Shown here in pieces: positions 1-64,000 of a stretch of 64,000 nucleotides of DNA. The position numbers and the translations under genes are program-made. The stretch comes from Dethiobacter alkaliphilus. GTDB lineage: Bacteria; Bacillota; Dethiobacteria; DTU022; UBA8154. Each line of letters opens with the position of its first letter. The first letter of the stretch is position 1. The stretch covers positions 38,138 to 102,137 of the forward strand of contig JAENYV010000008.1 in assembly GCA_016841605.1 (NCBI GenBank), in the 5' to 3' direction. Below the pieces are notes generated by a model. That model ran no database searches, was not told the origin of the DNA, and saw only the letters and a list, made by a program, of their open reading frames with translations.

Positions 1-470
1 AGCTATAGGACTACCATCGACAGTAGAAGTAACCCTGGAAGATGACTCAACAATGAGCTTATCAGTGATGTGGGATAACGGCGCTCCGGAGTATGATGGA
101 GCAACAGCGGGCAGCTATACATTTACAGGGATATTGACTTTAGTGGAAGGCATCGCCAACAGCGATGATCTCAAAGCGGAGGTAAAGGTAAATGTGTTGG
201 AGCCGGATAAAGAAATAATTTTAGTAAGCCCCCTAGAGGATATTGAAGTAGCGAAAGGGACAGAGAAAGCAGCTATAGGACTACCATCGACAGTAGAAGT
301 AACCCTGGAAGATGACTCAACAATGCTCTTATCAGTGGTGTGGGATAACGGCGCTCCGGAGTATGATGGAGCAACAGCGGGCAGCTACACATTTACAGGG
401 GCATTGACTTTAGTAGAAGGCATCGCCAACACGGATGATCTCAAAGCAGAAGTAAAGGTAGATGTATTGG
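1..470 (+). repeat. 270-bp tandem repeat coding for Ig-like modules
   Basis: The sequence starting at nt 1 recurs at nt 271 with only scattered differences over about 200 bp, giving a 270-bp (90-codon) period inside the dockerin protein gene. More copies may lie upstream of the window. Confidence 0.9.
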
Positions 471-679
471 AAATAATTACTAAATGGGGAGATGTTAACG
501 GAGACGAAGTTGTTAATGCCACTGATGTACTTGCATACTGGGCATATATTGTAAGGGGAACAGCCTTTATTAATAGTGCAGTTGCGGATGTTAACGGAGA
601 CGAAGTTGTTAATGCCACTGATGTTTTAGCAGTTTGGGCGAAGATAGTAAGGGAAACTCCTTTTCCCGTTGAACAATAA
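2..679 (+). CDS. Dockerin-bearing surface protein with Ig-like repeats (5' truncated by window)
   Basis: The reading frame is open from the first bases, so the start lies outside the window. Two copies of a bacterial Ig-like module of about 90 residues are visible (motifs VEVTLEDDST, WDNGAPEYDG, AGSYTFTG), followed by a C-terminal dockerin. The dockerin has two calcium-loop repeats, DVNGDEVVNATDVLA at about nt 491 and again at about nt 587, with Asp/Asn at loop positions 1, 3, 5 and 12. Dockerins bind cohesin domains, and the next gene carries two cohesin-like domains, so this protein is probably displayed through that partner; the pairing is inferred from adjacency. The function of the missing N-terminal part cannot be judged. 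Confidence 0.8.
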   Translation, partial: AIGLPSTVEVTLEDDSTMSLSVMWDNGAPEYDGATAGSYTFTGILTLVEGIANSDDLKAEVKVNVLEPDKEIILVSPLEDIEVAKGTEKAAIGLPSTVEVTLEDDSTMLLSVVWDNGAPEYDGATAGSYTFTGALTLVEGIANTDDLKAEVKVDVLEIITKWGDVNGDEVVNATDVLAYWAYIVRGTAFINSAVADVNGDEVVNATDVLAVWAKIVRETPFPVEQ

Positions 680-740
680 TTTAGTAGTAAAGGAGGGGGG
701 AAAATTAAATAAAGAGGGGCCAAAGGGGGGCGAAAGAAAA

Positions 741-2183
741 ATGGCTAATTTATTTAAAAATATTAATATTAATAGGAGATATGTTTTTAATGTGAAAAGC
801 CCATTTCATAATTTTCGCTATAATTATCCTTTTTTTTTGAATCATTTACTGGGTAATATTATATATTTAATTATTTTACTACTATTGTTTATTTTTGCTT
901 TGTTAACTGCAGGCAAAATAGCGCTGGCAACACCAGCAATAACGGCGACAGTAGAAACAGCTTCAAATCCAGGGATAGGTAACATTGTAAGTATACCCAT
1001 CAATGTAAACGAGGTCGGAAAGATAGGAGCCTTTCAACTTGTTTTTGATTATGAGAGAGACAAACTAGAGTTTATGGGGTGGGAAAGTACAGGCAGTGTA
1101 TTTGGCAGTGCGTTTAATATAGCGACAATGCGAAGCACTACTACCGATGTTAATGAAAATGGTTTAGATCCGGTGCTGGGTTTTGCGAACTCAGCTGCGA
1201 TAAATTTTGAAGATGACGGGAATTACGGGAGTCCAACGGGTCCGGCCATCTTGGGGTCAATAAAGTTTAAGGCCAAAGATAATGGCAGCTCGACTGTATC
1301 GCTTAAAGAAACCAGCACCTTTGCCACAATAGTAGATGGAGCAGCAACCGCGATGGGTCAAACATTAATTGCCGGAGAAGTCAGGGCAGCTGAACCAAAC
1401 CTTGCATCAGTAACAGCGACAGTAGAAACAGCTTCAAATCCAGGGATAGGTAACATTGTAAGTATACCCATCAATGTAAACGAGGTCGGAAAGATAGGAG
1501 CCTTTCAACTTGTTTTTGATTATGAGAGAGACAAACTAGAGTTTATGGGGTGGGAAAGTACAGGCAGTGTATTTGGCAGTGCGTTTAATATAGCGACAAT
1601 GCGAAGCACTACTACCGATGTTAATGAAAATGGTTTAGATCCGGTGCTGGGTTTTGCGAACTCAGCTGCGATAAATTTTGAAGATGACGGGAATTACGGG
1701 AGTCCAACGGGTCCGGCCATCTTGGGGTCAATAAAGTTTAAGGCCAAAGATAATGGCAGCTCGACTGTATCGCTTAAAGAAACCAGCACCTTTGCCACAA
1801 TAGTAGATGGAGCAGCAACCGCGATGGGTCAAACATTAATTGCCGGAGAAGTCAGGGCAGCTGAACCGGACGAATGCTTTATCGCCACTGCTGCCTTTGG
1901 CTCTAGACTGACTCCGGCCGTAACTCTGTTAAGACAGTTTAGAGACACCAAATTGCTTACTAATATACCAGGACGTGCATTCGTAAATTTCTACTATACT
2001 TACTCTCCTTCAATTGCCAAGGTGATTGGCGGGAATGAAGGGTTAAAGTTTATCGTAAAGATGCTCTTATTGCCGGTAATTGTCCTGGCCTGGGCCTCGA
2101 TGAATTTTGAAGCAGTCTTTATATTCTTAATCCTGGCAACAGCATATATGTTAGGACGCATAAAAAAGCAAAATGTATTATAA
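741..2183 (+). CDS. Two-cohesin membrane protein with CFI-box C-terminal anchor
   Basis: I place the start at ATG 741, after a purine-rich site; an earlier in-frame ATG at 669 overlaps the previous gene and is less likely. The product is 480 aa. A hydrophobic stretch at about residues 36-60 acts as signal or anchor. Two cohesin-like domains of about 150 residues follow, identical to each other (motifs VSIPINVNEVGKIGAFQLVF, PTGPAILGSIKFK). The C-terminus begins with CFIATAAFGS, the hallmark of CFI-box C-terminal sorting or anchor segments, followed by two hydrophobic segments and a basic tail. The protein should sit in the membrane with its cohesins outside, as a small scaffold for dockerin proteins such as its upstream neighbour. 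No glycoside hydrolases are nearby, so a cellulosome role is not implied. Confidence 0.75.
   Translation: MANLFKNININRRYVFNVKSPFHNFRYNYPFFLNHLLGNIIYLIILLLLFIFALLTAGKIALATPAITATVETASNPGIGNIVSIPINVNEVGKIGAFQLVFDYERDKLEFMGWESTGSVFGSAFNIATMRSTTTDVNENGLDPVLGFANSAAINFEDDGNYGSPTGPAILGSIKFKAKDNGSSTVSLKETSTFATIVDGAATAMGQTLIAGEVRAAEPNLASVTATVETASNPGIGNIVSIPINVNEVGKIGAFQLVFDYERDKLEFMGWESTGSVFGSAFNIATMRSTTTDVNENGLDPVLGFANSAAINFEDDGNYGSPTGPAILGSIKFKAKDNGSSTVSLKETSTFATIVDGAATAMGQTLIAGEVRAAEPDECFIATAAFGSRLTPAVTLLRQFRDTKLLTNIPGRAFVNFYYTYSPSIAKVIGGNEGLKFIVKMLLLPVIVLAWASMNFEAVFIFLILATAYMLGRIKKQNVL
945..1867 (+). repeat. Two identical 452-bp cohesin repeats, 471-bp period
   Basis: Nt 945-1396 and 1416-1867 read the same base for base as far as I can compare by eye, separated by a 19-bp linker. 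The identity includes synonymous positions, so the duplication or gene conversion is recent. Confidence 0.9.
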
Positions 2184-2210
2184 TAAATAGCTCTTTTTAC
2201 AACAAGCATA

Positions 2211-3548
2211 GTGGTGAAGAAAATGAAGAAGTTTCTTAGTCTTTTGCTCTTAGCCTGTCTTTTTCTTTCTGTCTGCTTTTTTATCTCAGGATCAGATTTA
2301 TTTTCAGGAAAAGAAAAACTGAGGGAATTTTTTTCTTTTCTGCCGAGCGGGGCCGGGAGCGGACAAGATATCCGGGATGACCAAATGAGCGGCGAAGCCG
2401 GGCCGGTAATAGATCTTTCCCAGGATGAAACTGTCTGCCGGCAGGCAACTGTAGCTGCCGTGGGAGATATCATGGTTCACCGGACCCAGTTTGTGCGGGC
2501 GTATGATCCACAAGAGGAAAGCTACGATTTCAAGCCCAGCTTTGAGGTGATTGCTCCTTATCTGCAGAAGGCCGACTTGGTTGTGGGCAACCTGGAGACG
2601 ACCCTGGGCGGGGATAAATTGGGCTTCAGCGCCTATCCCCGTTTTAACAGCCCCGATGAGATCGTTACCGCCCTGCGGGAAGCAGGGTTTAATCTTTTGT
2701 GTACAGCCAACAACCACTGCCTGGATACAGGAGAAAAGGGCCTTTGCCGGACTATTAAAGTCATAGAGGAAGCGGGAATAAAGCATTTTGGCACAGCCGG
2801 AAGCTTTGAGGAGAGGAATACACCCCTTATTGTGCAGGTAAACGGAATCAGCTTGAGTTTTCTGGCCTATACCTACGGGACGAACGGGCTTTCAGTTCCG
2901 AGGGGAAAGGATTATCTTGTTAATTTAATCGACGAGGAACAAATGAGCCGGGATATTTCCCGGGCACGTTTGGAGGGTGCCGATCTGGTCATCGTCTATC
3001 TTCACTGGGGAGAGGAATATTGCACAGAGCCGACGGAAAGCCAGAAAAAAGTAGCCCTGTTTGCTGCAGAAGCAGGAGCGGACATTATTCTGGGAAGTCA
3101 TCCCCATGTCATTCAGCCGATGGAGTATCTTCATGTTCCGTCTAAGGTTGACAGGGAGAAAAAGATTTTTGTTGCATATTCCCTGGGAAATTTTCTTTCC
3201 AACCAGCACAGGATTTCAGGGAGTATCCCCACAGATGAAGTGGAGATCGGCAAAATTCTCTACCTTTGCGTGGAAAAAAATGAAGGAACGGGAGAGACAT
3301 ATCTGCGGGACATTAATTATGATCTGACCTGGGTGCACCGCAGCGGGAAACATCGGATTTTGCCTCTTCACAGGGTTGTGGGGGGAGAATTTGTGGAGGG
3401 AGAAATGGTTATACCGGCGTCTAGTGCCGACAGGCTGAAGAGGGATCTGGAAAGTCTGCGGGGTCGTCTGGAAGGGTTTAAACAGGCGGGCCCGGAGCAA
3501 ACAGTGCCGGTGGTACTGCAGAATAATGAAACCCCAGCCTCGCAGTAA
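2211..3548 (+). CDS. CapA family (poly-gamma-glutamate synthesis-like) protein
   Basis: A 445-aa exported protein of the CapA/PgsA family, which has a calcineurin-like metallophosphoesterase fold. A signal or anchor segment of about 20 hydrophobic residues lies near residues 6-30. Family motifs follow in order: GDIMVHR, GNLETTL, ANNHCLDTG, LHWGEEY and GSHPHVIQ, which supply the His/Asp/Asn metal ligands. The start is GTG at 2211; GTG 2214 or ATG 2223 are alternatives because the ribosome site is weak. Family members take part in capsule or polyglutamate export, but many Clostridial copies stand alone like this one and have no assigned substrate. Confidence 0.85.
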   Translation: MVKKMKKFLSLLLLACLFLSVCFFISGSDLFSGKEKLREFFSFLPSGAGSGQDIRDDQMSGEAGPVIDLSQDETVCRQATVAAVGDIMVHRTQFVRAYDPQEESYDFKPSFEVIAPYLQKADLVVGNLETTLGGDKLGFSAYPRFNSPDEIVTALREAGFNLLCTANNHCLDTGEKGLCRTIKVIEEAGIKHFGTAGSFEERNTPLIVQVNGISLSFLAYTYGTNGLSVPRGKDYLVNLIDEEQMSRDISRARLEGADLVIVYLHWGEEYCTEPTESQKKVALFAAEAGADIILGSHPHVIQPMEYLHVPSKVDREKKIFVAYSLGNFLSNQHRISGSIPTDEVEIGKILYLCVEKNEGTGETYLRDINYDLTWVHRSGKHRILPLHRVVGGEFVEGEMVIPASSADRLKRDLESLRGRLEGFKQAGPEQTVPVVLQNNETPASQ

Positions 3549-3573
3549 GGGAGTTGTAAGTAAAGCTGTTCTG

Positions 3574-4968
3574 CTATTGGGGGGGTGTCCCCTGTTCAAG
3601 ATGCGGCCATAGTTTGCTTGGGGCAGGTTTTTTCAATAGTAGTGACCCGGCCGAACCGATCAGGGAAATGAAAGCGGCTGCAGCGAAGGCGCTCCGAAAG
3701 CTTCCTGTGTAATCGGCCAGGTAGCCTCCCAGCGCGGGAGCGAGTACCTGACCGATGCCGAAAAAGATCGTTACGAACCCCAGTGCTGTGGAGGTAAGAC
3801 GCGGCCCGACCTGGTCTCCCGCGGCCGCGGCAACGATAGTAGGTATACTGCCCATGCCCAGCCCGAAGAGGATTATGGAAAGATAAAGGCCTCGCAGGGA
3901 GCCTGAGAAGAAGAAAAGAGAGTAGGCAATGGCGTTGACGAAATAGACCAGGCTCAGGCCGTATTTTCTTCCCAGGAGATCTGATATGCTTCCCCACATG
4001 GCCGCGGAAAAGATGCTCAGGCCGCCGGCCAGTGCCCACATGGTGCCGGCCTGGAGCTTGGATAATCCTATTTCTGTGGTCAGAAAGGCATGGAAAAAAG
4101 TTACATAGATGACATAAGAAAATCCGTACATGAAATAAACGCAGCCCAGATGCCAGACTTCCCGGCGATAATAAATCGAGCGCCATCCTTCCGGGGCAAC
4201 ATTCCGGACAGGTAAAGGAGCCGAAGATGTGTCGGAAGCCTCGGAAGCCCCGGAAGCCCCGGAAGCCCCGGAAGCTTTGGTGTTGTTGGGACAGGAAGAG
4301 GAAAGTTCTGCCTGCAGAATGGCAGATTCCTCTTTTTTTCTTTTTGCCGGCGATTCTTCCTGCGGATGATCCCGCAGGAGCAGGAAACAGAGACCGCAAA
4401 TGATCAGGACCAGGCCCCCCAGGATATACCAGGCGGCATTCCAGCTTCCGCTATGAAGAATGGGGGGAACGATTATTCCGGAGAGAAAAATTCCCATTCC
4501 AGGACCACCGCCGACAATTCCGGTCGCCAGCCCCCGGTGCCGGCTGGAAAACCACAATGAGCCCAGGGCCATGGCCGGGATATAGACCCCCCCGTTGCCC
4601 ATACCGGTAAGAAAACGCATCACCAGCGCAAAGTGAAAAGTTGAGGACGTTCCGGTCAGTATAAGGCTAACTCCGGTAAGCAGCAAAGAAAGGGTAATTA
4701 CCTTGCGGCTACCGTAGCGAGAGGCTAGATAGCCGCCGGCCAGGGTAAAGGTAAGGTAACCGATAAAATTTGCCGTTCCCAGTAGACCTGCCATGGTCCA
4801 GTTCAGCCCGAGCCCCAGGGCCATTTCCGGGAGGATGAGGCTGTAGGCCATGCGGCCGAAACCATGAGATCCAATATTTGCCAACAAACCGGCAAAAACA
4901 ATTATCCAACCATAATGAACGCTGATTTTTCGATCTTTTGGTTTTTTCCCAGCTATTGATTTACGCAT
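3574..4968 (-). CDS. MFS transporter, oxalate/formate-antiporter-like
   Basis: A 464-aa integral membrane carrier with about 12 hydrophobic segments in two halves. The MFS loop 2-3 motif appears as GGYLASRYGSRK and its pseudo-repeat in the second half as GSISDLLGRKYG. The overall pattern (HYGWIIVFAG near the start, GPGMGIFLSG) resembles the OFA/monocarboxylate-type MFS families; the substrate is unknown. The central loop between helices 6 and 7 holds a low-complexity Gly-Ala-Ser run from a 9-bp DNA repeat. The ATG start is preceded by GGAGA. It converges with capA across about 25 bp. Confidence 0.8.
   Translation of the reverse strand: MRKSIAGKKPKDRKISVHYGWIIVFAGLLANIGSHGFGRMAYSLILPEMALGLGLNWTMAGLLGTANFIGYLTFTLAGGYLASRYGSRKVITLSLLLTGVSLILTGTSSTFHFALVMRFLTGMGNGGVYIPAMALGSLWFSSRHRGLATGIVGGGPGMGIFLSGIIVPPILHSGSWNAAWYILGGLVLIICGLCFLLLRDHPQEESPAKRKKEESAILQAELSSSCPNNTKASGASGASGASEASDTSSAPLPVRNVAPEGWRSIYYRREVWHLGCVYFMYGFSYVIYVTFFHAFLTTEIGLSKLQAGTMWALAGGLSIFSAAMWGSISDLLGRKYGLSLVYFVNAIAYSLFFFSGSLRGLYLSIILFGLGMGSIPTIVAAAAGDQVGPRLTSTALGFVTIFFGIGQVLAPALGGYLADYTGSFRSAFAAAAFISLIGSAGSLLLKKPAPSKLWPHLEQGTPPQ
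4234..4278 (-). repeat. 9-bp tandem repeat (five units) in the MFS gene
   Basis: The unit GGAAGCCCC (plus strand) recurs with small variants at 4234, 4243, 4252, 4261 and 4270. It encodes the Gly-Ala-Ser tripeptide run in the cytoplasmic loop of the MFS carrier and keeps the frame when units are gained or lost. Confidence 0.9.
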
Positions 4969-4998
4969 TTTTCTCCAATCTCCGATTAATTCTTTGGT

Positions 4999-6855
4999 TT
5001 AATTGTTAGCGGCATGATCGTCCCTGACCAGCTGGAATATTTTAACCGGTTTGCTTTTTCCCTTGACGGAAATTTCCCCCATGGGCTCCAGAGGGATTCG
5101 CCCGGCAACTGCTTCATAAACCGCTTCACTGACCAAAACCTGAGAGGGTTTGGCGTTGGATTCCAGGCGAGCAGCGAGGTTGACAGCATCTCCGATGGCT
5201 GTATAGTCCATGCGGTTTTCCGCTCCGATGTTTCCCACAACTGCATCACCCGTATTGATCCCAATGCCGAAGTGTAGTGTAACCCCCGACATTTCCATCA
5301 CCTTTTTCTGCAGTGCCGTCCCTTCCCTGGTAATTGCCCGGGCAGCTTTCACTGCCCAGAGAGGATGATCTTCCAGATCAAGGGGGGCATTAAAAAGGAC
5401 CATAGCTGCATCTCCGATAAATTTGTCGATTGTACCTTTATTTTCAAAAATACAGCGTGTCACGATTTCAAAATATTCGTTAAGGACGGCAACAACACCT
5501 TCCGGAGGAAGTTTTTCCGAAAGGGGGGTAAATCCCCTGATATCGATGAACAGAATGGTTATACGGCGCCGGGTTCCCCCCAGTTTCAGCTTCTCCTCTC
5601 CCACATTAAGAATTTCTTCCACAACTTGCGGTGCCACGTAGCGGCCGAAAATTCGTGTTACCCGCTGTCTGTTGCGCTGCTCCACGACAAAGTTGTAGAC
5701 CAGCGCGGTGATGTAACTTCCGGAGAGGGAAAGAAGAGGATAAACGCTCTCCACGTAGATGGAACGCTCGTTGAAAAGCTGAGTGGTGACCAGGAAAAAG
5801 ACGGCTCCTATGAGGACAAGGCTGACAAATCCCCAAACCGGGCGCAACGTCTGGTAGATGAACATGGAGACCAGTGCCAGGAGAAAGACCATCAGCAGAT
5901 TGATCCACAGCGAAACAGGGTAAATGGGGCCGGCCTCCAGCAATGTGTGGAGAATATTGGCGTGGACTTCAATACCGTACATAGGGTTATCCCTGGCAAA
6001 GGGCGTAAAATAATAATCACCCAACCCTGATGTATAATAGCCCACCATGATGATCTTGTTTTCAAAGGTGGATGGAGGGTAGGCCCCTTCCACAACCAGG
6101 TGATAAGGCAGGACGGGAATATTACCCGGGCCGCCGCTATAATTAATAAGAGTGCTACCGCCCGGGTCAAGGGGAAAGGCAAACTGCCCCAGGGGAAGGT
6201 TTGAACGCTTCGGAGTAAAAACGCTGTCCAGGTGTTCATATAGTTCATTTGTGGAGATTCCCTGGGAAAGGGCCCGGATGACACCGTCAAAGGAGGCCAG
6301 CGGCCACCCTTCGTACTCCATCCAGAGAATTGCCCGGCGCATAATACCGTCTTGATCCGGTGTCACATTGACATATCCTGCTTTGGCGACCTCCCGGAGT
6401 TCAGGGATGGGCAAAGTCAGCGAAGCGGGAGTCAGAAACCCGGGAATTTCACTGATTGCCGGTGGGGCATCGATGGGATAGACCACGGGCGCCGAGCGTG
6501 CGGTTGCCTCTACGAGGGCCTCGTCCCGCCGGCTTTCCCGGGATGGTTCTGAGATGATAATGTCAAATCCGATGGCAGAAGCCCCGCCTTCCGTAAGGAT
6601 ATCCAGCAATTTGGCATGGATATCCCTTTCCCACGGCCACCTGCCCAGCTCTTCCAGACAGTTTTCCGTTATTCCCACGATAAGGATATCGCTGCAGGAA
6701 TCTTGGACTCCGCGCAACTGAAAGTGCAGATCCAGAGCACTTTTTTCTAAGTCGCCCAAAATGTTAAAATAACTGAGAATAAGGATAAAAAGACCCAGTC
6801 CGCTCCCCATAGCCAGGGAGATCAGGAATGGAAAAGAACGTTTTTTTTCTTGCAA
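4999..6855 (-). CDS. CHASE2-domain class III adenylate/guanylate cyclase
   Basis: A 618-aa membrane sensor cyclase. It has an N-terminal transmembrane segment (residues about 8-32), an extracellular CHASE2 domain (about 40-300, motif AIGFDIIISEPSRE), a cluster of three transmembrane helices (about 310-385) and a C-terminal class III cyclase domain (about 425-600). Catalytic signatures are LFIDIRGFT (first metal Asp), KFIGDAAM (second metal Asp) and YTAIGDAVNLAARLE. It should make cAMP or cGMP from NTP in response to an external signal. The start is TTG at 6855, chosen because GGGAGAG lies about 10 bases upstream. The next gene leftward, the MFS carrier, is on the same strand 30 bp away, so co-transcription is possible. 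Confidence 0.9.
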   Translation of the reverse strand: MQEKKRSFPFLISLAMGSGLGLFILILSYFNILGDLEKSALDLHFQLRGVQDSCSDILIVGITENCLEELGRWPWERDIHAKLLDILTEGGASAIGFDIIISEPSRESRRDEALVEATARSAPVVYPIDAPPAISEIPGFLTPASLTLPIPELREVAKAGYVNVTPDQDGIMRRAILWMEYEGWPLASFDGVIRALSQGISTNELYEHLDSVFTPKRSNLPLGQFAFPLDPGGSTLINYSGGPGNIPVLPYHLVVEGAYPPSTFENKIIMVGYYTSGLGDYYFTPFARDNPMYGIEVHANILHTLLEAGPIYPVSLWINLLMVFLLALVSMFIYQTLRPVWGFVSLVLIGAVFFLVTTQLFNERSIYVESVYPLLSLSGSYITALVYNFVVEQRNRQRVTRIFGRYVAPQVVEEILNVGEEKLKLGGTRRRITILFIDIRGFTPLSEKLPPEGVVAVLNEYFEIVTRCIFENKGTIDKFIGDAAMVLFNAPLDLEDHPLWAVKAARAITREGTALQKKVMEMSGVTLHFGIGINTGDAVVGNIGAENRMDYTAIGDAVNLAARLESNAKPSQVLVSEAVYEAVAGRIPLEPMGEISVKGKSKPVKIFQLVRDDHAANN

Positions 6856-6891
6856 GAAGGAATCTCTCCCGATGTGTATTATTGGTAACTC

Positions 6892-7227
6892 TTAAAGTAG
6901 GGTCGCCAAGGCCAGAATGATAACATGCCAGGATTGATCGAGCATGATTTTCAGCCATACGGTATTATTGGAACCGGTTATTTTTTCTGCCCAGAATTCA
7001 ATAAAAGTTCTTTCGTCTAAAAGAATATGAGCAAAAAAGATGAGAACGATACCTGCCCGGGAAAGCCCGCCGGCCGGCAGGGCCAGCAGGGAGACAGCGA
7101 GTGTATAAAGAGAACTATGGACCAGCAAAGGAAACCAGTTTCCGGCTTTGTTCTTAGCCATCCAATTTGTCTGCAGCAAGAAGTCCCCAACCAGATGTCC
7201 AATAAAAAGCCATGCAAAAAGTGACAT
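6892..7227 (-). CDS. DUF3307 small membrane protein
   Basis: A 111-aa protein with three to four hydrophobic helices. The N-terminal pattern HLVGDFLLQTNWMAKNK and a following HSSLYT are typical of DUF3307, a family of unknown function. It lies 36 bp upstream of the cyclase gene on the same strand, so the two may share a transcript. Confidence 0.8.
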   Translation of the reverse strand: MSLFAWLFIGHLVGDFLLQTNWMAKNKAGNWFPLLVHSSLYTLAVSLLALPAGGLSRAGIVLIFFAHILLDERTFIEFWAEKITGSNNTVWLKIMLDQSWHVIILALATLL

Positions 7228-7340
7228 TATCTTTCACCATAGGTAGTATTTTTTTTAACATTCCATAAAGAATAAGTTTTTCCTGCTCTTTTACCTTAAT
7301 GAAATTTTTTTTTAAAAAAAAGGAGAAAATAAAGAAGGAA

Positions 7341-7364
7341 ATTTATTCTTTATGGAGAATAAAT
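7341..7364. promoter_or_regulatory. Palindromic candidate operator upstream of rubrerythrin
   Basis: ATTTATTCT (7341-7349) and AGAATAAAT (7356-7364) form perfect 9-bp inverted arms with a 6-bp spacer. The site lies just upstream of a possible -10 (TATAAT, 7384-7389) for rbr. The position suits a redox- or metal-responsive repressor, but the sequence matches neither the classic Fur nor the PerR box closely. Confidence 0.45.
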
Positions 7365-7460
7365 CTAAAGAAAATAAATATCATATAATAAAAGATGTCG
7401 AGAAGAAATGGAATAGTTCTATTTCCTGCTCGCTCTTTTAAAAAAAGGAGGAAAATTTTT

Positions 7461-8033
7461 ATGTTGCTGAAAGGTTCAAAAACAGAGAGGAATATTTTGA
7501 CGGCGTTTGCAGGGGAATCCCAGGCCAGGAACCGCTATAACTATTATGCCAGTAAGGCCAGGGATGAGGGGTTCATGCAGATATCGGCTGTTTTCGAAGA
7601 GACGGCCAATCAGGAGAAGGAGCATGCCAAGAGGCTTTTTAAGCTGCTGCAGGGAGGGGAAGTGGAGATCCAGGCGGCATTTCCCGCCGGAGTGATCGGT
7701 ACGACGGCGGAGAATCTCCGGGAAGCAGCGGGAGGCGAAAATCATGAATGGACTGATATGTATCCGTCATTTGCCGAGGTAGCCAGGGAGGAAGGTTTTG
7801 ATGAAATTGCCGCGATTCTTGATGCTATTGCTGTGGCGGAAAAGCAGCATGAAAAGCGTTACAGCGCCCTCTTATCCAATGTAGAGAGCGGTACTGTCTT
7901 TAAAAAGGATGAAAGTATTTCCTGGGTCTGCCGCAACTGTGGTTATCGTCATGAAGGAAAAGAAGCGCCGGAAGTTTGCCCGGCTTGCAACCATCCCCAG
8001 GCTTACTTTGAAGTTCTCAGTGAGAACTGGTAA
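7461..8033 (+). CDS. rbr: Rubrerythrin
   Basis: A 190-aa non-haem iron peroxidase of anaerobes that reduces hydrogen peroxide in the cytoplasm. The N-terminal ferritin-like domain carries the di-iron ligands in the E-x-x-H patterns ([18 protein letters not shown]). The C-terminal rubredoxin domain has two CxxC knuckles (CRNCGY, CPACNHP) that bind one iron and pass electrons. The start ATG 7461 follows AAGGAGG; an upstream in-frame start at 7395 lacks a ribosome site. Superoxide reductase follows 90 bp downstream, so the pair forms an oxygen-defence unit that removes superoxide and then peroxide. Confidence 0.95.
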
Positions 8034-8059
8034 AAGAAAAGGGAATGAACAACTCAGGA

Positions 8060-8091
8060 CAGGAATCGCCAGTAGGATATGGTGATTCCTG
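8060..8091 (+). other. Hairpin between rbr and dfx
   Basis: CAGGAATCGCC (8060-8070) pairs with GGTGATTCCTG (8081-8091), 11 bp with one G-U pair and a 10-nt loop. No T-run follows, so it is more likely an RNA processing or stability element in a shared rbr-dfx transcript than a terminator. Confidence 0.5.
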
Positions 8092-8123
8092 AAAGATAAA
8101 ATTTCTTGTAAGGAGAGGAAGAG

Positions 8124-8498
8124 ATGACGGAGCGCAAGCAGGTTTATAAATGTGATATTTGTGGGAATATTGTAGAGATCCTCCATGAGGGCAAAGGGCA
8201 GCTTGTTTGCTGTAACCAGCCGATGACGCTGCTGAAAGAAAATACTGTGGACGCTTCCCGGGAAAAGCATGTCCCGGTGGTGGAAAAAAGTGAAAAAAGC
8301 GTAAAAGTTAAAGTGGGGAGCGCACCGCATCCCATGGAAGAGAAACATTATATTGAATGGGTGGAGATCGTCTCCGGTGAGGTAAGTTGCCGTAAGTGGT
8401 TGAAGCCCGGTGAAATGCCGGAGGTGGATTTTGCCGTTGCCGGCGGAGATGTTACGGCCAGAGGATATTGCAATCTCCACGGTTTGTGGAAAAGTTAA
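8124..8498 (+). CDS. dfx: Desulfoferrodoxin (superoxide reductase)
   Basis: A 124-aa 2Fe-type superoxide reductase. The N-terminal desulforedoxin domain has the CDICGN and LVCCNQP cysteines for the Fe(Cys)4 centre I. The catalytic centre II ligands are visible in EKHVP, SAPHPM, KHYIEW and the C-terminal RGYCNLHG motif, giving four His and one Cys. It reduces superoxide to hydrogen peroxide, which the upstream rubrerythrin can remove. A strong terminator follows directly. Confidence 0.95.
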
Positions 8499-8505
8499 GG
8501 CACTA

Positions 8506-8532
8506 GCGGGGGGGCATCCCCCGTTTTTTTTT
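8506..8532 (+). terminator. Rho-independent terminator after dfx
   Basis: A short C/G-rich stem (CGGGGG with CCCCCG, loop around gcat) is followed by a run of nine T. It ends the rbr-dfx transcript. Confidence 0.85.
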
Positions 8533-8540
8533 GTTGCGTG

Positions 8541-9386
8541 CTAAAGTTTTTGCATCAGCGTAGTGGCTTTAAGAACAAATTGGGCACAGGGAAGAAAGAC
8601 GAGCTGGCCCAGAATGGTTCCCAAAATTTTTCCTGTTACCAGACAAGTGACCATGGCATGGAGCTCCCAGGCTCTTCTCTTCCCGACCATGACCTGATCC
8701 GTCACCAGGGAAGCATAAGGATCGATAAAAAAGGTAAGCAGGATAGTGCTGAAGCCGTTAAGGACCCCGGACATCTGGCTGGCGGTGAGGCGGTAGTCCG
8801 GGAGCAGGGCTCCGGCATAAATAGATGAGAGCACCCCGGTCGTATTTATAGAAGCGACCAGGATAGTGAGCAGTAGAATGCGCTTAACGAAAATTTTGTC
8901 TTTCAAGAGCAGCAGATGGGAGAGACGTGGACGGCGGACACTTTTTTCCAGCCTGTGATGGATTTTTTTAAAAAACTCGTCCGTATTGATCATGCGGAGC
9001 AGCATTACTCCCATAGACTCACTTTTTTCCAGCAGATCGATAAGGTAGATAAAAATGTAGATAGAAGTGGGAATTAGTAAGGCTGCGGTGAGGCTGCCCA
9101 GGGTAGCCGAGAAAATGATGGAGCGAATGGCGTCCTCCAGAAGCGCGGTATTACCTTGAATTATGGTTTTATCAACAAAAAGACCCAAAAGGGGGGCCTG
9201 GATGAGATTGGCCGTTCGGGCCAGCAATACCAGGACACTGAATAAGGAAGACGCCAGGTAGAGCCTTCGCGTCCGTATTCCGGCAATGCGGGCGCTGTAG
9301 GAGAGCGTCTCCACCATATGGATAATTCCTGTCAATAAACAGATTAAAAGAAGCCTGTCGGCTTCAAAGGACCCTGTTACCGGCAT
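8541..9386 (-). CDS. amj: Lipid II flippase Amj family protein
   Basis: A 281-aa polytopic membrane protein. The conserved Amj motif region HMVETLSYSARIAGIRT near residues 23-39 and the SLFSVLVLLARTANLIQAPL segment identify the family. Amj of Bacillus subtilis is an alternative to MurJ that moves lipid II across the membrane for peptidoglycan synthesis, induced under envelope stress. Length fits the family. The start ATG follows GGGGAGG. It converges with dfx, and the shared gap holds the dfx terminator. Confidence 0.88.
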   Translation of the reverse strand: MPVTGSFEADRLLLICLLTGIIHMVETLSYSARIAGIRTRRLYLASSLFSVLVLLARTANLIQAPLLGLFVDKTIIQGNTALLEDAIRSIIFSATLGSLTAALLIPTSIYIFIYLIDLLEKSESMGVMLLRMINTDEFFKKIHHRLEKSVRRPRLSHLLLLKDKIFVKRILLLTILVASINTTGVLSSIYAGALLPDYRLTASQMSGVLNGFSTILLTFFIDPYASLVTDQVMVGKRRAWELHAMVTCLVTGKILGTILGQLVFLPCAQFVLKATTLMQKL

Positions 9387-9524
9387 CCTTTCACGCCTCC
9401 CCGATAGAATTCCGCATGTTTCATAAGAAGCTTGAGTTGTTTTTCCCCGGCTTCCGGTTCCTATTTAGAGCGCCTATATCTTATATGTATATTTTGACGG
9501 GTTAATATCTTGCCGGAAAAAACA

Positions 9525-9549
9525 AAAAAACCGCAGCTGCGGTTTTTTG
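9525..9549 (-). terminator. Bidirectional terminator between amj and the ABC operon
   Basis: A symmetric palindrome, A-run, ACCGCAGCTGCGGT, T-run, lies just downstream of the ABC permease stop in the leftward direction. It should end the ABC export operon. Confidence 0.85.
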
Positions 9550-9572
9550 AAGTATTTGAAGTATTTGAAGTA
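9545..9572. repeat. 9-bp tandem repeat (GAAGTATTT)
   Basis: Three successive GAAGTATTT-like units lie between the terminator and the permease stop codon. They are non-coding; no function is apparent. Confidence 0.8.
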
Positions 9573-9597
9573 AAAGGTCCAGTCTAAGTTAGGCAGC

Positions 9598-11010
9598 CTA
9601 CTCGTTGCGGATGGCAACGATCGGGCTGACCCGGATAGCGCGTCCGGCAGGGTAGAGTCCCGCCGCCAGGCCGATAAAGATGGAGAAAACCAGGGCAAAA
9701 CCGGCCAGCCAGACGGGGATGACGGAGATATCGGAGGCAGGACCGCCCATCATCATACCCCGCTGGATATAATCGGCGCTGACCCGGTTTACGATCTCCG
9801 AAGCGCCGTAACTGAGTCCAAGACCCAGGATCCCCCCGAAAAGTCCGATGAGAGCGGCCTCCATCAAAAAGATGGAGCGGACATCGGAAAAAGAGGCACC
9901 GATAACCTTCATGATGCCGATTTCCCGGGTGCGTTCATAAATGGACATGACCATGGTATTGGTGATCCCCAGGGCCGCCACGAAGAGGGTAATCCCCCCG
10001 ATTCCCCCCAGGATAGCCTGCATGGTGCGGGATGTATTTTCAATTCCCTCCAGGGAATCGGCCATGGACCAGGCATTATAGCCCCTCTCCCGCAACTCTG
10101 TTGAGACTAATTTGGTCTGGCCAACATCTTTGGTCCTGACCATAATGGAATTGTAATCGTCAGTCCGGTCGTCTCTAGCGTTTCCCCGGGATCTGCTTGA
10201 CTGGGAGACGGTTCTACTGGAGGAGACCATTACCCCGCCCCCGATCATAATTTCTTTGGCCATGCCTTCCATTTGATTGGAGCTGTCGGCTCCTTGCATC
10301 ATAAAATCCCGCAGTCTTTTAATGTCTTGAATGGATCCGTAGACTTCCCAGGCCCGGTCCATGTTTTTCTCATCCAGGATTCCAACGACGAAGAAATTTT
10401 GCTTGCGTTCATTATTGGCCTGGTTGCGCACGGTAAGCCGGATTCGTTGATCCAGCAGTTCTGCGGGGTCCTGCTGCTGGGGGCCTTCCCTCATCATCCT
10501 GCCTTGACGCCTGGAAGCCCTTTCGTCCCAGAAGTTATTGATAACCTGGGACCCCGCTATGAGGGCAAAACGATCCTCCGGGGTGAGGAGCCGTCCATGG
10601 GAGACGGAAAATTCCAGGTCTTCCATAACTGAGGGTTCAATTCCCACGAGGCTGAGATGGCCCTGCTTCTGTCCCAGTTGGGCTTCCCCGTTAATGTTAT
10701 AGACTGGGGAGACGGCGACAACACCCGGTATACCTTTTAACTCTTCCACCGTTTCATCTGTCATGCGTTTTTCCTCCCCTGTGGGATTACCATTTTCGTC
10801 ATACTGCATCCCGGGATTGACGCGAATAATGTTCAAACTTCCCCACTGGGCCATGCTCTGTTCCATGCTGACTCTAAGTCCGATTCCCAGCGAGATCATC
10901 ACCACGATGGATGCAGTCCCGATGATGACTCCCAGACAGGTGAGGATGGTACGGGCTTTGCGGCGCCACAAGTTTTGGTTGGCCATTATGAGTAAATCTC
11001 TTTTACGCAT
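9598..11010 (-). CDS. MacB/FtsX-type ABC transporter permease
   Basis: A 470-aa permease with an N-terminal transmembrane helix (LTCLGVIIGTASIVVMISLG), a large extracytoplasmic MacB_PCD-like domain (about 50-330) and three C-terminal helices of the FtsX fold, with the coupling motif region GIMKVIGASFSDVRSIFLME. Such permeases work by mechanotransmission, not by moving small molecules through a pore. A Ser/Arg-rich low-complexity patch lies near residues 255-275. It overlaps the upstream CARDB-type gene by 8 bp and shares an operon with the ATPase at 13468-14205. Confidence 0.9.
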   Translation of the reverse strand: MRKRDLLIMANQNLWRRKARTILTCLGVIIGTASIVVMISLGIGLRVSMEQSMAQWGSLNIIRVNPGMQYDENGNPTGEEKRMTDETVEELKGIPGVVAVSPVYNINGEAQLGQKQGHLSLVGIEPSVMEDLEFSVSHGRLLTPEDRFALIAGSQVINNFWDERASRRQGRMMREGPQQQDPAELLDQRIRLTVRNQANNERKQNFFVVGILDEKNMDRAWEVYGSIQDIKRLRDFMMQGADSSNQMEGMAKEIMIGGGVMVSSSRTVSQSSRSRGNARDDRTDDYNSIMVRTKDVGQTKLVSTELRERGYNAWSMADSLEGIENTSRTMQAILGGIGGITLFVAALGITNTMVMSIYERTREIGIMKVIGASFSDVRSIFLMEAALIGLFGGILGLGLSYGASEIVNRVSADYIQRGMMMGGPASDISVIPVWLAGFALVFSIFIGLAAGLYPAGRAIRVSPIVAIRNE

Positions 11011-13108
11011 CAGTAAACTCCTCGTTACGTTTTTTCATAATGCGTCTGCGCAGGAAGAAGCCTCCCACTGCAGCAGCGACAACCAGTATGATAATCAGCC
11101 CCAGGTGTTTTTTAATTGCGGCCAGGAAACCTCCCTCTCCGGGGGCGCCCGGTTCTTTTAATCCCGGCGGCATTTTCCCTTCCGGTAAAGCTTCCATTTC
11201 CGTCATGGGCATAACTTCAAACTGAAAGGGTTCGACGGTTTGAACCTCCCGGTTGTTATTATCAATATAGGAGAAGAGCAGTTCTCCCTCCAGGGTTCCC
11301 TCCTGGTCAGGGTAGATAATTCCCTGGTAATAATCGCTCATTCCGATTTCCAGGTTGCCCACAAAGTAGGAGGCCTGTTCCTTGCGAAACTCTCCTTCCA
11401 TCATGACGATGAAGTTACCCAGATTCACTTTTCCTACGTTGACGAATTCTGCCCCGACAAACGCGGGTTGTCCAATGTAGGCCACAGGCGGAACCTCGAT
11501 GGAAAGGATCTGCAGCCGGCTTTCCTGGGTGACGGGGATGTTGACCATCTCCTCCACATCGTAGGAATTGGCATCTTCATCCTCATATTCAATTGTTACA
11601 GGAACCACGTATGTCTTTGCGGCAGCATTGGGATCTACCAGCAGTTCCACGCTCTGTTCCGAAACGGTTCGGGCGGGGATTTGTTGAATAAAGAAGCTAT
11701 TGCTGCTGTTAACCGGCGAGAAGACTGTTCCGCCGCTTGTGGTAGTATTGCTGGATGTATCCTCCACCATAAGTATGCCGAGGGAGACCTTGATATTGCG
11801 GACAGGGTGGGAGTGGGTATTCTCAATGAAAAGGCTCAGAGTGACTATATTCCCTGCCAGTATTTTTTCTTCAGAGAGAGTATACTTGCTGATAAGCACT
11901 CTTGGTTCCCCGGCCGCGGTGTCGATCCCCACCTGGGAGGCAGCGATGCCCAGAGTTTCCGAAGATGTAATTTCGTTTCCCAAGGGGTCCTCGTATTTCA
12001 TCTCCACTTTTAAGGGAAGATGCCCCTCATCATCCTGACTGTGGCTAACTCCCAGAAGGTAGGAGAGTTCAATATTACCCTTACCTTCGATACTGGGCAG
12101 ATAATCCACGTTGGAGCTCTGAACGAGCTGGATGCCGGTCCCACCGTCAAAAGTCAGGGAGACCTCAGTTGCTTCCTGTACGCCGATATTCTCCAGGACC
12201 AAATTTAGCCTGTATTCATGTTGGTGGGATGTTTCCTCCAGGGAAAAAGAGTTGATTTTCAGCAGCGGGGCTGTTCCCGGCGCGGCCGGGTCCAGGGGAA
12301 GATTGACGGTTAGCTCCGCTTCTTCTCCGGTCTGCGTGGAGTAATCATAGATGAAAGAAAGTTTGACGGCATTTGTCTTTCGTTTCTCCACGGAGCGCAG
12401 CTTGAAAACGACGAATTGTCCGCCTCCCCGGGAAACGGATTGAAGAAATTTCCGGTTTGTAACATCCACAACTTCAAAATCGTCGGAGCTGATCGATATG
12501 TTCACATTGCGGGCTTCCCTTTTGCTGTAGTTTTCCAGATAAAAGACAGCTGTAAAAGGCTCCTCTTCTTTGGGTGTGCCGGGGTCCAGGGTTACGTTTG
12601 TTACGGTGATATTGGGGCAGGTGGTTTCATAATCCACCTGCACCCGGGTATTTGCACTGGCGGAAATTTTGGTAAAAGAACCTTCCTCGTTGCCCTCCAT
12701 AACGAGCATTTCACCGTTCAGGGTAATTAAGAGGTTGTACCCCTCATCCTTGCGGATTACATCTTCATTAACATAGACAGGAAAGGTCAGGCTGCGAGTT
12801 TCCCCGCCTTCGATTTTTTGCAGGTCCGGGCTTTCAGCCGTCGGTCCGGGTTCTCCCCTTTCAAAAAATTCATCTCGTTCGTCCAGAGATTTTATTTCGG
12901 CATTAATATTAAAAGCCGGGTGTGTCCCGTGATTTGCCACGACCAGAGTAATATAAAAAGTTTCTCCCGCAAGGACGGATTCTTCCATGTTAATCTGCTC
13001 GATAACCAGGATGGGACGATAATTTTCTTCAGCGCCTGCTGTTATCACTCCGGTCGATATGATAAGGAGGATGCATAATAACAATGATGCGAAATACTTC
13101 ATGCCCAT
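11003..13108 (-). CDS. Exported CARDB/COG1361-like S-layer-type protein
   Basis: A 701-aa protein with an N-terminal signal peptide (residues about 4-26), several beta-rich modules of CARDB/COG1361 type (patterns such as LVVANHGTHPAFN, LVLENIGVQEATEV, LFIENTHSHPVRN) and a C-terminal transmembrane helix with a basic tail (FLRRRIMKKR). It should be anchored by its C-terminus with most of its mass outside. Its gene sits between the ABC ATPase and the permease it overlaps, so it probably forms the external part of an export or envelope-remodelling complex. Its ligand is unknown. Confidence 0.75.
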   Translation of the reverse strand: MGMKYFASLLLCILLIISTGVITAGAEENYRPILVIEQINMEESVLAGETFYITLVVANHGTHPAFNINAEIKSLDERDEFFERGEPGPTAESPDLQKIEGGETRSLTFPVYVNEDVIRKDEGYNLLITLNGEMLVMEGNEEGSFTKISASANTRVQVDYETTCPNITVTNVTLDPGTPKEEEPFTAVFYLENYSKREARNVNISISSDDFEVVDVTNRKFLQSVSRGGGQFVVFKLRSVEKRKTNAVKLSFIYDYSTQTGEEAELTVNLPLDPAAPGTAPLLKINSFSLEETSHQHEYRLNLVLENIGVQEATEVSLTFDGGTGIQLVQSSNVDYLPSIEGKGNIELSYLLGVSHSQDDEGHLPLKVEMKYEDPLGNEITSSETLGIAASQVGIDTAAGEPRVLISKYTLSEEKILAGNIVTLSLFIENTHSHPVRNIKVSLGILMVEDTSSNTTTSGGTVFSPVNSSNSFFIQQIPARTVSEQSVELLVDPNAAAKTYVVPVTIEYEDEDANSYDVEEMVNIPVTQESRLQILSIEVPPVAYIGQPAFVGAEFVNVGKVNLGNFIVMMEGEFRKEQASYFVGNLEIGMSDYYQGIIYPDQEGTLEGELLFSYIDNNNREVQTVEPFQFEVMPMTEMEALPEGKMPPGLKEPGAPGEGGFLAAIKKHLGLIIILVVAAAVGGFFLRRRIMKKRNEEFTDA

Positions 13109-13467
13109 AAACTTTTCTCCTCTCCTTTTTTAAATTATGCATACCGGAAGGGCGCTTGCAATTTTCCCCGGTATGATTAATTATCACTACAGACGGTTTG
13201 GCGGTCGCTCAGGCAAAGCGCCGGACCGGTGCCCACCTTTTCCTGCCTGCAAGTCCTTCGGCTCTTCTTAGTCCTTCACCACCTACCCGGCAAGCTACCC
13301 TCCATAGCAGCGAGCCGGCTGCAGACGTCCTGTCTGCAGGGTAAGCTTTCGGTCTGCGCTTCGCCGGGACTTTGCACAGCCGGAAAAAAGTCGCACCTTG
13401 CCCCGCGCTTCACCTGAGCACCTGGCGTATACGAAAGCCAAGAGGAAAGTAATTTTTCGCTGTAGTG
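13109..13467. other. Intergenic region with hairpin and a dispersed repeat copy
   Basis: No gene is apparent in these 359 bp. They hold a hairpin (CTGCAGAC 13319-13326 with GTCTGCAG 13332-13339) and, right after it, copy A of a GC-rich repeat whose copy B lies at 16230-16335. The region separates the ABC ATPase from the rest of its operon, so the repeat has probably inserted between once-adjacent genes. Confidence 0.6.
13339..13446. repeat. Dispersed GC-rich repeat, copy A
   Basis: About 105 bp closely matching 16230-16335, sharing blocks such as GGTCTGCGCTTCGCCGGGAC, AAAAAAGTCGCACCTTG and TGGCGTATAC. It is intergenic and has no open frame. A shorter relic of the end of this unit appears at 30905-30926. 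Confidence 0.8.
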
Positions 13468-14205
13468 CTATCCCGGTTTACTACTGTTTTTCTCAACTGA
13501 AAGAGGCCGGTTTCCGGTATTTATCTCTCCAATTATCATACCGTCAGCCATCTCAATGATACGGTCCCCATGCCTGGCCACCTCAATATCATGGGTAACC
13601 ATGAGCAACGTCTGTCCGTTTCTCCTGATTGTAGAAATGAGCAGATCTAAAATTTCTTCAGTGGTTCGGGAGTCCAGATTGCCGGTCGGTTCGTCCGCGA
13701 AGATGATTCTGGGGTTGTTGATCATGGCCCGGGCCAATGAAATGCGCTGTCGTTGCCCGCCGCTCATTTCATTGGGTTTGTGTTTGAGGCGGTCTCCCAG
13801 GCCCATAATCTTTAAGAGTTCACGACCTTTCTTTTCTCTTTCTTGGGGAGGGGCGCCTTCAAAAACCAAGGGTAAAACGGCGTTTTCCAATGCATTCATG
13901 GAGGGAATGAGATTATAAAGCTGAAAGACAAAGCCGATATACTTGCGGCGGAAGGAAGACATTCTTTTCTCGCTGATTTTATTTAGATAGTTGCCATCAA
14001 TAATGATCTCTCCTTTTGTGGCCCGTTCCAGGCCTGCGGCAATATTTAAAAACGTCGTTTTTCCGCAGCCGGAGGTTCCCAGTATGCTGACAACTTCTCC
14101 GGGATAAGCCTCCAGGTTAATGCCGTTTAAGACGGAAACCACCTGAGTGCCCAGTCGGTATTTTTTAATAATCTCTTTAGCCTGAAGAATAGGTTTGTCT
14201 GACAT
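13468..14205 (-). CDS. ABC transporter ATP-binding protein (LolD/MacB type)
   Basis: A 245-aa ATPase with Walker A GTSGCGKTT, Q-loop FQLYNLIPSMNALENA, signature MSGGQRQR, Walker B IIFADEPTG and H-loop VTHD. The family powers MacB/FtsX-type permeases, matching the permease at 9598-11010. I chose ATG 14205 (MSDKPILQAKEI) over an upstream start at 14253 whose extra 16 residues are atypical. Proposed operon order is ATPase, CARDB-type exported protein, permease, interrupted by a 359-bp gap containing a repeat. Confidence 0.9.
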   Translation of the reverse strand: MSDKPILQAKEIIKKYRLGTQVVSVLNGINLEAYPGEVVSILGTSGCGKTTFLNIAAGLERATKGEIIIDGNYLNKISEKRMSSFRRKYIGFVFQLYNLIPSMNALENAVLPLVFEGAPPQEREKKGRELLKIMGLGDRLKHKPNEMSGGQRQRISLARAMINNPRIIFADEPTGNLDSRTTEEILDLLISTIRRNGQTLLMVTHDIEVARHGDRIIEMADGMIIGEINTGNRPLSVEKNSSKPG

Positions 14206-14430
14206 AAAATTCCACCGCCAACTCTTTAACCGATTTACCCGAAAGAAGTGCAAAAAAAGGCCCTTTTTATAATGGCCGGTATTGCCCGGGTAATAATTAA
14301 CTCTTTATCCAAATAGACGATTAAAATGGAAAATAGTTTTGCGAACCTGTAAATTATTTCTTATTTATCAGTATTCTTATGATATAATTTTTTTTACGAG
14401 AAGAAAAGCACCTGGGGAGGCATTTTACTG

Positions 14431-16203
14431 ATGAAAAGAACCGGGCGTACGCGTCTGAAAAAAGGTAAAACAGTTTTTTTAGTTTTAATATTAATTCTTG
14501 TGCTCTTGTCATTTGGCTTAGCTCACTTTTCCCGTTGGAGAGGATTTTCGTACGATTACGATCTAGTAGTTGTGGGCAGCGATCCCGAAGGAATTGCCGC
14601 GGCGGTTTCCGCGGCCAGGAACGGCCTGGATGTCCTCCTGGTGGACCGGCGCGATGAAGTCGGCGGTCTTCTGACCCGTGGCAGGCTCAATACGCTGGAT
14701 ATGAATTACGATCCTGATGGTAATTTGCTTACCCGGGGCATATTTCTGGAATTTTTCCGCGGCCTGGAAGGGGTCTCTTTTGATGTTGATACCGCGAAGA
14801 GAGTCCTGGAGGAGATGCTGGCCGGGGAGAAGAATATCACGCTGCGCCTGGAGCAGAAAATTGAGGGAGTCGTGAGGGAAAAAGACCGGGTTTCCGCCAT
14901 TCTCCTGGAAAACGGAGAGCGGATTACCGCAGCGCGCTTTATTGATGCCACCCAGGATGCCGATGTGGCCGCAGAGGCCGGTGCAGGTTTTACACTGGGG
15001 ATGGAGGATCTGGGGACCGGGCGGCGTCAGGCTGTAACTTTGGTTTTAGAACTGGGAGGCGTAGACTGGGAAGCGCTGACGAAGGCTCTTGTCAATGATT
15101 CCGATGAACATAGCGGAGCCTCCGGGACCTCGGCCTGGGGGTTTCTGGAGGAGATGCGGGATTACCGGGCTCACGATCCCCAGATTCGCAGCCGGGGGCT
15201 GAATATGGGACTGCAAAAGAGCGGTAATGTGCTTATTAATGCCATGCATATCTTTGACGTGGATGCTCTCGACCCGGAGTCCCGTGAGCGGGCCATGGCG
15301 AGGGGACAAAAGGAGGCGGAATTTATCGTCCGCTTTATGCGGGAGAACTTGCCGGGTTTTGAGCAGGCCTTTTTGGCGGCTACGGCTCCGGAGCTGTATG
15401 TGCGGGAAACGAGGCATTTGAATGGACTTTACCGGTTAACGATCGACGATCTCTTGGAATATCGCAATTTTTGGGACAAGATTGCCCTGGGTTCCTACCC
15501 TGTAGATATTCAGGCTACGGCAATGGATGATTGGGGAGCGGTGGTGGGGAATCCGGCCATGTACAGTATTCCGTTTCGTTGTCTGGTTCCCGTTGAGCTT
15601 ACGAATTTATTAGTAGTAGGCCGAGGAGCCTCCTACGATTCCCTGGCTCACGGCAGTGCCCGTGTTGTTCCTGTCGGGATGGCGACGGGAGAGGCGGCCG
15701 GAGTTGCCGCAGCGCTCTCCCTGGAGAAAAAGGTCAACTTTCACGAATTGAGCGGTAACAAAGAACTGGTGGCCTCTCTACAGGAGCGCCTCCAAACTCA
15801 GGGTGCTTACTTGCGGGATTTTGAAATTCCCCATACTCTGGAGGGACATCCCCTTTATCCCGTGATCAGGGAACTGCGGTCTTACGGACTGGTAACGGGG
15901 CGCTACGATAATGACTACCGCTTGGAGAAACCCATTGAGTTGCGGGATATTTCCATTGTGGTAGATGGTTATCTGGAGCGTGTGCTGAGTAATAAATTTC
16001 AGGCGCGGAATCTTTCACAGGAGCAGAGCGAGGCTGTTCCGGAGGACCTGCTCTGGTTTCTGGAGGGGATCGAAGGAGCCGACCTGGATGCCCTGGGATT
16101 GGATGAACTGCTGATAGAGTATAATTTTTACCCGGATAAGATTCTGCTTAGGGGGGAGACCTTTGCTTTTCTGCTGGAATTTCTGCAGAGGCTTGGTGAA
16201 TAG
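14431..16203 (+). CDS. Membrane-anchored FAD-dependent oxidoreductase (PF12831-like)
   Basis: A 590-aa protein with a basic N-terminus, one transmembrane segment (about residues 17-35) and a Rossmann FAD-binding start VVVGSDPEGIAAAVSAARNG, in which the usual GxGxxG is GSDPEG. The motif DRRDEVGGLLTRG and a conserved C-terminal FAD-contact region (VVGRGASYDSLAHGSARVVP) support the family. The substrate is unknown. The anchor suggests action at the outer membrane face or in the envelope, which is unusual for FAD enzymes of this kind. A weak promoter-like TATAAT lies at 14383-14388. Confidence 0.8.
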   Translation: MKRTGRTRLKKGKTVFLVLILILVLLSFGLAHFSRWRGFSYDYDLVVVGSDPEGIAAAVSAARNGLDVLLVDRRDEVGGLLTRGRLNTLDMNYDPDGNLLTRGIFLEFFRGLEGVSFDVDTAKRVLEEMLAGEKNITLRLEQKIEGVVREKDRVSAILLENGERITAARFIDATQDADVAAEAGAGFTLGMEDLGTGRRQAVTLVLELGGVDWEALTKALVNDSDEHSGASGTSAWGFLEEMRDYRAHDPQIRSRGLNMGLQKSGNVLINAMHIFDVDALDPESRERAMARGQKEAEFIVRFMRENLPGFEQAFLAATAPELYVRETRHLNGLYRLTIDDLLEYRNFWDKIALGSYPVDIQATAMDDWGAVVGNPAMYSIPFRCLVPVELTNLLVVGRGASYDSLAHGSARVVPVGMATGEAAGVAAALSLEKKVNFHELSGNKELVASLQERLQTQGAYLRDFEIPHTLEGHPLYPVIRELRSYGLVTGRYDNDYRLEKPIELRDISIVVDGYLERVLSNKFQARNLSQEQSEAVPEDLLWFLEGIEGADLDALGLDELLIEYNFYPDKILLRGETFAFLLEFLQRLGE

Positions 16204-16229
16204 AGTAATTAGTAGGGTAAGCTAATCAA

Positions 16230-16335
16230 GGGTAAGTTTCCGGTCTGCGCTTCGCCGGGACTTTACACGGCAGAAAAAAGTCGCACCTTGTCCGGCGCTT
16301 CACCCGAGCGCTTGGCGTATACAAAAGCTAAGGGG
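16230..16335. repeat. Dispersed GC-rich repeat, copy B
   Basis: Partner of the unit at 13339-13446. The two copies differ by scattered substitutions, so they are not recent duplicates. It lies in the 290-bp gap between the FAD oxidoreductase and the amphi-Trp gene. Confidence 0.8.
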
Positions 16336-16494
16336 ATATCTCCGTATCATAAGAAAATGGCATTCTTCTGCGAGAGGTGTGTCCCTGAACATTAGCGAAC
16401 AATAGAAAATGGGAATACGAATGAAAATTTGTCAGGTTTTTGAAACTGTTGGGCACATTTGATCGTCTAATAAATAAAGGGGGGGTTTATTAAT

Positions 16495-16752
16495 ATGTCC
16501 AGCGGAACAGTAATTTTTTCCAGCAATGAACATCTTAGCACAACTGAAATCGGTAAATTTCTAATTACCGTCGGGGAAAAACTGGCTCAAGGAGGTTCCT
16601 TCAGTCTGAAACAAGGAGACCGGGAATTGCGTATTTCGCCTGTCGGCGTCACCAGTCTGGAACTGGAATATAAAATTAAGAATGACAAAAATAAGTTTGA
16701 GATTGAAATTAAATGGAAACCCAGTTCCGGTGAAATTTCTATAGGTCCATAA
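16495..16752 (+). CDS. amphi-Trp domain protein
   Basis: An 85-aa protein matching the small amphi-Trp family in length and layout: an N-terminal strand and helix (HLSTTEIGKFLITVGEKLAQG), the segment LKQGDRELRISP, and alternating charged/hydrophobic strands ending with the conserved Trp (IEIKWKP). The function of the family is unknown. GGGGGG precedes the start. The S41 protease gene follows 61 bp downstream and may be co-transcribed. Confidence 0.7.
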   Translation: MSSGTVIFSSNEHLSTTEIGKFLITVGEKLAQGGSFSLKQGDRELRISPVGVTSLELEYKIKNDKNKFEIEIKWKPSSGEISIGP

Positions 16753-16813
16753 AATCTTGAATTTTTTTATTAGAAATTTCGGGGGATAAAAGGAGAGGAG
16801 GAGAGGAAGAGCT

Positions 16814-18262
16814 TTGAAGGGTAAAGAAGACACTTTTGGGCATCCGTTTTTCTCTAACCGCGGCAGGCTGCGTCCAATTACCGCTGTGTTGCTTTTGCTG
16901 CTGCTACTGCTTAGTTATCCTTGTACTGCCTTTTTGCAGCAGAGCGAAGAAACCCTTTTACAGGAGATCGAGAAGTACATTAAACTCTATTACATATACC
17001 AGCCGGAGGAAGAAAATTTTTCCCTGCACTCCCTGGAAGATCTTTCCGAAATTTTTCAGGATCCCCATTCAGCATATCTTGACAGGGAAAGGATGGTAGC
17101 TTTCCAGGAGGGACTGGAACGGAGCCTTCCGGGAGGTGTCGGCATTTACCTAGAGCAGAAGGACTCCGAATTTTTTGTGACGTCGGTCGTTCCAGGTTGT
17201 CCTGCAGATAGGGCGGGGATAAAGAGCGGCGATATTATTATCTCCGTGGATGGAAGTTCTGTCTCAACTCTTTCCCTGGAAGAAGTTGTTCTCCGTATCC
17301 GCGGGGAAAAGGAAAGCGAAGTTAAGCTTCTTATCTGCCGGGATGATACTTTTTTCACCTTTGATATGGTCCGGGAAAAGATTGAACTGCCGTTGGCGGA
17401 GTTTGCCTGGGAAGATGAAGGGATTGCTTTACTGAAGATTTATAGCTTTGGGGATGACCTGGTAAACGAAGTGATGCCTCTGCTGGAAGAACTGGAAACG
17501 ACAGGGTTGCAGGGGCTTATTCTCGATCTGCGTGACAACTCAGGAGGATATGTGGAAGAGGCTCTGGCTATGTGTTCTCTTTTTACGGAGGGGGTTCTTA
17601 TAAACGTCAGGGAAAAAAACTCTTTATGGGAGGAAATCAGGGGTCCCAAAATGGAAGAACAGGAACCCCTTTGTCTTCCCATGGTTGTATTGGTGAACGG
17701 TGGAACTGCCAGTGCCGGAGAAATTATGGCTTCGGCCCTGAAGGATAACAAGGCGGCTGTCCTGGTGGGAGAAGTTACGTTTGGTAAGGGAACAATGCAG
17801 ACGCTTTTCCGTTTGGGGGACGGAGGCTGTTTGAAACTCACCACGGCTGAGTTTACTTCTCCTCATGGTCGGACAATTAAAGACAGCGGCGTGGAACCGC
17901 AATATGTTGTCCTTCCGGAAGATGAACAGCTGCAGGTAGCTCTGGACTTACTGCGCTGCCGGCTTGAAGAGGGTAAGGAGAAGGTTGCTTTCCTGGAATC
18001 TGCTCAAATAAATAATCAACTCTTTTATCCTCTTCGTACTGCCTTGCGGCAAACGGGACGTGAGATTGCGGCGGGAGATTCTCCGGATATTTATTTTTTT
18101 TACTGGGACAGGCAGCTTTACCGGCTTGATCTCCGGGAAAGAAGCATCACTTGGAATGATTATAACGGAACCCGTCAAAGATACCCGGTTTTCTTCCACA
18201 GGGGTATTACCTATGTGCAGAGTAAGTTTCTGGAAGATGGTTTGGGTTTGCCTATTTATTAG
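16814..18262 (+). CDS. S41 family C-terminal processing peptidase
   Basis: A 482-aa exported serine protease of the CtpA type. A signal or anchor helix lies at about residues 22-40, a PDZ domain at about 95-180 (GGVGIYL, PADRAGIKSGDIIISVDG), and the S41 catalytic core at about 190-380. The Ser/Lys dyad is visible as GTASAGE (Ser300) and FGKG (Lys325), 25 residues apart as usual. The C-terminal 90 residues are extra. The TTG start at 16814 follows a strong run of AGGAG-type sites. It is the first of a series of envelope genes running to 22.7 kb. Confidence 0.9.
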   Translation: MKGKEDTFGHPFFSNRGRLRPITAVLLLLLLLLSYPCTAFLQQSEETLLQEIEKYIKLYYIYQPEEENFSLHSLEDLSEIFQDPHSAYLDRERMVAFQEGLERSLPGGVGIYLEQKDSEFFVTSVVPGCPADRAGIKSGDIIISVDGSSVSTLSLEEVVLRIRGEKESEVKLLICRDDTFFTFDMVREKIELPLAEFAWEDEGIALLKIYSFGDDLVNEVMPLLEELETTGLQGLILDLRDNSGGYVEEALAMCSLFTEGVLINVREKNSLWEEIRGPKMEEQEPLCLPMVVLVNGGTASAGEIMASALKDNKAAVLVGEVTFGKGTMQTLFRLGDGGCLKLTTAEFTSPHGRTIKDSGVEPQYVVLPEDEQLQVALDLLRCRLEEGKEKVAFLESAQINNQLFYPLRTALRQTGREIAAGDSPDIYFFYWDRQLYRLDLRERSITWNDYNGTRQRYPVFFHRGITYVQSKFLEDGLGLPIY

Positions 18263-18324
18263 GAGTCGGAAGTAAAAGTTTGAAGTCGGAAGCAGGAACC
18301 GGGAATAAAGAACGGGGTGAAAAG

Positions 18325-19329
18325 GTGATTGGCGGCCATAATTTTGGGAAAAAGTTTTATGGTAAATTTTATCGCTTTTTCTTTTTACCAATACTGCTGG
18401 GGGTAATACTGTTCACAGGCAGTGGGGCGGCAAGAAGAGATGGACAGGTTATTGAAGCCGGAACCGGTTTGCCTGCAGTTTTGTCAAATTTTCATCAGGT
18501 AGCTGTTCACTTGAACGGAATTCCCCTGCAGTTCGACGTTGCCCCTCAAATGCAGCAGGAAAGCCCCGTCTTTCCCCTGCGGCGTATTTTTGAAGAAATG
18601 GGTTATAAAGTAGGCTGGGAAATGGAAAATAAGCGGGTGGTTCTGACCGGTTGGGGCCGTTATATCGTCCTTTATCCCCGGAACCCTCTCTTCGCAATTA
18701 ACGGCGTTGTCTACCGTTTGACTGTGCCGCCGTTTATTGAAAAAGGTCGCCTGATGGTGGGGCTGGAATTTATACGGGAAGCTGCCGGAGTCAGCAATCT
18801 CTTTTGGAACGAGGAGGAAGACCTCCTGGAGATTCGTTATAAAGAGGGGGGAAGAATTTGGGGTCCGGAGGATGCCTCTGCATCAGGCGAAGCAGGGGAA
18901 TATCCCACACGGTTTATGGAGGTCCTTCTTCCGGCGGAAAACAGCGTTGAAATCGGCGAAAGTTTTGAAATTGAGATCGGTGCGCCGTTTGTTGGGGGAA
19001 TTTACTCTTACGAAGTCCGTTTTTTCTATAACCCGGAACTGATCAAAGTTAAAGATATTAAAAATCCCTCTTACCGCAAATCTGAGGAATTTTATATGAA
19101 GCGGATCAATAATAGGGAAGGTCTGGTGGAATATACGCAGACAAATCTGGGGTTCCATGAGGATATTCCACCGAGGCGGACCCTTGTTGTCGTAGAAGCC
19201 GTTGCTTTCCGGGAAGGAGTTGTTCCCCTCATCAAAGGGACCTTGCATATTACTGTTCTGGACAACGCCGCGGTGAAAATTCCCGTTTCCGTGGAAGAGA
19301 AAACGCTTCATATCCGTTCCTCCCGTTAA
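18325..19329 (+). CDS. Exported CuAO_N protein with cohesin-like C-terminal domain
   Basis: A 334-aa protein if started at GTG 18325 (GGGGTGAAAAG upstream); TTG 18280 would add 15 residues. A signal or anchor segment lies at about residues 12-32. Residues about 45-180 form a copper amine oxidase N-terminal type module (VFPLRRIFEEMGYKVGWEM, LMVGLEFIREAAGVS), which is probably cell-wall-associated and not an enzyme. Residues about 205-330 look like a cohesin-type beta sandwich (VEIGESFEIEI, GIYSYEVRFFYNPELIKV), more divergent than the cohesins at 945-1867. The next gene is another CuAO_N protein. Confidence 0.65.
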   Translation: MIGGHNFGKKFYGKFYRFFFLPILLGVILFTGSGAARRDGQVIEAGTGLPAVLSNFHQVAVHLNGIPLQFDVAPQMQQESPVFPLRRIFEEMGYKVGWEMENKRVVLTGWGRYIVLYPRNPLFAINGVVYRLTVPPFIEKGRLMVGLEFIREAAGVSNLFWNEEEDLLEIRYKEGGRIWGPEDASASGEAGEYPTRFMEVLLPAENSVEIGESFEIEIGAPFVGGIYSYEVRFFYNPELIKVKDIKNPSYRKSEEFYMKRINNREGLVEYTQTNLGFHEDIPPRRTLVVVEAVAFREGVVPLIKGTLHITVLDNAAVKIPVSVEEKTLHIRSSR

Positions 19330-19366
19330 CTTTATGGGAATTCCATTAACCTGGAAAAGGAGCCGC

Positions 19367-20821
19367 ATGATGTTAAACAAAAAAAAACCGTCCAAAATAT
19401 TAATGACCGGAGTTATTCTACTAATACTTCTCTCGCCGTTTTCCACCGGCCGCGGGGCTGCCGTAGAAAAGGAGAATTTCTCCGGCTATCTTGCTTTCCA
19501 GCCGGAGATCCGTATTTTTATCAATGATCTCGAAATGGAGACGGAGAACCCGCCATTTTTGGCGGACGGACGTATCTTCCTTCCTGCACGGTTTTTTCTG
19601 GAAGGCCTGGGTGCTGTAGTGGGATGGAATGCGGCAACAAGGGTCGTCACGGCTGAATTGGAGCAGACCCGCCTGGAACTTCCTGTCGGTGTGAGGGAAG
19701 CCCGTCTGAACGGTACTCCTGTCCAGTTGGATACACCGGCAAGAATTATTGCCGACAGAACATATCTTCCTCTTCGTTTTTTGATAGAATCCCTGGGAGG
19801 AGAAGTATACTGGGATGAGCAGGAGTACAGGGTAAATATTCGCCTGAATGGAGGCGCTTTGATCCCGTTTCTTCCGGGAGACCTGCCGCCGGAATACCTG
19901 TCTTACGAATCCGGTCCGTATAGTGGAATAGATTTTGAGGTGGAAACACAGGGGATCCGTATCGGGGATTCTGCCGCAAAAGTCCTGCAGATCCTTGGGG
20001 AACCTGTCTGCCGCGAAGAGACCATATACGGTTATCAGTGGTGGGTTTATAACCGGAATCCCCTTAATCATGTTCAGGTGGGGATAGAGAATGAGATGGT
20101 GACGGCACTGTATATTTATGGAGATAAGTGGTCCTTTGGCCCTGTTAAATCGGGAGATGGCTTGCAGGAATTGGAAGAGCATTTCGAAACAGCGGCAGGT
20201 ATTCTTCTGGAGGAAAACAAAACGTTTTATAAATTTGTCCGTCCTGTCCTGGTTTATCCCGGCCTGTTAGCGACATTTTATCATGATTCCGGGAAGAAAG
20301 ACGCGTTGATAGCGTTACGCTTGGAAGAGCGGGAAACAGTAGGGAAAAGGTTAAAGAATTTTTTCCAATATCGTTCCGAAAAAGGGGACCGCGAGGCATT
20401 TGATTTGAAAAAGATGCAGGAAGCGGAAGCAGCTGATGAGCGCCTGCTTTTTAATCTGGTCAATGCGGCACGAGCCAGGGAGGGCCTTTCTCCCCTTGTC
20501 TGGCAGGAAGCGGCAGCGAGGGCGGCGCGGGAACACAGCCGGGAGATGTACCTCTCCGATTATTTCAGCCATGTTTCAGCGGTGACGGGCATGACCCTTG
20601 CGCAGCGGTTGGATGCTGAAAAGGTGGATTTTGTGCTGGCTGCGGAAAATATTGCCAGGGGGCAAATGGATGCCGTGGAGGTGCACCATGATTTGATGAA
20701 CAGCCCTGAGCACCGTAAAAATATTCTGCATAAGGACCTTCTTTCTCTTGGGGTAGGTGTGTACGGCGACTGTTTTACGCAAAACTATGTTAATGAGAAC
20801 CACATTGAAAATAAAGTCTAA
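19367..20821 (+). CDS. CuAO_N and CAP (SCP-like) domain exported protein
   Basis: A 484-aa protein from ATG 19367, chosen because AAAAGGAG lies just upstream; an in-frame start at 19334 lacks one. After a signal segment come a CuAO_N module (PARFFLEGLGAVVGWNAATR, YLPLRFLIESLGGEVYWDE), a CAP-associated N domain (IRIGDSAAKVLQILGEP) and a C-terminal CAP/SCP domain (LVNAARAREGLSPLVW, HVSAVTGMTLAQRL, NSPEHRKNIL). CAP proteins of this type are common in Firmicute spores and walls; their activity is uncertain. Confidence 0.85.
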   Translation: MMLNKKKPSKILMTGVILLILLSPFSTGRGAAVEKENFSGYLAFQPEIRIFINDLEMETENPPFLADGRIFLPARFFLEGLGAVVGWNAATRVVTAELEQTRLELPVGVREARLNGTPVQLDTPARIIADRTYLPLRFLIESLGGEVYWDEQEYRVNIRLNGGALIPFLPGDLPPEYLSYESGPYSGIDFEVETQGIRIGDSAAKVLQILGEPVCREETIYGYQWWVYNRNPLNHVQVGIENEMVTALYIYGDKWSFGPVKSGDGLQELEEHFETAAGILLEENKTFYKFVRPVLVYPGLLATFYHDSGKKDALIALRLEERETVGKRLKNFFQYRSEKGDREAFDLKKMQEAEAADERLLFNLVNAARAREGLSPLVWQEAAARAAREHSREMYLSDYFSHVSAVTGMTLAQRLDAEKVDFVLAAENIARGQMDAVEVHHDLMNSPEHRKNILHKDLLSLGVGVYGDCFTQNYVNENHIENKV

Positions 20822-20843
20822 AGTTAAAAGAAAATCGTCCCTA

Positions 20844-20872
20844 TTGCCTCATTTTCAGGGATAATGTATAAT
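20844..20872 (+). promoter_or_regulatory. Sigma-A-type promoter for the LCP-tagA pair
   Basis: TTGCCT (20844-20849) and TATAAT (20867-20872) are 17 bp apart, 56 bp upstream of the LCP start codon. The -10 is a perfect match. Confidence 0.65.
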
Positions 20873-20927
20873 GTTTTTCATTGGAATAAGAATGAAGGCC
20901 TGAAGACGGGAAAGGATCTGGGATTTT

Positions 20928-21878
20928 ATGGGAAGAGCCCGCAAAAAAAGAAACAAGGGGTCTGGAGCGAAAAGATTTTTGCTCTATGTTGGTATTATTC
21001 TATCTGTGGTTATTATTGCTTCCGGCATATGGCTAAGTTCCTTGTGGAGTCAGATTTACCAGGTGGTTATGCCCAATGATGGAGAGATTGTTCCCCGTCC
21101 CGGGTTGCCTGAAACCGACAATGTGGACATTCCGGATATTATGAATATTCTTCTCCTGGGGCTGGATTCTCGTGATCCCGGTATGCGGTCCGATACGGTT
21201 ATGATTATGACTCTGAATCGCCGGAACGGGGAAATTACTATTTTTTCCATTCCCCGGGATATGCGGGTGCAAATCCCCGGCCATGGAAGTGACAAGATCA
21301 ATCATGCCCATGCATACGGTGGTGTGGCCTTGACCCGGGAGGTCGTGGAAAACTTTCTTGATATTAAAATTGACTATTACATGACCACTGATTTTGTCGG
21401 TTTTGAAAATATCGTTGATCTTCTGGGAGGAATTGAGTTCGATGTAGAAAAAAGGATGTATTACCATGCGAGCGATGTGCATATCGACCTGCAGCCGGGA
21501 TTGCAACTCCTGGATGGGGATAAAGCGCTTCAATATGCCCGCTGGCGCAGCGATACCCAGGCGGATTTAGGCCGTGTCCAGCGTCAGCAGAAGTTACTCG
21601 GTGCGTTGTTGCAAGAAATTATCACCTTTAAAAATATTCTTAAATTCCCGCGGCTTATGCCGGAGATTGCCGAGAATATGAAAACCGACCTGGAACTGAA
21701 CCAGGCGATTCTGTTGGCCAACAAACTCAAGAGCGTGGATTTTGAGCAGATCAATACCTTTACTCTTCCGGGGAGAGGTGAAAAAATTAACGGGGTCAGT
21801 TATCTAATTCCCCAGGAAGAGGAGATTCGCAGTCTGGTGGATGAATATATGAAAAGCAACAAAGTAAAATCCTCCTGA
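20928..21878 (+). CDS. LCP (LytR-CpsA-Psr) family cell-wall ligase
   Basis: A 316-aa membrane protein with a basic N-terminus, one transmembrane helix (about residues 17-37) and an extracellular LCP domain. Key motifs are LLLGLDSRDPGMRSDTVMIM, SIPRDMRVQIPGHG, DKINHAHAYGG and ARWRSDTQADLGRVQRQQ, with the Asp/Arg residues that bind the pyrophosphate of lipid-linked donors. The family moves teichoic acids or other glycopolymers from undecaprenyl-PP to peptidoglycan. The TagA-type enzyme gene begins 12 bp downstream, which fits a wall-glycopolymer pathway. Confidence 0.92.
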   Translation: MGRARKKRNKGSGAKRFLLYVGIILSVVIIASGIWLSSLWSQIYQVVMPNDGEIVPRPGLPETDNVDIPDIMNILLLGLDSRDPGMRSDTVMIMTLNRRNGEITIFSIPRDMRVQIPGHGSDKINHAHAYGGVALTREVVENFLDIKIDYYMTTDFVGFENIVDLLGGIEFDVEKRMYYHASDVHIDLQPGLQLLDGDKALQYARWRSDTQADLGRVQRQQKLLGALLQEIITFKNILKFPRLMPEIAENMKTDLELNQAILLANKLKSVDFEQINTFTLPGRGEKINGVSYLIPQEEEIRSLVDEYMKSNKVKSS

Positions 21879-21890
21879 ATAGGTGAAAAA

Positions 21891-22667
21891 ATGTCGACTT
21901 TTAGACCGGATAGAGTAAAAACAGAAAAGAAGGCCGCCCGAATCCGTATCCTTGGGCGGCCTGTTGACTGCCTGACCAGGGATGGTGCCGCGGAGAAAAT
22001 CTTCCGTGCCTGGGAGAGAAAAGCGTTTTTTCATGTGGTTACAGCTAATGCGGAGATGATCTACCGGAGTACCCGTGACGAGGTTCTGGCTGCGGTAATT
22101 GAAGAGGCTGAATTGATTACGGCAGACGGTATCGGTGTGGTCCTGGCCTCGCACCTTTTAGGCCGACCCGTTCCCGAACGGGTCGCAGGTTATGACCTGA
22201 TGCTGGAGTGTCTGAAACTGGCTGCCGGGAACGGAATACCGGTTTATTTCTTTGGAGCACGCCCCGAGGTCCTGCCGGGGGCGATTGCGGTTGCTTCTCA
22301 GCGCTTTCCGGGATTGCAGGTAGTGGGAAGCAGGAATGGCTATTTTGAGGAAAATGAAGAAGAAAAAATTGCGCGGCAGATTTCCATGCTGAAACCGGGG
22401 CTCCTACTGGTCGCCCTGGGGGTTCCCAAACAGGAAAAATGGATCTCCCGCTTTAGGGACAAACTCCCCCCCTGTGTTGCAATTGGGGTCGGGGGGAGCT
22501 TTGACGTACTGTCGGGTAAGGTCCGCCGGGCACCCGGTTGGGTGCAACGTGCAGGACTGGAATGGCTTTACCGGATTATAAGCGAACCCTTCCGCCTGAA
22601 AAGAGCAGCGGACCTTCCTCTTTTCCTTTTTTCTGTACTGGTGCAAGCCCTGAAGAAGCGTTTTTAA
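21891..22667 (+). CDS. tagA: WecG/TagA/CpsF family glycosyltransferase
   Basis: A 258-aa GT26-family enzyme. Conserved segments are VVTANAEMIYRST, ADGIGVVLASHLLG, PERVAGYDLM, VYFFGARPEV, VALGVPKQEKWI and GVGGSFDVLSGKVRRAPGW. TagA adds N-acetylmannosamine to undecaprenyl-PP-GlcNAc to form the linkage unit of wall teichoic acid; family members with a similar core act in other glycopolymers, so the exact acceptor is inferred. It directly follows the LCP ligase gene. Its stop overlaps the convergent dehydrogenase gene by 4 bp. Confidence 0.9.
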   Translation: MSTFRPDRVKTEKKAARIRILGRPVDCLTRDGAAEKIFRAWERKAFFHVVTANAEMIYRSTRDEVLAAVIEEAELITADGIGVVLASHLLGRPVPERVAGYDLMLECLKLAAGNGIPVYFFGARPEVLPGAIAVASQRFPGLQVVGSRNGYFEENEEEKIARQISMLKPGLLLVALGVPKQEKWISRFRDKLPPCVAIGVGGSFDVLSGKVRRAPGWVQRAGLEWLYRIISEPFRLKRAADLPLFLFSVLVQALKKRF

Positions 22668-23719
22668 AGGTACCCGACTACCAGGTTCCCCACTTCCTCC
22701 GTGCTGTAACCCATTTTCCCGGCGGAGAGACTTTTAATATCCCCTGCACAGGCGGACATGACCGCTTTTTCAATGGCTGCGGCGGCTTCCTTCTCTCCCA
22801 GGTGGTCCAGCATCATACCTCCCGCACAAATTGAGGCCAGAGGGTTAATGGTATTGGTACCGGTATATTTTGGGGCTGAGCCGCCAATGGGTTCGAACAT
22901 GGAGGTTCCGTTAGGGTTAATATTGCCTCCCGCTGCAATTCCCATTCCCCCCTGGATCATCGCCCCCAGATCGGTAATGATATCTCCAAACATATTATCC
23001 GTTACGATGACGTCAAATTGTTCCGGGTTTTTGACCATCCACATGCAGATAGCATCTACGTGGGCATAATCTTTTTTGATATCGGGGTACTCTTCTCCAA
23101 TTTCGTAAAAGGTTCTTTCCCACAGATCAAAGGCGTATGTAAGAACGTTGGTCTTACCGCAGAGGGTAAGCTTTTTCTCCCGGTTACGCTCCCGACAATA
23201 CTCGAAGGCATAACGCAGGCATCTTTCCACTCCCATGCGGGTATTAATTGATTCCTGAACGGCCACTTCGTGGGGGGTTCCCTTGCGCAAAAAACCTCCA
23301 CTTCCGGCATAAAGCCCCTCTGTATTTTCCCTTACAACAACAAAGTCAATTTCCTCCGGTCCTTTATCTTTTAAGGGAGTATCTATCCCAGGGTAGAGCT
23401 TAACCGGACGCAGGTTAATGTACTGATCAAGCTCAAAGCGCAGATGCAGGAGAATACCTTTTTCCAGAATACCGGGTTTAACTTCGGGATGTCCGATGGC
23501 TCCCAGGAAGATGGCTTGATATTGCTTTAGCTCCTCGACAGCTCCTTCCGGGAGTACCTCTCCTGTCTGCAGGTAGCGTTTTCCCCCGTAGTCCAATTCT
23601 GTCATATTCAGATGAAAGTTAAATTTTTCTGACGCAGCTTTCAGTACTTTGATACCCTCCCGGACCATTTCCGGGCCGGAGCCGTCTCCAGGGACGACTG
23701 CGATCTTGTAGCTTTTCAT
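22664..23719 (-). CDS. Isopropylmalate/isocitrate dehydrogenase family enzyme
   Basis: A 351-aa NAD(P)-dependent beta-decarboxylating dehydrogenase. ATG 23719 follows AAGGAGG; the in-frame start at 23743 does not. Motifs are VVPGDGSGPEMV, VVRENTEGLYAG, TDNMFGDIITDLGAMI and the dinucleotide loop EPIGGSAPKYTGTNTINP. The RENTEGLY form differs from the classic LeuB RELTGGIY pattern and resembles archaeal-type isopropylmalate, homoisocitrate or isocitrate enzymes. No leuA, leuC or leuD lies nearby, so the substrate is open. Confidence 0.82.
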   Translation of the reverse strand: MKSYKIAVVPGDGSGPEMVREGIKVLKAASEKFNFHLNMTELDYGGKRYLQTGEVLPEGAVEELKQYQAIFLGAIGHPEVKPGILEKGILLHLRFELDQYINLRPVKLYPGIDTPLKDKGPEEIDFVVVRENTEGLYAGSGGFLRKGTPHEVAVQESINTRMGVERCLRYAFEYCRERNREKKLTLCGKTNVLTYAFDLWERTFYEIGEEYPDIKKDYAHVDAICMWMVKNPEQFDVIVTDNMFGDIITDLGAMIQGGMGIAAGGNINPNGTSMFEPIGGSAPKYTGTNTINPLASICAGGMMLDHLGEKEAAAAIEKAVMSACAGDIKSLSAGKMGYSTEEVGNLVVGYL

Positions 23720-23822
23720 TTCCTGTCCTCCTTGAAATAACAATAATAATGCCTTTACCGATAAAGCCTTTACCGCCTATTATATCCTATTTCAGGCAAA
23801 AGGCAAGTTTGGATCCGCTTCC

Positions 23823-24374
23823 CTATTTCAGCAGCGCTGAAATTTCTTTAAAACCCGGTTCACGCGCTCCGCCGCAGACTTCAAAAAGTACAGCTTCACA
23901 GGTAGTTACGATAGCTCCGGCCTGCGCCATACGTTTTTCGGCGTATTTCTTGTTATTATTACAGCGGGATGATATACAATCGATTACCAAAAAGACATTA
24001 TACCCCTTCTCTAATAAATCCAAGGCTGTTTGCAGTACACAGACATGGGATTCGATGCCGGACAAAATGACGGTTTTCCGGCCGGACTTTTCCAGGACTT
24101 CTGCAAAAGCAGGCTCTCCCATCGCACTAAAGCTGGTTTTCTCGATATGATCGTATTCGCACAAAGCCTCATGAATGCTTGGGATGGTCGTTCCTAAGCC
24201 TTTGGTATACTGCTGGGTAACCAGTTTAGGTATTCCCATTAATTTACAGCCCTTAATAAGTTTAACAACGGATGCTGCCAACGCCTCTTTGTTCTCCATG
24301 ACAGGCATGAGCCGTTCCTGAAAATCAATAAGGATTAGTATGGCATCTTCTTTACGGATCTTAATAGTTCCCAC
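23823..24374 (-). CDS. Isochorismatase-family cysteine hydrolase
   Basis: A 183-aa protein with the isochorismatase fold. The triad positions appear as the Asp in LILIDFQERLMP, a Lys in EKTSFSAMGEP and the Cys in LSGIESHVCVLQTALDL. The family includes nicotinamidase and N-carbamoylsarcosine amidase; this size is typical of the broad uncharacterised group that may hydrolyse C-N bonds. The substrate cannot be read from sequence. The gene stands alone on the minus strand, 103 bp upstream of the dehydrogenase. Confidence 0.8.
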   Translation of the reverse strand: MGTIKIRKEDAILILIDFQERLMPVMENKEALAASVVKLIKGCKLMGIPKLVTQQYTKGLGTTIPSIHEALCEYDHIEKTSFSAMGEPAFAEVLEKSGRKTVILSGIESHVCVLQTALDLLEKGYNVFLVIDCISSRCNNNKKYAEKRMAQAGAIVTTCEAVLFEVCGGAREPGFKEISALLK

Positions 24375-24673
24375 CCTTTCCCTCTCCTTTCGGAATTTAA
24401 AGCAAAATATAAAATGTTCCTCAGCGATAAAATCAATAAAGCTTTCCTTTTTTCGGCTCTCAATTTAACTTCATTTAAAGATGTTGACAGTTACTGCGTC
24501 ACTCCTCCAATCATTTCTCTATACATACGCCATCTTCCCGGTAAACTCCTGCAGCACAGCAGCCGGGGCAGCATAACAAAAACAGGCTTTCAGCCCTCTG
24601 GCTTCTATATTTGTGACTTGTTTTTTAAAGCCGGGGCTGTTAATATTACGAAAAAGGAAAGGTGAGGAGCAAA

Positions 24674-25267
24674 ATGGAGCATCTAAGGGAGGAGATTCTT
24701 GAACTGGTTTATAAAAAGGCATACCAGCGCCGGTGGGTTCGCCTTGCTTCAGGGAGAGTAAGTGATTTCTATGTGGATTGCCGGCAAGTTACCCTGCTGG
24801 CGGAAGGGGTATATAAGCTGGCCCGTTATATTCTTGATTTTATTCGCAGGGAAAAGCTATCAGTAAAAGCCGTAGGGGGGCCGGTCATGGGTGCTGTTCC
24901 CCTGGCGGCAGCCGTGAGCCTGCTGAGTTACAGGGATTTTTTACGCGATCCTTCTTTCTGCTTTCTGGATACCTTTTTTATCCGGTCTGAGCCTAAGGGG
25001 CACGGGACGGGTAAACAGGTTGAAGGTCCGGTCTTGGGCGAAGGAACTCCTGTGCTGGTGCTTGATGATGTTCTCACTACCGGGGGATCGGTGTTAAAGG
25101 CAATTGGGATACTGCAGGAAACCGGCTGCCTGGTAAAAAAAGTTTTGGTTATCGTTGACCGCCAGGAGGGAGGGAGAGAAAATCTGGAGAAAGAAGGGTT
25201 GGAAGTTGTATCAATTTTGACCAGGGAAAACCTGGAAAACTTTCAACCGGCTTCCCCACATTTCTAA
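24674..25267 (+). CDS. pyrE: Orotate phosphoribosyltransferase
   Basis: A 197-aa type I phosphoribosyltransferase that converts orotate and PRPP to orotidine monophosphate in pyrimidine synthesis. The PRPP-binding motif VLVLDDVLTTGGSVLKAI and an early FYVDCRQVTL segment identify it. I chose ATG 24674 after AGGTGAGGAG over GTG 24662. It is isolated from other pyr genes here. A hairpin follows the stop. Confidence 0.85.
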   Translation: MEHLREEILELVYKKAYQRRWVRLASGRVSDFYVDCRQVTLLAEGVYKLARYILDFIRREKLSVKAVGGPVMGAVPLAAAVSLLSYRDFLRDPSFCFLDTFFIRSEPKGHGTGKQVEGPVLGEGTPVLVLDDVLTTGGSVLKAIGILQETGCLVKKVLVIVDRQEGGRENLEKEGLEVVSILTRENLENFQPASPHF

Positions 25268-25281
25268 GGTCATATTTTCCA

Positions 25282-25318
25282 AGAAACGGGGCTCATAATC
25301 CGCGTGAACCCCGTTTCT
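25282..25318 (+). terminator. Hairpin after pyrE
   Basis: AGAAACGGGG (25282-25291) pairs perfectly with CCCCGTTTCT (25309-25318). No T-run follows, so termination may be weak or factor-dependent. Confidence 0.5.
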
Positions 25319-25432
25319 CAGGAAAACTTCATGAAGGTGATAAACTTACTCATTGTGCAACATTTTACACAGAATAACTTGTAAGTTTTTTTGAACAGAA
25401 AATATTCTGAATTTATCAGCATAACCTTTTTC

Positions 25433-25588
25433 TTATTCAATGAACGCTTTTTCTTCGCTTTTAATGAGATCTTCTACTTCAAAAATTTTAGCAAATATCT
25501 CGGCTTTTTCCGTCCTGTTTGCCAAAACCAGCTGACGCAGGAGATCTTCCCTCATGTTGCGAAGGCCTGAGAGAATTGTAGCTGCCAT
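25433..25588 (-). CDS. Small hypothetical protein, 51 aa
   Basis: A short frame with an excellent ribosome site (GGAGGGGATGAT before ATG 25588). The product begins MAATILSGLRNMREDLLRQL and is predicted almost wholly helical and acidic toward its C-terminus (FEVEDLIKSEEKAFIE). I do not recognise the family. The spacing, the site and the even amphipathic pattern argue that it is real. Confidence 0.6.
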   Translation of the reverse strand: MAATILSGLRNMREDLLRQLVLANRTEKAEIFAKIFEVEDLIKSEEKAFIE

Positions 25589-25671
25589 ATCATCCCCTCC
25601 TATCTCTTACTTCTACATAAGAGTTTTCCCGAGGGGGGATTAAAATATACCAGTTATACCAGTTAAAGAAG

Positions 25672-25706
25672 GAAAAAAGCTCTATCTCTTTGCGGGATGG
25701 AGCTTT
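25672..25706 (-). terminator. Terminator after the HU gene
   Basis: Read leftward, AAAGCTCCATC and GATAGAGCTTT form an 11-bp stem with one G-U pair followed by T residues, 57 bp past the HU stop codon. Confidence 0.7.
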
Positions 25707-25762
25707 ATAATTTTTTGTGATAACCTTCTATGATAATCTTATACTTATATATGCTTGTTTAA

Positions 25763-26044
25763 CTAAACGTTCAACTTCTCTTTAAAGACTTTACCGGCTT
25801 TAAAAACGGGGACTACTCTTGCCGGAATAATAATTTTTTCTTCGGTTCCCGGTTTCCTTCCTTCTCTGCTTTCCCTTTTCCTGGCCATGAAAGTTCCGAA
25901 ACCAACTAACTGAACTTTATCTCCCTCCATGAGTTTTTCCTCAATGGTCTCGACAAGAGCCGAAATGAACTCTGACGCTTGTTTTTGTGTTACCCCCGTT
26001 TTTTGAGATATTGTCTTTGCAAGTTCTGCTTTACCGGTTGCCAT
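25763..26044 (-). CDS. hup: HU family DNA-binding protein
   Basis: A 93-aa nucleoid protein. ATG 26044 follows GAAAGGAGAAT; the longer frame to 26170 has an atypical N-terminus. The sequence shows the HU core (KAELAKTISQKTGVTQKQAS), the beta-arm region (GFGTFMARKRESREGRKPGT) and the C-terminal FKAGKVFKEKLN. It binds and bends DNA as a dimer with little sequence preference. Confidence 0.95.
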   Translation of the reverse strand: MATGKAELAKTISQKTGVTQKQASEFISALVETIEEKLMEGDKVQLVGFGTFMARKRESREGRKPGTEEKIIIPARVVPVFKAGKVFKEKLNV

Positions 26045-26403
26045 TTGGATTCTCCTTTCAAATTTTTGTTTAAACGCGCTATGTGCTTTGGCGTTTTCTG
26101 TACGCCTGTTGTGGAAAAGCTTTTCCGGGCATTGTGGCCGTAATTTATACAGTACTTTATCCCGAAACAAGAAAAATTATTTGTGGTTTAAATCATATCT
26201 TTCAGCTTTTAAGCAAAAGTTTGTTGGACCGTATTTGTCAATAGTTTGCCCGAAAAAGAATCGCTAAAACCGGCTTTGCAATAAGTTCAAAAACTTATTC
26301 CACATAAGTTTGGGATTTCCTGCCTATTTTTCGATGGGAAAGAAATATTTCCCTGAATAATTTAGCATTTATCCTAAATACCGCATGAAAAGTTGAATAT
26401 TAA
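26045..26403. other. Intergenic region upstream of HU, with a 14-bp palindrome
   Basis: I see no gene here. GGAAAAGCTTTTCC at 26113-26126 is a perfect palindrome 69 bp upstream of the HU start and could be an operator. The remainder is AT-rich leader sequence shared by HU and the end of fabI. Confidence 0.4.
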
Positions 26404-27171
26404 TTACGATCCCATAATATGGTAACCAGCATCAACGTAAATGGTTTCCCCTGTAATCCCCTTTGAAAGATCGCTGCAAAGGAAAAGAGCTGTATTGCCT
26501 ACATCTTCGCCTTCGATATTGCGCTGCAGAGGTGTTTTCCCCTGGAAATGTCCCAAAAAACCGGTAAAGCCTTTTATCCCTCTGGCTGAAAGAGTATTAA
26601 AGGGTCCTGGGGAGAGGGCATTAACGCGAATATTTTTTTCTCCGAGATCTGCGGCCAGATAGCGTACAGAAGATTCCAGAGCAGCTTTGGCCACCCCCAT
26701 TACATTATAATGGGGGACAACCCGCTGTCCTCCCAGGTAACTGAGTGTGACAATGCTTCCGCCCTTTTCCATCAGGGGGAGAGCGGGTCGCACGATAGCC
26801 GACAGCGAATAAACGCTGACCTCCATGGCAAGCAAAAAGCCCGAGCGTGATGTTTGAATAAAGCGGCCTTCCAAATCTTCCTTAGCGGCAAAGGCGATAC
26901 TGTGGATAATAAAGTCCAATCCGCCGAAGGAGTCCTGCAGTTGCCTATAGACTTCCTCAATCCGGTTGTCGTCACGAATATCACAAAGGAATGTCAGAGG
27001 TGGAATAGGCAATTCTTCATCAGCCAGTTTTTTTAATTTTTGTTCAAAACGCTTGTCCTGATAGGTTATAGCCAGCTTAGCACCCGCTTTCGAAAGCGCC
27101 TTGGTGATAAACCAGGCCAAACTGCGATGATTTGCTACTCCGAATACAATTCCTTTTTTTCCCTGGAGCAA
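26404..27171 (-). CDS. fabI: Enoyl-ACP reductase FabI
   Basis: A 255-aa short-chain dehydrogenase-type NADH-dependent reductase, the last step of each fatty-acid elongation cycle. The FabI cofactor motif is GVANHRSLAW, with no GxxxGxG. The catalytic Tyr/Lys pair appears in YNVMGVAKAAL, and RVNALSPGPFNTLSARGI and YVDAGYHIMG are typical C-terminal segments. The TTG start at 27171 follows AAGGAAGG. It stands alone and apart from fabZ at 58.8 kb. Confidence 0.93.
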   Translation of the reverse strand: MLQGKKGIVFGVANHRSLAWFITKALSKAGAKLAITYQDKRFEQKLKKLADEELPIPPLTFLCDIRDDNRIEEVYRQLQDSFGGLDFIIHSIAFAAKEDLEGRFIQTSRSGFLLAMEVSVYSLSAIVRPALPLMEKGGSIVTLSYLGGQRVVPHYNVMGVAKAALESSVRYLAADLGEKNIRVNALSPGPFNTLSARGIKGFTGFLGHFQGKTPLQRNIEGEDVGNTALFLCSDLSKGITGETIYVDAGYHIMGS

Positions 27172-27292
27172 AGTATCTTCAGCCTTCCTTTTTTATTAAT
27201 GTGTTAAATTGCATAAAAACGCATGTTACCGCAAATTGTAACATAGTAGGAAAAGAAAAGCAAGATAGTTCAATTTTTGAAATTAAATAGTG

Positions 27293-27350
27293 TCAAAAAA
27301 GCTGCGAAGAAACCCGGAAATTATACCCGGGTTTCTTCGCAGCTTTTTGA
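27293..27350. terminator. Strong hairpin terminator between Mn catalase and fabI
   Basis: AAGCTGCGAAGAAACCCGG pairs with CCGGGTTTCTTCGCAGCTT around an 8-10 nt loop, with A- and T-runs at the outer ends. It can act in both directions; here it should end the leftward catalase transcript. Confidence 0.9.
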
Positions 27351-27356
27351 CTTTTT

Positions 27357-28046
27357 TTAATGCTGGGAAGGATGTTGGGGAGGCTGGAAAGACGGAGGCT
27401 GCGGATTTCTAAGATTGGAGCCGACATAATTACCAGGCTTGGAAAGGTTGAAATAAAGACGTGCATCTTCGTCGACTCCCCAGTCTTTATTGGAGCTTGT
27501 ATCCCGGATTTTTTGAAAACACTCACGGAACATGGTATTGTGGGCTTCTTCCCGGTTGAGAAGGAAGTCGATCATTTGCCTGACATGCTTGTCGTTAATT
27601 TGTCTGTAGAGATATTCATAGACAACCTTGGCTCTTTGTTCTGCGGCGATGTTGGAGAGAAGGTCAGCGGGAAGATCGCCGGTTTCATTTACATAGGCGG
27701 CTGTCCAGAGCTGACCTGAAGCATTGGTTAGAGCCGGGCTTAAACCTGTTAATACATGTGCCTGAATGTTTCCCACTGTCGCTTTATCAGCCTGTAGCTC
27801 GTGGCCGTTCAGCATATTAACAGCTGTTGCTACCATCTCCATATGGCTGAGTTCCTCTGCGGCGATATCCATAAAGATATCTTTTATAGCCGGGTCTTTT
27901 ATTCTGAAACTTTGAGAGATATATTGCATTGCTGCTTTTAATTCTCCCTGAGGTCCACCCAGTTGTTCCTGAAGCATAGCCGCGTAATTTGGATTTGGTT
28001 TTTCTACATTGACAATTTCCAAAAGCTGTTTATCATGTTTAAACAT
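27357..28046 (-). CDS. Manganese catalase family protein (CotJC-like)
   Basis: A 229-aa ferritin-like protein. Di-manganese ligands are suggested by GELKAAMQY (Glu), AAEELSHMEM (Glu, His), NIAAEQRAKVVYEYL (Glu) and NREEAHNTMF (Glu, His). It should break down hydrogen peroxide without haem; the short form relates to the spore-coat protein CotJC. The C-terminal tail is rich in Pro, Gln and His (about residues 215-229). AAGGAGG precedes the start. Its presence beside a CotF-like gene suggests spore or stationary-phase use. Confidence 0.85.
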   Translation of the reverse strand: MFKHDKQLLEIVNVEKPNPNYAAMLQEQLGGPQGELKAAMQYISQSFRIKDPAIKDIFMDIAAEELSHMEMVATAVNMLNGHELQADKATVGNIQAHVLTGLSPALTNASGQLWTAAYVNETGDLPADLLSNIAAEQRAKVVYEYLYRQINDKHVRQMIDFLLNREEAHNTMFRECFQKIRDTSSNKDWGVDEDARLYFNLSKPGNYVGSNLRNPQPPSFQPPQHPSQH

Positions 28047-28158
28047 AAAAAGCCTCCTTTCTTTGATCTTATTAATAAGGTTGCCTTTGAATTTTTTTTT
28101 ATACTAAATAATTTGTTCAAAAAAAGGATTTTCTTTCAGAAATTTTTCGTTTTTTATA

Positions 28159-28186
28159 TTGTTATTCGGGCAAAATATGGTATAAT
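28159..28186 (+). promoter_or_regulatory. Promoter of the cold-shock gene
   Basis: TTGTTA (28159-28164) and TATAAT (28181-28186) lie 16 bp apart, 40 bp before the coding start. Confidence 0.6.
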
Positions 28187-28225
28187 AAGGCACTTGCCCT
28201 TATAAGGGAATACAGGGAGGTCAAA

Positions 28226-28423
28226 ATGTTAGGCAGAGTAAAATGGTTTAATGCACAAAAGGGGTATGGCTTTATTGAAACGGAAAATGACGGTGACGTG
28301 TTTGTCCATTTTTCCGCCATTCAAGGTGAAGGATTTAAAACCTTAGAAGAAGGCCAGCAAGTGGAATTTGAAATTATTCAAGGTAATCGCGGACCCCAGG
28401 CAGGTGACGTCGTTAAAATTTAG
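28226..28423 (+). CDS. csp: Cold-shock family protein
   Basis: A 65-aa single-domain OB-fold RNA/DNA-binding protein. RNP1 is KGYGFIE and RNP2 VFVHFSA, as in CspA/CspB. It likely acts as an RNA chaperone. GGGAGG precedes ATG 28226, and a clear terminator follows, so it is a single-gene transcript. Confidence 0.97.
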
Positions 28424-28474
28424 GACGAGTTCGGACGAGCTTATTTTTGTAAAAAATCAATAAAAAAATTCACA

Positions 28475-28509
28475 AAAAGCCGGTTTTACTTTAAACCGGC
28501 TTTTTTTTA
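28475..28509 (+). terminator. Terminator after the cold-shock gene
   Basis: AAAAAGCCGGTTT and AAACCGGCTTTTT form a stem with a loop of about 5 nt and end in eight T. The right arm is partly repeated just after (AAACCGGCTT). Confidence 0.9.
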
Positions 28510-28618
28510 AACCGGCTTGAAATTAAAGATCCGATTTTGTATAAAAAACCGGGAAGAGAGGAAAATAACAGTATCACAAAAAGGCAGAGATATTCCAGTA
28601 TAAGAAGGAGGTTCTTAA

Positions 28619-29068
28619 ATGACGGTACAGTTAAGCCAGAAAGAAAGAATGCTACTGCAAGATCAGAAAAAACATGAGGAAGTATGTGTTTCAAAGTATA
28701 ATACTTACGCTCAGCAAGCCCAAGATCCGAATTTACAGCAACTTTTCAGCGATTATGCACAAAATGAACAGCAGCATCTAGACACTATAAACCAGATTCT
28801 TGCCGGGCAGGTTCCTCAGATTACGCAAAATGCAGGCCAGGGGCAGCAAAACCCGGGACTATATCTGAAAGGTTCCAATAATCCACAAGATGCCGGGCTC
28901 TGTAGCGACATGCTCATGACGGAGAAATATGTATCCAATACTTACGATACGGCTATCTTTGAAAGCAAAGACAGCAATATCCGCCAGGTTTTAAATCATA
29001 TTCAAAAGGAAGAACAGGAGCATGGAGAAGGTATCTTCAACTATATGAAAAACAGTGGCATGTATTAA
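28619..29068 (+). CDS. CotF-like spore coat protein
   Basis: A 149-aa ferritin-like four-helix protein with an N-terminal LSQKERMLLQDQKKHEEVCV segment and a second half NPQDAGLCSDMLMTEKYVSN typical of the CotF family. The two halves are joined by a Gln/Gly-rich linker. Members are found in the spore coat or as small spore-associated proteins. AAGGAGG precedes the start. It supports a spore-forming host. Confidence 0.85.
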   Translation: MTVQLSQKERMLLQDQKKHEEVCVSKYNTYAQQAQDPNLQQLFSDYAQNEQQHLDTINQILAGQVPQITQNAGQGQQNPGLYLKGSNNPQDAGLCSDMLMTEKYVSNTYDTAIFESKDSNIRQVLNHIQKEEQEHGEGIFNYMKNSGMY

Positions 29069-29117
29069 GATTTTTCAATTATTTTCTATAATGCTAGCTA
29101 ACTAAGCATTGTAAGTT

Positions 29118-29162
29118 AAGACCGGGAGAATGCGAAAAAAGCGGAAGCATTCCCCGGTCTTT
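29118..29162. terminator. Terminator between convergent cotF-like and DUF3343 genes
   Basis: AAGACCGGGAGAATGC and GCATTCCCCGGTCTT pair through a loop of about 13 nt with one mismatch, followed by T and A runs. Confidence 0.85.
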
Positions 29163-29182
29163 AAAAAAAACATTTTATCCAT

Positions 29183-29431
29183 TTAGGGCTGTGGACGTGG
29201 TCCTTTTTCTTCGATGCGATGAAAGCTTTCATAGATGACCTTTTTCGCCCGGAGACGGTCTCTTATTATTTTAGCATCCTCGCAAGCGCAACGCAGGGCA
29301 ATGCCGCAACTGGTGCTGAGAACACGCGGAACAGGAACCATTGTAAAGGAGCAGTTTGTTTCACTTATTACCCTTTCCGCCCGAAGTGAAAGGTATCTGT
29401 TAGGAAAGGTAAAAAAACAGAAAACCGACAT
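29183..29431 (-). CDS. DUF3343 (putative Se/S carrier-like) protein
   Basis: An 82-aa protein with a ferredoxin-like layout. The region VPVPRVLSTSCGIALRCACE carries the conserved Cys-Gly pair that marks the putative Se/S carrier-like family (PF11823). Members often neighbour genes for selenium or sulfur-relay metabolism, but none is evident here. GGAGG precedes ATG 29431. Its role in sulfur or selenium transfer is proposed, not proven. Confidence 0.8.
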   Translation of the reverse strand: MSVFCFFTFPNRYLSLRAERVISETNCSFTMVPVPRVLSTSCGIALRCACEDAKIIRDRLRAKKVIYESFHRIEEKGPRPQP

Positions 29432-29477
29432 TTGTTATATCCTCCGGAGCAACTTATAAAAAAACTTACGGATATTT

Positions 29478-30740
29478 TTAATATATGCGGTTTTCTACTG
29501 TTTCGATACGTTTACGTTCCGGCTGAGGTTCGCTAAAGATACGCTGGGCAAAGTTCAGTGATTCCAGATAAATGTTAATTATCCTATGTTCTTCAAGATG
29601 GAGCTTTTTCGCCAATCGGAGAGCTTTTACCCAGTTTCCTTTTTCGTATGAAACTGCCATCTCAAAAACATCCCTGAGCCGGCTTTCTATTATTCCAAGC
29701 AAGGCTTCCTTAATATCTGCGGCAATAGGAAGCTGAGTCAGAATATGGGCCAGAGGCTGATCGAGAAAAGCGTCGATGAGGGAAAACATCCCCATGAGAA
29801 AAAAATCCGGACTTCTACTTTTCATTCCTATTTGGGGTGCCATCAATTCGCAAAACCTTCCTCGACTAATAGCTATGCTGACAAGTTCGTCCGGCTTATC
29901 TTCGCCAATGCTTCTCAGGGCAACCAGTGATACCCATTTTAAAATTTCCTTTTGTCCCATCAGGACAAGTGCTTGCTTAATGGAGCTTATCTCTCTGGGG
30001 AAAGAAAAGGCAGCCGAGTTAATAAAGCGCAACAGCTTATATGACAAGGCAACATCACTTTTAATGATTCTCTCCGCCTGGTCAAAGTCCAGATCTGCCT
30101 TGTTGATCTCCTGCAGTAGTTGCAGATAAGTAAGCTTAAAGCTTGTTATATCTTTTCCGGAGACAATGTTCGGTTTGCTGAAAAAATAACCCTGAAAGTA
30201 GGAATAACCTGCTTGAAGGGCATAATGAAAGTCTTCCAGGGTTTCTACTTTTTCTGCAAGAAACTTGATCTTTTTATTTTTTGTCCTGCTAACAAGGTCT
30301 TCCCTTTCCGCAGGGGTTGTCTGTAAAAAATCTACCTTGATTATATCTACCAGATCAATAAAAGGATCAAAGCGGGGATTGTAAGTAAAATCGTCCAAAG
30401 CCAGCAAGTAACCGAGTTCTTTTAATTTCATACAGGCAGAAAGCATTTGTTTATCCGGTTCTACGTTTTCCAATACTTCCACCACGATTAACTCCTGGGG
30501 AAGCAAAGTGGCCACTTCATCTTCCAGCAGCTTCCTGGTAAAATTAATAAAAGCCTTTTTCCCCATGGTAAGGTTTTCCAGACCAAAGAGAAGGAAACTG
30601 CTGCCTATAACTTCTGAAGAGGCTTGGTCACCGTCTATGCCTGCGTATACATTTCGAGTGCCGGAGCGGTATAATAACTCGTAGGCAAAAACTTCCTGTT
30701 TCGTGTTGAAGATAGGCTGCCTGGCAATAAAAATGTCCAT
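29478..30740 (-). CDS. EAL-HDOD signalling protein (YuxH-like)
   Basis: A 420-aa protein with an N-terminal EAL-type domain (IFIARQPIFNTKQEVFAYEL, LALDDFTYNPRFDP, IKVDFLQTT) and a C-terminal HDOD domain (about residues 205-400). The EAL motif itself is altered (YEL instead of EAL) and several catalytic acidic residues are missing, so it probably binds c-di-GMP or a partner without hydrolysing it. Such proteins regulate motility, surface behaviour or the stress response. AAGGAGG precedes the start. Confidence 0.88.
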   Translation of the reverse strand: MDIFIARQPIFNTKQEVFAYELLYRSGTRNVYAGIDGDQASSEVIGSSFLLFGLENLTMGKKAFINFTRKLLEDEVATLLPQELIVVEVLENVEPDKQMLSACMKLKELGYLLALDDFTYNPRFDPFIDLVDIIKVDFLQTTPAEREDLVSRTKNKKIKFLAEKVETLEDFHYALQAGYSYFQGYFFSKPNIVSGKDITSFKLTYLQLLQEINKADLDFDQAERIIKSDVALSYKLLRFINSAAFSFPREISSIKQALVLMGQKEILKWVSLVALRSIGEDKPDELVSIAISRGRFCELMAPQIGMKSRSPDFFLMGMFSLIDAFLDQPLAHILTQLPIAADIKEALLGIIESRLRDVFEMAVSYEKGNWVKALRLAKKLHLEEHRIINIYLESLNFAQRIFSEPQPERKRIETVENRIY

Positions 30741-30904
30741 CTTTTTTGCCTCCTTGTTTACTTAACACTGCCGGAAGTATTAGTACATTTAAAATATTCA
30801 ATAAATATTTGTTTATTCCTTCAAAAAATGAGAAAGTTATTACCACTACCGCGAAAAATAGTAACTAGACGTGCTGTGGGGGTGATTTGGACGGCCGCTC
30901 GGCT

Positions 30905-30926
30905 TTTCGCCCGAGCGTCTGGTGTA
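30905..30926. repeat. Relic of the dispersed GC-rich repeat (partial)
   Basis: TTCGCCCGAGCGTCTGGTGTAT resembles the end of the units at 13339-13446 and 16230-16335 (TTCACCCGAGCGCTTGGCGTAT in copy B). It also forms one arm of a hairpin (CGCTCGG with CCGAGCG) just upstream of the Phd-Uma2 promoter. Confidence 0.45.
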
Positions 30927-30940
30927 TTTATTGCCCTTTC

Positions 30941-31010
30941 TTGACACCGATCCCTTGGCGGGCTATAATTATAATAGCTAAAATAGCTAATATAGATATT
31001 TTAGCTATTA
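30941..31010 (+). promoter_or_regulatory. Consensus promoter with palindromic operator for the Phd-Uma2 gene
   Basis: TTGACA (30941-30946) and TATAAT (30964-30969) are 17 bp apart, a perfect sigma-A promoter. Directly downstream, TAATAGCTAAAAT (30972-30984) and ATTTTAGCTATTA (30998-31010) are perfect 13-bp inverted arms with a 13-bp spacer, covering the likely transcription start and ending at the ribosome site. The Phd-like domain of the encoded protein is the natural candidate to bind it, giving autorepression. Confidence 0.8.
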
Positions 31011-31024
31011 CGGGAGGTGCGTTT

Positions 31025-31762
31025 ATGAAGGTCAATTCAACGGAATTGCAGAATAATTTCGGAAAATATCTGATGCTTGCGGCAAAAGAGGATATCATTA
31101 TTGTGAGAAACGGTATGGAAATAGCAAGATTGTCCGCCTTAAGAGATGCGACTTCAGACCGCGGAGCGACGTCCGGAATATCGATGGAAAGGGCGGAAAA
31201 CTACGGTTATGGCGGCAGAAAGGCCTCCTATGAGGAGTTTCTGGAGCTGACAAGGGATACGGAGGAAAGATACGAATACATTGATGGTGAAATCTACCTG
31301 TTGGCTTCGCCTAAAACCGCACACCAGAAAGCCTTGACCGAACTTTTTGTTATTTTTTACAACTGGTTTCAGGGGAAAGAATGCACTCCTCTGGTCGCCC
31401 CGTATGATATTACTCTCAAGAGAAACTGGGAAAATATTAATGTGGTCCAGCCTGATGTCATGGTCATCTGCGATCTTGAAGAAAAGCTTGATGAAAATGA
31501 CTATTATCAGGGTGTTCCGACACTTGTGGTGGAGATTTTATCGGAAGGAACACGGAGCAAGGACCTCATCAAAAAGCTTGACCTTTACATGTCATGCGAT
31601 GTTGGAGAGTACTGGATTGTAAACCCGGTAAACAGGGAAGTCACTGTTTACCTTTTTACGGACAAGAACATCAGCAATAATATCACGTACAAAAAATCCG
31701 AAATCGTCGAATCCTTTATCTTTGCAGGACTATCGGCAGAGCTTGACAGGATTTTTAAATAA
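31025..31762 (+). CDS. Fusion of Phd/YefM-type antitoxin domain with Uma2-type nuclease
   Basis: A 245-aa protein from ATG 31025 (GGGAGGTG upstream). An in-frame start at 30887 is excluded because the promoter lies inside that extension. Residues 1-45 (VNSTELQNNFGKYLMLAAKE, IARLSAL) match the DNA-binding part of Phd/YefM antitoxins. Residues about 65-240 match the Uma2/DUF820 family of the PD-(D/E)XK fold: YEYIDGEIYLLASP, NVVQPDVMVICD, LVVEILSEGTRSKDLIKKLD and EYWIVNPVNREVTVY. Uma2 proteins are predicted nucleases of unknown biological role. Here the possible toxin-like part and its repressor share one chain. Confidence 0.8.
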   Translation: MKVNSTELQNNFGKYLMLAAKEDIIIVRNGMEIARLSALRDATSDRGATSGISMERAENYGYGGRKASYEEFLELTRDTEERYEYIDGEIYLLASPKTAHQKALTELFVIFYNWFQGKECTPLVAPYDITLKRNWENINVVQPDVMVICDLEEKLDENDYYQGVPTLVVEILSEGTRSKDLIKKLDLYMSCDVGEYWIVNPVNREVTVYLFTDKNISNNITYKKSEIVESFIFAGLSAELDRIFK

Positions 31763-31768
31763 AAGAAA

Positions 31769-31803
31769 GGGAAGCAAAGGGGGAACCGTCCCCATGCTTC
31801 CCC
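31769..31803. terminator. Terminator between convergent Uma2 and beta-propeller genes
   Basis: GGGAAGCA and TGCTTCCC form the outer stem, GGGG and CCCC an inner one around a 6-nt loop. A short T stretch follows on the plus strand. Confidence 0.65.
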
Positions 31804-31808
31804 CGGTT

Positions 31809-34145
31809 TTACGGAATCAACAGACAGCCTATTTCTTTAAGGTCGTTCAAGCTGTTGGCCTTGAAGATCTCCTGGGAGAGGGTGTAGAGAACATCTCTGA
31901 TATAGATGATCCTTTCTACTTCTTTGCTGCTGTCATAGCTGGAGCGTCCCGCTTTAAGGTAATCGTCTTCTGTAAGGTGGGTGATACGGCCTTTTAGCTG
32001 AAAGCCTCCGGTTAGATCTAAATTGTAGACGTACGCACCCTGGAAGACAAATTCTCCGTAATCCGGCGTTGTTTCTGAGTTGCTTTGGGACTCCATGACA
32101 GTGACGGGAAAAGCCAGAAGATTTTTCTCCTTGCTGAAGAGCAGGGCCTTGTGATTGGACAGGAGTTCCGAGGTAGTGCCGCGGCCCCCGATCGTTTCTT
32201 TAAATTTTTCCACGGGGTTATGCACATCGCTGATGTCGAAGAGGGCCATTTTGATACCCAGGTCGATAACGTTGGTGCCGGTGATATTCCCCTTGCTGTC
32301 TTTATAGACGATTTCCCTGGTATCTTTTCCGAAGCCGATAATATGGTTTTCGTCATATGGGTGTAAATAATCGCTGTACCCCGGTATTTTTAATGCGCCG
32401 AGGATACGGGGAGTTTCCGGGTTTTTGAGGTCTATGACAAAAAGCGGATCTACTGTGCGGAAGGTCACTATGTAACCCTTTTCACCCATGAAGCGAACGG
32501 AATAGATTTTCTCTCCGGGGGCAATACCTTCTATCTTGCCTTTTAAATTGAGCTCTTTATCCAGGATATAGAGGTTGTTTTGGGAAGTATTTTCTTCGTC
32601 GCCCCAGGGATTCCCCAAAGTTGTGGCTATGCGTAAGTGCTCGTCATATTCATCCATGGAAAACTGGTTTAAAACAGTCCCCGGCACTTTCCCCTTGGCA
32701 GCATAGCTGATATTGCCGTTGCCCAGGGTAAATTTATAGATATAGGTGCCGGGATCATAGTCAGGAATTTTCGTTACGGCGTTCCCGTATCCTGTTACAG
32801 CCGTATAAAGATTTTCTTGGGAGGCGTAGATTTTTTCACCGGCACCAAGGAAGGTCTGAACCTGCACCTGCTCGTCGGGCTGCTCCAGATTCAGTCCTGC
32901 AACGATAAGGTAATTGGGCCTGGTAAAGCCGGGGAAATAACGAATTCCAGTTAAATCAATGCTTGTGAATTCATCCTTTACGGCGGTATCACGATAGGAA
33001 GGGATCGGATTCTCTGTGCCCTCTTTCATGATGTAGTAATAATCTATGTTCTTATTGGCAACCAGATAGAGGGATGAGCCGATCTTGCGGGAAGAAGTAT
33101 AATAACCCTCCAGTTCAATTTCCCGCAATTGTTTAACATCCCTCCGGTCCCGGATGTCAAAAATGATTGTTTTTGCAGTGTTGTGGAAGTAGAAGGGTGG
33201 AGGGTAAATCGTAATTTTTGCGTCCTTGTCGATAACAGGTTCTTTGACTGAAGGAATTTCCTTGCAGGATATCCCGATAACTACCAAGTGCTCCTCGTCT
33301 ACGTAGATTTCCTCGGGAGCAAAATTTTCATCGCTGAAATCGACTGTACTGCAAATTTCCATGTGCCCGGGCGGATAAGCCTTAGCGATAATGACACGCC
33401 TATTGTTGACCTGGTAGATATATGTTCCATCAGTCTTGACGATATCGGCTTCATCCACCCCCTGCACCTGAATGTTGGTTTGGGAATAATCTGCAGAGGC
33501 GTTTGCGCCGGGTGCAGTGGAGGGCGCTTCTTTTGCTATCGCGGCTTGGCTTCCATCTTCTGCTGCTGTATCTACCGTAATTCCCAGATCAAGCGCGTTT
33601 TTTCTCCGTCCCCAGTATGTGTAGAAAGGCTCTGCTTCTTCCAGCAGCTTTTGCAGGTTGGCGAGCGAACCAACCACAGGGAGCTCTTCTATGGGGTTCC
33701 GGTCAATATATTTTTCCGAATTGGAATCTTTAATTGCCACTGACTTTGAATATGATTGCCAGTCTATCTCTGCTCCCAGAGCCTCGGAGACAAAGCGGAT
33801 AGGGACCAGCAGCCTGCCGTTGACCATCTGCGGGGTGGCCTCCAGGGTCAATTCCCTGTTGTTTTTAAACGCTAGATTCAAGCCGGGCTTAAGCTCAATA
33901 ATATCATCGCCCCGGGAGATAATAACGGTTGGCGGCGTGTTGCTCCAGACCACCTTCGCCCCCAGGGCTTCGGCGATAGCCCGTAATGGTACAAGCAGCC
34001 GCCCTTTTTCCTGCAGCGGTTCCACGTCAAAAACAAGGCTTTCACCGTTTAATGTTACAGAAAGGGGTTGAGCAGCAACCCCCAGCGAAAAACCGGTTAT
34101 AAGTACCGCGGCGGTAATTAAAAACAGAAGCCATTTTCTTTTCAT
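31809..34145 (-). CDS. Secreted beta-propeller protein with CuAO_N module
   Basis: A 778-aa exported protein from ATG 34145 (GCAAGGAGG upstream; the longer in-frame start at 34229 is unlikely). A signal peptide (residues 1-25) is followed by a CuAO_N pair (RLLVPLRAIAEALGAKVVWS, RLLVPIRFVSEALGAEIDWQ) and a Beta_propel-type domain of about 550 residues (VQGVDEADIVKTDGTYIYQV, FSMDEYDEHLRIATTLGNPW, YSVRFMGEKGYIVTF). The family is widespread in Clostridia and archaea; its role is unknown but extracellular. The motif VDEADIVKTDG is the most typical mark. Confidence 0.85.
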   Translation of the reverse strand: MKRKWLLFLITAAVLITGFSLGVAAQPLSVTLNGESLVFDVEPLQEKGRLLVPLRAIAEALGAKVVWSNTPPTVIISRGDDIIELKPGLNLAFKNNRELTLEATPQMVNGRLLVPIRFVSEALGAEIDWQSYSKSVAIKDSNSEKYIDRNPIEELPVVGSLANLQKLLEEAEPFYTYWGRRKNALDLGITVDTAAEDGSQAAIAKEAPSTAPGANASADYSQTNIQVQGVDEADIVKTDGTYIYQVNNRRVIIAKAYPPGHMEICSTVDFSDENFAPEEIYVDEEHLVVIGISCKEIPSVKEPVIDKDAKITIYPPPFYFHNTAKTIIFDIRDRRDVKQLREIELEGYYTSSRKIGSSLYLVANKNIDYYYIMKEGTENPIPSYRDTAVKDEFTSIDLTGIRYFPGFTRPNYLIVAGLNLEQPDEQVQVQTFLGAGEKIYASQENLYTAVTGYGNAVTKIPDYDPGTYIYKFTLGNGNISYAAKGKVPGTVLNQFSMDEYDEHLRIATTLGNPWGDEENTSQNNLYILDKELNLKGKIEGIAPGEKIYSVRFMGEKGYIVTFRTVDPLFVIDLKNPETPRILGALKIPGYSDYLHPYDENHIIGFGKDTREIVYKDSKGNITGTNVIDLGIKMALFDISDVHNPVEKFKETIGGRGTTSELLSNHKALLFSKEKNLLAFPVTVMESQSNSETTPDYGEFVFQGAYVYNLDLTGGFQLKGRITHLTEDDYLKAGRSSYDSSKEVERIIYIRDVLYTLSQEIFKANSLNDLKEIGCLLIP

Positions 34146-34386
34146 TGATAAACCTCCTTGCTTTATTTGCAAAACATTTACCTTTGGTGGTTCATTTTTT
34201 TTGCTGCAGCATTTAATAGGTAGACGCAAGAAAAGGTAAAATGTTCCCTGTCATTTTTTCTTTGTTCCAAATTTACTAATAAAGCTAAAAAAGAAAAAGC
34301 AGTCGGTTAAAGCTGCTTAATACTGAAACGGGTTTTCAAGCCTCCTTGGAGAATCTGAGAAAAATTAACCCCTGATAAAAAAAGAG

Positions 34387-34417
34387 CCGCCCTTTTAAGT
34401 GACGTTAAAATGGGCGG
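34387..34417 (-). terminator. Displaced terminator of the tRNA-Thr gene (left copy)
   Basis: CCGCCCTTTTAA and TTAAAATGGGCGG form a long stem; read leftward it ends in a T-run. It is the original terminator of the tRNA, now separated from the tRNA 5' half by the element. A near-identical copy is at 55656-55686. Confidence 0.75.
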
Positions 34418-34428
34418 TCACAATGTTC

Positions 34429-34481
34429 CAAAATCTGGAGCCGGCAAGAGGACTTGAACCCCCAACAGGCGGATTACGATT
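34429..34481. other. attL: 53-bp direct repeat with a tRNA-Thr 3' fragment
   Basis: Identical to 55698-55750. Nt 34435-34481 equal the 3' part of the tRNA-Thr(CGT) gene including CCA, T-arm and half of the anticodon stem; after 34481 the match ends abruptly. Lesser homology continues outward to 34378 (about 104 bp in all). Confidence 0.92.
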
Positions 34482-34591
34482 TCTAAGTAGTTTTAGAAAG
34501 TATTTTGTTGCAAGTGAGTAAAAGTGCATATAATCGGTGTTTAACGAAAAAACACAGGCAAGAGAGACTACATATTGATTTATTTTATTAG

Positions 34592-34627
34592 TTTGTGTTA
34601 AATTTTTGACACAACATCTAACACAAA
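34592..34627. promoter_or_regulatory. Inverted repeat near attL
   Basis: TTTGTGTTA (34592-34600) and TAACACAAA (34619-34627) are perfect inverted arms in a non-coding end segment, 110-145 bp inside attL. This is the place expected for integrase arm or excisionase sites, but no consensus is known. Confidence 0.4.
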
Positions 34628-34659
34628 GAAAAAAGCAGTTTAATAGATATGCTTATCAC

Positions 34660-34926
34660 TCAAATCTTAATGGAAAGTTTTTTGCCTGTAGCAGCGGCTA
34701 TCTTGCCCAACAGCTTCACGGAAGGGTTATATCTTCCGCTTTCTAGCCTTGCTATAGCGTATTGTTTAACGCCGATTAGCTTAGCAAGATCTCACTGGGT
34801 AAGACCTTTTTCAGCACGTAACTTGATTAAGGCATCTTTTATTGCATACTCAAGCTCTAAAGCATCATACTCTTTTTTGACTTCAGGATCGGATAACAAA
34901 ATCTTTTTAGCTTCTTCGTGATTCAT
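34660..34926 (-). pseudogene. XRE/HigA-type HTH regulator broken by an in-frame TGA
   Basis: Read leftward from ATG 34926 (GGAG upstream), the frame codes for 88 residues interrupted at codon 45 by TGA (34794-34792). Upstream is MNHEEAKKILLSDPEVKKEY and LIKLRAEKGLTQ; downstream, in the same frame, DLAKLIGVKQYAIARLESGR and a normal end. This is a HigA-like antitoxin or repressor with a stop exactly at the first HTH helix. A CGA-to-TGA change would explain it. No HigB-type toxin lies next to it. A small hairpin (34953-34976) sits in its leader. Confidence 0.75.
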
Positions 34927-35093
34927 TTTTATTTTCTCCAATTTAACATATTCTCCCGCCAAAACGGGAGTTTTTTAATTTAAAAAAACGGGAGGGAAAA
35001 AATTACCCCAGTGGCGTGTCAGCCTACCGGAGTAAGGGGTAAAGAGTTCGTATATCGAATAAAGCACTAATGACGGAAGTATCTAAATAGAGA

Positions 35094-35273
35094 CTATGCA
35101 TCAAATTTTCCGCTTTCTCGATGAATTGCCCGAATAAGATGTAATTCGAACATCATTTCGTCATCGGGAAACTCTTGTTTAACTTCTTTAATCAATTTAT
35201 CTAAAATTTTCTGTTTAATATTATGTTTCCTGGCTAACTCTTGAGCATTAAAGTGTAAAGAGGTTTTTTCCAT
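35094..35273 (-). CDS. Small hypothetical protein, 59 aa
   Basis: ATG 35273 follows AAGGAGGG at a good distance; the longer frame to 35297 is less likely. The product is charged and helical (QELARKHNIKQKILDKLIKE, VKQEFPDDEMMFELHLIRA). I do not recognise a family. A short DNA string of this gene (about 35162-35185) recurs almost unchanged at 49642-49665 in the same element, beside the hicB gene. Confidence 0.55.
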   Translation of the reverse strand: MEKTSLHFNAQELARKHNIKQKILDKLIKEVKQEFPDDEMMFELHLIRAIHRESGKFDA

Positions 35274-35400
35274 GAATATTCCCTCCTTATCGTTCAATCT
35301 TTAGATTTACTATATTTAGTATACCATTAATTTGAATACCGAAAAGCACTTTTACAGTTTCCCATACACGGATAAGTGTATTTAAAAAAAGGAAGTGGCC

Positions 35401-35426
35401 AACTGCTCCAAGCGAGCAGTTTTTTA
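35401..35426 (+). terminator. Hairpin with T-run in the leader of the replication gene
   Basis: AACTGCTC and GAGCAGTT form an 8-bp stem with a 5-nt loop followed by TTTT. It lies 30 bp upstream of the coding start, so it may attenuate replication-gene expression. Confidence 0.6.
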
Positions 35427-35456
35427 TTTCTAATAGAAATTCTGGAGGTGACATTA

Positions 35457-36560
35457 ATGTCGAGGACTATTTTTAATCTTCTGCGAGCAGACGGAAGCAT
35501 AGTAATTAACAAAAACTTAGCTCGAAACATTGGGATCGATGAGGCAATAGTTTATTCTGAGCTCATTAGCAAATATATCTACTACGAAGAACAAAATATG
35601 TTGACCGAGGACGGCTTCTTCTTTGTTACAGTCGAAGATTTACAGCATAGCACAACGCTTTCAAAATATCAGCAGTCAAAAGCAATTTCGGAGCTTGTAA
35701 AATTAGGGCTAATTACGCACCAAAATCGCGGGGTTCCGCCTAAAAGGTATTTTAAGCTTACAATTGATAATGAATTGATAATAAAATATTTACAAAGTCC
35801 GGGTGAAAAAAATGAAAGTAAAGAAATCAAAGAAGAAAAGAATAAAGAAGTCGAAGGTTCGCAAACGTCGATAGAAGCACAAAAGTTAAAAAACTTGACT
35901 TATAAAAGTGAAAAAGCTGAACCTTCAAAAGTCAACCTACAAACGCCGATGGAATCCCAAAAGTCAAAAAACTTAACTTTTAAAAGTGAAGATACCGCCC
36001 CTTTACAAAGCTCGATGGAATCCCAAAAGTTAAAAAACTGCACTTTTAAAAGTGAAGAAACTAAACTTTCAAAAGTCAAAAAACTCGCCACTAATAATAC
36101 TAAAACTAATAATACTAAAAAACAACAACAACCGTTTCCTAAAATTTCAAGTAAAAATGCAAACGCCGGTGAGTACTCTGTCGTTGTTGCTGGTGAACCT
36201 AAAAACCAAAAACCAGGGTTGGAGCAAAAAGATCTTGTGGATGAATTGCATGGACTGGGAATTGGCAAGGAAAAAGCGGAAGAATTGATAAACACGTATT
36301 CCAGAGCCAAAATTACAAATCTAATCAACTATGTTATTTCTGATTATAAAATCGAAAAAAAAGCCGGTTTTATAATAAAAGCTCTAGAAAAAGATTATAT
36401 TTTGCCAGAAATGAACCTTCAGCAGACGGAGGATCATCTTAAAATCAAGACAGAAAAATATCTTCGAAAACTTAAAGAAGCAGAAAAAAATGCCGATTTC
36501 AAAGGCTTAACTAAATTTTTACAAATGGTTAAATCAGGGAAAATTTGGTCGATGACTTAG
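35457..36560 (+). CDS. Replication-initiator-like winged-helix protein
   Basis: A 367-aa protein from ATG 35457 (GGAGGTGACATTA upstream). The N-terminal 110 residues look like a winged helix of the DnaD/RepA-N kind (NIGIDEAIVYSELISKYIYY, LSKYQQSKAISELVKLGLIT). The middle (about 140-245) is Lys/Ser/Thr-rich with a repeated motif (S/A-Q-K-x-K-N-L/C-T-F/Y-K-S-E, three times). The C-terminus (about 270-360) is helical. Similar proteins serve as initiators or helicase-loading factors in Firmicute phages and integrative elements; the role here is inferred. Confidence 0.6.
   Translation: MSRTIFNLLRADGSIVINKNLARNIGIDEAIVYSELISKYIYYEEQNMLTEDGFFFVTVEDLQHSTTLSKYQQSKAISELVKLGLITHQNRGVPPKRYFKLTIDNELIIKYLQSPGEKNESKEIKEEKNKEVEGSQTSIEAQKLKNLTYKSEKAEPSKVNLQTPMESQKSKNLTFKSEDTAPLQSSMESQKLKNCTFKSEETKLSKVKKLATNNTKTNNTKKQQQPFPKISSKNANAGEYSVVVAGEPKNQKPGLEQKDLVDELHGLGIGKEKAEELINTYSRAKITNLINYVISDYKIEKKAGFIIKALEKDYILPEMNLQQTEDHLKIKTEKYLRKLKEAEKNADFKGLTKFLQMVKSGKIWSMT
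35874..36060 (+). repeat. Three degenerate repeats in the replication-like gene
   Basis: Copies start near 35874, 35952 and 36018, each about 39 bp and coding for QKLKNLTFKSE-like peptides in a charged linker. Spacing between copies differs (78 and 66 bp). Confidence 0.8.
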
Positions 36561-37472
36561 ATAATTATTTATTTATTGCATCCAAACGAAACATACTTTA
36601 TGATTTCGACAAAATTTTACAAAGTTCATCAAAGGAAACCCCCTTAATTTGCCGAATTTAGTTAGCACTATTATTAATACACCTAAATGTATGTAATACC
36701 AATATATTATTGTGCTCTTGCAAAAGCAATCAATGTTTTAAGCACTCAGTGTTTTCAGATGAGAACGAGTACAGAATTTTATTTGAAGAGGGACAAGCCG
36801 AAGCGTTGTTAGATTGCAATTTTAAAATTGCACCCACAGACAATTATGAGCTTCTATAAAGGAGTTAAATTTACAACAAAAAAATAAACGTTATGCATAA
36901 TTGGCTTGAATCATTTTTGGGGGGATGCGTTGATTCAGGAAATTATTATTGGGCTCAGATGCTATCAGAATAAAAGGGAATTAATATCATTTTTGAAGGC
37001 AATTAGATTAGATAGAATTAAAGTGAAAATTTTAGAGAGTCCTATTAAATAGTTTGAATTACCAGCACTTGAGAAGAATCAGGTTAATATACTCAAGGCT
37101 AACAATGGAAAGCATGATACTGCAAGGTTAGAGAATGATAATAGGAGTTGCATGTTAGTCCGCAATCCGAATCAAGCTCGAAAGCAGCTTCGCAAGTCCA
37201 AAATACCGCGCGAAAGGCAAAGCCCGCGGTATCACCGCCCCCCGCCAAAAATGATAATCTTGATTCCACGCCGCACCGGAGCAGAGCCCGGCGAAATTAT
37301 TACTTTCGGTACTTATCCGCAGACGGCAGACGGCGGACGGCGCGGACAGAACGCCGATATCCATCACGAATTAATGAAATAATACCTTCTTATTGGCCGT
37401 GATATCAGGATTGTTGCTTATAGTCTGTTGACTTATTGTCTGAATCGCATATAATTATTTTGGGGTGATCTG
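36561..37472. other. Decayed region of about 900 bp
   Basis: No intact gene. It holds fragments of a DUF2971-like gene (36720-37052) and, at 37180-37380, a patch much richer in G+C than its surroundings. In one frame that patch reads PGEIITFGTYPQTADG, reminiscent of the start of a DUF6273-type domain. These look like remains of earlier cargo. Confidence 0.5.
36720..37052 (+). pseudogene. Remnant of a DUF2971-like gene
   Basis: One frame (ending TAA 36857-36859) reads CFKHSVFSDENEYRILFEEG, and a shifted frame downstream (from about 36930 to TAG 37050) reads EIIIGLRCYQNKRELISFLK and a typical end. Together they resemble the C-terminal part of DUF2971 proteins, but a frameshift separates them and the 5' half is missing. 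The family assignment is from memory and tentative. Confidence 0.4.
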
Positions 37473-37739
37473 ATGAGTTTGCTGCAAGTGTTTTCTGCTA
37501 ACTTATGCCGTTACAGACATGAAACAGGATTGTCTTAAGAGGAGTTTGCCGATTTAGCTGGTTTACATCGAACATATATCAGCGCTCTGGAATGTGGCAA
37601 GCGAAGTATTGCCATTGATAATGTGGAGAAAATTGCGACGGCGCTTAATATTGACGCCTATTTATTGTTTATTGATACAAGTACTATATCAATAAATAAT
37701 TTAAACCTTAATACAGGGATGAGGATTGAGGAAAAATGA
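37473..37739 (+). pseudogene. Restriction-modification controller-like HTH gene with in-frame TAA
   Basis: From ATG 37473 (GGGGTGATCTG upstream) the frame codes for 88 codons, ending TGA 37737-37739, which overlaps the methyltransferase ATG (ATGA). It resembles C-protein controllers: CRYRHETGLS, then EEFADLAGLHRTYISALECG, KRSIAIDNVEKIATALNI. TAA at codon 22 (37536-37538) replaces a probable Gln codon at the start of the HTH, and a usual Arg is Cys (LECGKRS). Both fit C-to-T changes. If translation truly stops here, control of and translational coupling to the cassette would be lost. Confidence 0.8.
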
Positions 37740-39112
37740 GCAATGTTGGACTAGCAGAAAAATTCAATAACCTCACCTTGGAGTCGGAAGATCACTGGGA
37801 CTATCGTGGCACAAATAATAGCGAACGCGATTATGTTCATGGATTTTGTACGTATCCTGCAATGATGGTTCCCAAAATGCAACGTGAAATGCTCCAAGTT
37901 TGTCTTTCGGAGATGCCAATACCGCGTTCCCAATTGCTGGATCCTTTTGCTGGTTCTGGAACCATCCTCGTTGAAGGTATGCTACAAGGTCTAGATGTTG
38001 TTGGCATTGATATTAATCCTCTTGCAGTTCTGTTGTGCAAAGTTAAAACAACTATTATTAATGTGGAAATGCTTAAACAACACACTGCGCAACTTGTAAC
38101 TAATATTGAGCAAGCAAATAATATCCCAGATTATCAATTCAAAGGAATAGAAAAATGGTTTACGGCGCAAGCAATATCTGACCTAAGTAAAATAAGAACC
38201 GCCATCACGCAAGATGAGAACATTGAAATTCGGCGATTTTTTTGGGCAACATTTTGTGAAATTGTGAGAATGGTATCCAATTCTCGTGATTGCACTTACA
38301 AGCTACACATAAAAGATGCAAAAGATATTAAGACATATGATAAGGATGCGATTGCGCTTTTCAAGGAAACGCTGACTTTTAATGTTTCTAAGTATAACGA
38401 GTTTTATAGTGTGCTTAAACAACGTGGGCATATTAAGCGAGATGGAATATCATATAAAGGCTCTGTAAAAGTCATACTTAGCGATTGTATCGTTTATCTA
38501 CAACACACAAAGAAAAAGTTTGATCTCATCTTTACCTCCCCTCCGTATGGGGATAACCACACAACTGTGTCATATGGACAGTATTCGGTTATCCCTTTGA
38601 GATGGATAAACAGTAAAGACATTGATGAATCAATTAATGAAAACCTTTTGGATACACTATATGAAATCGACAATATTTCCCTTGGTGGAATGAGTTCTAA
38701 TATGTATATTACCCGGAACAAAAAGAATATTGTCAAAAAAACTGAAACGTTAAAAGAACAGATCACTACAATTACCGAGATTGCGCCAAAGCAAGTGAAT
38801 AAACTGATTTCGTTTTACAGTGATTTTGATAGTTTTCTATCTACTATATCAAAAAAGATGAAGCCTACCTCTGTATCAGTTTGGACACTTGGAAATCGCA
38901 AAGTAGCAAAGCAAGAAATTTACATGAATAAAATAATGATTGAATTAGGAACACGATATAATCTCTCTCTTTTAACCAGTTTTACAAGAAAAATTCTAAA
39001 TAAGCGAATGCCAAAGATCAATGCCTATACGGGCGACGAAAAAGACATACAGGGCACCATGACAAGAGAGCATATATTGATTTTTGTAAGGAGTGATCCT
39101 GTCAATGAGTGA
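37736..39112 (+). CDS. DNA amino-methyltransferase (N4-cytosine or N6-adenine) of the cassette
   Basis: A 458-aa SAM-dependent methyltransferase. AdoMet motif I DPFAGSG is at residues 69-75, followed by an acidic strand end IDINP (91-95). Catalytic motif IV TSPPY is at 267-271, and an upstream HGFCTYPAMMVPKM segment resembles those of m4C/m6A enzymes. Motif I precedes motif IV. The TSPPY form favours amino-methylation of C or A, and the target site is unknown. Its start overlaps the broken controller gene, and its last 8 bp overlap the GHKL protein gene, so the three-gene set is translated as a unit. No conventional endonuclease gene is next to it. Confidence 0.88.
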   Translation: MSNVGLAEKFNNLTLESEDHWDYRGTNNSERDYVHGFCTYPAMMVPKMQREMLQVCLSEMPIPRSQLLDPFAGSGTILVEGMLQGLDVVGIDINPLAVLLCKVKTTIINVEMLKQHTAQLVTNIEQANNIPDYQFKGIEKWFTAQAISDLSKIRTAITQDENIEIRRFFWATFCEIVRMVSNSRDCTYKLHIKDAKDIKTYDKDAIALFKETLTFNVSKYNEFYSVLKQRGHIKRDGISYKGSVKVILSDCIVYLQHTKKKFDLIFTSPPYGDNHTTVSYGQYSVIPLRWINSKDIDESINENLLDTLYEIDNISLGGMSSNMYITRNKKNIVKKTETLKEQITTITEIAPKQVNKLISFYSDFDSFLSTISKKMKPTSVSVWTLGNRKVAKQEIYMNKIMIELGTRYNLSLLTSFTRKILNKRMPKINAYTGDEKDIQGTMTREHILIFVRSDPVNE

Positions 39113-41639
39113 ACAATTAACATTGTTTGACCGCGAGTCAGACTATCTTGAATCTGACATCAACGGTTTTGATAAGGAATCAGCATCATTTCGTGTTCAT
39201 GCCTCTCTTATTTATAAACTCGGTGAGTCACTTATTGCTGACGAGGTTACTGCTCTATCTGAGCTTATTAAGAATGCATATGATGCCGATGCAACGATCT
39301 GTATGTTATCGATTGACTCTAATTATACAGAAACCATTGCAGAAACGGTTTGTAAGGGATTGATTGAGCTTTCAGATAATGGTTGTGGAATGGGTTTATC
39401 TACTATCATAAATGGATGGCTCACACTTTCTAATTCTCCTAAGAAAAAAATGAAGAAAGAAAAAAAGACGACCCCAAAATATCACCGTTATCCTCTGGGT
39501 GATAAAGGTTTAGGCCGTCTTTCGGTTCAAAAGCTTGGCAGAAATATGCAGATGATTACGAAATCTGCAACCTCAAAGATCGAGTACACTGTTACTATTC
39601 CTTGGGGCGATTTTCTTAAGAATACTACGATCGATCAGATTCCTGTCAAGATTGAAAAAGCAGAAATAAATAATAACAAATCATACACAAAAATTGTGAT
39701 TAAGGATCTTATTGATAACGAGCGTTGGGCGAGCAAAGCTCAAATTGATATTTTAACAAACAGCATAAGCAAAATTGTGTCGCCTTTTCGAAGTAAAGAA
39801 AATACCTTTAAAGTTGTTGCAAAAGTCAACGGGCAAGAAATTGAGACTATCGGCAAAATATTTGATGAACTCCTTGCTTCGGCGCGCGCAAAACATACAA
39901 TAAAATATTCCGGTGGGAAAGCAGTAATTATATCAGAATATAAAAGGTCATTTTTCTATAACAGAGACATCCTGCAAAAGATTACTTCAGGTGAATTTAC
40001 GCTAAGCGAGACTGTAATTAATGATTTTTTACGGATAAATCAAAAGCCTCTGTCAAATGTATTTCCTAAACGCGACGGCGGAAATGTAATTGCTTCTGAG
40101 GATGAATGCCTGTTTGAAGATATTCAGCTTTCTAAAAAAACATCAGGTGATTCCTTACAAGCAAGTGACCCCGGTGATTTCGAATGCGAAATCTATGAAT
40201 ATTCATTAGAGAAAAAGTATCTATATTATCTTTATGAGAATATCAGCTATGATGGATTAATTGACCGTGATGAATATCGCGGTTTTATCTCTCGTTTTCA
40301 TGGTGTTAAGGTGGTACGCGACGGTTTTGTTGTCCAGGGGTTTGGTGAAGGAGACGGAGGCGACTGGCTTGGATTATCTTCCTCGTCAAAGACTACTGGA
40401 TATTTCTTTGATTTACGAAATGATAGCGTAATTGGATGCGTTTATCTTACCGGAAATTGCAATGCCGCATTGAAAGAAACAACTAACAGAGAAGGATTTG
40501 TTGAGGATGAATATTATCATTCATTTAAGAAAATCCTTGACGATTCTATTAGGAGAATAAATCGCAACCGTAAAAAGCTCAACGATGCAATGAAAGCCTA
40601 TATTATAGAAGCCATATCTATCTCCAGTAATATTGGAGATGAAGTTTTAAGTTTTAAGCCTACAGTGGCCAAAATACGTGAAGAAATGGCAAGCACAACT
40701 CCCCTTATAGCAGAGGGGCAAAGGCATATTACCTCTGCATTAGATAACTATCGTGTTGCAAAAAAAGCAATTGATTCTTCGCCGTTTGTACTTCCAGAAG
40801 CGACTAAAAATATAGATGATTTATATCATAATATTACTGATGTTTCGAGCGATTATACACGTCTTCTACAAGAACGAGACTCACTTAGCAAAAAACTTGA
40901 TGCGATTAATTATGATTTTGAGAAGATTAACGAAAGACTTCAGGATTTATTTGAATTAGCTGGACTTGGAATCTCTGTGGAACTATTTGCGCATGAGTTT
41001 GATTCTTCAATTAGAAGCGTAAAAGCCAAGAACCAACAAGTTATTGACTCGAAAGCAACGGAAACAGTTGATGACCTTATTAAGCATATAAATTATATTA
41101 CTTTTTCGCTAGATGCTCTAAGAAAGCAAATGTCATATTTCAATCCTGGGCTTAAGTTTGTAAGAGCTGAGAAACAGGTATTTGACATCAGCGACTTCTT
41201 AGAATCGCATAGATCATTTTATAAGGAAAGATGCGAAAAAAAGAATATAGATTTTAATGTAAATGTGCTGACGGATTTTAAGGTGCGTATAAATCGTGGA
41301 ATGCTAAACCAAGTATTTGATAATTTATTCAGCAATTCAGAATACTGGCTTGACTTTTCAGTGCGTAAAGGCCTGATTAAAAACAAAAAGTATAATATTG
41401 ATGTTTCAGAACGTGGCATTATTGTAGTATGGGATAATGGCATTGGTGTAAGCAGGGATATTGAAACACGGTTATTTGAACCATTTGAAAGCAAAAAAAA
41501 GGATGGTCGAGGCTTAGGGTTATATATTGCTGCCAGCAATCTTAAGTACAACTCTGCTATGATCAGACTACTTGGCGAAAGGAATAATGAGGACAATCTA
41601 TATAAATTCGCAATTGATCTTTCACAGTTAATGCAGTGA
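39105..41639 (+). CDS. Dual GHKL protein: MORC/Hsp90-like ATPase plus histidine-kinase core
   Basis: An 844-aa cytoplasmic protein from ATG 39105 (AAGGAG upstream; GTG 39093 is an alternative). The N-terminal ATPase shows N-box ELIKNAYDAD (E53, N57, D60), G1 LSDNGCGMG (D91) and G2 GDKGLGRLS (132-140), the pattern of MutL/Hsp90/MORC ATPases. Residues about 520-615 are coiled coil. A DHp-like helix carries LFAHEFDSSI with His630, a candidate phospho-acceptor. The C-terminal kinase domain has N-box DNLFSNSEYW (N740, N744), G1 WDNGIGV (D777), F-box LFEPFES and G2 GRGLGLYIA. No membrane segment or PAS/GAF sensor is present. It should phosphorylate the receiver protein encoded 22 bp downstream. Confidence 0.85.
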   Translation: MSEQLTLFDRESDYLESDINGFDKESASFRVHASLIYKLGESLIADEVTALSELIKNAYDADATICMLSIDSNYTETIAETVCKGLIELSDNGCGMGLSTIINGWLTLSNSPKKKMKKEKKTTPKYHRYPLGDKGLGRLSVQKLGRNMQMITKSATSKIEYTVTIPWGDFLKNTTIDQIPVKIEKAEINNNKSYTKIVIKDLIDNERWASKAQIDILTNSISKIVSPFRSKENTFKVVAKVNGQEIETIGKIFDELLASARAKHTIKYSGGKAVIISEYKRSFFYNRDILQKITSGEFTLSETVINDFLRINQKPLSNVFPKRDGGNVIASEDECLFEDIQLSKKTSGDSLQASDPGDFECEIYEYSLEKKYLYYLYENISYDGLIDRDEYRGFISRFHGVKVVRDGFVVQGFGEGDGGDWLGLSSSSKTTGYFFDLRNDSVIGCVYLTGNCNAALKETTNREGFVEDEYYHSFKKILDDSIRRINRNRKKLNDAMKAYIIEAISISSNIGDEVLSFKPTVAKIREEMASTTPLIAEGQRHITSALDNYRVAKKAIDSSPFVLPEATKNIDDLYHNITDVSSDYTRLLQERDSLSKKLDAINYDFEKINERLQDLFELAGLGISVELFAHEFDSSIRSVKAKNQQVIDSKATETVDDLIKHINYITFSLDALRKQMSYFNPGLKFVRAEKQVFDISDFLESHRSFYKERCEKKNIDFNVNVLTDFKVRINRGMLNQVFDNLFSNSEYWLDFSVRKGLIKNKKYNIDVSERGIIVVWDNGIGVSRDIETRLFEPFESKKKDGRGLGLYIAASNLKYNSAMIRLLGERNNEDNLYKFAIDLSQLMQ

Positions 41640-41661
41640 AGCATGGGGTGGGGATAGAGAC

Positions 41662-43389
41662 ATGATTAAAACGTTGTTTTCTATGCATAATATTAAGTAT
41701 GTTATAAGCGTCGATGATTGTTATTATGCGCCAAAATATGATGAAATGAAAGCACAAGTATATAGTGAGATATGTTGTTGCGTTGATCCATTTAGAACAT
41801 ATCTAACTGAAGCCGGTAAATCGCAACAAATAGACGAGATTGATAGTTTCGCAGCGCTCGGTGCGGACGCAGATGCACTGGTTACTTCACTCCTTGATAC
41901 TCTTACTGAATATGAATTGGAGGAATGTTTTAAAATTGCTGGAAATACAGATAGAACGTACTCTGTAGATCAGAATGGCATTATCGCATTTTTAGATGAT
42001 TTAAAAGCCCAAGGGTGTATCGAGCAATACTTGACACTATCAACTGTAGCCGAAGCAGCTACGCTTGATTGCGAAATAGCCGGTATTACGAAGGGCTGCA
42101 TATTATGGTTGCTGGACAAAAATTTTGAAAGAGTCGGCGAGTCGGCAAATGCTGGCATTGAACTAGCGAAGACCCTGACGCAACGAAATAATGGGCAAGA
42201 TAATTATGTTTATATTTTATCTGCTATAGAATCAGACTCCGATTTAAGTGAAGATGAAATAGAGGCCGAATTTGATTGCTTGCTGTCAGCAATGTGCGAT
42301 CTTGAAACATCGTCATTTATTTATTACGTTAATAAACAACGTATTCTATCAAAAAAAAATGATAGAATTGCAAAAAGTCTGGCGCAAGGATTTAAACGGA
42401 AAGCGAGTTACGAACTGTTCAAAGCTTATGGAAAATGCCTGAATACAAGTATAGAATCAGCCACAAAAAGAATTTTGGGGATCAAGCAGAAGACTTTAAA
42501 TTATCTATTTAATGAAAAAGTAGAGCGCAAAGGTGAGTCATGTATAGATTTTATGGCAAGGCTTGTACAGATATTGCAAACAGAAGAATATAACAAAGCT
42601 CTTGCTTATGAGCACAATACTATTGCTGAAAAAATGAAATATTATGAGGAACTGTGTAATGCAATAAAAGATGCTACTGGAAACGCAACTGAAATGACGC
42701 CGATATTAAAAGAACTCCGAGATATAGAATTATATAACCGATATATCAATTTACAGTTCATTGAACTATCAACAGGAGATATTTTTCTTATTAATTCTTC
42801 ATATTACTTACTAGTATCACAAGCGTGTGATACATATTTGCGTCCAGATGGCTGTCGGAAATTAAAAAATGCGATTCTTTTAGAAATCGTGTCAGAGGGC
42901 AAATCTGAATTTAATTATCCCCTGTCATGTTTTAGGGGTTTAAAAAAACCAATGGTCATGTATCAAAACCAAATTAGCATACCATTTGACATTTTGGATT
43001 TGTGCGTCATAAACGAAAATGGACAAGCAAGCATTGATATGTCCTATTTTCAAGACATAGAGGATGTTAAACTAAAGAATCATTCTAAGAATTTTAACAA
43101 AAGATTAAAGATAATCTGTGTACACTTAAAGGCGATAAATGAAAGCAAATCAACGATTGAACGTCTTATCGGTAAAGATGCCGAGATTTCTGAAGAGGCT
43201 GCAAGAGCTGCATATGCAACACTTCTTAGCGAAGATTCTTTCTTAAAAAATTACACAATCAGCAAAAATAAGCTATGTTATCCCGTACAACGAATATGTA
43301 GGTTAGATGAATTGACAACCATAGACATTGTTAAAGATTATGGAATCGTTTTGTCTCGAATAGGACATCCATTTGATTTTCTGAAATAG
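41662..43389 (+). CDS. Receiver-domain protein with long insertion and unknown C-terminal domain
   Basis: A 575-aa protein. Its first 230 residues keep every key position of a response-regulator receiver: YVISVDDCYY (D18, D19), LWLLDKNF (D152, phospho-acceptor), YVYILSA (S187) and YYVNKQ (K225). About 110 mostly helical residues are inserted between the first acidic pair and D152. Residues about 235-575 match no output domain I know; no HTH is seen, and an LLVSQACDTYLRPDG segment near residue 385 is the most striking. By position it is the partner of the GHKL kinase and may be the effector. It is the last gene before a truncated group II intron 40 bp downstream. Confidence 0.75.
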   Translation: MIKTLFSMHNIKYVISVDDCYYAPKYDEMKAQVYSEICCCVDPFRTYLTEAGKSQQIDEIDSFAALGADADALVTSLLDTLTEYELEECFKIAGNTDRTYSVDQNGIIAFLDDLKAQGCIEQYLTLSTVAEAATLDCEIAGITKGCILWLLDKNFERVGESANAGIELAKTLTQRNNGQDNYVYILSAIESDSDLSEDEIEAEFDCLLSAMCDLETSSFIYYVNKQRILSKKNDRIAKSLAQGFKRKASYELFKAYGKCLNTSIESATKRILGIKQKTLNYLFNEKVERKGESCIDFMARLVQILQTEEYNKALAYEHNTIAEKMKYYEELCNAIKDATGNATEMTPILKELRDIELYNRYINLQFIELSTGDIFLINSSYYLLVSQACDTYLRPDGCRKLKNAILLEIVSEGKSEFNYPLSCFRGLKKPMVMYQNQISIPFDILDLCVINENGQASIDMSYFQDIEDVKLKNHSKNFNKRLKIICVHLKAINESKSTIERLIGKDAEISEEAARAAYATLLSEDSFLKNYTISKNKLCYPVQRICRLDELTTIDIVKDYGIVLSRIGHPFDFLK

Positions 43390-43428
43390 ATTCCATTATT
43401 TTAGTCTAACATGTAGACTTCCATTATC

Positions 43429-44121
43429 GTGCGCCGGATGACGGCATGTATTTTAACAGGTGGAAATCCTGTCTGGTAAGGTTTAAGCTGAACCACCAGT
43501 AGCGAGTCATGAGTTCAATGCAGTAATGTATTGGACTAAGCGTTGACAGTCAGGTGGCAGGTATGAAATGTGATTGAACCCCGAAATGAAGATTAGTGAA
43601 ATGGCCGACATTCTGATAATAATGGAAGGCAACACATTACTAGCGTTAAAAGTGAGCGAAATAATGCATTTCCGGGGTCGAAGAGCCATACATGTCATAC
43701 AATGGATACATGTTAACCCGGGAGGCCCTGCTGTTTCTCAACATAGTAAATTTATATGTTGAGTATGATGGACAACTAGAAATGGAGGAAGTCAAAGGGA
43801 TGGCAGGGAGTCGGACAGCCACATAGTACTGATGAACGTGGGTAATGCCACGGGAGGAAAGGTGCGAAGTGATGAAAATCACTGCTGCGTAATACCATAT
43901 CTTTAAGGAAACATTATCTGTACACAGAGACGGGAGTAATAATGGAAACGAAATTAAAGAGAATATCAGAGATATCTCGAAAGAACCCGAAGGAGGTATT
44001 TACATCAATCGGGCATCTTATCAACAAAGAGATGCTAGAAATCTGCCATAAGGAAATGGACAGGAATAAGATTGAGGAGGAGATAGCCTTATCGCTGAAT
44101 CTTAGTCTTCCTCACTCATAA
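43429..44121 (+). mobile_element. Truncated group II intron
   Basis: It begins with the group II 5' signature GTGCGCC at 43429 and continues with about 500 bp of structured RNA sequence, including the typical AGGGAGTCGGACAGCC block near 43790 and GGGTAATGCCACGGGAGG near 43840. An intron-encoded protein start follows at 43942. The frame stops after 59 codons, and neither the rest of the reverse transcriptase nor domains V and VI are visible. The intron is therefore a dead 5' fragment. It sits just after the receiver gene, so a fourth cassette gene may have been lost there. Confidence 0.75.
43942..44121 (+). pseudogene. N-terminal fragment of a group II intron reverse transcriptase
   Basis: 59 codons starting METKLKRISEISRKNPKEVF, the usual N-terminus of LtrA-like intron proteins, up to about NKEMLEICHKEMD. 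It then diverges into an unrelated short tail and a stop. All catalytic RT motifs are absent. Confidence 0.8.
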
Positions 44122-44704
44122 TTAAACCTTGGAGTAGCTTGTATCTTGAGTATTTCCTCAAATTTGGTTAAATTACGTAGAAAAAGCTTCATCTTGATTG
44201 GGCGGACAAATGGCAACCAAAAACATACATAAGACGATAAATAGTAATCGGTAACCGGAAACCAATTTCTGTTTGCTTAACTAATAGCGATGCCCATTCA
44301 CTAATGGACAACATGTTCTTTTCGGAGTATCCCGAATTATGTAAATCTGATTATTACATACTGAAACAAATTAAAATTATTGAAAAAATAATTTATGGCA
44401 AACCAATATATAAAAATAGATTTAAAACAATTTTCTTCAATAGGAATTGAATAAAACTCATAAAATAGACGGGAGTGCCGATTATATCGGCACTCCCGTC
44501 TATTTTAGCCGTAAAAAGTTAATACAGATGAAACTTGAGTTTTCTTTTCTGGTTGTATGTAAACTGGTTTAGAAAACTGTTCGCCGGGTTCACGGGGTGT
44601 AAAAATTACTGCCCCATTTTCTTTTTCCTCTCAATTATCTGTTCCTTCAGCCAAAAGGTCTTCAGTAATTTAGAGCTGGTGCAAATTTTAAGGAGGTGAG
44701 AAGA
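44122..44704. other. Non-coding stretch with a perfect hairpin
   Basis: No gene is supported. The main feature is the 45-nt hairpin at 44462-44506. The last 20 bp carry the ribosome site of the next gene (AAGGAGGTGAG). Confidence 0.5.
44462..44506. terminator. Perfect 21-bp inverted repeat (terminator)
   Basis: AAAATAGACGGGAGTGCCGAT and its exact complement flank a 3-nt loop, with A- and T-rich ends. It is a strong bidirectional terminator that isolates the cassette and intron from the recombinase and mob genes. Confidence 0.85.
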
Positions 44705-45235
44705 ATGCAGACAGTAGAGCCTATTAGAGATCCGAAGAAGCTGAATGCGATAAAAAAATATTTTCGTGGCAAGAACTTGAGGGATTACGTTTTGTTTGTC
44801 CTGGGGATAAATACAGGGCTAAGGAACGGGGATCTGAAATCATTAAAAATTAGCGATGTCCAGAACGGCACCGGAAAAGTCCGTGACAGAATATACATCC
44901 ACGAGAATAAGACCGGCAAGGAGAAAACATTCCGGATCAATGAGACCGCACAGAAGGCACTGAAAGAATATCTTGCTACACGGCCAGGAGTAGAGCCGGA
45001 AGAACTGCTCTTTCCCAGCCGGGAGGGTGGCCGAGAGCTAACCAGTCAGCAGATTAGAAATATCATCCTCAGCGCAGCCAGGGCGGTCGGAGTTACAGAG
45101 CGGATCGGGGCGACAACGTTAAAGAAAACTTTTGGCTACCATGCACGAAAGAAAGGTGTAGCAGTGGAGATCTTAATGCGTATTTTTAATCACTTTTGGC
45201 CGGGAGTAACGCAAAGGTATATTGGGATTTCTTAA
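44705..45235 (+). CDS. Short tyrosine-recombinase-like protein with altered active site
   Basis: A 176-aa catalytic-domain-only member of the phage integrase family, from ATG 44705 (AAGGAGGTGAG upstream). Arg40 (NTGLRNGDL), a beta-hairpin Lys (K69 or K72), His163 (FNHFWPG) and the nucleophile Tyr172 (RYIGI) are present. The HxLR box, normally H-T-L-R-K-T-F, reads T137-T-L-K140-K-T-F, so both the His and the second catalytic Arg are replaced. Recombination activity is therefore doubtful; it may bind DNA only. Length fits the small plasmid/ICE subfamily, which lacks the N-terminal arm domain. Confidence 0.85.
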   Translation: MQTVEPIRDPKKLNAIKKYFRGKNLRDYVLFVLGINTGLRNGDLKSLKISDVQNGTGKVRDRIYIHENKTGKEKTFRINETAQKALKEYLATRPGVEPEELLFPSREGGRELTSQQIRNIILSAARAVGVTERIGATTLKKTFGYHARKKGVAVEILMRIFNHFWPGVTQRYIGIS

Positions 45236-45594
45236 GAGGAAATAGAAGATATTTACATGGACCTGAATATTTAGCTTTACTTATCTTACTCCCAAAAATG
45301 GAAATAGAGTATTGACAAAAAAAGTAATCATAGAAAATATTTTCTAATTACGAAAACTGGCAGCGGAAAAAAGTGAACCAATTTCGTTCAGCCAGTTTTT
45401 TCCTGTTTTCAGAAGTCGAGAGATTTCCCATAGCCCTTTCTGCTGATGTAATCTCTATCTTTTTACCTGGCAAGATTCGCCTTCGGCTATCCGTTTTTTG
45501 CTGACGCTCAAACGGAAGCCTCCTGGCCAAGTCTTGCTGGTGGCTTCGCCCCCAGACCCCCAAGGTGTAAATTCCAAGATATGGAGGTGATATA
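45236..45594. other. Candidate oriT region upstream of mobC
   Basis: This 359-bp gene-free segment precedes mobC. It includes a nested hairpin (AACTGGC 45355-45361 with GCCAGTT 45391-45397; inner TGAAC/GTTCA) followed by T-run, then a G+C-rich block with GGTGGCTTCGCCCCCAGACC at about 45539-45558. Relaxase genes usually have their origin of transfer in such a position. I cannot point to the nick site. Confidence 0.4.
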
Positions 45595-45945
45595 GTGAGT
45601 GAAAATCGTCGCAGGCAATGCCAAATTTTGGTCCGTTTTTCCCAGGAAGAACTATCCATAATCAAGGTAAAAGCAGAGAAGGCAGGACTAACTGAGGCTA
45701 GTTTTCTCCGCGAATCTGCCCTGGGGAAAAAGATAGTAGCACCTTCCTTTTCCCAAGAAGAAGAAAAAATTATAAAGCGCCAAATCAAAGGTATCGGAAA
45801 CAACCTTAATCAGTTAACGAAGTTAGCCCATGAAAGAAAAATTAAAGGGGACGGTCTCGTTGGGAAAATTGATTGCTTCAAGGAGGTGACAGAAAAACTA
45901 TGGCAACTATTATGCTCGGCAATACAAAGCGAGCGGGGGCATTGA
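45595..45945 (+). CDS. mobC: MobC-like relaxosome accessory protein
   Basis: A 116-aa protein from GTG 45595 (ATGGAGGTGATATA upstream). It has a ribbon-helix-helix-like start (ILVRFSQEELSIIKVKAEKA) and the MobC core (IKGIGNNLNQLTKLAHE). MobC proteins bind oriT and help the relaxase open the strands. It overlaps the relaxase gene by 46 bp. Confidence 0.88.
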   Translation: MSENRRRQCQILVRFSQEELSIIKVKAEKAGLTEASFLRESALGKKIVAPSFSQEEEKIIKRQIKGIGNNLNQLTKLAHERKIKGDGLVGKIDCFKEVTEKLWQLLCSAIQSERGH

Positions 45946-47288
45946 TCAACTATTGCAAAAACAAAACTCAGAATATCGGAGAGAGAGACGGTTATAACAT
46001 AGACCCGGAACGAGCACAAGCGCAGATGCTTGTTACCCGCCAGATGTATCAGAAAAACGACGGTATACAGGCTCATCATGTCATCCAAAGTTTTGTTCCT
46101 GGGGAGATTCGGGACCCCCAAGAAGCAAACCGCATCGGGCGTGAACTTGCGGAGAGAATAGCTCCCGGCTTCGAAGTTGCGATATATACACATTCAGATC
46201 GAGATCACATACATAATCATCTCGTGATTAACAGTGTAAATTTTGAAACTGGGAAAAAATATCATTCAGACCGGAAACAATTAAACCGAATCAGAGATGA
46301 AAGCAACCGGCTTTGCCAGGAGCAAGGGTTAGCCAAGATTCAGAGTCATGCGAAAGAAAATTTAACAATGGCCGAATACAAACTGGCCGAGCGAGGCCAG
46401 AGGCTTTGGAAAGATGAACTCAGAACAAGCATAGAAACAGCAAAGGAAAAGACTTCAACTCTTCAGGAGATGAAGTCTTTTTTAAAGAAGACATACAACA
46501 TTGAAATGAAAATCCAAGAGAAAAACATTAGTTTTCTACATCCGGAAAAACAGAAATATTGCCGGGGTAAGACCTTGGGAAACAGCTACACGAAGGAGGC
46601 TATAGAGAATGACTATCGAGAGGGAGCGAGCCAGGTTAGAGCCGTTGAGTACGGAGAGCAGCGAAGAGACGACATCCGAGAAAGAATCCATTTCCGGCAG
46701 GCTGATGGAAGCTCTTATCCAAATCAACAGCGAGCAGACGATTATCCGCAAAGAAGTCGAGCAGGCGATGAGCCAGCTCCTGAGCTTAGCCGAGGCAGCG
46801 AACAAGGCAGAGAAAGAGCAGTTGAATTTAGTGCAGAGCGTGAAAAAATTGCTGGAAGAAGTCAGAGCGGACTTGAACGAGACGAAGCAACAAAGAGAAT
46901 TGCGGGGGGTAGAGTACATGCAAGCGAACCGGGACACGGCGGCCCGGCTGGTGGAAATTACTCAAAAATTGGAATACATAAAGAAGCCGGTCGAGAAACC
47001 GCCGCTGAAAGAAGTGCTAATGAGAACAGGAATTATCGCGATGTCGAGCATTTTGGGCGGGACAATCATGTTCCTGGTGTTCCTACTCCTGCAAGCGTAG
47101 TTAATCAATCTTGGAAAGGACTTATTAGAGCTATCGAAAAAGAACGTGCTCAGGCTGAATTACAAGCCGAACGAATGAAGATAAGCACAGCGAAGAAAGA
47201 AGAAGTACAGAAAAAACTTCCAGAAAAAGCAAAAGAAAAAATTAGAAATAGATTAGACAGCGAAGAAGAGCTTGAACCGGAAAGGTAA
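45900..47288 (+). CDS. MOBP-type relaxase (MobA/VirD2 family)
   Basis: A 462-aa relaxase from ATG 45900, preceded by AGGAGGTGAC inside mobC. The nucleophile is probably Tyr18 (ALINYCKNK). The metal-binding triad appears as H98-S-D and HIHNH (H103, H105, H107), followed by LVINSVNFETGKKYH. It should nick oriT and lead the strand into a helper's secretion channel. The C-terminal half, from about residue 235, is unusually rich in Arg, Glu, Gly and Ser with little hydrophobic pattern, because a second gene is written in another frame over the same DNA (46609-47100). Confidence 0.9.
   Translation: MATIMLGNTKRAGALINYCKNKTQNIGERDGYNIDPERAQAQMLVTRQMYQKNDGIQAHHVIQSFVPGEIRDPQEANRIGRELAERIAPGFEVAIYTHSDRDHIHNHLVINSVNFETGKKYHSDRKQLNRIRDESNRLCQEQGLAKIQSHAKENLTMAEYKLAERGQRLWKDELRTSIETAKEKTSTLQEMKSFLKKTYNIEMKIQEKNISFLHPEKQKYCRGKTLGNSYTKEAIENDYREGASQVRAVEYGEQRRDDIRERIHFRQADGSSYPNQQRADDYPQRSRAGDEPAPELSRGSEQGRERAVEFSAEREKIAGRSQSGLERDEATKRIAGGRVHASEPGHGGPAGGNYSKIGIHKEAGRETAAERSANENRNYRDVEHFGRDNHVPGVPTPASVVNQSWKGLIRAIEKERAQAELQAERMKISTAKKEEVQKKLPEKAKEKIRNRLDSEEELEPER
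46609..47100 (+). CDS. Overprinted MobB/MbeB-like coiled-coil membrane protein
   Basis: 163 codons lying wholly inside the relaxase gene in the +1 frame. ATG 46609 has AAGGAGG nine bases upstream, an ideal site. The product is helical with a long coiled coil (IRKEVEQAMSQLLSLAEAAN, VKKLLEEVRADLNETKQQ) and a C-terminal transmembrane segment (IIAMSSILGGTIMFLVFLLL). ColE1-type plasmids have the same arrangement, with mbeB/mbeD inside mbeA, where the small proteins aid relaxase stability or membrane contact. The hydrophobic tail and the ribosome site show that this is not a chance frame. Confidence 0.8.
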   Translation: MTIERERARLEPLSTESSEETTSEKESISGRLMEALIQINSEQTIIRKEVEQAMSQLLSLAEAANKAEKEQLNLVQSVKKLLEEVRADLNETKQQRELRGVEYMQANRDTAARLVEITQKLEYIKKPVEKPPLKEVLMRTGIIAMSSILGGTIMFLVFLLLQA

Positions 47289-47685
47289 ACCCTATCGCCT
47301 TTTATCGAAGTCCCCTCCTGCCTCCTCAACGGGGGGAAGCCCCGTCTTCCAACTTATACATTATTCGACCGGCGTAGGGCGGACGCTGCGCCCTGCTTTA
47401 AAAAAGAGCGCAGGGCACAGCACCCTTCCCATCGCCTGATTTCGTCATCGCAGCTAATCGGGGCATTGTCACTCTTGGCAGCCGGGAAAATCGTTTGCAC
47501 CTGTGGCGCAGAACCACCGCCACAAGTGCTTACCATTCGGGCGCATCGTAGCCGTCCAGGAAAAAGAACCTGGCCGTCCACCATGCGCCAAGTAAACGTC
47601 GTCATCGGGATTACAAAGATTAATTAGTTTCAAAGGCATTGAGCTAGTCACTTTTAAAGGCATTTTTAAAGAAACCCTATTCCCC

Positions 47686-47706
47686 AACCCCCTCAAGGGG
47701 GTTTTT
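47686..47706 (+). terminator. Terminator downstream of the mob genes
   Basis: AACCCCC and GGGGGTT with a 4-nt loop, followed by TTT, about 400 bp after the relaxase stop. Confidence 0.7.
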
Positions 47707-47747
47707 AGCAGGGGGGAGGCAAAGTCAAAAACAAAGGCAATAGCTGG

Positions 47748-47776
47748 AGCAATTCCTTACGGAATTGCTTTTCTTT
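47748..47776 (+). terminator. Second hairpin with T-rich tail
   Basis: AGCAATTCC and GGAATTGCT with loop TTAC are followed by TTTTCTTTTT. Confidence 0.7.
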
Positions 47777-48090
47777 TTGCAAGAGGGATAGGAGAGTTTA
47801 CGCCCTCCGCTCCCTTGTCAAGGCCAAGCCGGGTGAGCATATCCTCCCTCGCTCTTGAGATTTTGCCAAAAAACGCTTCGCAAAGGCAAAAACTCCTCCG
47901 CTCAGTCCGGTATCCCTCCCCCGGTGGCGCAAAAAGCGTGCGCCAGCCTTGACTGCGCTCCCTGCGGGCTAGGAGAAAAGAATCAGCCCTCTTGCAAAAA
48001 AAAAGTTTTTTCAGGGATGAAAGGATTAAGGATCGCACCCCCTAATCCCCCAGTCCCTGGGAGACTTTAGCAAATAAAGGAGGAAAACAA

Positions 48091-48300
48091 ATGAAAAAGG
48101 ATCTAATTTTTGAAAACGACAACGGGAGAACGTATTCGATTATCGCCGGTAATGACCATTTTGCATTTTTGCGGGATATGGACCGCGGCAAATATGTCAT
48201 TGCGAGAGGGCTGAACTGGGAGACAAAATGCTGGGCTGGGGGGAGCTATTTCAACGAAGACGAGTTTGGAATTGCAGTTAAAGCTTTCATGGAGAGTTGA
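48091..48300 (+). CDS. Small hypothetical protein, 69 aa
   Basis: ATG 48091 follows AAAGGAGGAAAACAA. The product (LIFENDNGRTYSIIAGNDHF, YVIARGLNWETKCWAGGSYF) looks like a small soluble beta-rich protein. Its family is unknown to me. It leads a run of three genes on the same strand that end at a terminator at 49.4 kb. Confidence 0.7.
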   Translation: MKKDLIFENDNGRTYSIIAGNDHFAFLRDMDRGKYVIARGLNWETKCWAGGSYFNEDEFGIAVKAFMES

Positions 48301-48367
48301 AAGATGGGGGAGAACAGGTTCTTAGTTACCGAAGCTGTTATCTCCAAAAGAAAGGAGATGGAAGATA

Positions 48368-48982
48368 GTGTCAAACGTAGTGAGGGCAGGAAATGAGCTA
48401 CTTACCATATTTCACGAAGCAAACAAAAAATACTTTGGAGGCAAGCTGCCAACTCCGGAGATAACAATTCAGGCAGCCGGACGGAAAGCAGCTCTGGGAT
48501 GGATTACAACGGCTAAAATCTGGAAAAACGATAACGGCGGCAATTATGAAATCAACATCTGCGCTGAATACCTTGCCAGGGAATTGCCCGAGGTAGTGGC
48601 GACGTTGCTCCATGAAATGGCTCACTTTTGGAATATCGTTCACAACATCAAGGACACTTCAAGCCATCAGTATCATAACAAGAATTTTAAAAGGGCGGCA
48701 GAGCTGGCCGGGCTGGAAGTGCTTAAAACAGAAAAGTTTGGTTATGCCAACACGAAGCCCACGGCAGAGACCATCAGCTTTATGGAGTCAATAAATATAA
48801 ACGATTCAGTGTTCCGGACATTTCGAGCAGGCGGCCTGCTGGACGAGGACGGCAGGCCAAGGAAAAAGAAAGGCAGCGGTAAGATGAAGAAGTGGAGTTG
48901 CGGATGCACGAACGTTCGCTGCGCTGTTGAGCTCGTGGCGGTCTGCGAAAAGTGTGGTAATAGTTTTGAGCTTGTAGAGTAA
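48368..48982 (+). CDS. SprT-like zinc metallopeptidase
   Basis: A 204-aa protein from GTG 48368 (AAAGGAGATGG upstream). The SprT core shows the HExxH site HEMAHFWN near residue 80 with a third His in QYHNKNFKRAA, then a C-terminal zinc ribbon (CGCTNVRC and CEKCGNSF). SprT/Spartan-like proteins are linked to cleavage of DNA-protein crosslinks, which a relaxase covalently joined to DNA resembles. A role in clearing such adducts on this element is speculation. Confidence 0.85.
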   Translation: MSNVVRAGNELLTIFHEANKKYFGGKLPTPEITIQAAGRKAALGWITTAKIWKNDNGGNYEINICAEYLARELPEVVATLLHEMAHFWNIVHNIKDTSSHQYHNKNFKRAAELAGLEVLKTEKFGYANTKPTAETISFMESININDSVFRTFRAGGLLDEDGRPRKKKGSGKMKKWSCGCTNVRCAVELVAVCEKCGNSFELVE

Positions 48983-49020
48983 AGTTGTAGTTTAAACCAC
49001 AAAAAGGAGATGCTGAGAAA

Positions 49021-49368
49021 ATGGATTTTGAGAAAAATTTTCTGGAAGAAAATGAAAACATGGATGTTGATGTGCTCAAGCTTATGGAAGATTTTTTAAA
49101 TTTGGTTACGCAGAAAGTGCTCTCTGATCCGATGAAGTTGAGCGACTTACTCAAGGATAAGCAAGAAAAATTAGCGGCTGCACGGAAAAAAATCCTGGCT
49201 ACAACAAACTTAGAAATATTTGAAGAATACGAGGCTTTGCGAAATGAGTGCGATAAAAAAATTTATAAGGAGTTTGTCAAACATGGTTTGGCTGGCCGCA
49301 AGGCTATGAAAAAAATGCTGCAAAAGGCCGAGGACGCTCCGACCAGGCAAGTCTCAAGCGCCCTCTAA
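49021..49368 (+). CDS. Hypothetical helical protein, 115 aa
   Basis: ATG 49021 follows AAAAAGGAGATGCTGAGAAA. The product is acidic at the N-terminus and basic at the C-terminus, all helical (LLKDKQEKLAAARKKILATT, HGLAGRKAMKKMLQKAEDA). I do not recognise the family. It is the last gene of the small operon with SprT; a terminator follows. Confidence 0.65.
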   Translation: MDFEKNFLEENENMDVDVLKLMEDFLNLVTQKVLSDPMKLSDLLKDKQEKLAAARKKILATTNLEIFEEYEALRNECDKKIYKEFVKHGLAGRKAMKKMLQKAEDAPTRQVSSAL

Positions 49369-49374
49369 AAAACA

Positions 49375-49402
49375 CCCAAGATGGATTAAATTCCATCTTG
49401 GG
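49375..49402 (+). terminator. Hairpin after the SprT operon
   Basis: CCCAAGATGGA and TCCATCTTGGG are perfectly complementary around a 6-nt loop; no strong T-run follows. Confidence 0.6.
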
Positions 49403-49700
49403 GACATTATATCACATCCAAAGAGTCTGGAGTAAAAAAATGTGGGGCGCAATTTTTGCTAGGCTTTTTTTGCAATGGTTACCTGTTTAATATTTGTGAC
49501 GAATGTGTGAGGGCGTGTAGAGCAATTTTACTGTCGAGGGAATTGTAGTTATAACACAAAGCTGTGCACGCCTCTGCACAATTCAAAAATTCTGTTTTGT
49601 GGAAGAGCGTTTAGTTGCACCAAGCAGTTTTCTTATTTCATCATAGGGAAACTCTTGTTTTACTTTATTGCTTGGTTCAAAACATGTATCTTTCAGTTCC
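49403..49700. other. Gap downstream of hicB with a relic open frame
   Basis: On the minus strand a frame without a start codon reads VKQEFPYDEIRKLLGATKR, echoing VKQEFPDDE of the small protein at 35094-35273; the DNA at 49642-49665 and 35162-35185 is almost the same. This is probably a fragment of a second copy. Nothing else is seen. Confidence 0.4.
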
Positions 49701-50090
49701 TTATTTAGCGCGACGAGATTTACCGGACGGATGCCCGACACTGCGGGCTAGTTGGTAGTTAATATACTGATTGAGGCTGACGTTTTCCTCTTTGGCTTTC
49801 ACAACCAAAGTACGGTGAAGAGACTTGGGCATACGAATATTAAATTTGCCTGAGTATTCTTCTCTTACGGTTGGCTCGGGAATTTTTTTTCCATCTTGCA
49901 GGGCAATATCAAGCCAACCCCTTTTTGCATCTTGTATCATTTTATATGCCTCTTCCAGAGTTTGCCCCTGGCTGATGCATCCGGGAAGCTCCGGGATTTC
50001 AATGGCATAGCCGCCTTCTTCGGCGGGGTAGAGAACTATCTTGTAAGGTAGTCCGAGGTAATATTTAAGGTCTTTCTTGAGCATTTTCAT
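49701..50090 (-). CDS. hicB: HicB family antitoxin
   Basis: A 129-aa antitoxin. The N-terminal half-RNase-H-like fold shows YYLGLPYKIVLYPAEEGGYA, IEIPELPGCISQGQTLEEA and IQDAKRGWL. The C-terminus has a ribbon-helix-helix DNA-binding part (FNIRMPKSLHRTLVVKAKEE, NVSLNQYINYQLAR). It neutralises HicA and represses the operon. Its ATG overlaps the hicA stop (ATGA), giving the usual toxin-first order. Confidence 0.95.
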   Translation of the reverse strand: MKMLKKDLKYYLGLPYKIVLYPAEEGGYAIEIPELPGCISQGQTLEEAYKMIQDAKRGWLDIALQDGKKIPEPTVREEYSGKFNIRMPKSLHRTLVVKAKEENVSLNQYINYQLARSVGHPSGKSRRAK

Positions 50091-50329
50091 TCTTCACCCA
50101 TCCTTTCAAGGAGTTTTATCGCAGCTACAGCATAAGTGGTTAATATGTATGGTTGGCGGTAAGGGATAGATATCTGTAAAGAGCCTTTAGTGTAATAATA
50201 ATGGCTTGAGCCGCTTCTTGGCTGCCTTCTTGTAAAGCCTGACCTAGTCAGGATTTTATCCAGTTCGTCAAATCTAACCTGTTTGGGGTTGTTCTTTATT
50301 TTTTGTAGGAGTTTTTCAAGTTTACTCAC
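50087..50329 (-). CDS. hicA: HicA family mRNA interferase toxin
   Basis: An 80-aa toxin with a dsRNA-binding-like fold. The catalytic His lies in RQPRSGSSHYYY, and SLQISIPYRQPYILTTYAVA completes the family pattern. The chain is longer than the most compact HicA proteins because of an N-terminal helix. It cleaves mRNA when free. The start is GTG 50329 with AGAGGTG upstream. Together with hicB it probably stabilises the element in the host. Confidence 0.92.
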   Translation of the reverse strand: MSKLEKLLQKIKNNPKQVRFDELDKILTRSGFTRRQPRSGSSHYYYTKGSLQISIPYRQPYILTTYAVAAIKLLERMGEE

Positions 50330-50348
50330 CGATTACACCTCTGACATA

Positions 50349-50377
50349 ATAGTACTATATATAGTGGCATGCGTCAA
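50349..50377 (-). promoter_or_regulatory. hicAB promoter with a palindromic operator
   Basis: Read leftward, TTGACG (50377-50372) and TACTAT (50354-50349) are 17 bp apart. ACTATATATAGT at 50354-50365 is a perfect 12-bp palindrome in the spacer, touching the -10. It is the expected place for HicB autorepression. Confidence 0.7.
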
Positions 50378-50698
50378 GGGGTGATATTACTAAATATTCT
50401 GCAGAGGAATTACAAAATAAAGATTCCAAAATGCAGGGTAAGGCTAAGGTATTCGGTTTGGATTTTAGCCCTGGGAAGATAGGCATAGAGCCATCATAAT
50501 TAAGCGAATTAGGGCAAAAAAATATTGGACAAGGGGTAAGTATTCGCTTTGGATTTTATATCTTAAAAAACATATGTAGTGATGCATTTCAGGAGCACAG
50601 AATTGATTTGAAAAGGAGGTGGGGCCTGGAGTAGAGAATATTTTTACTGGTGTTGGTTTCCATGTGGTAAGTAAAATATAAAATTTGGAGGTATTGAA
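50378..50698. other. Gap before the cargo genes with a short direct repeat
   Basis: No gene is seen. AAGGTATTCGGTTTGGATTT at 50446-50465 recurs with two changes at about 50537-50556. The end holds the ribosome site (TTGGAGG) of the next gene. Confidence 0.5.
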
Positions 50699-51475
50699 AT
50701 GTTTGGGATAAAAAAACCTGCTTTAATAGTGCTGGCAGTCTTAGTGTTGTTAGCCGCTACAGCAGCCGCAGCCGGAGGGGTAAATGTCTATGTCGATGAC
50801 AACAAAGTCTCTTTCCCTGACCAGCAACCGTTTATCGACGAAAACGCCCGCACTCTTGTTCCGATTCGTTTTATCGCTGAGGAAATGGGAGCAGACGTTG
50901 GCTGGAATGGGGATACGGAGCTTGTTACTATTGAGAAAAAAGATGTATTAATTAAACTGACCATTGGCGAGCAAAAAGCGCAGGTCAACGGGGCATGGAA
51001 GACTTTCGATACCCAGGCAATACTTTACAATGCCCGGACAATGGTGCCCCTGCGGTTCATCAGTGAAACCCTGGAAGCTGCGGTGGAATGGGACGACAAT
51101 ACCAGGACGGTTTATATTAAAACGGACGGAAACGAAAACCCCGTTGAGCCTGGCTATAAAGTTATAAACGGCTTTACAGTGCCGGAAGAAACGGACATGG
51201 TAATTGACGGACAAAATATCCAGGTTAATCGAGAAATAGCTTTCCGTATTGATGTCGGCTTTCCGATGCAGGCCCAGTTAAATCAGATGAAAACGGCATT
51301 AGAGAGCAAATTCGGATCAAATAGCATAATCAATGAAGTTGTGTCCTATGCCAGCCAAAAGACCGATAGGGTTCAAACATTTGAAACAAAATATTTTTAT
51401 ATCGACGGTTACAGAATCGATGTTGGAACATCTGCAGGAAATTACTATATCAGTATTTTAGTACGGAAGCAGTAA
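50699..51475 (+). CDS. Secreted CuAO_N protein (element cargo)
   Basis: A 258-aa protein with a signal peptide (residues 1-25, ending in an Ala-rich stretch), two CuAO_N half-repeats (RTLVPIRFIAEEMGADVGWN, RTMVPLRFISETLEAAVEWD) and a C-terminal domain of about 90 residues starting VINGFTVPEETD that I do not recognise. CuAO_N modules of the same kind occur in the host proteins at 18.3, 19.4 and 34.1 kb. TTGGAGG lies upstream of the start. Confidence 0.8.
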   Translation: MFGIKKPALIVLAVLVLLAATAAAAGGVNVYVDDNKVSFPDQQPFIDENARTLVPIRFIAEEMGADVGWNGDTELVTIEKKDVLIKLTIGEQKAQVNGAWKTFDTQAILYNARTMVPLRFISETLEAAVEWDDNTRTVYIKTDGNENPVEPGYKVINGFTVPEETDMVIDGQNIQVNREIAFRIDVGFPMQAQLNQMKTALESKFGSNSIINEVVSYASQKTDRVQTFETKYFYIDGYRIDVGTSAGNYYISILVRKQ

Positions 51476-51565
51476 GTTGAGATTTAACAATTAAAAAAGA
51501 GTGTAAGAAAAGCGGGGTTCGATATAGATCCTGCTTTTTTATTTCAGAAGGAGGAAAACATACTC

Positions 51566-52756
51566 ATGAAAAAAGTGTTTGTTTTAGTTTTAATCTTTAT
51601 GCTTTTCCTATCGGCAAACGTCCAGGCTCTTTCCGGACATTTGCCTTTCGAAGCTAATTTTGATTTTCAGAGAATCCTTAATCCCGATCTTATGCGGGAA
51701 AACGCTAATGACTTTATTGAGCAAGAATACGGCAGTAGCAGAGCAAATTATTTTGGTGTTTTAAATACCAATGGAAAGCCCTTTAATACCGACTCGGACA
51801 TCATAGCCCGTTCTATGCTGGTTTACGGTTCCCCGCATGGCGACGAAAAAGAAGGAACACACCGATTTTTGGGATATACGATGGATGACGATGTGTTTAC
51901 AAACGTCCATTTTCCACACGACGCCTGGGCCGGGGGCGGCCTGGAAACACGGAATTGGATTTCCGAACCGTGGGATGATGACGAAGTGAAGACATATACC
52001 GGAAATACATTCGGGAAAGCAATTTGGCAGAACCCGTTCAACGGCAACTCTAACCTTGAGAACTCTATCAAGGCCGGTCTAGACTACCGTTACCATGATT
52101 TGCCCGGAGCTATTACGGCCAATACGTTTAAGCAAGACTGGTATGAATATGTTCACATCTACCAGCCGCCAACGCCTTATTCCTGGGGTATGGGAATCAT
52201 GTTCCACAAAGCAACATCCGGGGCGATATGGTATATTAGCGTGCCTCTGGCACCCCTGGCCGCGTTGCCGGAGCCGGGAACACCGGTTACCGCCAGCAGC
52301 CGGGGCCAGAATATTGGCTACTTCATGGACTATCCGGTTTTAGATGGTAATGTGCTACGAACAACTGTAGTTCGGTGGACAAATACTGGGGAAACAAGAA
52401 GGTATGTTGGAGTGCATGTTATTCATTCCGATGCAAACGCACATTCCAAAGGACAAAATTATGGCTATGATTATCTGAATGTGACTTTATCAAACTACCA
52501 TACTATCCCAAATCATACGGTGCTATTTGATGTGACAGTCGATCATTCAGTAACCCCGTTATGGGTGAAAGATATTACGTTTTCTGCACCAGGACCTAAT
52601 CAGGTGTCGCAGATATATATATTAGATCCTAATAGTTCTGTAAACCAGCATTATTCTCTGAACGGATACAAGGGAACGCACACCTTAAAACGTGATCTTC
52701 CTTCAGATATGCATGTCGATGAAGGCCAGATTCCGTCATTTGAGGAGGTCGAGTAG
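51566..52756 (+). CDS. Secreted protein of unknown family, 396 aa (element cargo)
   Basis: ATG 51566 follows GAAGGAGG. A clear signal peptide (residues 1-22, ending VQALS) is followed by a globular protein rich in aromatic residues, Asp and Asn (THRFLGYTMDDDVFTNVHFP, NWISEPWDDDEVKTYTG, YYEYVHIYQPPTPYSWG-like region, then beta-rich NHTVLFDVTVDHSVTPLWV). No known family comes to mind. A short gap (90 bp) to the CuAO_N gene suggests joint expression and a shared extracellular task. Confidence 0.75.
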   Translation: MKKVFVLVLIFMLFLSANVQALSGHLPFEANFDFQRILNPDLMRENANDFIEQEYGSSRANYFGVLNTNGKPFNTDSDIIARSMLVYGSPHGDEKEGTHRFLGYTMDDDVFTNVHFPHDAWAGGGLETRNWISEPWDDDEVKTYTGNTFGKAIWQNPFNGNSNLENSIKAGLDYRYHDLPGAITANTFKQDWYEYVHIYQPPTPYSWGMGIMFHKATSGAIWYISVPLAPLAALPEPGTPVTASSRGQNIGYFMDYPVLDGNVLRTTVVRWTNTGETRRYVGVHVIHSDANAHSKGQNYGYDYLNVTLSNYHTIPNHTVLFDVTVDHSVTPLWVKDITFSAPGPNQVSQIYILDPNSSVNQHYSLNGYKGTHTLKRDLPSDMHVDEGQIPSFEEVE

Positions 52757-52863
52757 TAGAGTAAACAGCAGTTTACATTTGCCGGAGCGGGGGCTTGGTA
52801 GTCTATTGCTGCCTTGCCCCCGATCATGGTAGAGAAAAGTAATTGAAAAAAGGAGTTGAAAGC

Positions 52864-53040
52864 ATGCGCATTGGTAGGGAAGATATTAATATCTATAACG
52901 TAGAAGAAATAGCTGAATTATTTGGTGTAAATAGAATGACAGTATATAGATGGAATAAAAATGGACTTTTACGGTTGAAAAAAATAGGGAAAAGGTATTA
53001 CGCTCAGAAAAAAGATTTAGAAACATTGTTAGACCGTTAA
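52864..53040 (+). CDS. xis: Excisionase-like MerR-type HTH protein
   Basis: A 58-aa protein from ATG 52864 (AAAAAAGGAG upstream). It has the helix-turn-helix and wing layout of excisionase-family DNA-binding proteins (NVEEIAELFGVNRMTVYRWN, KKIGKRYYAQKKDLETLL). It likely directs the integrase toward excision. Its position 1.3 kb before the integrase gene fits this. Confidence 0.75.
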   Translation: MRIGREDINIYNVEEIAELFGVNRMTVYRWNKNGLLRLKKIGKRYYAQKKDLETLLDR

Positions 53041-53090
53041 GGATTAAGCTTAATTTACCCCCTTTTTGAACTTAATATTGCATATTATTT

Positions 53091-53102
53091 TACATTAATG
53101 TA
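53091..53102. promoter_or_regulatory. 12-bp palindrome, candidate operator
   Basis: TACATTAATGTA is a perfect palindrome 39 bp before the 213-aa HTH gene. A near copy (TGTATTAATGTA, 54228-54239) lies upstream of the integrase gene. Confidence 0.45.
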
Positions 53103-53140
53103 GAATAGTAAACAGTATATTGAATTAAAGGGGAGTAATA

Positions 53141-53782
53141 ATGGAAGACAAGGACAATTTACTCACTATGAATCAACTAGTGAAAGAAATTGGCAAAACT
53201 AGGGCAACTATTCATAGTTATATACGGCAGGGAATGCCGTTCATAAAGAAGGGAAGGAACAATTTTTTTAATTTATCAGAAGTGCTGACATGGCTGAGAG
53301 GGCACAAAATAAGTGATGAATATGTAGATTTGATGATTAAAGTACAAACTAAATTTCCTGAAGATCCGATAAAGCAAATAGAGTATCTGAACGTTAACTC
53401 AGAGGAAAGACGAACATATGCAATTGGCATGGTAGAAATAATACAAAAAGCATTTAATTCTGATCAGCAAAATATTAGAAAAATAATATGTTTAAATGAC
53501 AAGATGCTAGATTATTTTTTCAGGGGTATGCTGGATGCATTGAACCATATACCACAACAAAATGACCATATATTCTTGTATATTGCTAACCGGATAGAGA
53601 CATTGGTAATAGAGGCTATAAAACAGAGATATGCTTACAAGTATAATGACAAAAAGTGTAATACTTTTTGGGGCTCGGCATGGAATACTATGGAAAAAAG
53701 TGAAAAGGAAGAAACTTTTGCCCTCGGTTGGGAAGATGAGCTTGATGAATTTTTCTATAAGAGAGGGTGTTTCACACAATGA
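53141..53782 (+). CDS. HTH protein with unknown C-terminal domain, 213 aa
   Basis: ATG 53141 follows AAAGGGGAGTAATA. Residues 1-60 are a MerR/terminase-small-subunit-like HTH (MNQLVKEIGKTRATIHSYIR, FFNLSEVLTWLRGHK). The rest is helical and unrecognised. It ends in an ATGA overlap with the next gene, so the two proteins are probably partners. It may regulate integration or excision or act as a two-part system with its neighbour. Confidence 0.7.
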   Translation: MEDKDNLLTMNQLVKEIGKTRATIHSYIRQGMPFIKKGRNNFFNLSEVLTWLRGHKISDEYVDLMIKVQTKFPEDPIKQIEYLNVNSEERRTYAIGMVEIIQKAFNSDQQNIRKIICLNDKMLDYFFRGMLDALNHIPQQNDHIFLYIANRIETLVIEAIKQRYAYKYNDKKCNTFWGSAWNTMEKSEKEETFALGWEDELDEFFYKRGCFTQ

Positions 53783-54084
53783 AAATTGATTATGACAAAA
53801 TTAATTACCGGGGTTTTCAGAATAAGGGTGCATTAGTTTACCAAGTCCATTATTTTCCGTTTATGATTGCTGGGAAAAAACAGGCAATTATTCATATTCT
53901 TGATTTTGGTGATGATTACGGTAGTCAAGCAAAATTGCTTAATACATATAGCAATAAGGGAAGTGTAAGTAGCGGAAAAACTTTTAAAACAGTAGAAAAT
54001 GCTTTAAATGATGTAATAAAATTAATCTTAGATGAATTATTAGAAGATCCTGAGATTAGAGATTTTATTATCGAAGAAACATAA
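53779..54084 (+). CDS. Hypothetical protein, 101 aa
   Basis: ATG 53779 overlaps the previous stop. The product starts MKIDYDKINYRGFQNKGAL and has mixed beta and helix content (QAIIHILDFGDDYGSQAKLL, LNDVIKLILDELLEDPEIRD). The family is unknown to me. The tight coupling suggests a joint function with the HTH protein, possibly toxin-antitoxin-like, but no catalytic motif is visible. Confidence 0.65.
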   Translation: MKIDYDKINYRGFQNKGALVYQVHYFPFMIAGKKQAIIHILDFGDDYGSQAKLLNTYSNKGSVSSGKTFKTVENALNDVIKLILDELLEDPEIRDFIIEET

Positions 54085-54358
54085 GTATCTTACCTTTTAA
54101 CAGCAAAATTTTCTTAAGAAAATTTAATAGAAAAAAGTTGTAAAATGTTCTAAAAAGCCAATCATATCGCATTTAGAGCATTTTTTGTTTTTTCAAGGAG
54201 AATATAAAGACAACTTGACTATATACTTGTATTAATGTAAACTAAATATTAGATATAATAGTATAATATAAACAAAGAGTTATATATACCGATAACATTA
54301 CAATAATGGCTGCTGACGTGCCCCTGCTCAAGGGCTTTCCGGCAACGGAGGGGGAGCT
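54085..54358. promoter_or_regulatory. Leader region of the integrase gene
   Basis: It holds two overlapping -10-like TATAAT boxes (54254-54259 and 54262-54267) and the near-palindrome at 54228-54239. A G+C-rich block precedes the ribosome site (GGAGGGGGAGCT). It is AT-rich otherwise. Confidence 0.45.
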
Positions 54359-55726
54359 ATGTACAGAAAAAACAAATTTAAAAAGGAAAATGAGAAAGGG
54401 GTGAAGAAAAATGCAGATGTAGTCTCTCTTGCTGAAGAGGAGGCAAGAGAAAAAATGACGGTTCGAAAGATATCAACGAAAAAGTATGAAGTAGCTGTGG
54501 ACACAGGGGAGCGGTATCCAAGCGGAAGAAAAAAAATAAAAAAGGAGATGGTAAATGGCAATAAGCCGGATGCACTCGAACGTGAGAAAGAATTGTTGGA
54601 GGAGGTAAAAGCACTGAGAACCGCAGTCGAACAATTGCGGCCAGTAACGGGAAATGAAAGCTCCAACAAAACATTTAGAGAAATTGCGGAGCGGTGGATC
54701 GTAGTAAAACAGCTTGAAATCAGTGAAAACACGTGGAGTCGTTATCGGGGGATTATTTATAATCATCTTGTTCCTTTTTTGGGAAAGAAAGTAATGGCAA
54801 ATATAAATATCGAAGACATCGAAGATTATTATATTGCCAAGAAAGAAATTAAACTTTCACAGCACAAGGTAATAATTGACAATATTTTCAAGTATGCAGC
54901 AAAAATTAAAAAGATAATTAGCAAGGAACATGCAAGAGATATTGAGGAAATATCGTGCCCGGCGTGGTATGAAGAAGAAATAGATTGTATTACTGACGAG
55001 AAAGAACTATCCAAAATGTTGATTAGTTTACAGAACAGTGTAGTTTTCTTGCCAACATATTTGGCCCTGGCGACGGGGGCACGGCTGGGCGAGATAATTG
55101 CGTTACAGTGGAAAGATATTGACTTCATTAAAAATACTGTCACAATCAGAAAAACTAATTTCCATAAAAAAGTTGGAAATGAATTCGTCCTCAAGAAGAA
55201 AAGCACAAAAAATAAGAATATCAGAACATTAAAGATAACCGAGAAAGACGTTGAAGTATTGCAGTATTTTCGTGAAAAGCAAAACGGCAAAGACGACGAT
55301 TACGTATGCTTAAACAGCCAGGGCAAACCACACAAGAGCAGCACGTTATCGGCAAATTTTAAGTGCAGAGCGAAAAGTAAAGGGTACGATATTAGCTTTC
55401 ATTCACTGAGACACAGCCACGGAACGATGCTTGCCTACCATTCTGCGACAGAAAAATATATCCTCTACCGTCTTGGAGATACAGATACGAGAATGGCAAA
55501 ACGTTATACCCGGATTCTTTATAATTTAGAAGATCCTCTAGCGCTTGCGGCTACCGAAAAAGTCACGAAAAATATTAGTTTTGACACAGAGAATGACACA
55601 AACTCAAAAAAACAGCTCAAAGTTGTACCAAATAAGCAGAAAACCAAAAAAAGAACCGCCCTTTTAAGTGATGTTAAAATGGGCGGTCACACCATTTCAA
55701 AATCTGGAGCCGGCAAGAGGACTTGA
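54359..55726 (+). CDS. int: Tyrosine-type integrase of the element
   Basis: A 455-aa integrase with an arm-binding N-terminus (ISTKKYEVAVDTGERYPSGR), a core-binding SAM-like domain (about 100-190) and a catalytic domain (about 210-400): Arg in TGARLGEIIALQW, Lys in KKSTKNKNIRT, FHSLRHSHGT for the HxxR box, and the nucleophile Tyr in RMAKRYTRI. The usual His/Trp before the Tyr box appears as LGD. The last 26 codons run through the tRNA terminator copy and into the 3' end of the tRNA-Thr gene, inside the 53-bp attachment core, so the gene is unchanged by excision. Confidence 0.93.
   Translation: MYRKNKFKKENEKGVKKNADVVSLAEEEAREKMTVRKISTKKYEVAVDTGERYPSGRKKIKKEMVNGNKPDALEREKELLEEVKALRTAVEQLRPVTGNESSNKTFREIAERWIVVKQLEISENTWSRYRGIIYNHLVPFLGKKVMANINIEDIEDYYIAKKEIKLSQHKVIIDNIFKYAAKIKKIISKEHARDIEEISCPAWYEEEIDCITDEKELSKMLISLQNSVVFLPTYLALATGARLGEIIALQWKDIDFIKNTVTIRKTNFHKKVGNEFVLKKKSTKNKNIRTLKITEKDVEVLQYFREKQNGKDDDYVCLNSQGKPHKSSTLSANFKCRAKSKGYDISFHSLRHSHGTMLAYHSATEKYILYRLGDTDTRMAKRYTRILYNLEDPLALAATEKVTKNISFDTENDTNSKKQLKVVPNKQKTKKRTALLSDVKMGGHTISKSGAGKRT
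55656..55686 (-). terminator. Terminator of the tRNA-Thr gene (right copy, element-borne)
   Basis: CCGCCCTTTTAA and TTAAAATGGGCGG; read leftward, it follows the tRNA by 18 nt and ends in a long T-run. It lies inside the integrase coding frame. It differs from the left copy by few bases. Confidence 0.8.
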
Positions 55727-55750
55727 ACCCCCAACAGGCGGATTACGATT
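55698..55750. other. attR: 53-bp direct repeat within the tRNA-Thr gene
   Basis: Identical to 34429-34481. It covers the tRNA 3' end through to the anticodon stem and restores a complete tRNA at this junction. Confidence 0.92.
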
Positions 55751-55780
55751 CCGCTGCTCTACCGATTGAGCTATGCCGGC
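55705..55780 (-). tRNA. tRNA-Thr(CGT)
   Basis: The minus strand folds as a full cloverleaf of 76 nt including an encoded CCA: acceptor GCCGGCA with TGCCGGC, D-arm GCTCAATCGGTAGAGC, anticodon stem GCGGA/TCCGC around loop ATCGTAA (anticodon CGT, codon ACG), and T-loop TTCAAGT. It is the integration target of the element. Confidence 0.95.
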
Positions 55781-55862
55781 TTGTTTGTAACCGAATTATA
55801 ACACTTTACCCCTTTAAAATCAAGGGGAGCAAAACATTGATGGAAGATAGATTAACTTTTCA

Positions 55863-56534
55863 TTAAAAGCTCCAGCTTTCTCCCGGGGTGAGAACGATGC
55901 AACGTGAGTTTGTTTTTTCTTCCACTTTTTTCTTGAATTCCTCGGGATCGGCTTCAATTAAAGGCCAGGTATTGTAGTGGCAGGGGATTACCGTTGGGGC
56001 ATTGAGAAAAGAAGCGGAAATAACGGCATCATCAATGCCCATTGTATAATTATCGCCGATAGGGAGAAGCGCGACATCCAGGGGAGTAAGTTCTCCGATC
56101 AGTTTCATATCGCTGAAGAGTCCTGTATCCCCTGCAAAATAGATGTTTTTCCCGTAGTAATTGACGACAAAACCGCAGGCATGGCCGCCGGCGATTCCCG
56201 ATCCATGAAAAGCCAGTGTAATTTTAACCCAACCGAAGGGAAATTTATACTTACCGCCGATATTTAAGGGATGAGCAGATAGCCCTTTCTCTTGAGCATC
56301 AGAGGATATTTCCGATGTGGAAATAATCATAGCTTTATTGGCCGAGGCAATCTCGTATGCTTCACCCAGGTGATCAAAATGACCGTGGGAGACCAGCACA
56401 TATGATGCTTTTACTTCTTCGGGCTTGAGGGTAGCCTGGGGGTTGTCCTTCAAAAAAGGATCAAAGACCAGGGTTTCTTTTCCTTCTTCTGCCAGCAGAA
56501 AACAGGCATGGCCCAGAAAGGTGAGTTTTGGCAT
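55863..56534 (-). CDS. UPF0173 family metal-dependent hydrolase
   Basis: A 223-aa metallo-beta-lactamase-fold protein from ATG 56534 (AGAGGTG upstream; an in-frame start at 56576 is less likely). Metal motif HGHFDHLGE, later GDTGLFSDMKLIGE and PCHYNTWP. The UPF0173 substrate is unknown. It is the first chromosomal gene right of the element. Confidence 0.9.
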   Translation of the reverse strand: MPKLTFLGHACFLLAEEGKETLVFDPFLKDNPQATLKPEEVKASYVLVSHGHFDHLGEAYEIASANKAMIISTSEISSDAQEKGLSAHPLNIGGKYKFPFGWVKITLAFHGSGIAGGHACGFVVNYYGKNIYFAGDTGLFSDMKLIGELTPLDVALLPIGDNYTMGIDDAVISASFLNAPTVIPCHYNTWPLIEADPEEFKKKVEEKTNSRCIVLTPGESWSF

Positions 56535-57017
56535 TAGCTGACACCTCTTTTTAATAGTTAAATTTTCCTTTTCCATTATAGCATAACTTGAAAAAATTTG
56601 CTAAATATGTCCTTTATTTTTTATTTTTTAATTGGGGTAGACATACTTGTTTTCCGGTTTTTCTAATTCCTATAGCTCGTTAATAAATAAAGAAAAATTT
56701 TTCCCTCAAATTCTCCCTCCTGCAGAATACTTCTGATTTAAAACCAGGTGTATTTCTTCAGTCTACTTGAGCTTTCTTCGCGGCAATTTATATGGAAAAC
56801 CCAATAAAAACAACGACTACAAAATTTGCCTGTCGTCCCATCCATGTGATCTCTATTATCCCCTAGAATTATTTTAAACCTGGAAATTTTTCGTCAAGCT
56901 TTAGAATAATGCAAAAAAAGATGTTTTTTTGCGCATTATTTTATATAATATGAGCAAAGAACTTGTTTTTTTGTCGTTTACGTTTTACGTTGTTTAACTT
57001 AATGGGGGAGTGGGAAT
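56535..57017. other. Divergent intergenic region with hairpin and promoter
   Basis: No gene is seen. AATAATGCAAAAAAA and TTTTTTTGCGCATTATT form a hairpin at 56905-56940 with one unpaired base, directly followed by TATAAT at 56944-56949, a possible -10 for the beta-CASP gene. The rest is AT-rich. Confidence 0.5.
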
Positions 57018-58715
57018 ATGCTTACGTTAAAATTTTGCGGAGGGGCCAAAACAGTCACAGGTTCCTGTTTTTTGTTGCAGACGGAGAAGATCAAGGTTCT
57101 GGTGGACTGCGGAATGTTCCAGGGGGGGAGGGAACTCAGAGAGCGTAACTTTCGAGATTTTCCCTTTAATCCGGGGGAAATTTCTGCCGTGTTTCTTACC
57201 CATGCACATATTGACCACAGCGGCCTTATCCCCAAGCTGGTCAGGGACGGTTTCCGGGGGAAAATATATACAACCAGGGCTACAGCGGACCTGTGCCGGA
57301 TAATGCTTCCCGATAGCGGCCATATTCAGGAGATGGAGACGGAATGGCTCAATCGCAAGGCCAGGAGAGCCGGGCGGCCGGAAACAGAGCCCCTTTATTC
57401 TGTAGATGAAGCTTTTGCCTCCCTGGAGTATTTTACAGAGGTGGAATATGATAAGACCGTTACCCTGGGGCAACAGCTTTCTTTCCGCCTGAGAAATAGC
57501 GGTCATATCCTTGGTTCAGCCTTTATTGAAATCTGGGCGGCCGATGAAGGAGAGATAAAAAAACTGGTTTTTACCGGGGACCTGGGAAGGAAAAAGCAGA
57601 GCATTATTCGCGACCCTGATATTCTTGAAGAAACGGATTACTTAATTATGGAAGGTACCTACGGACAGAGGCTTCACGAAGGAGAGGAAGAGAAGGAGGA
57701 ACTTCTTAAAGATGTCATAAATTCCACCCTGCAGCAGGGCGGTAATATTGTTGTTCCCTCTTTTGCCGTGGGGAGGACTCAGGAGCTTTTATTTATACTT
57801 AACAAGCTGATTGTCAGGGGGGAGATTCCCCATCTGCCCATTTATATTGATAGCCCCATGGCAATCCGCACAACGGATCTTTTTATTGAGCATGAGGAGT
57901 GCTTTGATTTGGAGATGCGGGCTTCCATTGCCCGCGGGGAGAGCCCGCTGCATTTTCCGGAAGCGCATTTTACGCCTACTGTGGAACAATCCCGGGCCAT
58001 CAATGAGATGGAAGGGGGCATTATGATCATCTCCGCAAGCGGGATGTGCGATGCCGGACGGATCAAGCACCATCTGAAGCATAATCTCTGGCGCTCCCAA
58101 TCAACGATTCTTTTTGTCGGTTATCAGGCCCAGGGCTCCTTGGGGCGCTTCTTATTGGATGGGGCTGATCGCGTCACACTTTTTGGAGAGGAAATTAAAG
58201 TCCGGGCGCGTATTGCATCCATAGAGGGTTTTTCTGCGCATGCCGACTGCAACGAAATCCTCAAATGGGTCGGCAAAATTAAAGAATTTCCTTCCCAAAT
58301 CATTCTTGTCCACGGAGAAAGCGAACCGCTGCAGCACCTGGCAGGTCTGTTGAAAGAACAATATCAAGCAGAAGTTTATATTCCCTCTTATCTGGAAGAA
58401 ATATCCTTATTCCCCATGGGGTCTGCCGGGTTTGAAATTAAAAAGGAAATTTCCGCCCGTCTCAAAGCACAGGAGATTTTGAAGGAGTGGAAGGAAAACA
58501 GCGGGTTATTTACGGCCAAGCTAGCTGATTATGTAGAAAAAGAGCGAGATCTGGGGCGTCTTGAAGCCCTGGAGGAACGTCTCGGCTTTTTCTTCCGGCA
58601 GATGGAAAATGAAAGCAATACTATGAGGAATTTTCCCCTTCTTTTCGCTCCCCCACAGGTGGAGAAGATAGGTGAAATATTAAAGGATAAGAGTGAAGAA
58701 GAAAAAAGAGCGTAA
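57018..58715 (+). CDS. Beta-CASP metallo-beta-lactamase protein (RNA-specificity type)
   Basis: A 565-aa protein. The MBL core has THAHIDHSGLIPKL, SGHILGSAF and FTGDLGRK; the beta-CASP part has VPSFAVGRTQELLF, ISASGMCDAGRIKHHLKHNL and FSAHADCNEILKW, followed by VHGESEPLQHLA. This matches the Ysh1/CPSF-like bacterial group, likely an RNA endo- or exonuclease acting in the cytoplasm. A C-terminal extension of about 100 helical residues is present. fabZ starts 36 bp downstream. Confidence 0.9.
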   Translation: MLTLKFCGGAKTVTGSCFLLQTEKIKVLVDCGMFQGGRELRERNFRDFPFNPGEISAVFLTHAHIDHSGLIPKLVRDGFRGKIYTTRATADLCRIMLPDSGHIQEMETEWLNRKARRAGRPETEPLYSVDEAFASLEYFTEVEYDKTVTLGQQLSFRLRNSGHILGSAFIEIWAADEGEIKKLVFTGDLGRKKQSIIRDPDILEETDYLIMEGTYGQRLHEGEEEKEELLKDVINSTLQQGGNIVVPSFAVGRTQELLFILNKLIVRGEIPHLPIYIDSPMAIRTTDLFIEHEECFDLEMRASIARGESPLHFPEAHFTPTVEQSRAINEMEGGIMIISASGMCDAGRIKHHLKHNLWRSQSTILFVGYQAQGSLGRFLLDGADRVTLFGEEIKVRARIASIEGFSAHADCNEILKWVGKIKEFPSQIILVHGESEPLQHLAGLLKEQYQAEVYIPSYLEEISLFPMGSAGFEIKKEISARLKAQEILKEWKENSGLFTAKLADYVEKERDLGRLEALEERLGFFFRQMENESNTMRNFPLLFAPPQVEKIGEILKDKSEEEKRA

Positions 58716-58751
58716 GGTAGCTAATTCTCGCAAAGGAGTGTCAGAGAGACT

Positions 58752-59204
58752 GTGGACCATGGATTATCGATTGAGGAGATTATGAAGATCATTCCCCACC
58801 GTTACCCCTTTTTACTGGTAGATCGCATTACCGAAGTAATCGTTGGGGAAAAAGCGGCAGGATTAAAAAATGTTTCTATCAACGAGCCTTTTTTTCAGGG
58901 ACATTTCCCCGGTCAGCCGGTTATGCCCGGAGTCCTCATTGTGGAAGCCCTGGCTCAGGTAGGCGCTGTGGCTGTTCTCAGTAAAGAAGAGTTTAAAGGG
59001 AAGCTTCTTTTATTCCGGGGCTTCAACAATGTTCATTTCCGGGGTGTTGTTCGTCCAGGCGACACTCTGCATTTGGAGGTAACGCTGACCGGTATAAGGG
59101 GACGTGCCGGCAAGGGAAAAGGACGGGCCAGTGTGGGCGATAAGGTTGTCGCTTCAGGAGAGATTTCCTTTGCCGTAGTGGAAAGAAGCCAGGATGTGAA
59201 ATAA
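58752..59204 (+). CDS. fabZ: 3-hydroxyacyl-ACP dehydratase FabZ
   Basis: A 150-aa hot-dog-fold enzyme that dehydrates 3-hydroxyacyl-ACP in fatty-acid synthesis. The catalytic His is in [20 protein letters not shown], and the N-terminal [17 protein letters not shown] is diagnostic. The start is GTG 58752; ATG 58782 would cut the conserved N-terminus. Separate from fabI at 26.4 kb. A terminator follows. Confidence 0.95.
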
Positions 59205-59274
59205 ATGTAAGCCGGATTAGTAAATTTTAGTAAAATTTGTTTCTATAATTCATATTAGTTTAAAAAGAAACAGT

Positions 59275-59312
59275 AATCCCGTACCACTTTAATTGTGATA
59301 CGGGATTTTTTT
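59275..59312 (+). terminator. Terminator after fabZ
   Basis: ATCCCGTACCAC and GTGATACGGGAT pair with one mismatch around a short loop, followed by seven T. Confidence 0.88.
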
Positions 59313-59503
59313 AGATGTATGCAAGATAAAAAATATATTAATTTAACATAAAATATATACAAAGAGTATAAAAAAAATATTATTAATTATCTGTAGTGGA
59401 TATTTATTTTTATATTTTTTTATATTATAATTAAATATAAAATTATAACATATCTGTATTTTTTCTGCATGATATAGTTAGAAAAATATGGGAGATGTAA
59501 AAA

Positions 59504-61483
59504 ATGGCTGGACTTAAAGAAGACAAAAAATTAAAAAAATTAACAGTTTATTTTACTTATGATGAAGAGACAAAATTAAGCCAATTGGCCGATACTCTGA
59601 AACTAAGTAAAACAAATGTAATTAGAGAGGCATTTACCCAATGGCTGGAGACCAATGATAAACAGTATAATAAGTTATTTAATTTTGACGAGGAAGACCT
59701 TATGCAAATCGGTAATGATATTTTCAGATTTAAAAAAGTTATCAGGTTAATAGTGGACAGGATAAGTAAAATATTAGATGCGGAAATGGCTGGAGTGATG
59801 CTTTATGATGAAAAAACGAACGAGTTGGTTTTACAAAAGCCTGCTTTCGGGTTGGAAAATGAAGAAGATATAAACGCTTATCGTGTACCAATAAACAGTA
59901 AGGGTAATGCGGTAAATGTTTTTTTGACCGGAGTTCCTTCCATTTCCAATGATACTCCTTCGGATCCAAGATTTTTAAAGCAATTTGTGCTGAAATATGG
60001 TGCCTATAATACAATATCTGTTCCTTTGGAGGTGAATTCAAGACGCATAGGAGTAATTCACGTCGATAATAAAAAAAACGGCTCCTTCACACAAAAAGAT
60101 GTTGAATTGCTGATGTTATTATCTTCACATATGGCAATTCTTTTAGAAAATGCAGCTTATTTCGAGAAAGAAAAAAAGCAAAGCCAACAATTAAAAATAA
60201 TTAATCTGGATCTGGATAACCAACAAAAAGAATTAAGGAGATTAATGGATATACATGGGAAACTGATTAGAAAAGTGCTTTATGGGGAAGGTTTATCAGC
60301 AATAACGATGACTTTAGCTGAACTGTTAAATTGTACAGTAATTGTTGAGGACAAACATTTTAACATAGTATGTCAGGCTCTACCTGAACGAGACGATGAT
60401 GTTCTTCAACCTGAGGAATTACTAAAAGAAGTTAAAAATTTAACTCCAATTAGTAATAAATGCAGAGAAGCGACTTTAAAGAAAAAAATTGTTTGTATCG
60501 CTCCTTTACCGGAAAAAGGCATAAATTATTTTCGTATCCTAGTTCCCTTAACAAATAAGAGCGGTATTCTTGGATACCTTTCCGTTTTATTTAGAAACAA
60601 AACTTATGATGAATTCGATATGATAGCAATAGAACAAGCAGCTTTGGTAGCTTCCCTTGAGCTTGTTAAAGAGAAGAATGCTTATGAAATTGAATCAAGG
60701 ATAAAAGGTGAATTCCTGGATTTGTTATTGCAGGGAGATTTTAAAAACGAAAAAGTTATATTTGAGCGAGCGAAATTTCTAAATTATGATATTTTCGGTT
60801 CCCAATTAGTAGCAGTCATAAGAATACAAAAGGCTCCTTCTTCTAAAAAAGATATATCTTCGTTTTTACTTGAGGCAATAAATTATATTGTTTTTCTTGT
60901 TAAGCGGTGTTTGCCTCAAAGTATTTTACTAACAATGGGAAATGAAGTAATTATTTTAAGTTCCGGGGATGAAATAAAAAATTTAATGGATAAATTAAGA
61001 CTTATTTGTATAGAGATTGAACAGAAATATGCTTCTTCGCAGGTTTGTATCGGTATAGGTCAGGAGTCTAATGAGATTTTAAAAATAAAAGAAAGCTTTC
61101 AGCAAGCAAAGAAAGTTTTGGATGTACTTACTGTTTTTAATTTAACTGATAAAGTAGTTACTTACAATGACCTTGGTATTTATAGTTTACTTTTTCATGT
61201 AGATGACAAGCAGATTTTACAAAGCTTTGTTAATGAGAAATTAGGGGCATTAATTAAATATGATAATAAAAAAGGTTCTCTTCTGTTAACCCTGGAAGTA
61301 TTGCTGCAAAAAAAATGTATTTTAAAAAAAGCTGCCGAAGAATTATTTATTCATATTAAAACAATAGAGTATAGAGTGCGAAAGATCGAGGAGATACTCA
61401 ACGTAACATTGTCCGATGCCGAAGTTTGCTTTGAATTAAACATGGCCATTAAGATAAATCATTTATTATCTTTCAAGTACTGA
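59504..61483 (+). CDS. RHH-GAF-PucR transcriptional regulator
   Basis: A 659-aa regulator. Residues 1-55 look like a ribbon-helix-helix (LKKLTVYFTYDEETKLSQLA, KTNVIREAFTQWLE). A GAF domain spans about 75-220, a second sensory region about 250-390, and the C-terminal half has the PucR layout ending in the HTH_30 motif (LLTLEVLLQKKCILKKAAEE, LFIHIKTIEYRVRKIEEIL). PucR-type proteins often govern catabolism of purines or aromatic acids, fitting the PaaK-like gene and TRAP receptor downstream. The N-terminal RHH in addition to the PucR HTH is unusual. Confidence 0.8.
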   Translation: MAGLKEDKKLKKLTVYFTYDEETKLSQLADTLKLSKTNVIREAFTQWLETNDKQYNKLFNFDEEDLMQIGNDIFRFKKVIRLIVDRISKILDAEMAGVMLYDEKTNELVLQKPAFGLENEEDINAYRVPINSKGNAVNVFLTGVPSISNDTPSDPRFLKQFVLKYGAYNTISVPLEVNSRRIGVIHVDNKKNGSFTQKDVELLMLLSSHMAILLENAAYFEKEKKQSQQLKIINLDLDNQQKELRRLMDIHGKLIRKVLYGEGLSAITMTLAELLNCTVIVEDKHFNIVCQALPERDDDVLQPEELLKEVKNLTPISNKCREATLKKKIVCIAPLPEKGINYFRILVPLTNKSGILGYLSVLFRNKTYDEFDMIAIEQAALVASLELVKEKNAYEIESRIKGEFLDLLLQGDFKNEKVIFERAKFLNYDIFGSQLVAVIRIQKAPSSKKDISSFLLEAINYIVFLVKRCLPQSILLTMGNEVIILSSGDEIKNLMDKLRLICIEIEQKYASSQVCIGIGQESNEILKIKESFQQAKKVLDVLTVFNLTDKVVTYNDLGIYSLLFHVDDKQILQSFVNEKLGALIKYDNKKGSLLLTLEVLLQKKCILKKAAEELFIHIKTIEYRVRKIEEILNVTLSDAEVCFELNMAIKINHLLSFKY

Positions 61484-61841
61484 GAACCGAACATAAAAAT
61501 AAGTAAGCTTTGGAAGTATAAATATGTAACTTTTATCTTTGCTGGTGCACCGTTTTTAATCTCGAAACAAACCATCCGAGAAGTATTGCAATATAAATAC
61601 TTTAATACAATAATCGCAAGGAAACTCGCCTTTCACCCAATTTGAGTAAACTCAGTAAACTTCCAGGACTTTGTAAAAAATATATATAATTTAAAAAATA
61701 TTTAAAAAACATTAAATATATACTTATAAGATAAAAAAGATTCATTTAATTTATCCTTTACGGATATTTTATTAAATACTTTTTTATTGTAAAATTTAAA
61801 ATAGGTTAACAAATAAACTTTAAAGGAGAGGTAAGCGGATA
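61484..61841. other. AT-rich regulatory gap before the paaK-like gene
   Basis: I see no gene in 358 bp. The sequence is strongly A+T-rich with many partial TATAAT-like boxes; no clear hairpin terminator is seen. It likely holds the promoter of the downstream operon. Confidence 0.4.
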
Positions 61842-63170
61842 ATGTACTGGAACAAGGAATTTGAAACAATGCCGTGGCCAGAGGTACAAAAGTACTGGTT
61901 GAGCAAGCTACCTGCTTTTATTGATTATCTTAAGCATAATTCAGGTTATTACCAGAAGCGTCTGCAATCGGCAGAAAGTGTGAAGATAAGTTCAATAGAA
62001 AATATGAAACAATTTCCCTTTTTAACTAAAAGTGAACTTCGTGAAGCGCAGTTGAACAGTTCTAGAGAGTTTCCGTTGGGAGAAATACAGACAGCTAAAA
62101 CCGAGGATATTGTACAAGTTATCTCCTCCTCGGGAACCTCCGGTCGGCCGGTGTACTACGGGGTAACTTCAAAAGACGTCGAAATTTGGAAAGATGCTAT
62201 TGCCACTTTATACTATACTGCGGGAATTAGAAAGAATGATATCGTTGCCCACACCACTGGCGTACCTTTGTTTGCCGGTGGTGAACCTTACTTTGAAGGG
62301 ATCCGAAATATTGGAGCTATGACAGTTTGGCCCGGCAATTTGTCTACTTCCAGAATGCTGGAAACAATCAGGAATCTTAACTGTACAGTTATTCAGGCCA
62401 CCGCATCTTTTAATCTCTACTTGGCAGAACATTGTCCGGAAGCATTAGGTATTGATCCCAAAGAATTGGGGATAACCAAAATATTAGGAGGTGGTGAGCC
62501 CGGCTTAGGAGAGGAAGCGATCAGGCAAAAATTAAAAGATGCCTGGAATGCGGAAACGGTACGTGAAATTATGGGGTTGGCGGATGTAATGCCCGGCATG
62601 TGGGCAGAATGTGAAGATGAATCCGGTATGCATTTCAATGCACAAAAGTATGTCATGGTTGAACTGTTGGATAAGGAAACAGGGGAGTGCTTGCCATGGG
62701 AAACCGGAGTTGTAGGAGAGTTGGTTTACACCAACTTTAGTAGGTCGGCTACGCCGGTATTAAGGTACCGTTCAGCTGATCTTGTCCGTGTAGAGGGCAC
62801 ATCATGTTCATGCGGCAGAAAATCACCCAAGATTCGCTGTATTGGCAGAGTAGACGATCTGCTTATTTTTAAGGCTATGAATGTTTATCCATCTGCAATA
62901 CGCGATGTAGTTCTCAAACATTTTGAACAGTTTCTCACTGGTCAAATGCAGGTAGTAAAGGATTCTGCAGAACAAGTTCGCTTTGACTCGGCAATACCTG
63001 TAGACATAGAGGTTAATCCAGCCGAATATGATCTTGCCGATTTAAAAAAGAAAATTGAAAAAGTAGTAAGAGATACATTAAATATTCGTATTAAAGCAGA
63101 ACTTGTTCCAGCTAATACTATTCAGAGAACACAATATAAATCACCTTTGATTCGCATACGTGAGCAGTAA
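61842..63170 (+). CDS. Phenylacetate-CoA ligase family (PaaK-like) adenylate-forming enzyme
   Basis: A 442-aa acyl-CoA synthetase. P-loop SSSGTSGRPVYYGVT, an A3/A4-like ATASFNLYLAEHCP region, LGGGEPGLGEEAIRQKL, and C-terminal LRYRSADLVRVE and CGRKSPKIRCIGRVDDLL are all typical. It activates an aryl or organic acid with ATP and CoA. No paaABC ring-oxygenation genes are seen, as expected in an anaerobe. The TRAP receptor 200 bp downstream may import its substrate. Confidence 0.88.
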   Translation: MYWNKEFETMPWPEVQKYWLSKLPAFIDYLKHNSGYYQKRLQSAESVKISSIENMKQFPFLTKSELREAQLNSSREFPLGEIQTAKTEDIVQVISSSGTSGRPVYYGVTSKDVEIWKDAIATLYYTAGIRKNDIVAHTTGVPLFAGGEPYFEGIRNIGAMTVWPGNLSTSRMLETIRNLNCTVIQATASFNLYLAEHCPEALGIDPKELGITKILGGGEPGLGEEAIRQKLKDAWNAETVREIMGLADVMPGMWAECEDESGMHFNAQKYVMVELLDKETGECLPWETGVVGELVYTNFSRSATPVLRYRSADLVRVEGTSCSCGRKSPKIRCIGRVDDLLIFKAMNVYPSAIRDVVLKHFEQFLTGQMQVVKDSAEQVRFDSAIPVDIEVNPAEYDLADLKKKIEKVVRDTLNIRIKAELVPANTIQRTQYKSPLIRIREQ

Positions 63171-63241
63171 GAAAGCGGGGAGGATAGAAAGAAAGCGTAA
63201 CAAATAAATTTTAAATGTTCCAAAGAATCCATAAATACCAG

Positions 63242-63287
63242 GTTGTGGTTATGTAGACACGATTTGTTTTGTTTACATAACCACAAC
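63242..63287 (+). promoter_or_regulatory. Long hairpin between paaK-like gene and TRAP receptor
   Basis: GTTGTGGTTATGTA (63242-63255) and TACATAACCACAAC (63274-63287) pair perfectly, extended by four more pairs including one G-U, around a 10-nt loop. No long T-run follows, so it may be an attenuator or mRNA stabiliser. Confidence 0.6.
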
Positions 63288-63370
63288 TTTACAAAAAGGA
63301 GTAATAAAAATAGTAAATGAAAGAATGAGAGCGCCTTTAATTTTAACTATCTTAGACAAGGAGAAAAATT

Positions 63371-64000
63371 ATGAGAAAACATAAAAATATTTTAGCCGTT
63401 GGCTTACTGGTAGTTTTGATAGCTATTTTACTGACAGGATGTGGAAATGGCACTCCTGCGGGGGAAGAGGCGAAAGATAAGGATGTCAAGGTTATAACTC
63501 TTGTAGGTGCTGATATGACTCCGGCAAGTTCTTCTACAGCTCAAATTTTCGAATGGTGGGGCTCAGAGATCGAAAAAAGGACTAATGGACAGGTAAAGTT
63601 CAATTATTTCTGGTCCGGCAGCTTAATAGGAGCTTATGAACAACTTGAGGCTGTTAAAAAAGGAAATATTGATTTTACTCCTTATTATTCCGGTTATCAT
63701 CCTGACATAGCTCCACTTCCGTTAATTGCATTAATGCCTATGATGAATATTGGTCCTTTAGAGCAGTCATTATATGCGGCCGATGAACTTTATCGGACAC
63801 ACCCCGCCCTGGAAGCGGAATTTAAAGGAAATAATGTGAAATATCTATACCCTGTTTTTGTCCCTGATGCTTATGTCTGGTCAACAAAGAAACCGATAAA
63901 CACGAAAGAAGACTTAAAAGGTTTAAATTTTAGGGCTTTTGGCCCATGGCTGACTTTTTTTAACGAACTAGGAGCCAGTCCTGTCAGCCTGCCTGTTCCT
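63371..64000 (+). CDS. TRAP transporter substrate-binding lipoprotein (DctP-like), 3' cut by window
   Basis: 210 codons are present and the frame is open to the window end. The signal ends in a lipobox (LLTGCG), so the protein is a membrane-tethered lipoprotein. Residues after 40 show the DctP pattern (FEWWGSEIEKRTNGQVKFNY, EQLEAVKKGNIDFTPYYSGY, VWSTKKPINTKEDLKGLNFR). It would deliver an organic acid to TRAP membrane subunits expected downstream. Confidence 0.88.
   Translation, partial: MRKHKNILAVGLLVVLIAILLTGCGNGTPAGEEAKDKDVKVITLVGADMTPASSSTAQIFEWWGSEIEKRTNGQVKFNYFWSGSLIGAYEQLEAVKKGNIDFTPYYSGYHPDIAPLPLIALMPMMNIGPLEQSLYAADELYRTHPALEAEFKGNNVKYLYPVFVPDAYVWSTKKPINTKEDLKGLNFRAFGPWLTFFNELGASPVSLPVP

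Follow-up and report, generated by a model that had tools for sequence, protein, structure and literature searches.

A MORC-like ATPase joined to a histidine-kinase core, with a probable receiver partner, in a methyltransferase cassette of Dethiobacter alkaliphilus

A single chain of 844 amino acids, encoded on the forward strand at 39105..41639 of the window (the 64,000-nucleotide stretch of contig JAENYV010000008.1 that was analysed), combines a MORC/Hsp90-type ATPase, a coiled coil, a DHp element with His630 and a HATPase_c domain. Its gene lies in an operon between a DNA methyltransferase gene and a gene for a response-regulator-like protein, and it is very likely that this methyltransferase cassette contains a sensor kinase and its cognate receiver. 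The three genes are cargo of an island inserted at a tRNA-Thr gene. The first-pass annotation had described the kinase as a lone chain of unusual architecture. Neither point held, as the gene belongs to a conserved cassette of methyltransferase, kinase and receiver, and a 2021 paper (PMC8011034) had already described the architecture. The partner genes on both sides of the kinase had been overlooked in that annotation.

Architecture and constraint of the kinase

The reading frame of the kinase is intact, with an ATG at 39105 and a stop at 41639. Its N-terminal part comprises a GHL ATPase (about residues 25-250) and a transducer or middle domain (about 251-468), both within 39177..40508 on the forward strand, as delimited by Pfam HATPase_c_3, Foldseek and conservation. 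There follow, on the same strand, a coiled-coil connector (about residues 469-620; 40509..40964), drawn from predicted helices and dN/dS, and a DHp hairpin (about residues 621-685; 40965..41159), in which the His630 codon occupies 40992-40994. The chain ends in the kinase ATPase, or CA, domain (about residues 686-844; 41160..41636, forward strand), which is recognised as HATPase_c and resembles HK853 by both sequence and fold.

Two Pfam models match the chain above their curated cut-offs, namely HATPase_c_3 at residues 49-195 (5.4e-14) and HATPase_c at 734-811 (7.8e-12). The HEF_HK model (PF19191) matches at 621-663, spanning His630, below its cut-off (18.6 versus 24.1 bits; E 0.0026), and sub-threshold matches of 17.1-20.8 bits occur at the same place in close relatives. 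The H, N, G1, F and G2 boxes of a histidine kinase are all found, together with a conserved His in the DHp hairpin. In addition, a GHKL ATPase with its catalytic Glu (E53, present in 71/71 kinases) is followed by an S5-like transducer, which is the arrangement of MORC/paraMORC proteins. The earlier claim that the chain holds two intact GHKL ATPase modules, each of its own kind, is upheld by Pfam, conservation and Foldseek, and every residue cited in the first-pass annotation sits where it had been placed: E53, N57, D91 and GDKGLG at 132-137 in the N-terminal module, His630 in the DHp, and N740, D777, LFEPFES at 790-796 and GRGLGLYIA at 801-809 in the C-terminal module. The chain is also soluble, as had been proposed: it has neither a classical sensor domain nor a transmembrane segment, hydropathy averaged over 19 residues peaking at 0.95. 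When the source genome was searched with the kinase, only generic kinase matches were obtained besides the gene itself.

The AlphaFold2 model of the kinase, built from 40 alignment rows, is of modest confidence (pLDDT 78, pTM 0.51). It has the GHKL ATPase and transducer up front, then long helices at 469-509, 518-558 and 564-648, the last of which holds His630, then, at 655-682, the other DHp helix, and finally the kinase ATPase domain. A predicted fold lacking a DHp around His630 would have spoken against a histidine kinase; the model contains one, with helices that contain and flank this residue. Against the PDB, Foldseek retrieved SMCHD1, MORC2 (including MORC2-DNA entries), MORC3 and TRAP1/Hsp90 over the first ~500 residues (E 1e-12 to 1e-10), and HK853, including complexes with RR468, over ~245 C-terminal residues (E ~3e-10); the Foldseek table gives aligned lengths and not residue ranges, and it is through the sequence matches that the entries are assigned to one half or the other.

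It is highly improbable that the kinase is a type II restriction enzyme like BbrUII/HgiDII. In NCBIfam, the N-terminal ATPase is indeed closest to BbrUII/HgiDII (1e-18), and it is also matched by a PADLOC restriction-enzyme model (3e-12). Nevertheless, the NF050001 match is limited to residues 30-248 and reaches 67.2 bits against a cut-off of 550, the PADLOC restriction-enzyme models match the kinase in its ATPase only, and the C-terminal half consists of a kinase core instead of a nuclease. The N-terminal ATPase domain is related to that of these enzymes, and there is no likeness beyond it.

An alignment with 71 relatives, in which mean column identity is 17%, leaves the catalytic positions unchanged. 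E53, N57, D91, G132, G135, G137, H630, N740, N744, G801, G803 and G805 are invariant in all 71 kinases, as are D420, W421 and R462 in the transducer/middle domain. His630 is directly followed by E or D in 69/71, and position 777 carries D in 66 kinases and N in the other 5. This conservation is far more than expected by chance and shows that His630, the presumed phospho-acceptor, is under constraint together with the two ATP sites. The Desulfosporosinus lacus copy, which is 89% identical, served as the reference for dN/dS. The ratio is 0.12 for the whole kinase, 0.10 for the DHp and 0.06 for the kinase domain, while the coiled-coil connector, at 0.25, is the fastest-evolving part of the chain; for the neighbours, it is 0.16 (methyltransferase) and 0.28 (receiver protein). 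That the chain is decayed or inactive, with one ATPase or both having lost function, finds some support in a broken XRE-like neighbouring gene but is very unlikely in view of the intact catalytic residues and of dN/dS values of 0.06-0.28 over the three genes and the kinase domains.

The receiver-like partner and the methyltransferase

The gene downstream begins 22 bp after the kinase and encodes a response-regulator-like protein of 575 amino acids (41662..43389, forward strand). Its residues 1-232 (41662..42357, forward strand) form a receiver domain with a helical insert, recognised by profile-profile comparison: against ten canonical receivers of the same genome, the probability is 95.6-97.3%, while a control with the C-terminal domain gives 0.1%. 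The acidic pair, Asp, S/T and Lys appear in receiver order, as D18/D19 within VDD at 17-19, the presumed phospho-acceptor D152 (codon 42115-42117), S187 and K225. Across 65 partners of divergent kinases, only Asp152 (65/65) and the initiator Met are invariant. No Pfam domain is recognised in the window partner, Response_reg_2 (PF19192) matches neither it nor the 65 partners at E 0.01, and Response_reg (PF00072) matches 9/65 directly. A scan for Response_reg_2 across 398 genomes of the phylum has no match, and as its controls are silent too, it carries no weight on absence.

The receiver protein ends in a domain with conserved Cys and Asp motifs (about residues 361-575; 42742..43386, forward strand), presumed to be the output domain from its conservation and from its replacement elsewhere by HNH or metallo-beta-lactamase-fold genes. 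Its motifs are GDIF, QACD at 387-390 and R566, and C389 is conserved in 47/51 ungapped partner rows. No nuclease or effector signature was found in this domain by Pfam, PDB sequences or a significant Foldseek match; the model of the whole protein (pLDDT 87) has no significant structural match by Foldseek, and a tblastn search of plasmids with the receiver protein returned nothing. A PemK/MazF fold was considered for the C-terminal domain on account of GDIF and a weak Foldseek match (MazF, E 1.4, probability 0.47), and was rejected on profile comparison with PemK, where the hhalign probability is 0.1-0.2%.

Upstream, the methyltransferase gene (458 amino acids; 37736..39112, forward strand) overlaps the kinase start by 8 bp. 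It is identified by PADLOC MTase_II (8e-82), Pfam N6_N4_Mtase and invariant motifs. DPFAGSGT precedes SPPYGD; the enzyme is SPPY-type, of the amino-methyltransferase kind, and probably produces m4C or m6A. Before it lies the remnant of a controller-protein-like gene of the XRE HTH type (37473..37739, forward strand), interrupted by an in-frame stop at 37536-37538, whose end overlaps the methyltransferase start.

Such a controller-like gene, of which an open homologue stands ahead of the methyltransferase in another locus (L003), would suit a two-component system that governs how the restriction-modification locus is expressed or how active it is, in which the receiver would be a regulator and not an effector. 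Bellieny-Rabelo et al. 2021 (PMC8011034) proposed this role for the family. It is nevertheless unlikely for the present cassette: the receiver protein has no recognised DNA-binding domain, loci of this clade lack a separate nuclease gene that could be controlled, and the regulator-like gene of the window is broken by a stop.

Family patterns, mobility and proposed mechanism

On a tree of the 71 kinases, methyltransferase class (SPPY, NPPY or C5) changes 3 times, the minimum, against a mean of 22.4 after shuffling; classes were assigned by sequence motifs, with 19 unclassed rows excluded and five rows assigned to SPPY by hand. The window kinase falls within an SPPY clade of ten rows, whose local support is 99%. 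Because the number of changes is at its minimum, the kinase appears to be matched to a particular kind of modification; the co-inheritance of methyltransferase and kinase could also be plain linkage. In all 12 cases of bare receivers (≤228 aa), the gene that directly follows encodes an HNH (9) or a metallo-beta-lactamase-fold (3) protein, while such a gene follows a longer partner in 0/53. Thus, the Cys-Asp domain of the longer receivers looks like a replaceable output part. This pattern may reflect only about two independent evolutionary events, and possibly no more than that, because few clades hold bare receivers. Some longer partners in the NPPY clade precede genes without identification. 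Both the tracking of class by the kinase and the rule for bare receivers go beyond the contents of PMC8011034, as far as the portion of that paper drawn on here extends.

The cassette resides in an integrated element of 21,269 bp (34429..55750) marked by direct repeats, an integrase and a relaxase. Its ends are perfect 53-bp direct repeats (34429-34481 and 55698-55750) in the 3′ end of tRNA-Thr; the integrase adjoins the tRNA, and the interior holds a relaxase and NikA/MobC pair. GC content is 35-37% in the element, against 45-52% over the greater part of the window's first 24 kb. Lachnospiraceae, Oscillospiraceae and Desulfosporosinus have the three genes in the same order, and so do virus-labelled contigs and one plasmid each of Hymenobacter and Rhizobium. 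A scan of viral contigs yielded 65 loci with an alignment as query and none with a single sequence. The cassette is absent from all the other genomes searched, that is, 97 in the class and 397 in the phylum sample. In other phyla, it likewise comes with no recognisable nuclease gene. PADLOC does not list it as a system, and the only full-length matches there are to generic type II methyltransferase models.

The preferred account, with a probability of about 0.5, is a cytoplasmic two-component system, built into the methyltransferase cassette, that would guard the host against invading DNA. The methyltransferase would mark the host's own DNA, and the MORC-like N-terminal ATPase of the kinase would dimerise upon ATP binding and clamp or scan DNA. 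On unmodified, and hence foreign, DNA, the ATPase cycle would shift the coiled coil and the DHp/CA core; the kinase would then autophosphorylate at His630 and hand the phosphoryl group on to Asp152 in the adjacent receiver protein. The C-terminal Cys-Asp domain of the latter would then be freed to act, perhaps as a nuclease, as a toxic effector or as a recruiter of one. The computed evidence establishes the domains, the conserved catalytic residues, the receiver, the operon and its mobility, and the association of methyltransferase class with kinase lineage. The direction of signalling and the anti-invader purpose are part of the conjecture, as are DNA sensing by the N-terminal half, phosphotransfer and the nature of the effector.

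A different cue of infection, such as nucleotide pools, a phage protein or DNA ends, might instead be sensed, with the receiver triggering abortive infection and the methyltransferase as an auxiliary or passenger. NTP sensing by HATPase_c_3 is suggested in PMC8011034, and GHKL ATPases have been proposed as effector controllers in other defence proteins, for instance VcSduA. This alternative has a low probability, as the whole clade retains the methyltransferase, whose class follows the kinase tree. The methylation-sensing account may be generalised, more tentatively, to a phosphorelay-licensed form of restriction, in which a MORC-like clamp-kinase would read methylation and a His-Asp transfer to an interchangeable effector would take the place of direct recognition by a nuclease. 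The effectors concerned would be a fused domain, an HNH protein or a metallo-beta-lactamase-fold protein.

Relation to known systems

Eukaryotic MORC proteins silence methylated or foreign DNA by a mechanism that is incompletely understood. A bacterial fusion of a MORC-like ATPase with a kinase would give phospho-His and phospho-Asp as a biochemical read-out of the signal that the ATPase perceives, and it would link two-component signalling with restriction-modification, a connection that is so far a proposal in the openly licensed literature, where no experiment on the HEF_HK/Response_reg_2 family was found.

Proteins with HATPase_c_3, HEF_HK and HATPase_c, encoded with a response-regulator-like partner beside restriction-modification genes, were described by Bellieny-Rabelo et al. 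2021 (PMC8011034). In that paper, the loci mostly carry C5 methyltransferases, often with Vsr, and N6/N4 methyltransferases also occur; the members are mostly Proteobacteria, and HATPase_c_3 is suggested to take the sensor's place, which is also what the first-pass annotation considered for the N-terminal ATPase. The present cassette shares with these pairs a soluble chain with an N-terminal HATPase_c_3, a DHp and a C-terminal HATPase_c, an adjacent receiver-like protein with a conserved Asp, and an adjacent restriction-modification gene, here the methyltransferase that overlaps the kinase start. By contrast, HEF_HK is below its cut-off and Response_reg_2 unmatched, the methyltransferase is of the SPPY type and not the dominant C5, neither Vsr nor a nuclease gene is present, and the partner carries a large Cys-Asp domain. 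Since kinase and partner fail both named Pfam cut-offs, the pair is filed as a divergent relative that would work in the manner of that system, and not as a certified member; the cassette is a divergent variant of the 2021 system.

MORC/paraMORC ATPases in restriction-modification loci, for which DNA looping was proposed, were described by Iyer et al. 2008 (PMC2292703). These proteins and SMCHD1, which give the best fold matches, resemble the kinase in having a GHKL ATPase and a transducer-like module by DNA methyltransferase genes. They are fused to a nuclease, to TIR or to nothing extra, whereas here the fusion is to a complete histidine-kinase core. HK853-RR468, a canonical soluble pair of histidine kinase and response regulator, has the same DHp and CA with H, N, G1, F and G2 boxes, and a partner with the acidic pair, Asp, S/T and Lys. 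In the present pair, however, an ATPase machine replaces the sensor domain, and the receiver is fused to an extra domain with no recognised DNA-binding part. Finally, in the GHKL-Shedu protein VcSduA (paraMORC3 type; PMC12137116), a GHKL ATPase is likewise proposed as the gate of a defensive effector, but the effector there is a fused nuclease, whereas the cassette described here apparently uses a phosphorelay to a second protein.

Boundaries and gene content of the integrated element

The integrated element in the window comprises 21,269 bp and is delimited by perfect 53-bp direct repeats (34429-34481 and 55698-55750), whose source is the 3′ end of tRNA-Thr(CGT). Within it are found an integrase (54359-55726), a relaxase (45873-47288) and a NikA/MobC gene (45595-45945). 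A short ORF of 179 aa (44696-45235), the second of the tyrosine-recombinase family in the element, is possibly truncated. In addition, an inverted repeat whose arms pair perfectly over a 20-bp stem lies 3′ of the kinase cassette (44461-44507); it is either terminator-like or a palindromic element of another kind.

Upstream gene and kinase connector

Directly ahead of the methyltransferase, an XRE-type HTH gene (37473-37739) is broken by an in-frame stop (37536-37538). The Desulfosporosinus lacus copy looks broken as well, and an uninterrupted homologue precedes the methyltransferase in the related locus L003. In the kinase, the coiled-coil connector (40509-40964) evolves fastest, with a dN/dS of 0.25 versus 0.06-0.16 in the rest, as expected for a signalling linker.

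Receiver partners in related loci

In three related loci, the gene next after a bare receiver encodes a protein of approximately 335 aa with a metallo-beta-lactamase fold (L074, 5731-6735; L085, 8718-9716; L094, 8794-9813); an HNH gene holds this slot in nine others. Public annotation names the receiver partner of Hymenobacter monticola (L042, 9569-11365) 'cytochrome P450', a label that is most likely wrong.

Follow-up and report, generated by a model that had tools for sequence, protein, structure and literature searches.

Within the relaxase gene of a mobilization region in Dethiobacter alkaliphilus we found a second, nested gene, which is read in the +1 frame and is probably the mobB of a mobC-mobA-mobB cassette, encoding a membrane-tethered helical rod that would aid the relaxosome. 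The stretch of DNA that was analysed, 64,000 nucleotides in length, is referred to here as the window. Comparison of related loci gave good support for the nested gene itself, and its function we infer from known systems. The layout has already been described for the relaxase family of the window, and the window is a fully enclosed example of this known kind.

The nested gene and its predicted product

The relaxase gene mobA is directly preceded by mobC, the 3' end of which overlaps the relaxase start (Table 1). The mobC product matched the Pfam families NikA-like (E=5.5e-19) and MobC (E=1.8e-9), and Pfam Relaxase matched residues 18-144 of the mobA product (E=1.7e-36). In the relaxase alignment the conserved nuclease part extended from residue 1 to about residue 235. 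A preliminary description of this DNA had reported a 163-codon frame lying entirely inside the relaxase frame and preceded by an ideal AAGGAGG site, and both were borne out.

Table 1. Coordinates of the mobilization genes and of the features of the nested gene in the window.
Feature	Position	Strand	Remarks
mobC, relaxosome accessory protein (NikA-like/MobC)	45595..45945	+	GTG start, 116 aa
mobA, MobA/VirD2-like relaxase	45900..47288	+	462 aa from ATG 45900
AAGGAGG ribosome-binding site of nested gene	46593..46599	+	9 nt before ATG 46609
TAG stop in nested frame	46603..46605	+	one codon upstream of ATG 46609
Nested gene, proposed mobB	46609..47100	+	ATG start, 163 aa, +1 frame relative to mobA, wholly inside mobA
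Predicted long helix / coiled-coil rod of nested protein	46660..46980	+	residues 18-124, AlphaFold2
Predicted C-terminal transmembrane helix of nested protein	47029..47091	+	residues 141-161, hydropathy and alignments
Relaxase C-terminal tail EEELEPER	47262..47285	+	downstream of nested gene; resembles family tail

The nested protein was modelled with AlphaFold2 from an alignment of 26 nested proteins (mean pLDDT 83.6, pTM 0.40). The model predicted one helix over residues 18-124, with pLDDT above 90 across most of it, followed by a break and by helices at residues 133-146 and 148-162. Residues 141-161 are strongly hydrophobic, with a best 19-residue hydropathy of 2.39, and in the model this putative membrane helix forms the extreme C-terminus. 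The predicted long helix and the hydropathy agree with the coiled coil and C-terminal transmembrane helix that had been proposed previously. Around the membrane helix the alignments revealed the pattern K-x-PL...SS-x-(L/I)GG, which is common to the nested proteins of the window, Paenibacillus and Alicyclobacillus.

Neither Pfam (below E=0.001) nor Foldseek gave a match for the nested protein of the window, and searching genome contigs and plasmids with this protein found no relative. As the nested protein evolves fast, its relatives were traced via relaxase homologues instead. Sequence matches in the PDB to apolipoproteins and other helical proteins were judged to reflect coiled-coil composition and not homology, and a weak PADLOC match to ZorA (E=0.00067) was set aside as coiled coil. 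An antisense ORF at 46536-46937 on the minus strand was judged to be a by-product.

Chance expectation for a single sequence

The length of the frame by itself is weak evidence for a gene. Synonymous permutation of the relaxase codons gave a longest +1 frame of 164 codons or more 1054 times in 20000, and drawing codons by local usage did so 2295 times in 20000. Frames of at least 120 codons in +1 with a TM-like hydropathy of at least 2 were rarer (120/20000 permutations and 197/20000 local-usage draws). The window sequence alone is only moderately surprising. An open frame that arose by chance, and from which no second protein is made, could be favoured by the relaxase C-terminus, whose many E, R, Q, G and A codons leave the +1 frame open. 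Since 5-11% of the codon-shuffled relaxases give an equally long frame, the case for the gene depends on the homologues.

Survey of related relaxase loci

The search with the relaxase matched 1547 plasmid records and many genomes, and gave no match in the viral contigs that were scanned. In total 118 loci were compared, consisting of 100 loci (the window and pC221 included) and 18 loci with the match on the minus strand; they were gathered by similarity to the window relaxase and are neither a random sample nor independent. Duplicate or overlapping loci (L001, L009, L010, L016 and L121) were left uncounted in the 100-locus set, with pC221 counted once, via L121. In 71 of the 100 loci we detected a +1 ORF of 100 or more codons where the conserved relaxase part ends, and 68 of these 71 ORFs contained a hydrophobic helix. 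Such a frame was also detected in 4 of the 18 minus-strand loci (L100, L103, L104 and L105). Taken together, a +1 frame that starts from the same relaxase motif and contains a hydrophobic helix was found in 72 of the 118 loci. The +2 frame had stops within the overlap in all of the 68 positive loci of the 100-locus set.

The nested frame is fully enclosed by the relaxase in 11 loci (the window, L015, L002, L030, L065, L092, L089, L100, L103, L104 and L105) and extends past the relaxase stop in the remaining 61 of the 72. It had been suggested that homologous relaxases lacking a conserved second frame would speak against the gene, and the nested arrangement was not known to the preliminary description as a standard feature of Clostridial integrative elements; in this relaxase family it proved to be a layout that recurs.

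The frame was absent at that site in 46 of the 118 loci. These were mostly more distant, longer relaxases, for example from Ruminococcus genomes, or contig-end fragments such as L063, L083, L021 and L042, and they also included the broken relaxase L086. Possible natural losses are L032, one of the 46, and L058: L032 has kept the motif with the codons AAA GAA and has neither a ribosome-binding site nor a nested frame, and L058 has kept AAG GAG in front of a 91-codon frame without a membrane helix.

A ribosome-binding site embedded in a relaxase motif

The nested gene begins after the motif Y-x-K-[E/G] of the relaxase, and the AAGGAGG site of the window consists of the K (AAG) and E (GAG) codons of this motif plus one base. 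We determined the codons of the motif in 62 of the 71 loci, leaving out L073, L055, L014, L005, L036, L038, L017, L065 and L075 (ambiguous starts or no membrane helix). Motifs with K-E were encoded by AAG GAG in all 34 of 34 loci, as compared to an upstream background in the same genes of 363 AAG among 1555 Lys codons and 336 GAG among 1239 Glu codons. Motifs with K-G were encoded by AAA GGA or AAA GGG in 19 of 23 loci and by AAG GGG in the other 4, codons that likewise resemble a ribosome-binding site. A ribosome-binding site with at least 5 matching bases was found in 52 of 68 loci, a count that is biased upward because the start codons were picked by the best ribosome-binding-site score; the codon test at the motif is less biased.

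The nested frame might also be reached by a +1 frameshift during relaxase translation, giving a membrane-anchored relaxase fusion and not a separate protein. The nested frame is indeed always +1, and it ends in a membrane helix that would tether a fused relaxase. However, the window has a stop in this frame one codon ahead of the ATG, and such a stop falls at most 10 codons upstream of the start, at a median of 1.5 codons, in 62 of 68 loci; the start codon with its ribosome-binding site is conserved. The in-frame stop just upstream of the start and the motif codons together point to separate initiation, and we consider frameshifting very improbable.

The two frames under comparison

In the +1 arrangement, position 3 of a relaxase codon is position 2 of a nested codon, and relaxase position 1 is nested position 3, the wobble base. 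We counted differences in 13 independent gap-free pairs of loci, restricted to equal length and to identities above set limits, and left out L073, L055, L014, L017, L065, L075 and contig-truncated loci. Upstream of the overlap 163, 84 and 639 differences fell on relaxase positions 1, 2 and 3, respectively, in 2470 codons; in the overlap the corresponding numbers were 256, 138 and 136 in 1626 codons. The position that changes fastest is thus relaxase position 3 upstream and relaxase position 1, where the nested codons have their wobble base, in the overlap, which supports the nested frame. In 11 of the 13 pairs fewer changes had occurred in the nested protein than in the relaxase, the exceptions being L056-L064 (18 versus 17) and L057-L068 (17 versus 17).

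The clade of the window was too divergent for such rates, and therefore alignment scores were compared with those of shuffled sequences. The nested proteins of the window and L002 aligned with z=15.0 and those of L015 and L002 with z=25.1, and 0 of 1000 shuffles reached either score. For the relaxase over the same DNA the values were z=3.6 (5/1000 shuffles) and z=-0.2 (552/1000), respectively. Between the window and L015 only the membrane end of the nested proteins was similar (z=6.9 for the whole protein and 0.7 without the last 30 residues). The nested proteins of L089 and L092 matched that of the window little or no better than shuffles, of which 284 and 37 in 1000 reached the score.

Judged from these comparisons, protein-level constraint on this DNA is, across the family, stronger in the +1 frame than in the relaxase frame. 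The relaxase-frame alignments also showed poor conservation of the relaxase product over the overlap, where the earlier description had called it low-complexity. An accidental open frame is contradicted by the start, ribosome-binding site and frame being conserved across the 72 loci, by the shift in codon position and by nested-frame similarity accompanied by little or no relaxase-frame similarity, and is in our view hardly credible. The second gene proposed earlier from the window is thus supported, at the level of sequence, by its conserved start, Shine-Dalgarno site and frame and by the codon-position rates.

Organization of the relaxase

The family relaxase tail mostly follows D-x-G-[LFP]-[ES]-[RL], whether or not mobB overlaps the tail (53 distinct tails in 68 loci). 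Among the 53 distinct tails the last residue was R in 32 and L in 18, and the penultimate residue E in 30 and S in 16; the tails of L092 (EDEWEM) and L031 (DGPELQ) were off-pattern. This pattern suggests a relaxase made up of three parts, namely the nuclease domain, an overprinted linker and the tail. The overprinted part may be a loosely constrained linker, and the conserved short tail at the C-terminus may be a type IV secretion signal. Going further, we tentatively propose, at somewhat under even chances, that in this relaxase family the C-terminal third of the relaxase is mainly a passive linker on the reverse face of mobB, with its sequence dictated by the nested membrane protein and only the tail of about six residues held by the relaxase frame. 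If this is true, internal initiation from the ribosome-binding site fixed in the motif would couple the levels of membrane tether and relaxase in a sizeable group of mobile elements of the Bacillota, and full enclosure would recur in copies from several families. In a search for a conserved oriT word upstream of mobC none was found, the best 12-mers being present in 5 of 63 loci.

Known counterparts

The window has a MobC/NikA-type gene upstream, a relaxase of the same family, a +1 mobB with the ribosome-binding site in the relaxase motif, and a product that is predicted to be helical and C-terminally anchored. Relaxases from staphylococci and Priestia, encoded on plasmids that PLSDB types as MOBP, share 39-47% identity with that of the window. 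The plasmid pC221 was reportedly studied by Projan and Archer in 1989 and by Caryl and Thomas in 2006. Like the window, pC221 has MobC upstream, a relaxase that is 44% identical over the N-terminal part, and mobB in +1 from the same relaxase motif with a C-terminal membrane segment. Unlike in the window, its mobB (223 aa) extends 424 nt beyond the relaxase stop, and the protein has a long tail after the strongest hydrophobic segment. The plasmid is described as carrying mobCAB of the MOBP family (PMC10135026). Cassettes of mobA, mobB and mobC are also present on pKKS49 from S. aureus and pKKS966 from S. hyicus; a review describes the three genes as partly overlapping on pKKS49, which pKKS966 is said to resemble (PMC6157413). 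We found in pKKS966 (locus L007) a 182-aa frame with the same start motif and a single C-terminal membrane helix, as in the window, whereas this mobB extends 103 nt beyond the relaxase and lies on a plasmid and not on a chromosome.

The nearest relatives of the window are L002, on the plasmid NZ_CP104069 of Alicyclobacillus fastidiosus, and L015, from Paenibacillus sp. Soil522. Their nested frames (163 and 176 aa) are fully enclosed and share the motif around the membrane helix with the window; in contrast to the window, L002 is plasmid-borne.

The MobB proteins of pC221-type plasmids are often annotated as DUF334 (PF03904). This family was matched by 11 of 45 nested proteins, whereas the window protein had no match. 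A profile comparison of the window clade with the Planococcus/Priestia/Enterococcus-type clade gave a probability of 12%, so that homology with the named MobB proteins rests on position and not on sequence. Based on these two results we filed the window protein by its position and the relatedness of its relaxase, and not as a DUF334 protein.

The relaxase of RSF1010/R1162 belongs to a different family, MOBQ. The MobB of this system is a parallel in layout only; the match of the window protein to PF17511 (E=0.029) stayed below the cut-off, with 15.2 bits against 27. In RSF1010 mobB lies inside mobA in a different frame (PMC2200642). Parker and Meyer are said to have reported in 2007 that the transport signals of the R1162 relaxase require MobB. 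The preliminary description had likened the nested gene to mbeB/mbeD of ColE1, which overlap mbeA (PMC6118388). The likeness holds for the layout, but ColE1 has two genes (MbeB and MbeD) where the window has one, and by relaxase relatedness and position the closest counterpart is the mobB of the pC221/pKKS type. The MbeB and MbeD families were not among the Pfam matches of the window up to E=1. In the literature searched, which largely lacked subscription papers, we found none on codon-level constraint or on an embedded ribosome-binding site of mobB.

Proposed role of MobB

Ribosomes would start internally on the mobC-mobA message, so that MobB is made alongside the relaxase. MobB would then insert into the cell membrane by its C-terminal helix, with the helical rod in the cytoplasm and probably oligomeric. 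There it would hold the complex of relaxase, MobC and DNA at the membrane and help to pass it on to a coupling protein supplied by a helper conjugative element. A tether of this kind, to the membrane and the helper coupling protein, would be consistent with a rod in the cytoplasm that is anchored at its C-terminus and encoded on the same message as the relaxase; the membrane-docking role is taken from other systems and from the anatomy of the protein.

A real and co-expressed nested gene could also serve outside transfer, for example as an entry-exclusion, membrane-stress or stability protein. The sequence itself reveals no function and the library matches are weak, which leaves room for such a role, but in many genera the gene goes together with the relaxase, on plasmids as well as on chromosomes, and the plasmid literature names mobB in this cassette (PMC6157413, PMC10135026). 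We therefore regard a role outside transfer as unlikely. The copy in the window might also be decayed, belonging to a remnant element and out of use. It is a single copy in the genome, and there was no relaxase match within the same genus or family. However, mobC, mobA and mobB are all intact, and the ribosome-binding site and the relaxase C-terminal tail are kept, which makes decay quite unlikely. MobB as a tether of the relaxosome is the reading we prefer, and the overlap permits clean mutants silent in one frame for probing MobB in Gram-positive mobilization.

Annotation and genomic surroundings

Nested or overlapping mobB genes are easily missed in annotation, and the conserved start site offers a simple handle for finding mobC-mobA-mobB cassettes. 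The gene tables of L002 (NZ_CP104069, 1501-2838) and L004 (NZ_CP073813, 1501-2406) list the nested or overlapping frame, in L002 as a hypothetical protein, and do not list the relaxase. Both plasmids were typed as non-mobilizable by PLSDB.

The contig has 229,537 bases, with ordinary-looking chromosomal genes on both sides of the mob region. An imperfect direct repeat of 31 nt (28/31 identical) is present at 35155-35185 and 49635-49665, 14,480 nt apart. Between its two copies lie the mob genes together with genes for a methyltransferase and a 179-aa tyrosine recombinase and two large genes. The repeats may be att sites that delimit an integrated element about 14.5 kb long. The left copy lies inside an intact 67-aa frame, relatives of which were found in 4 of the 59 other genomes searched.

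Besides the methyltransferase (PADLOC MTase_II, E=8e-82), the region 37736-43389 contains a gene for a protein with an HATPase domain, which weakly matched a type II restriction enzyme, and a 575-aa gene that gave no significant match. This region close to the mob genes has the appearance of a defence locus of the restriction-modification type. The short tyrosine recombinase is encoded at 44696-45235, and similar-looking or annotated integrases occur near related relaxases on two plasmids, in L006 (177-608) and NZ_CP104069 (37389-37958). A second, longer tyrosine integrase with a SAM-like domain is encoded at 54359-55726, about 4.7 kb beyond the right repeat, and possibly belongs to another element.
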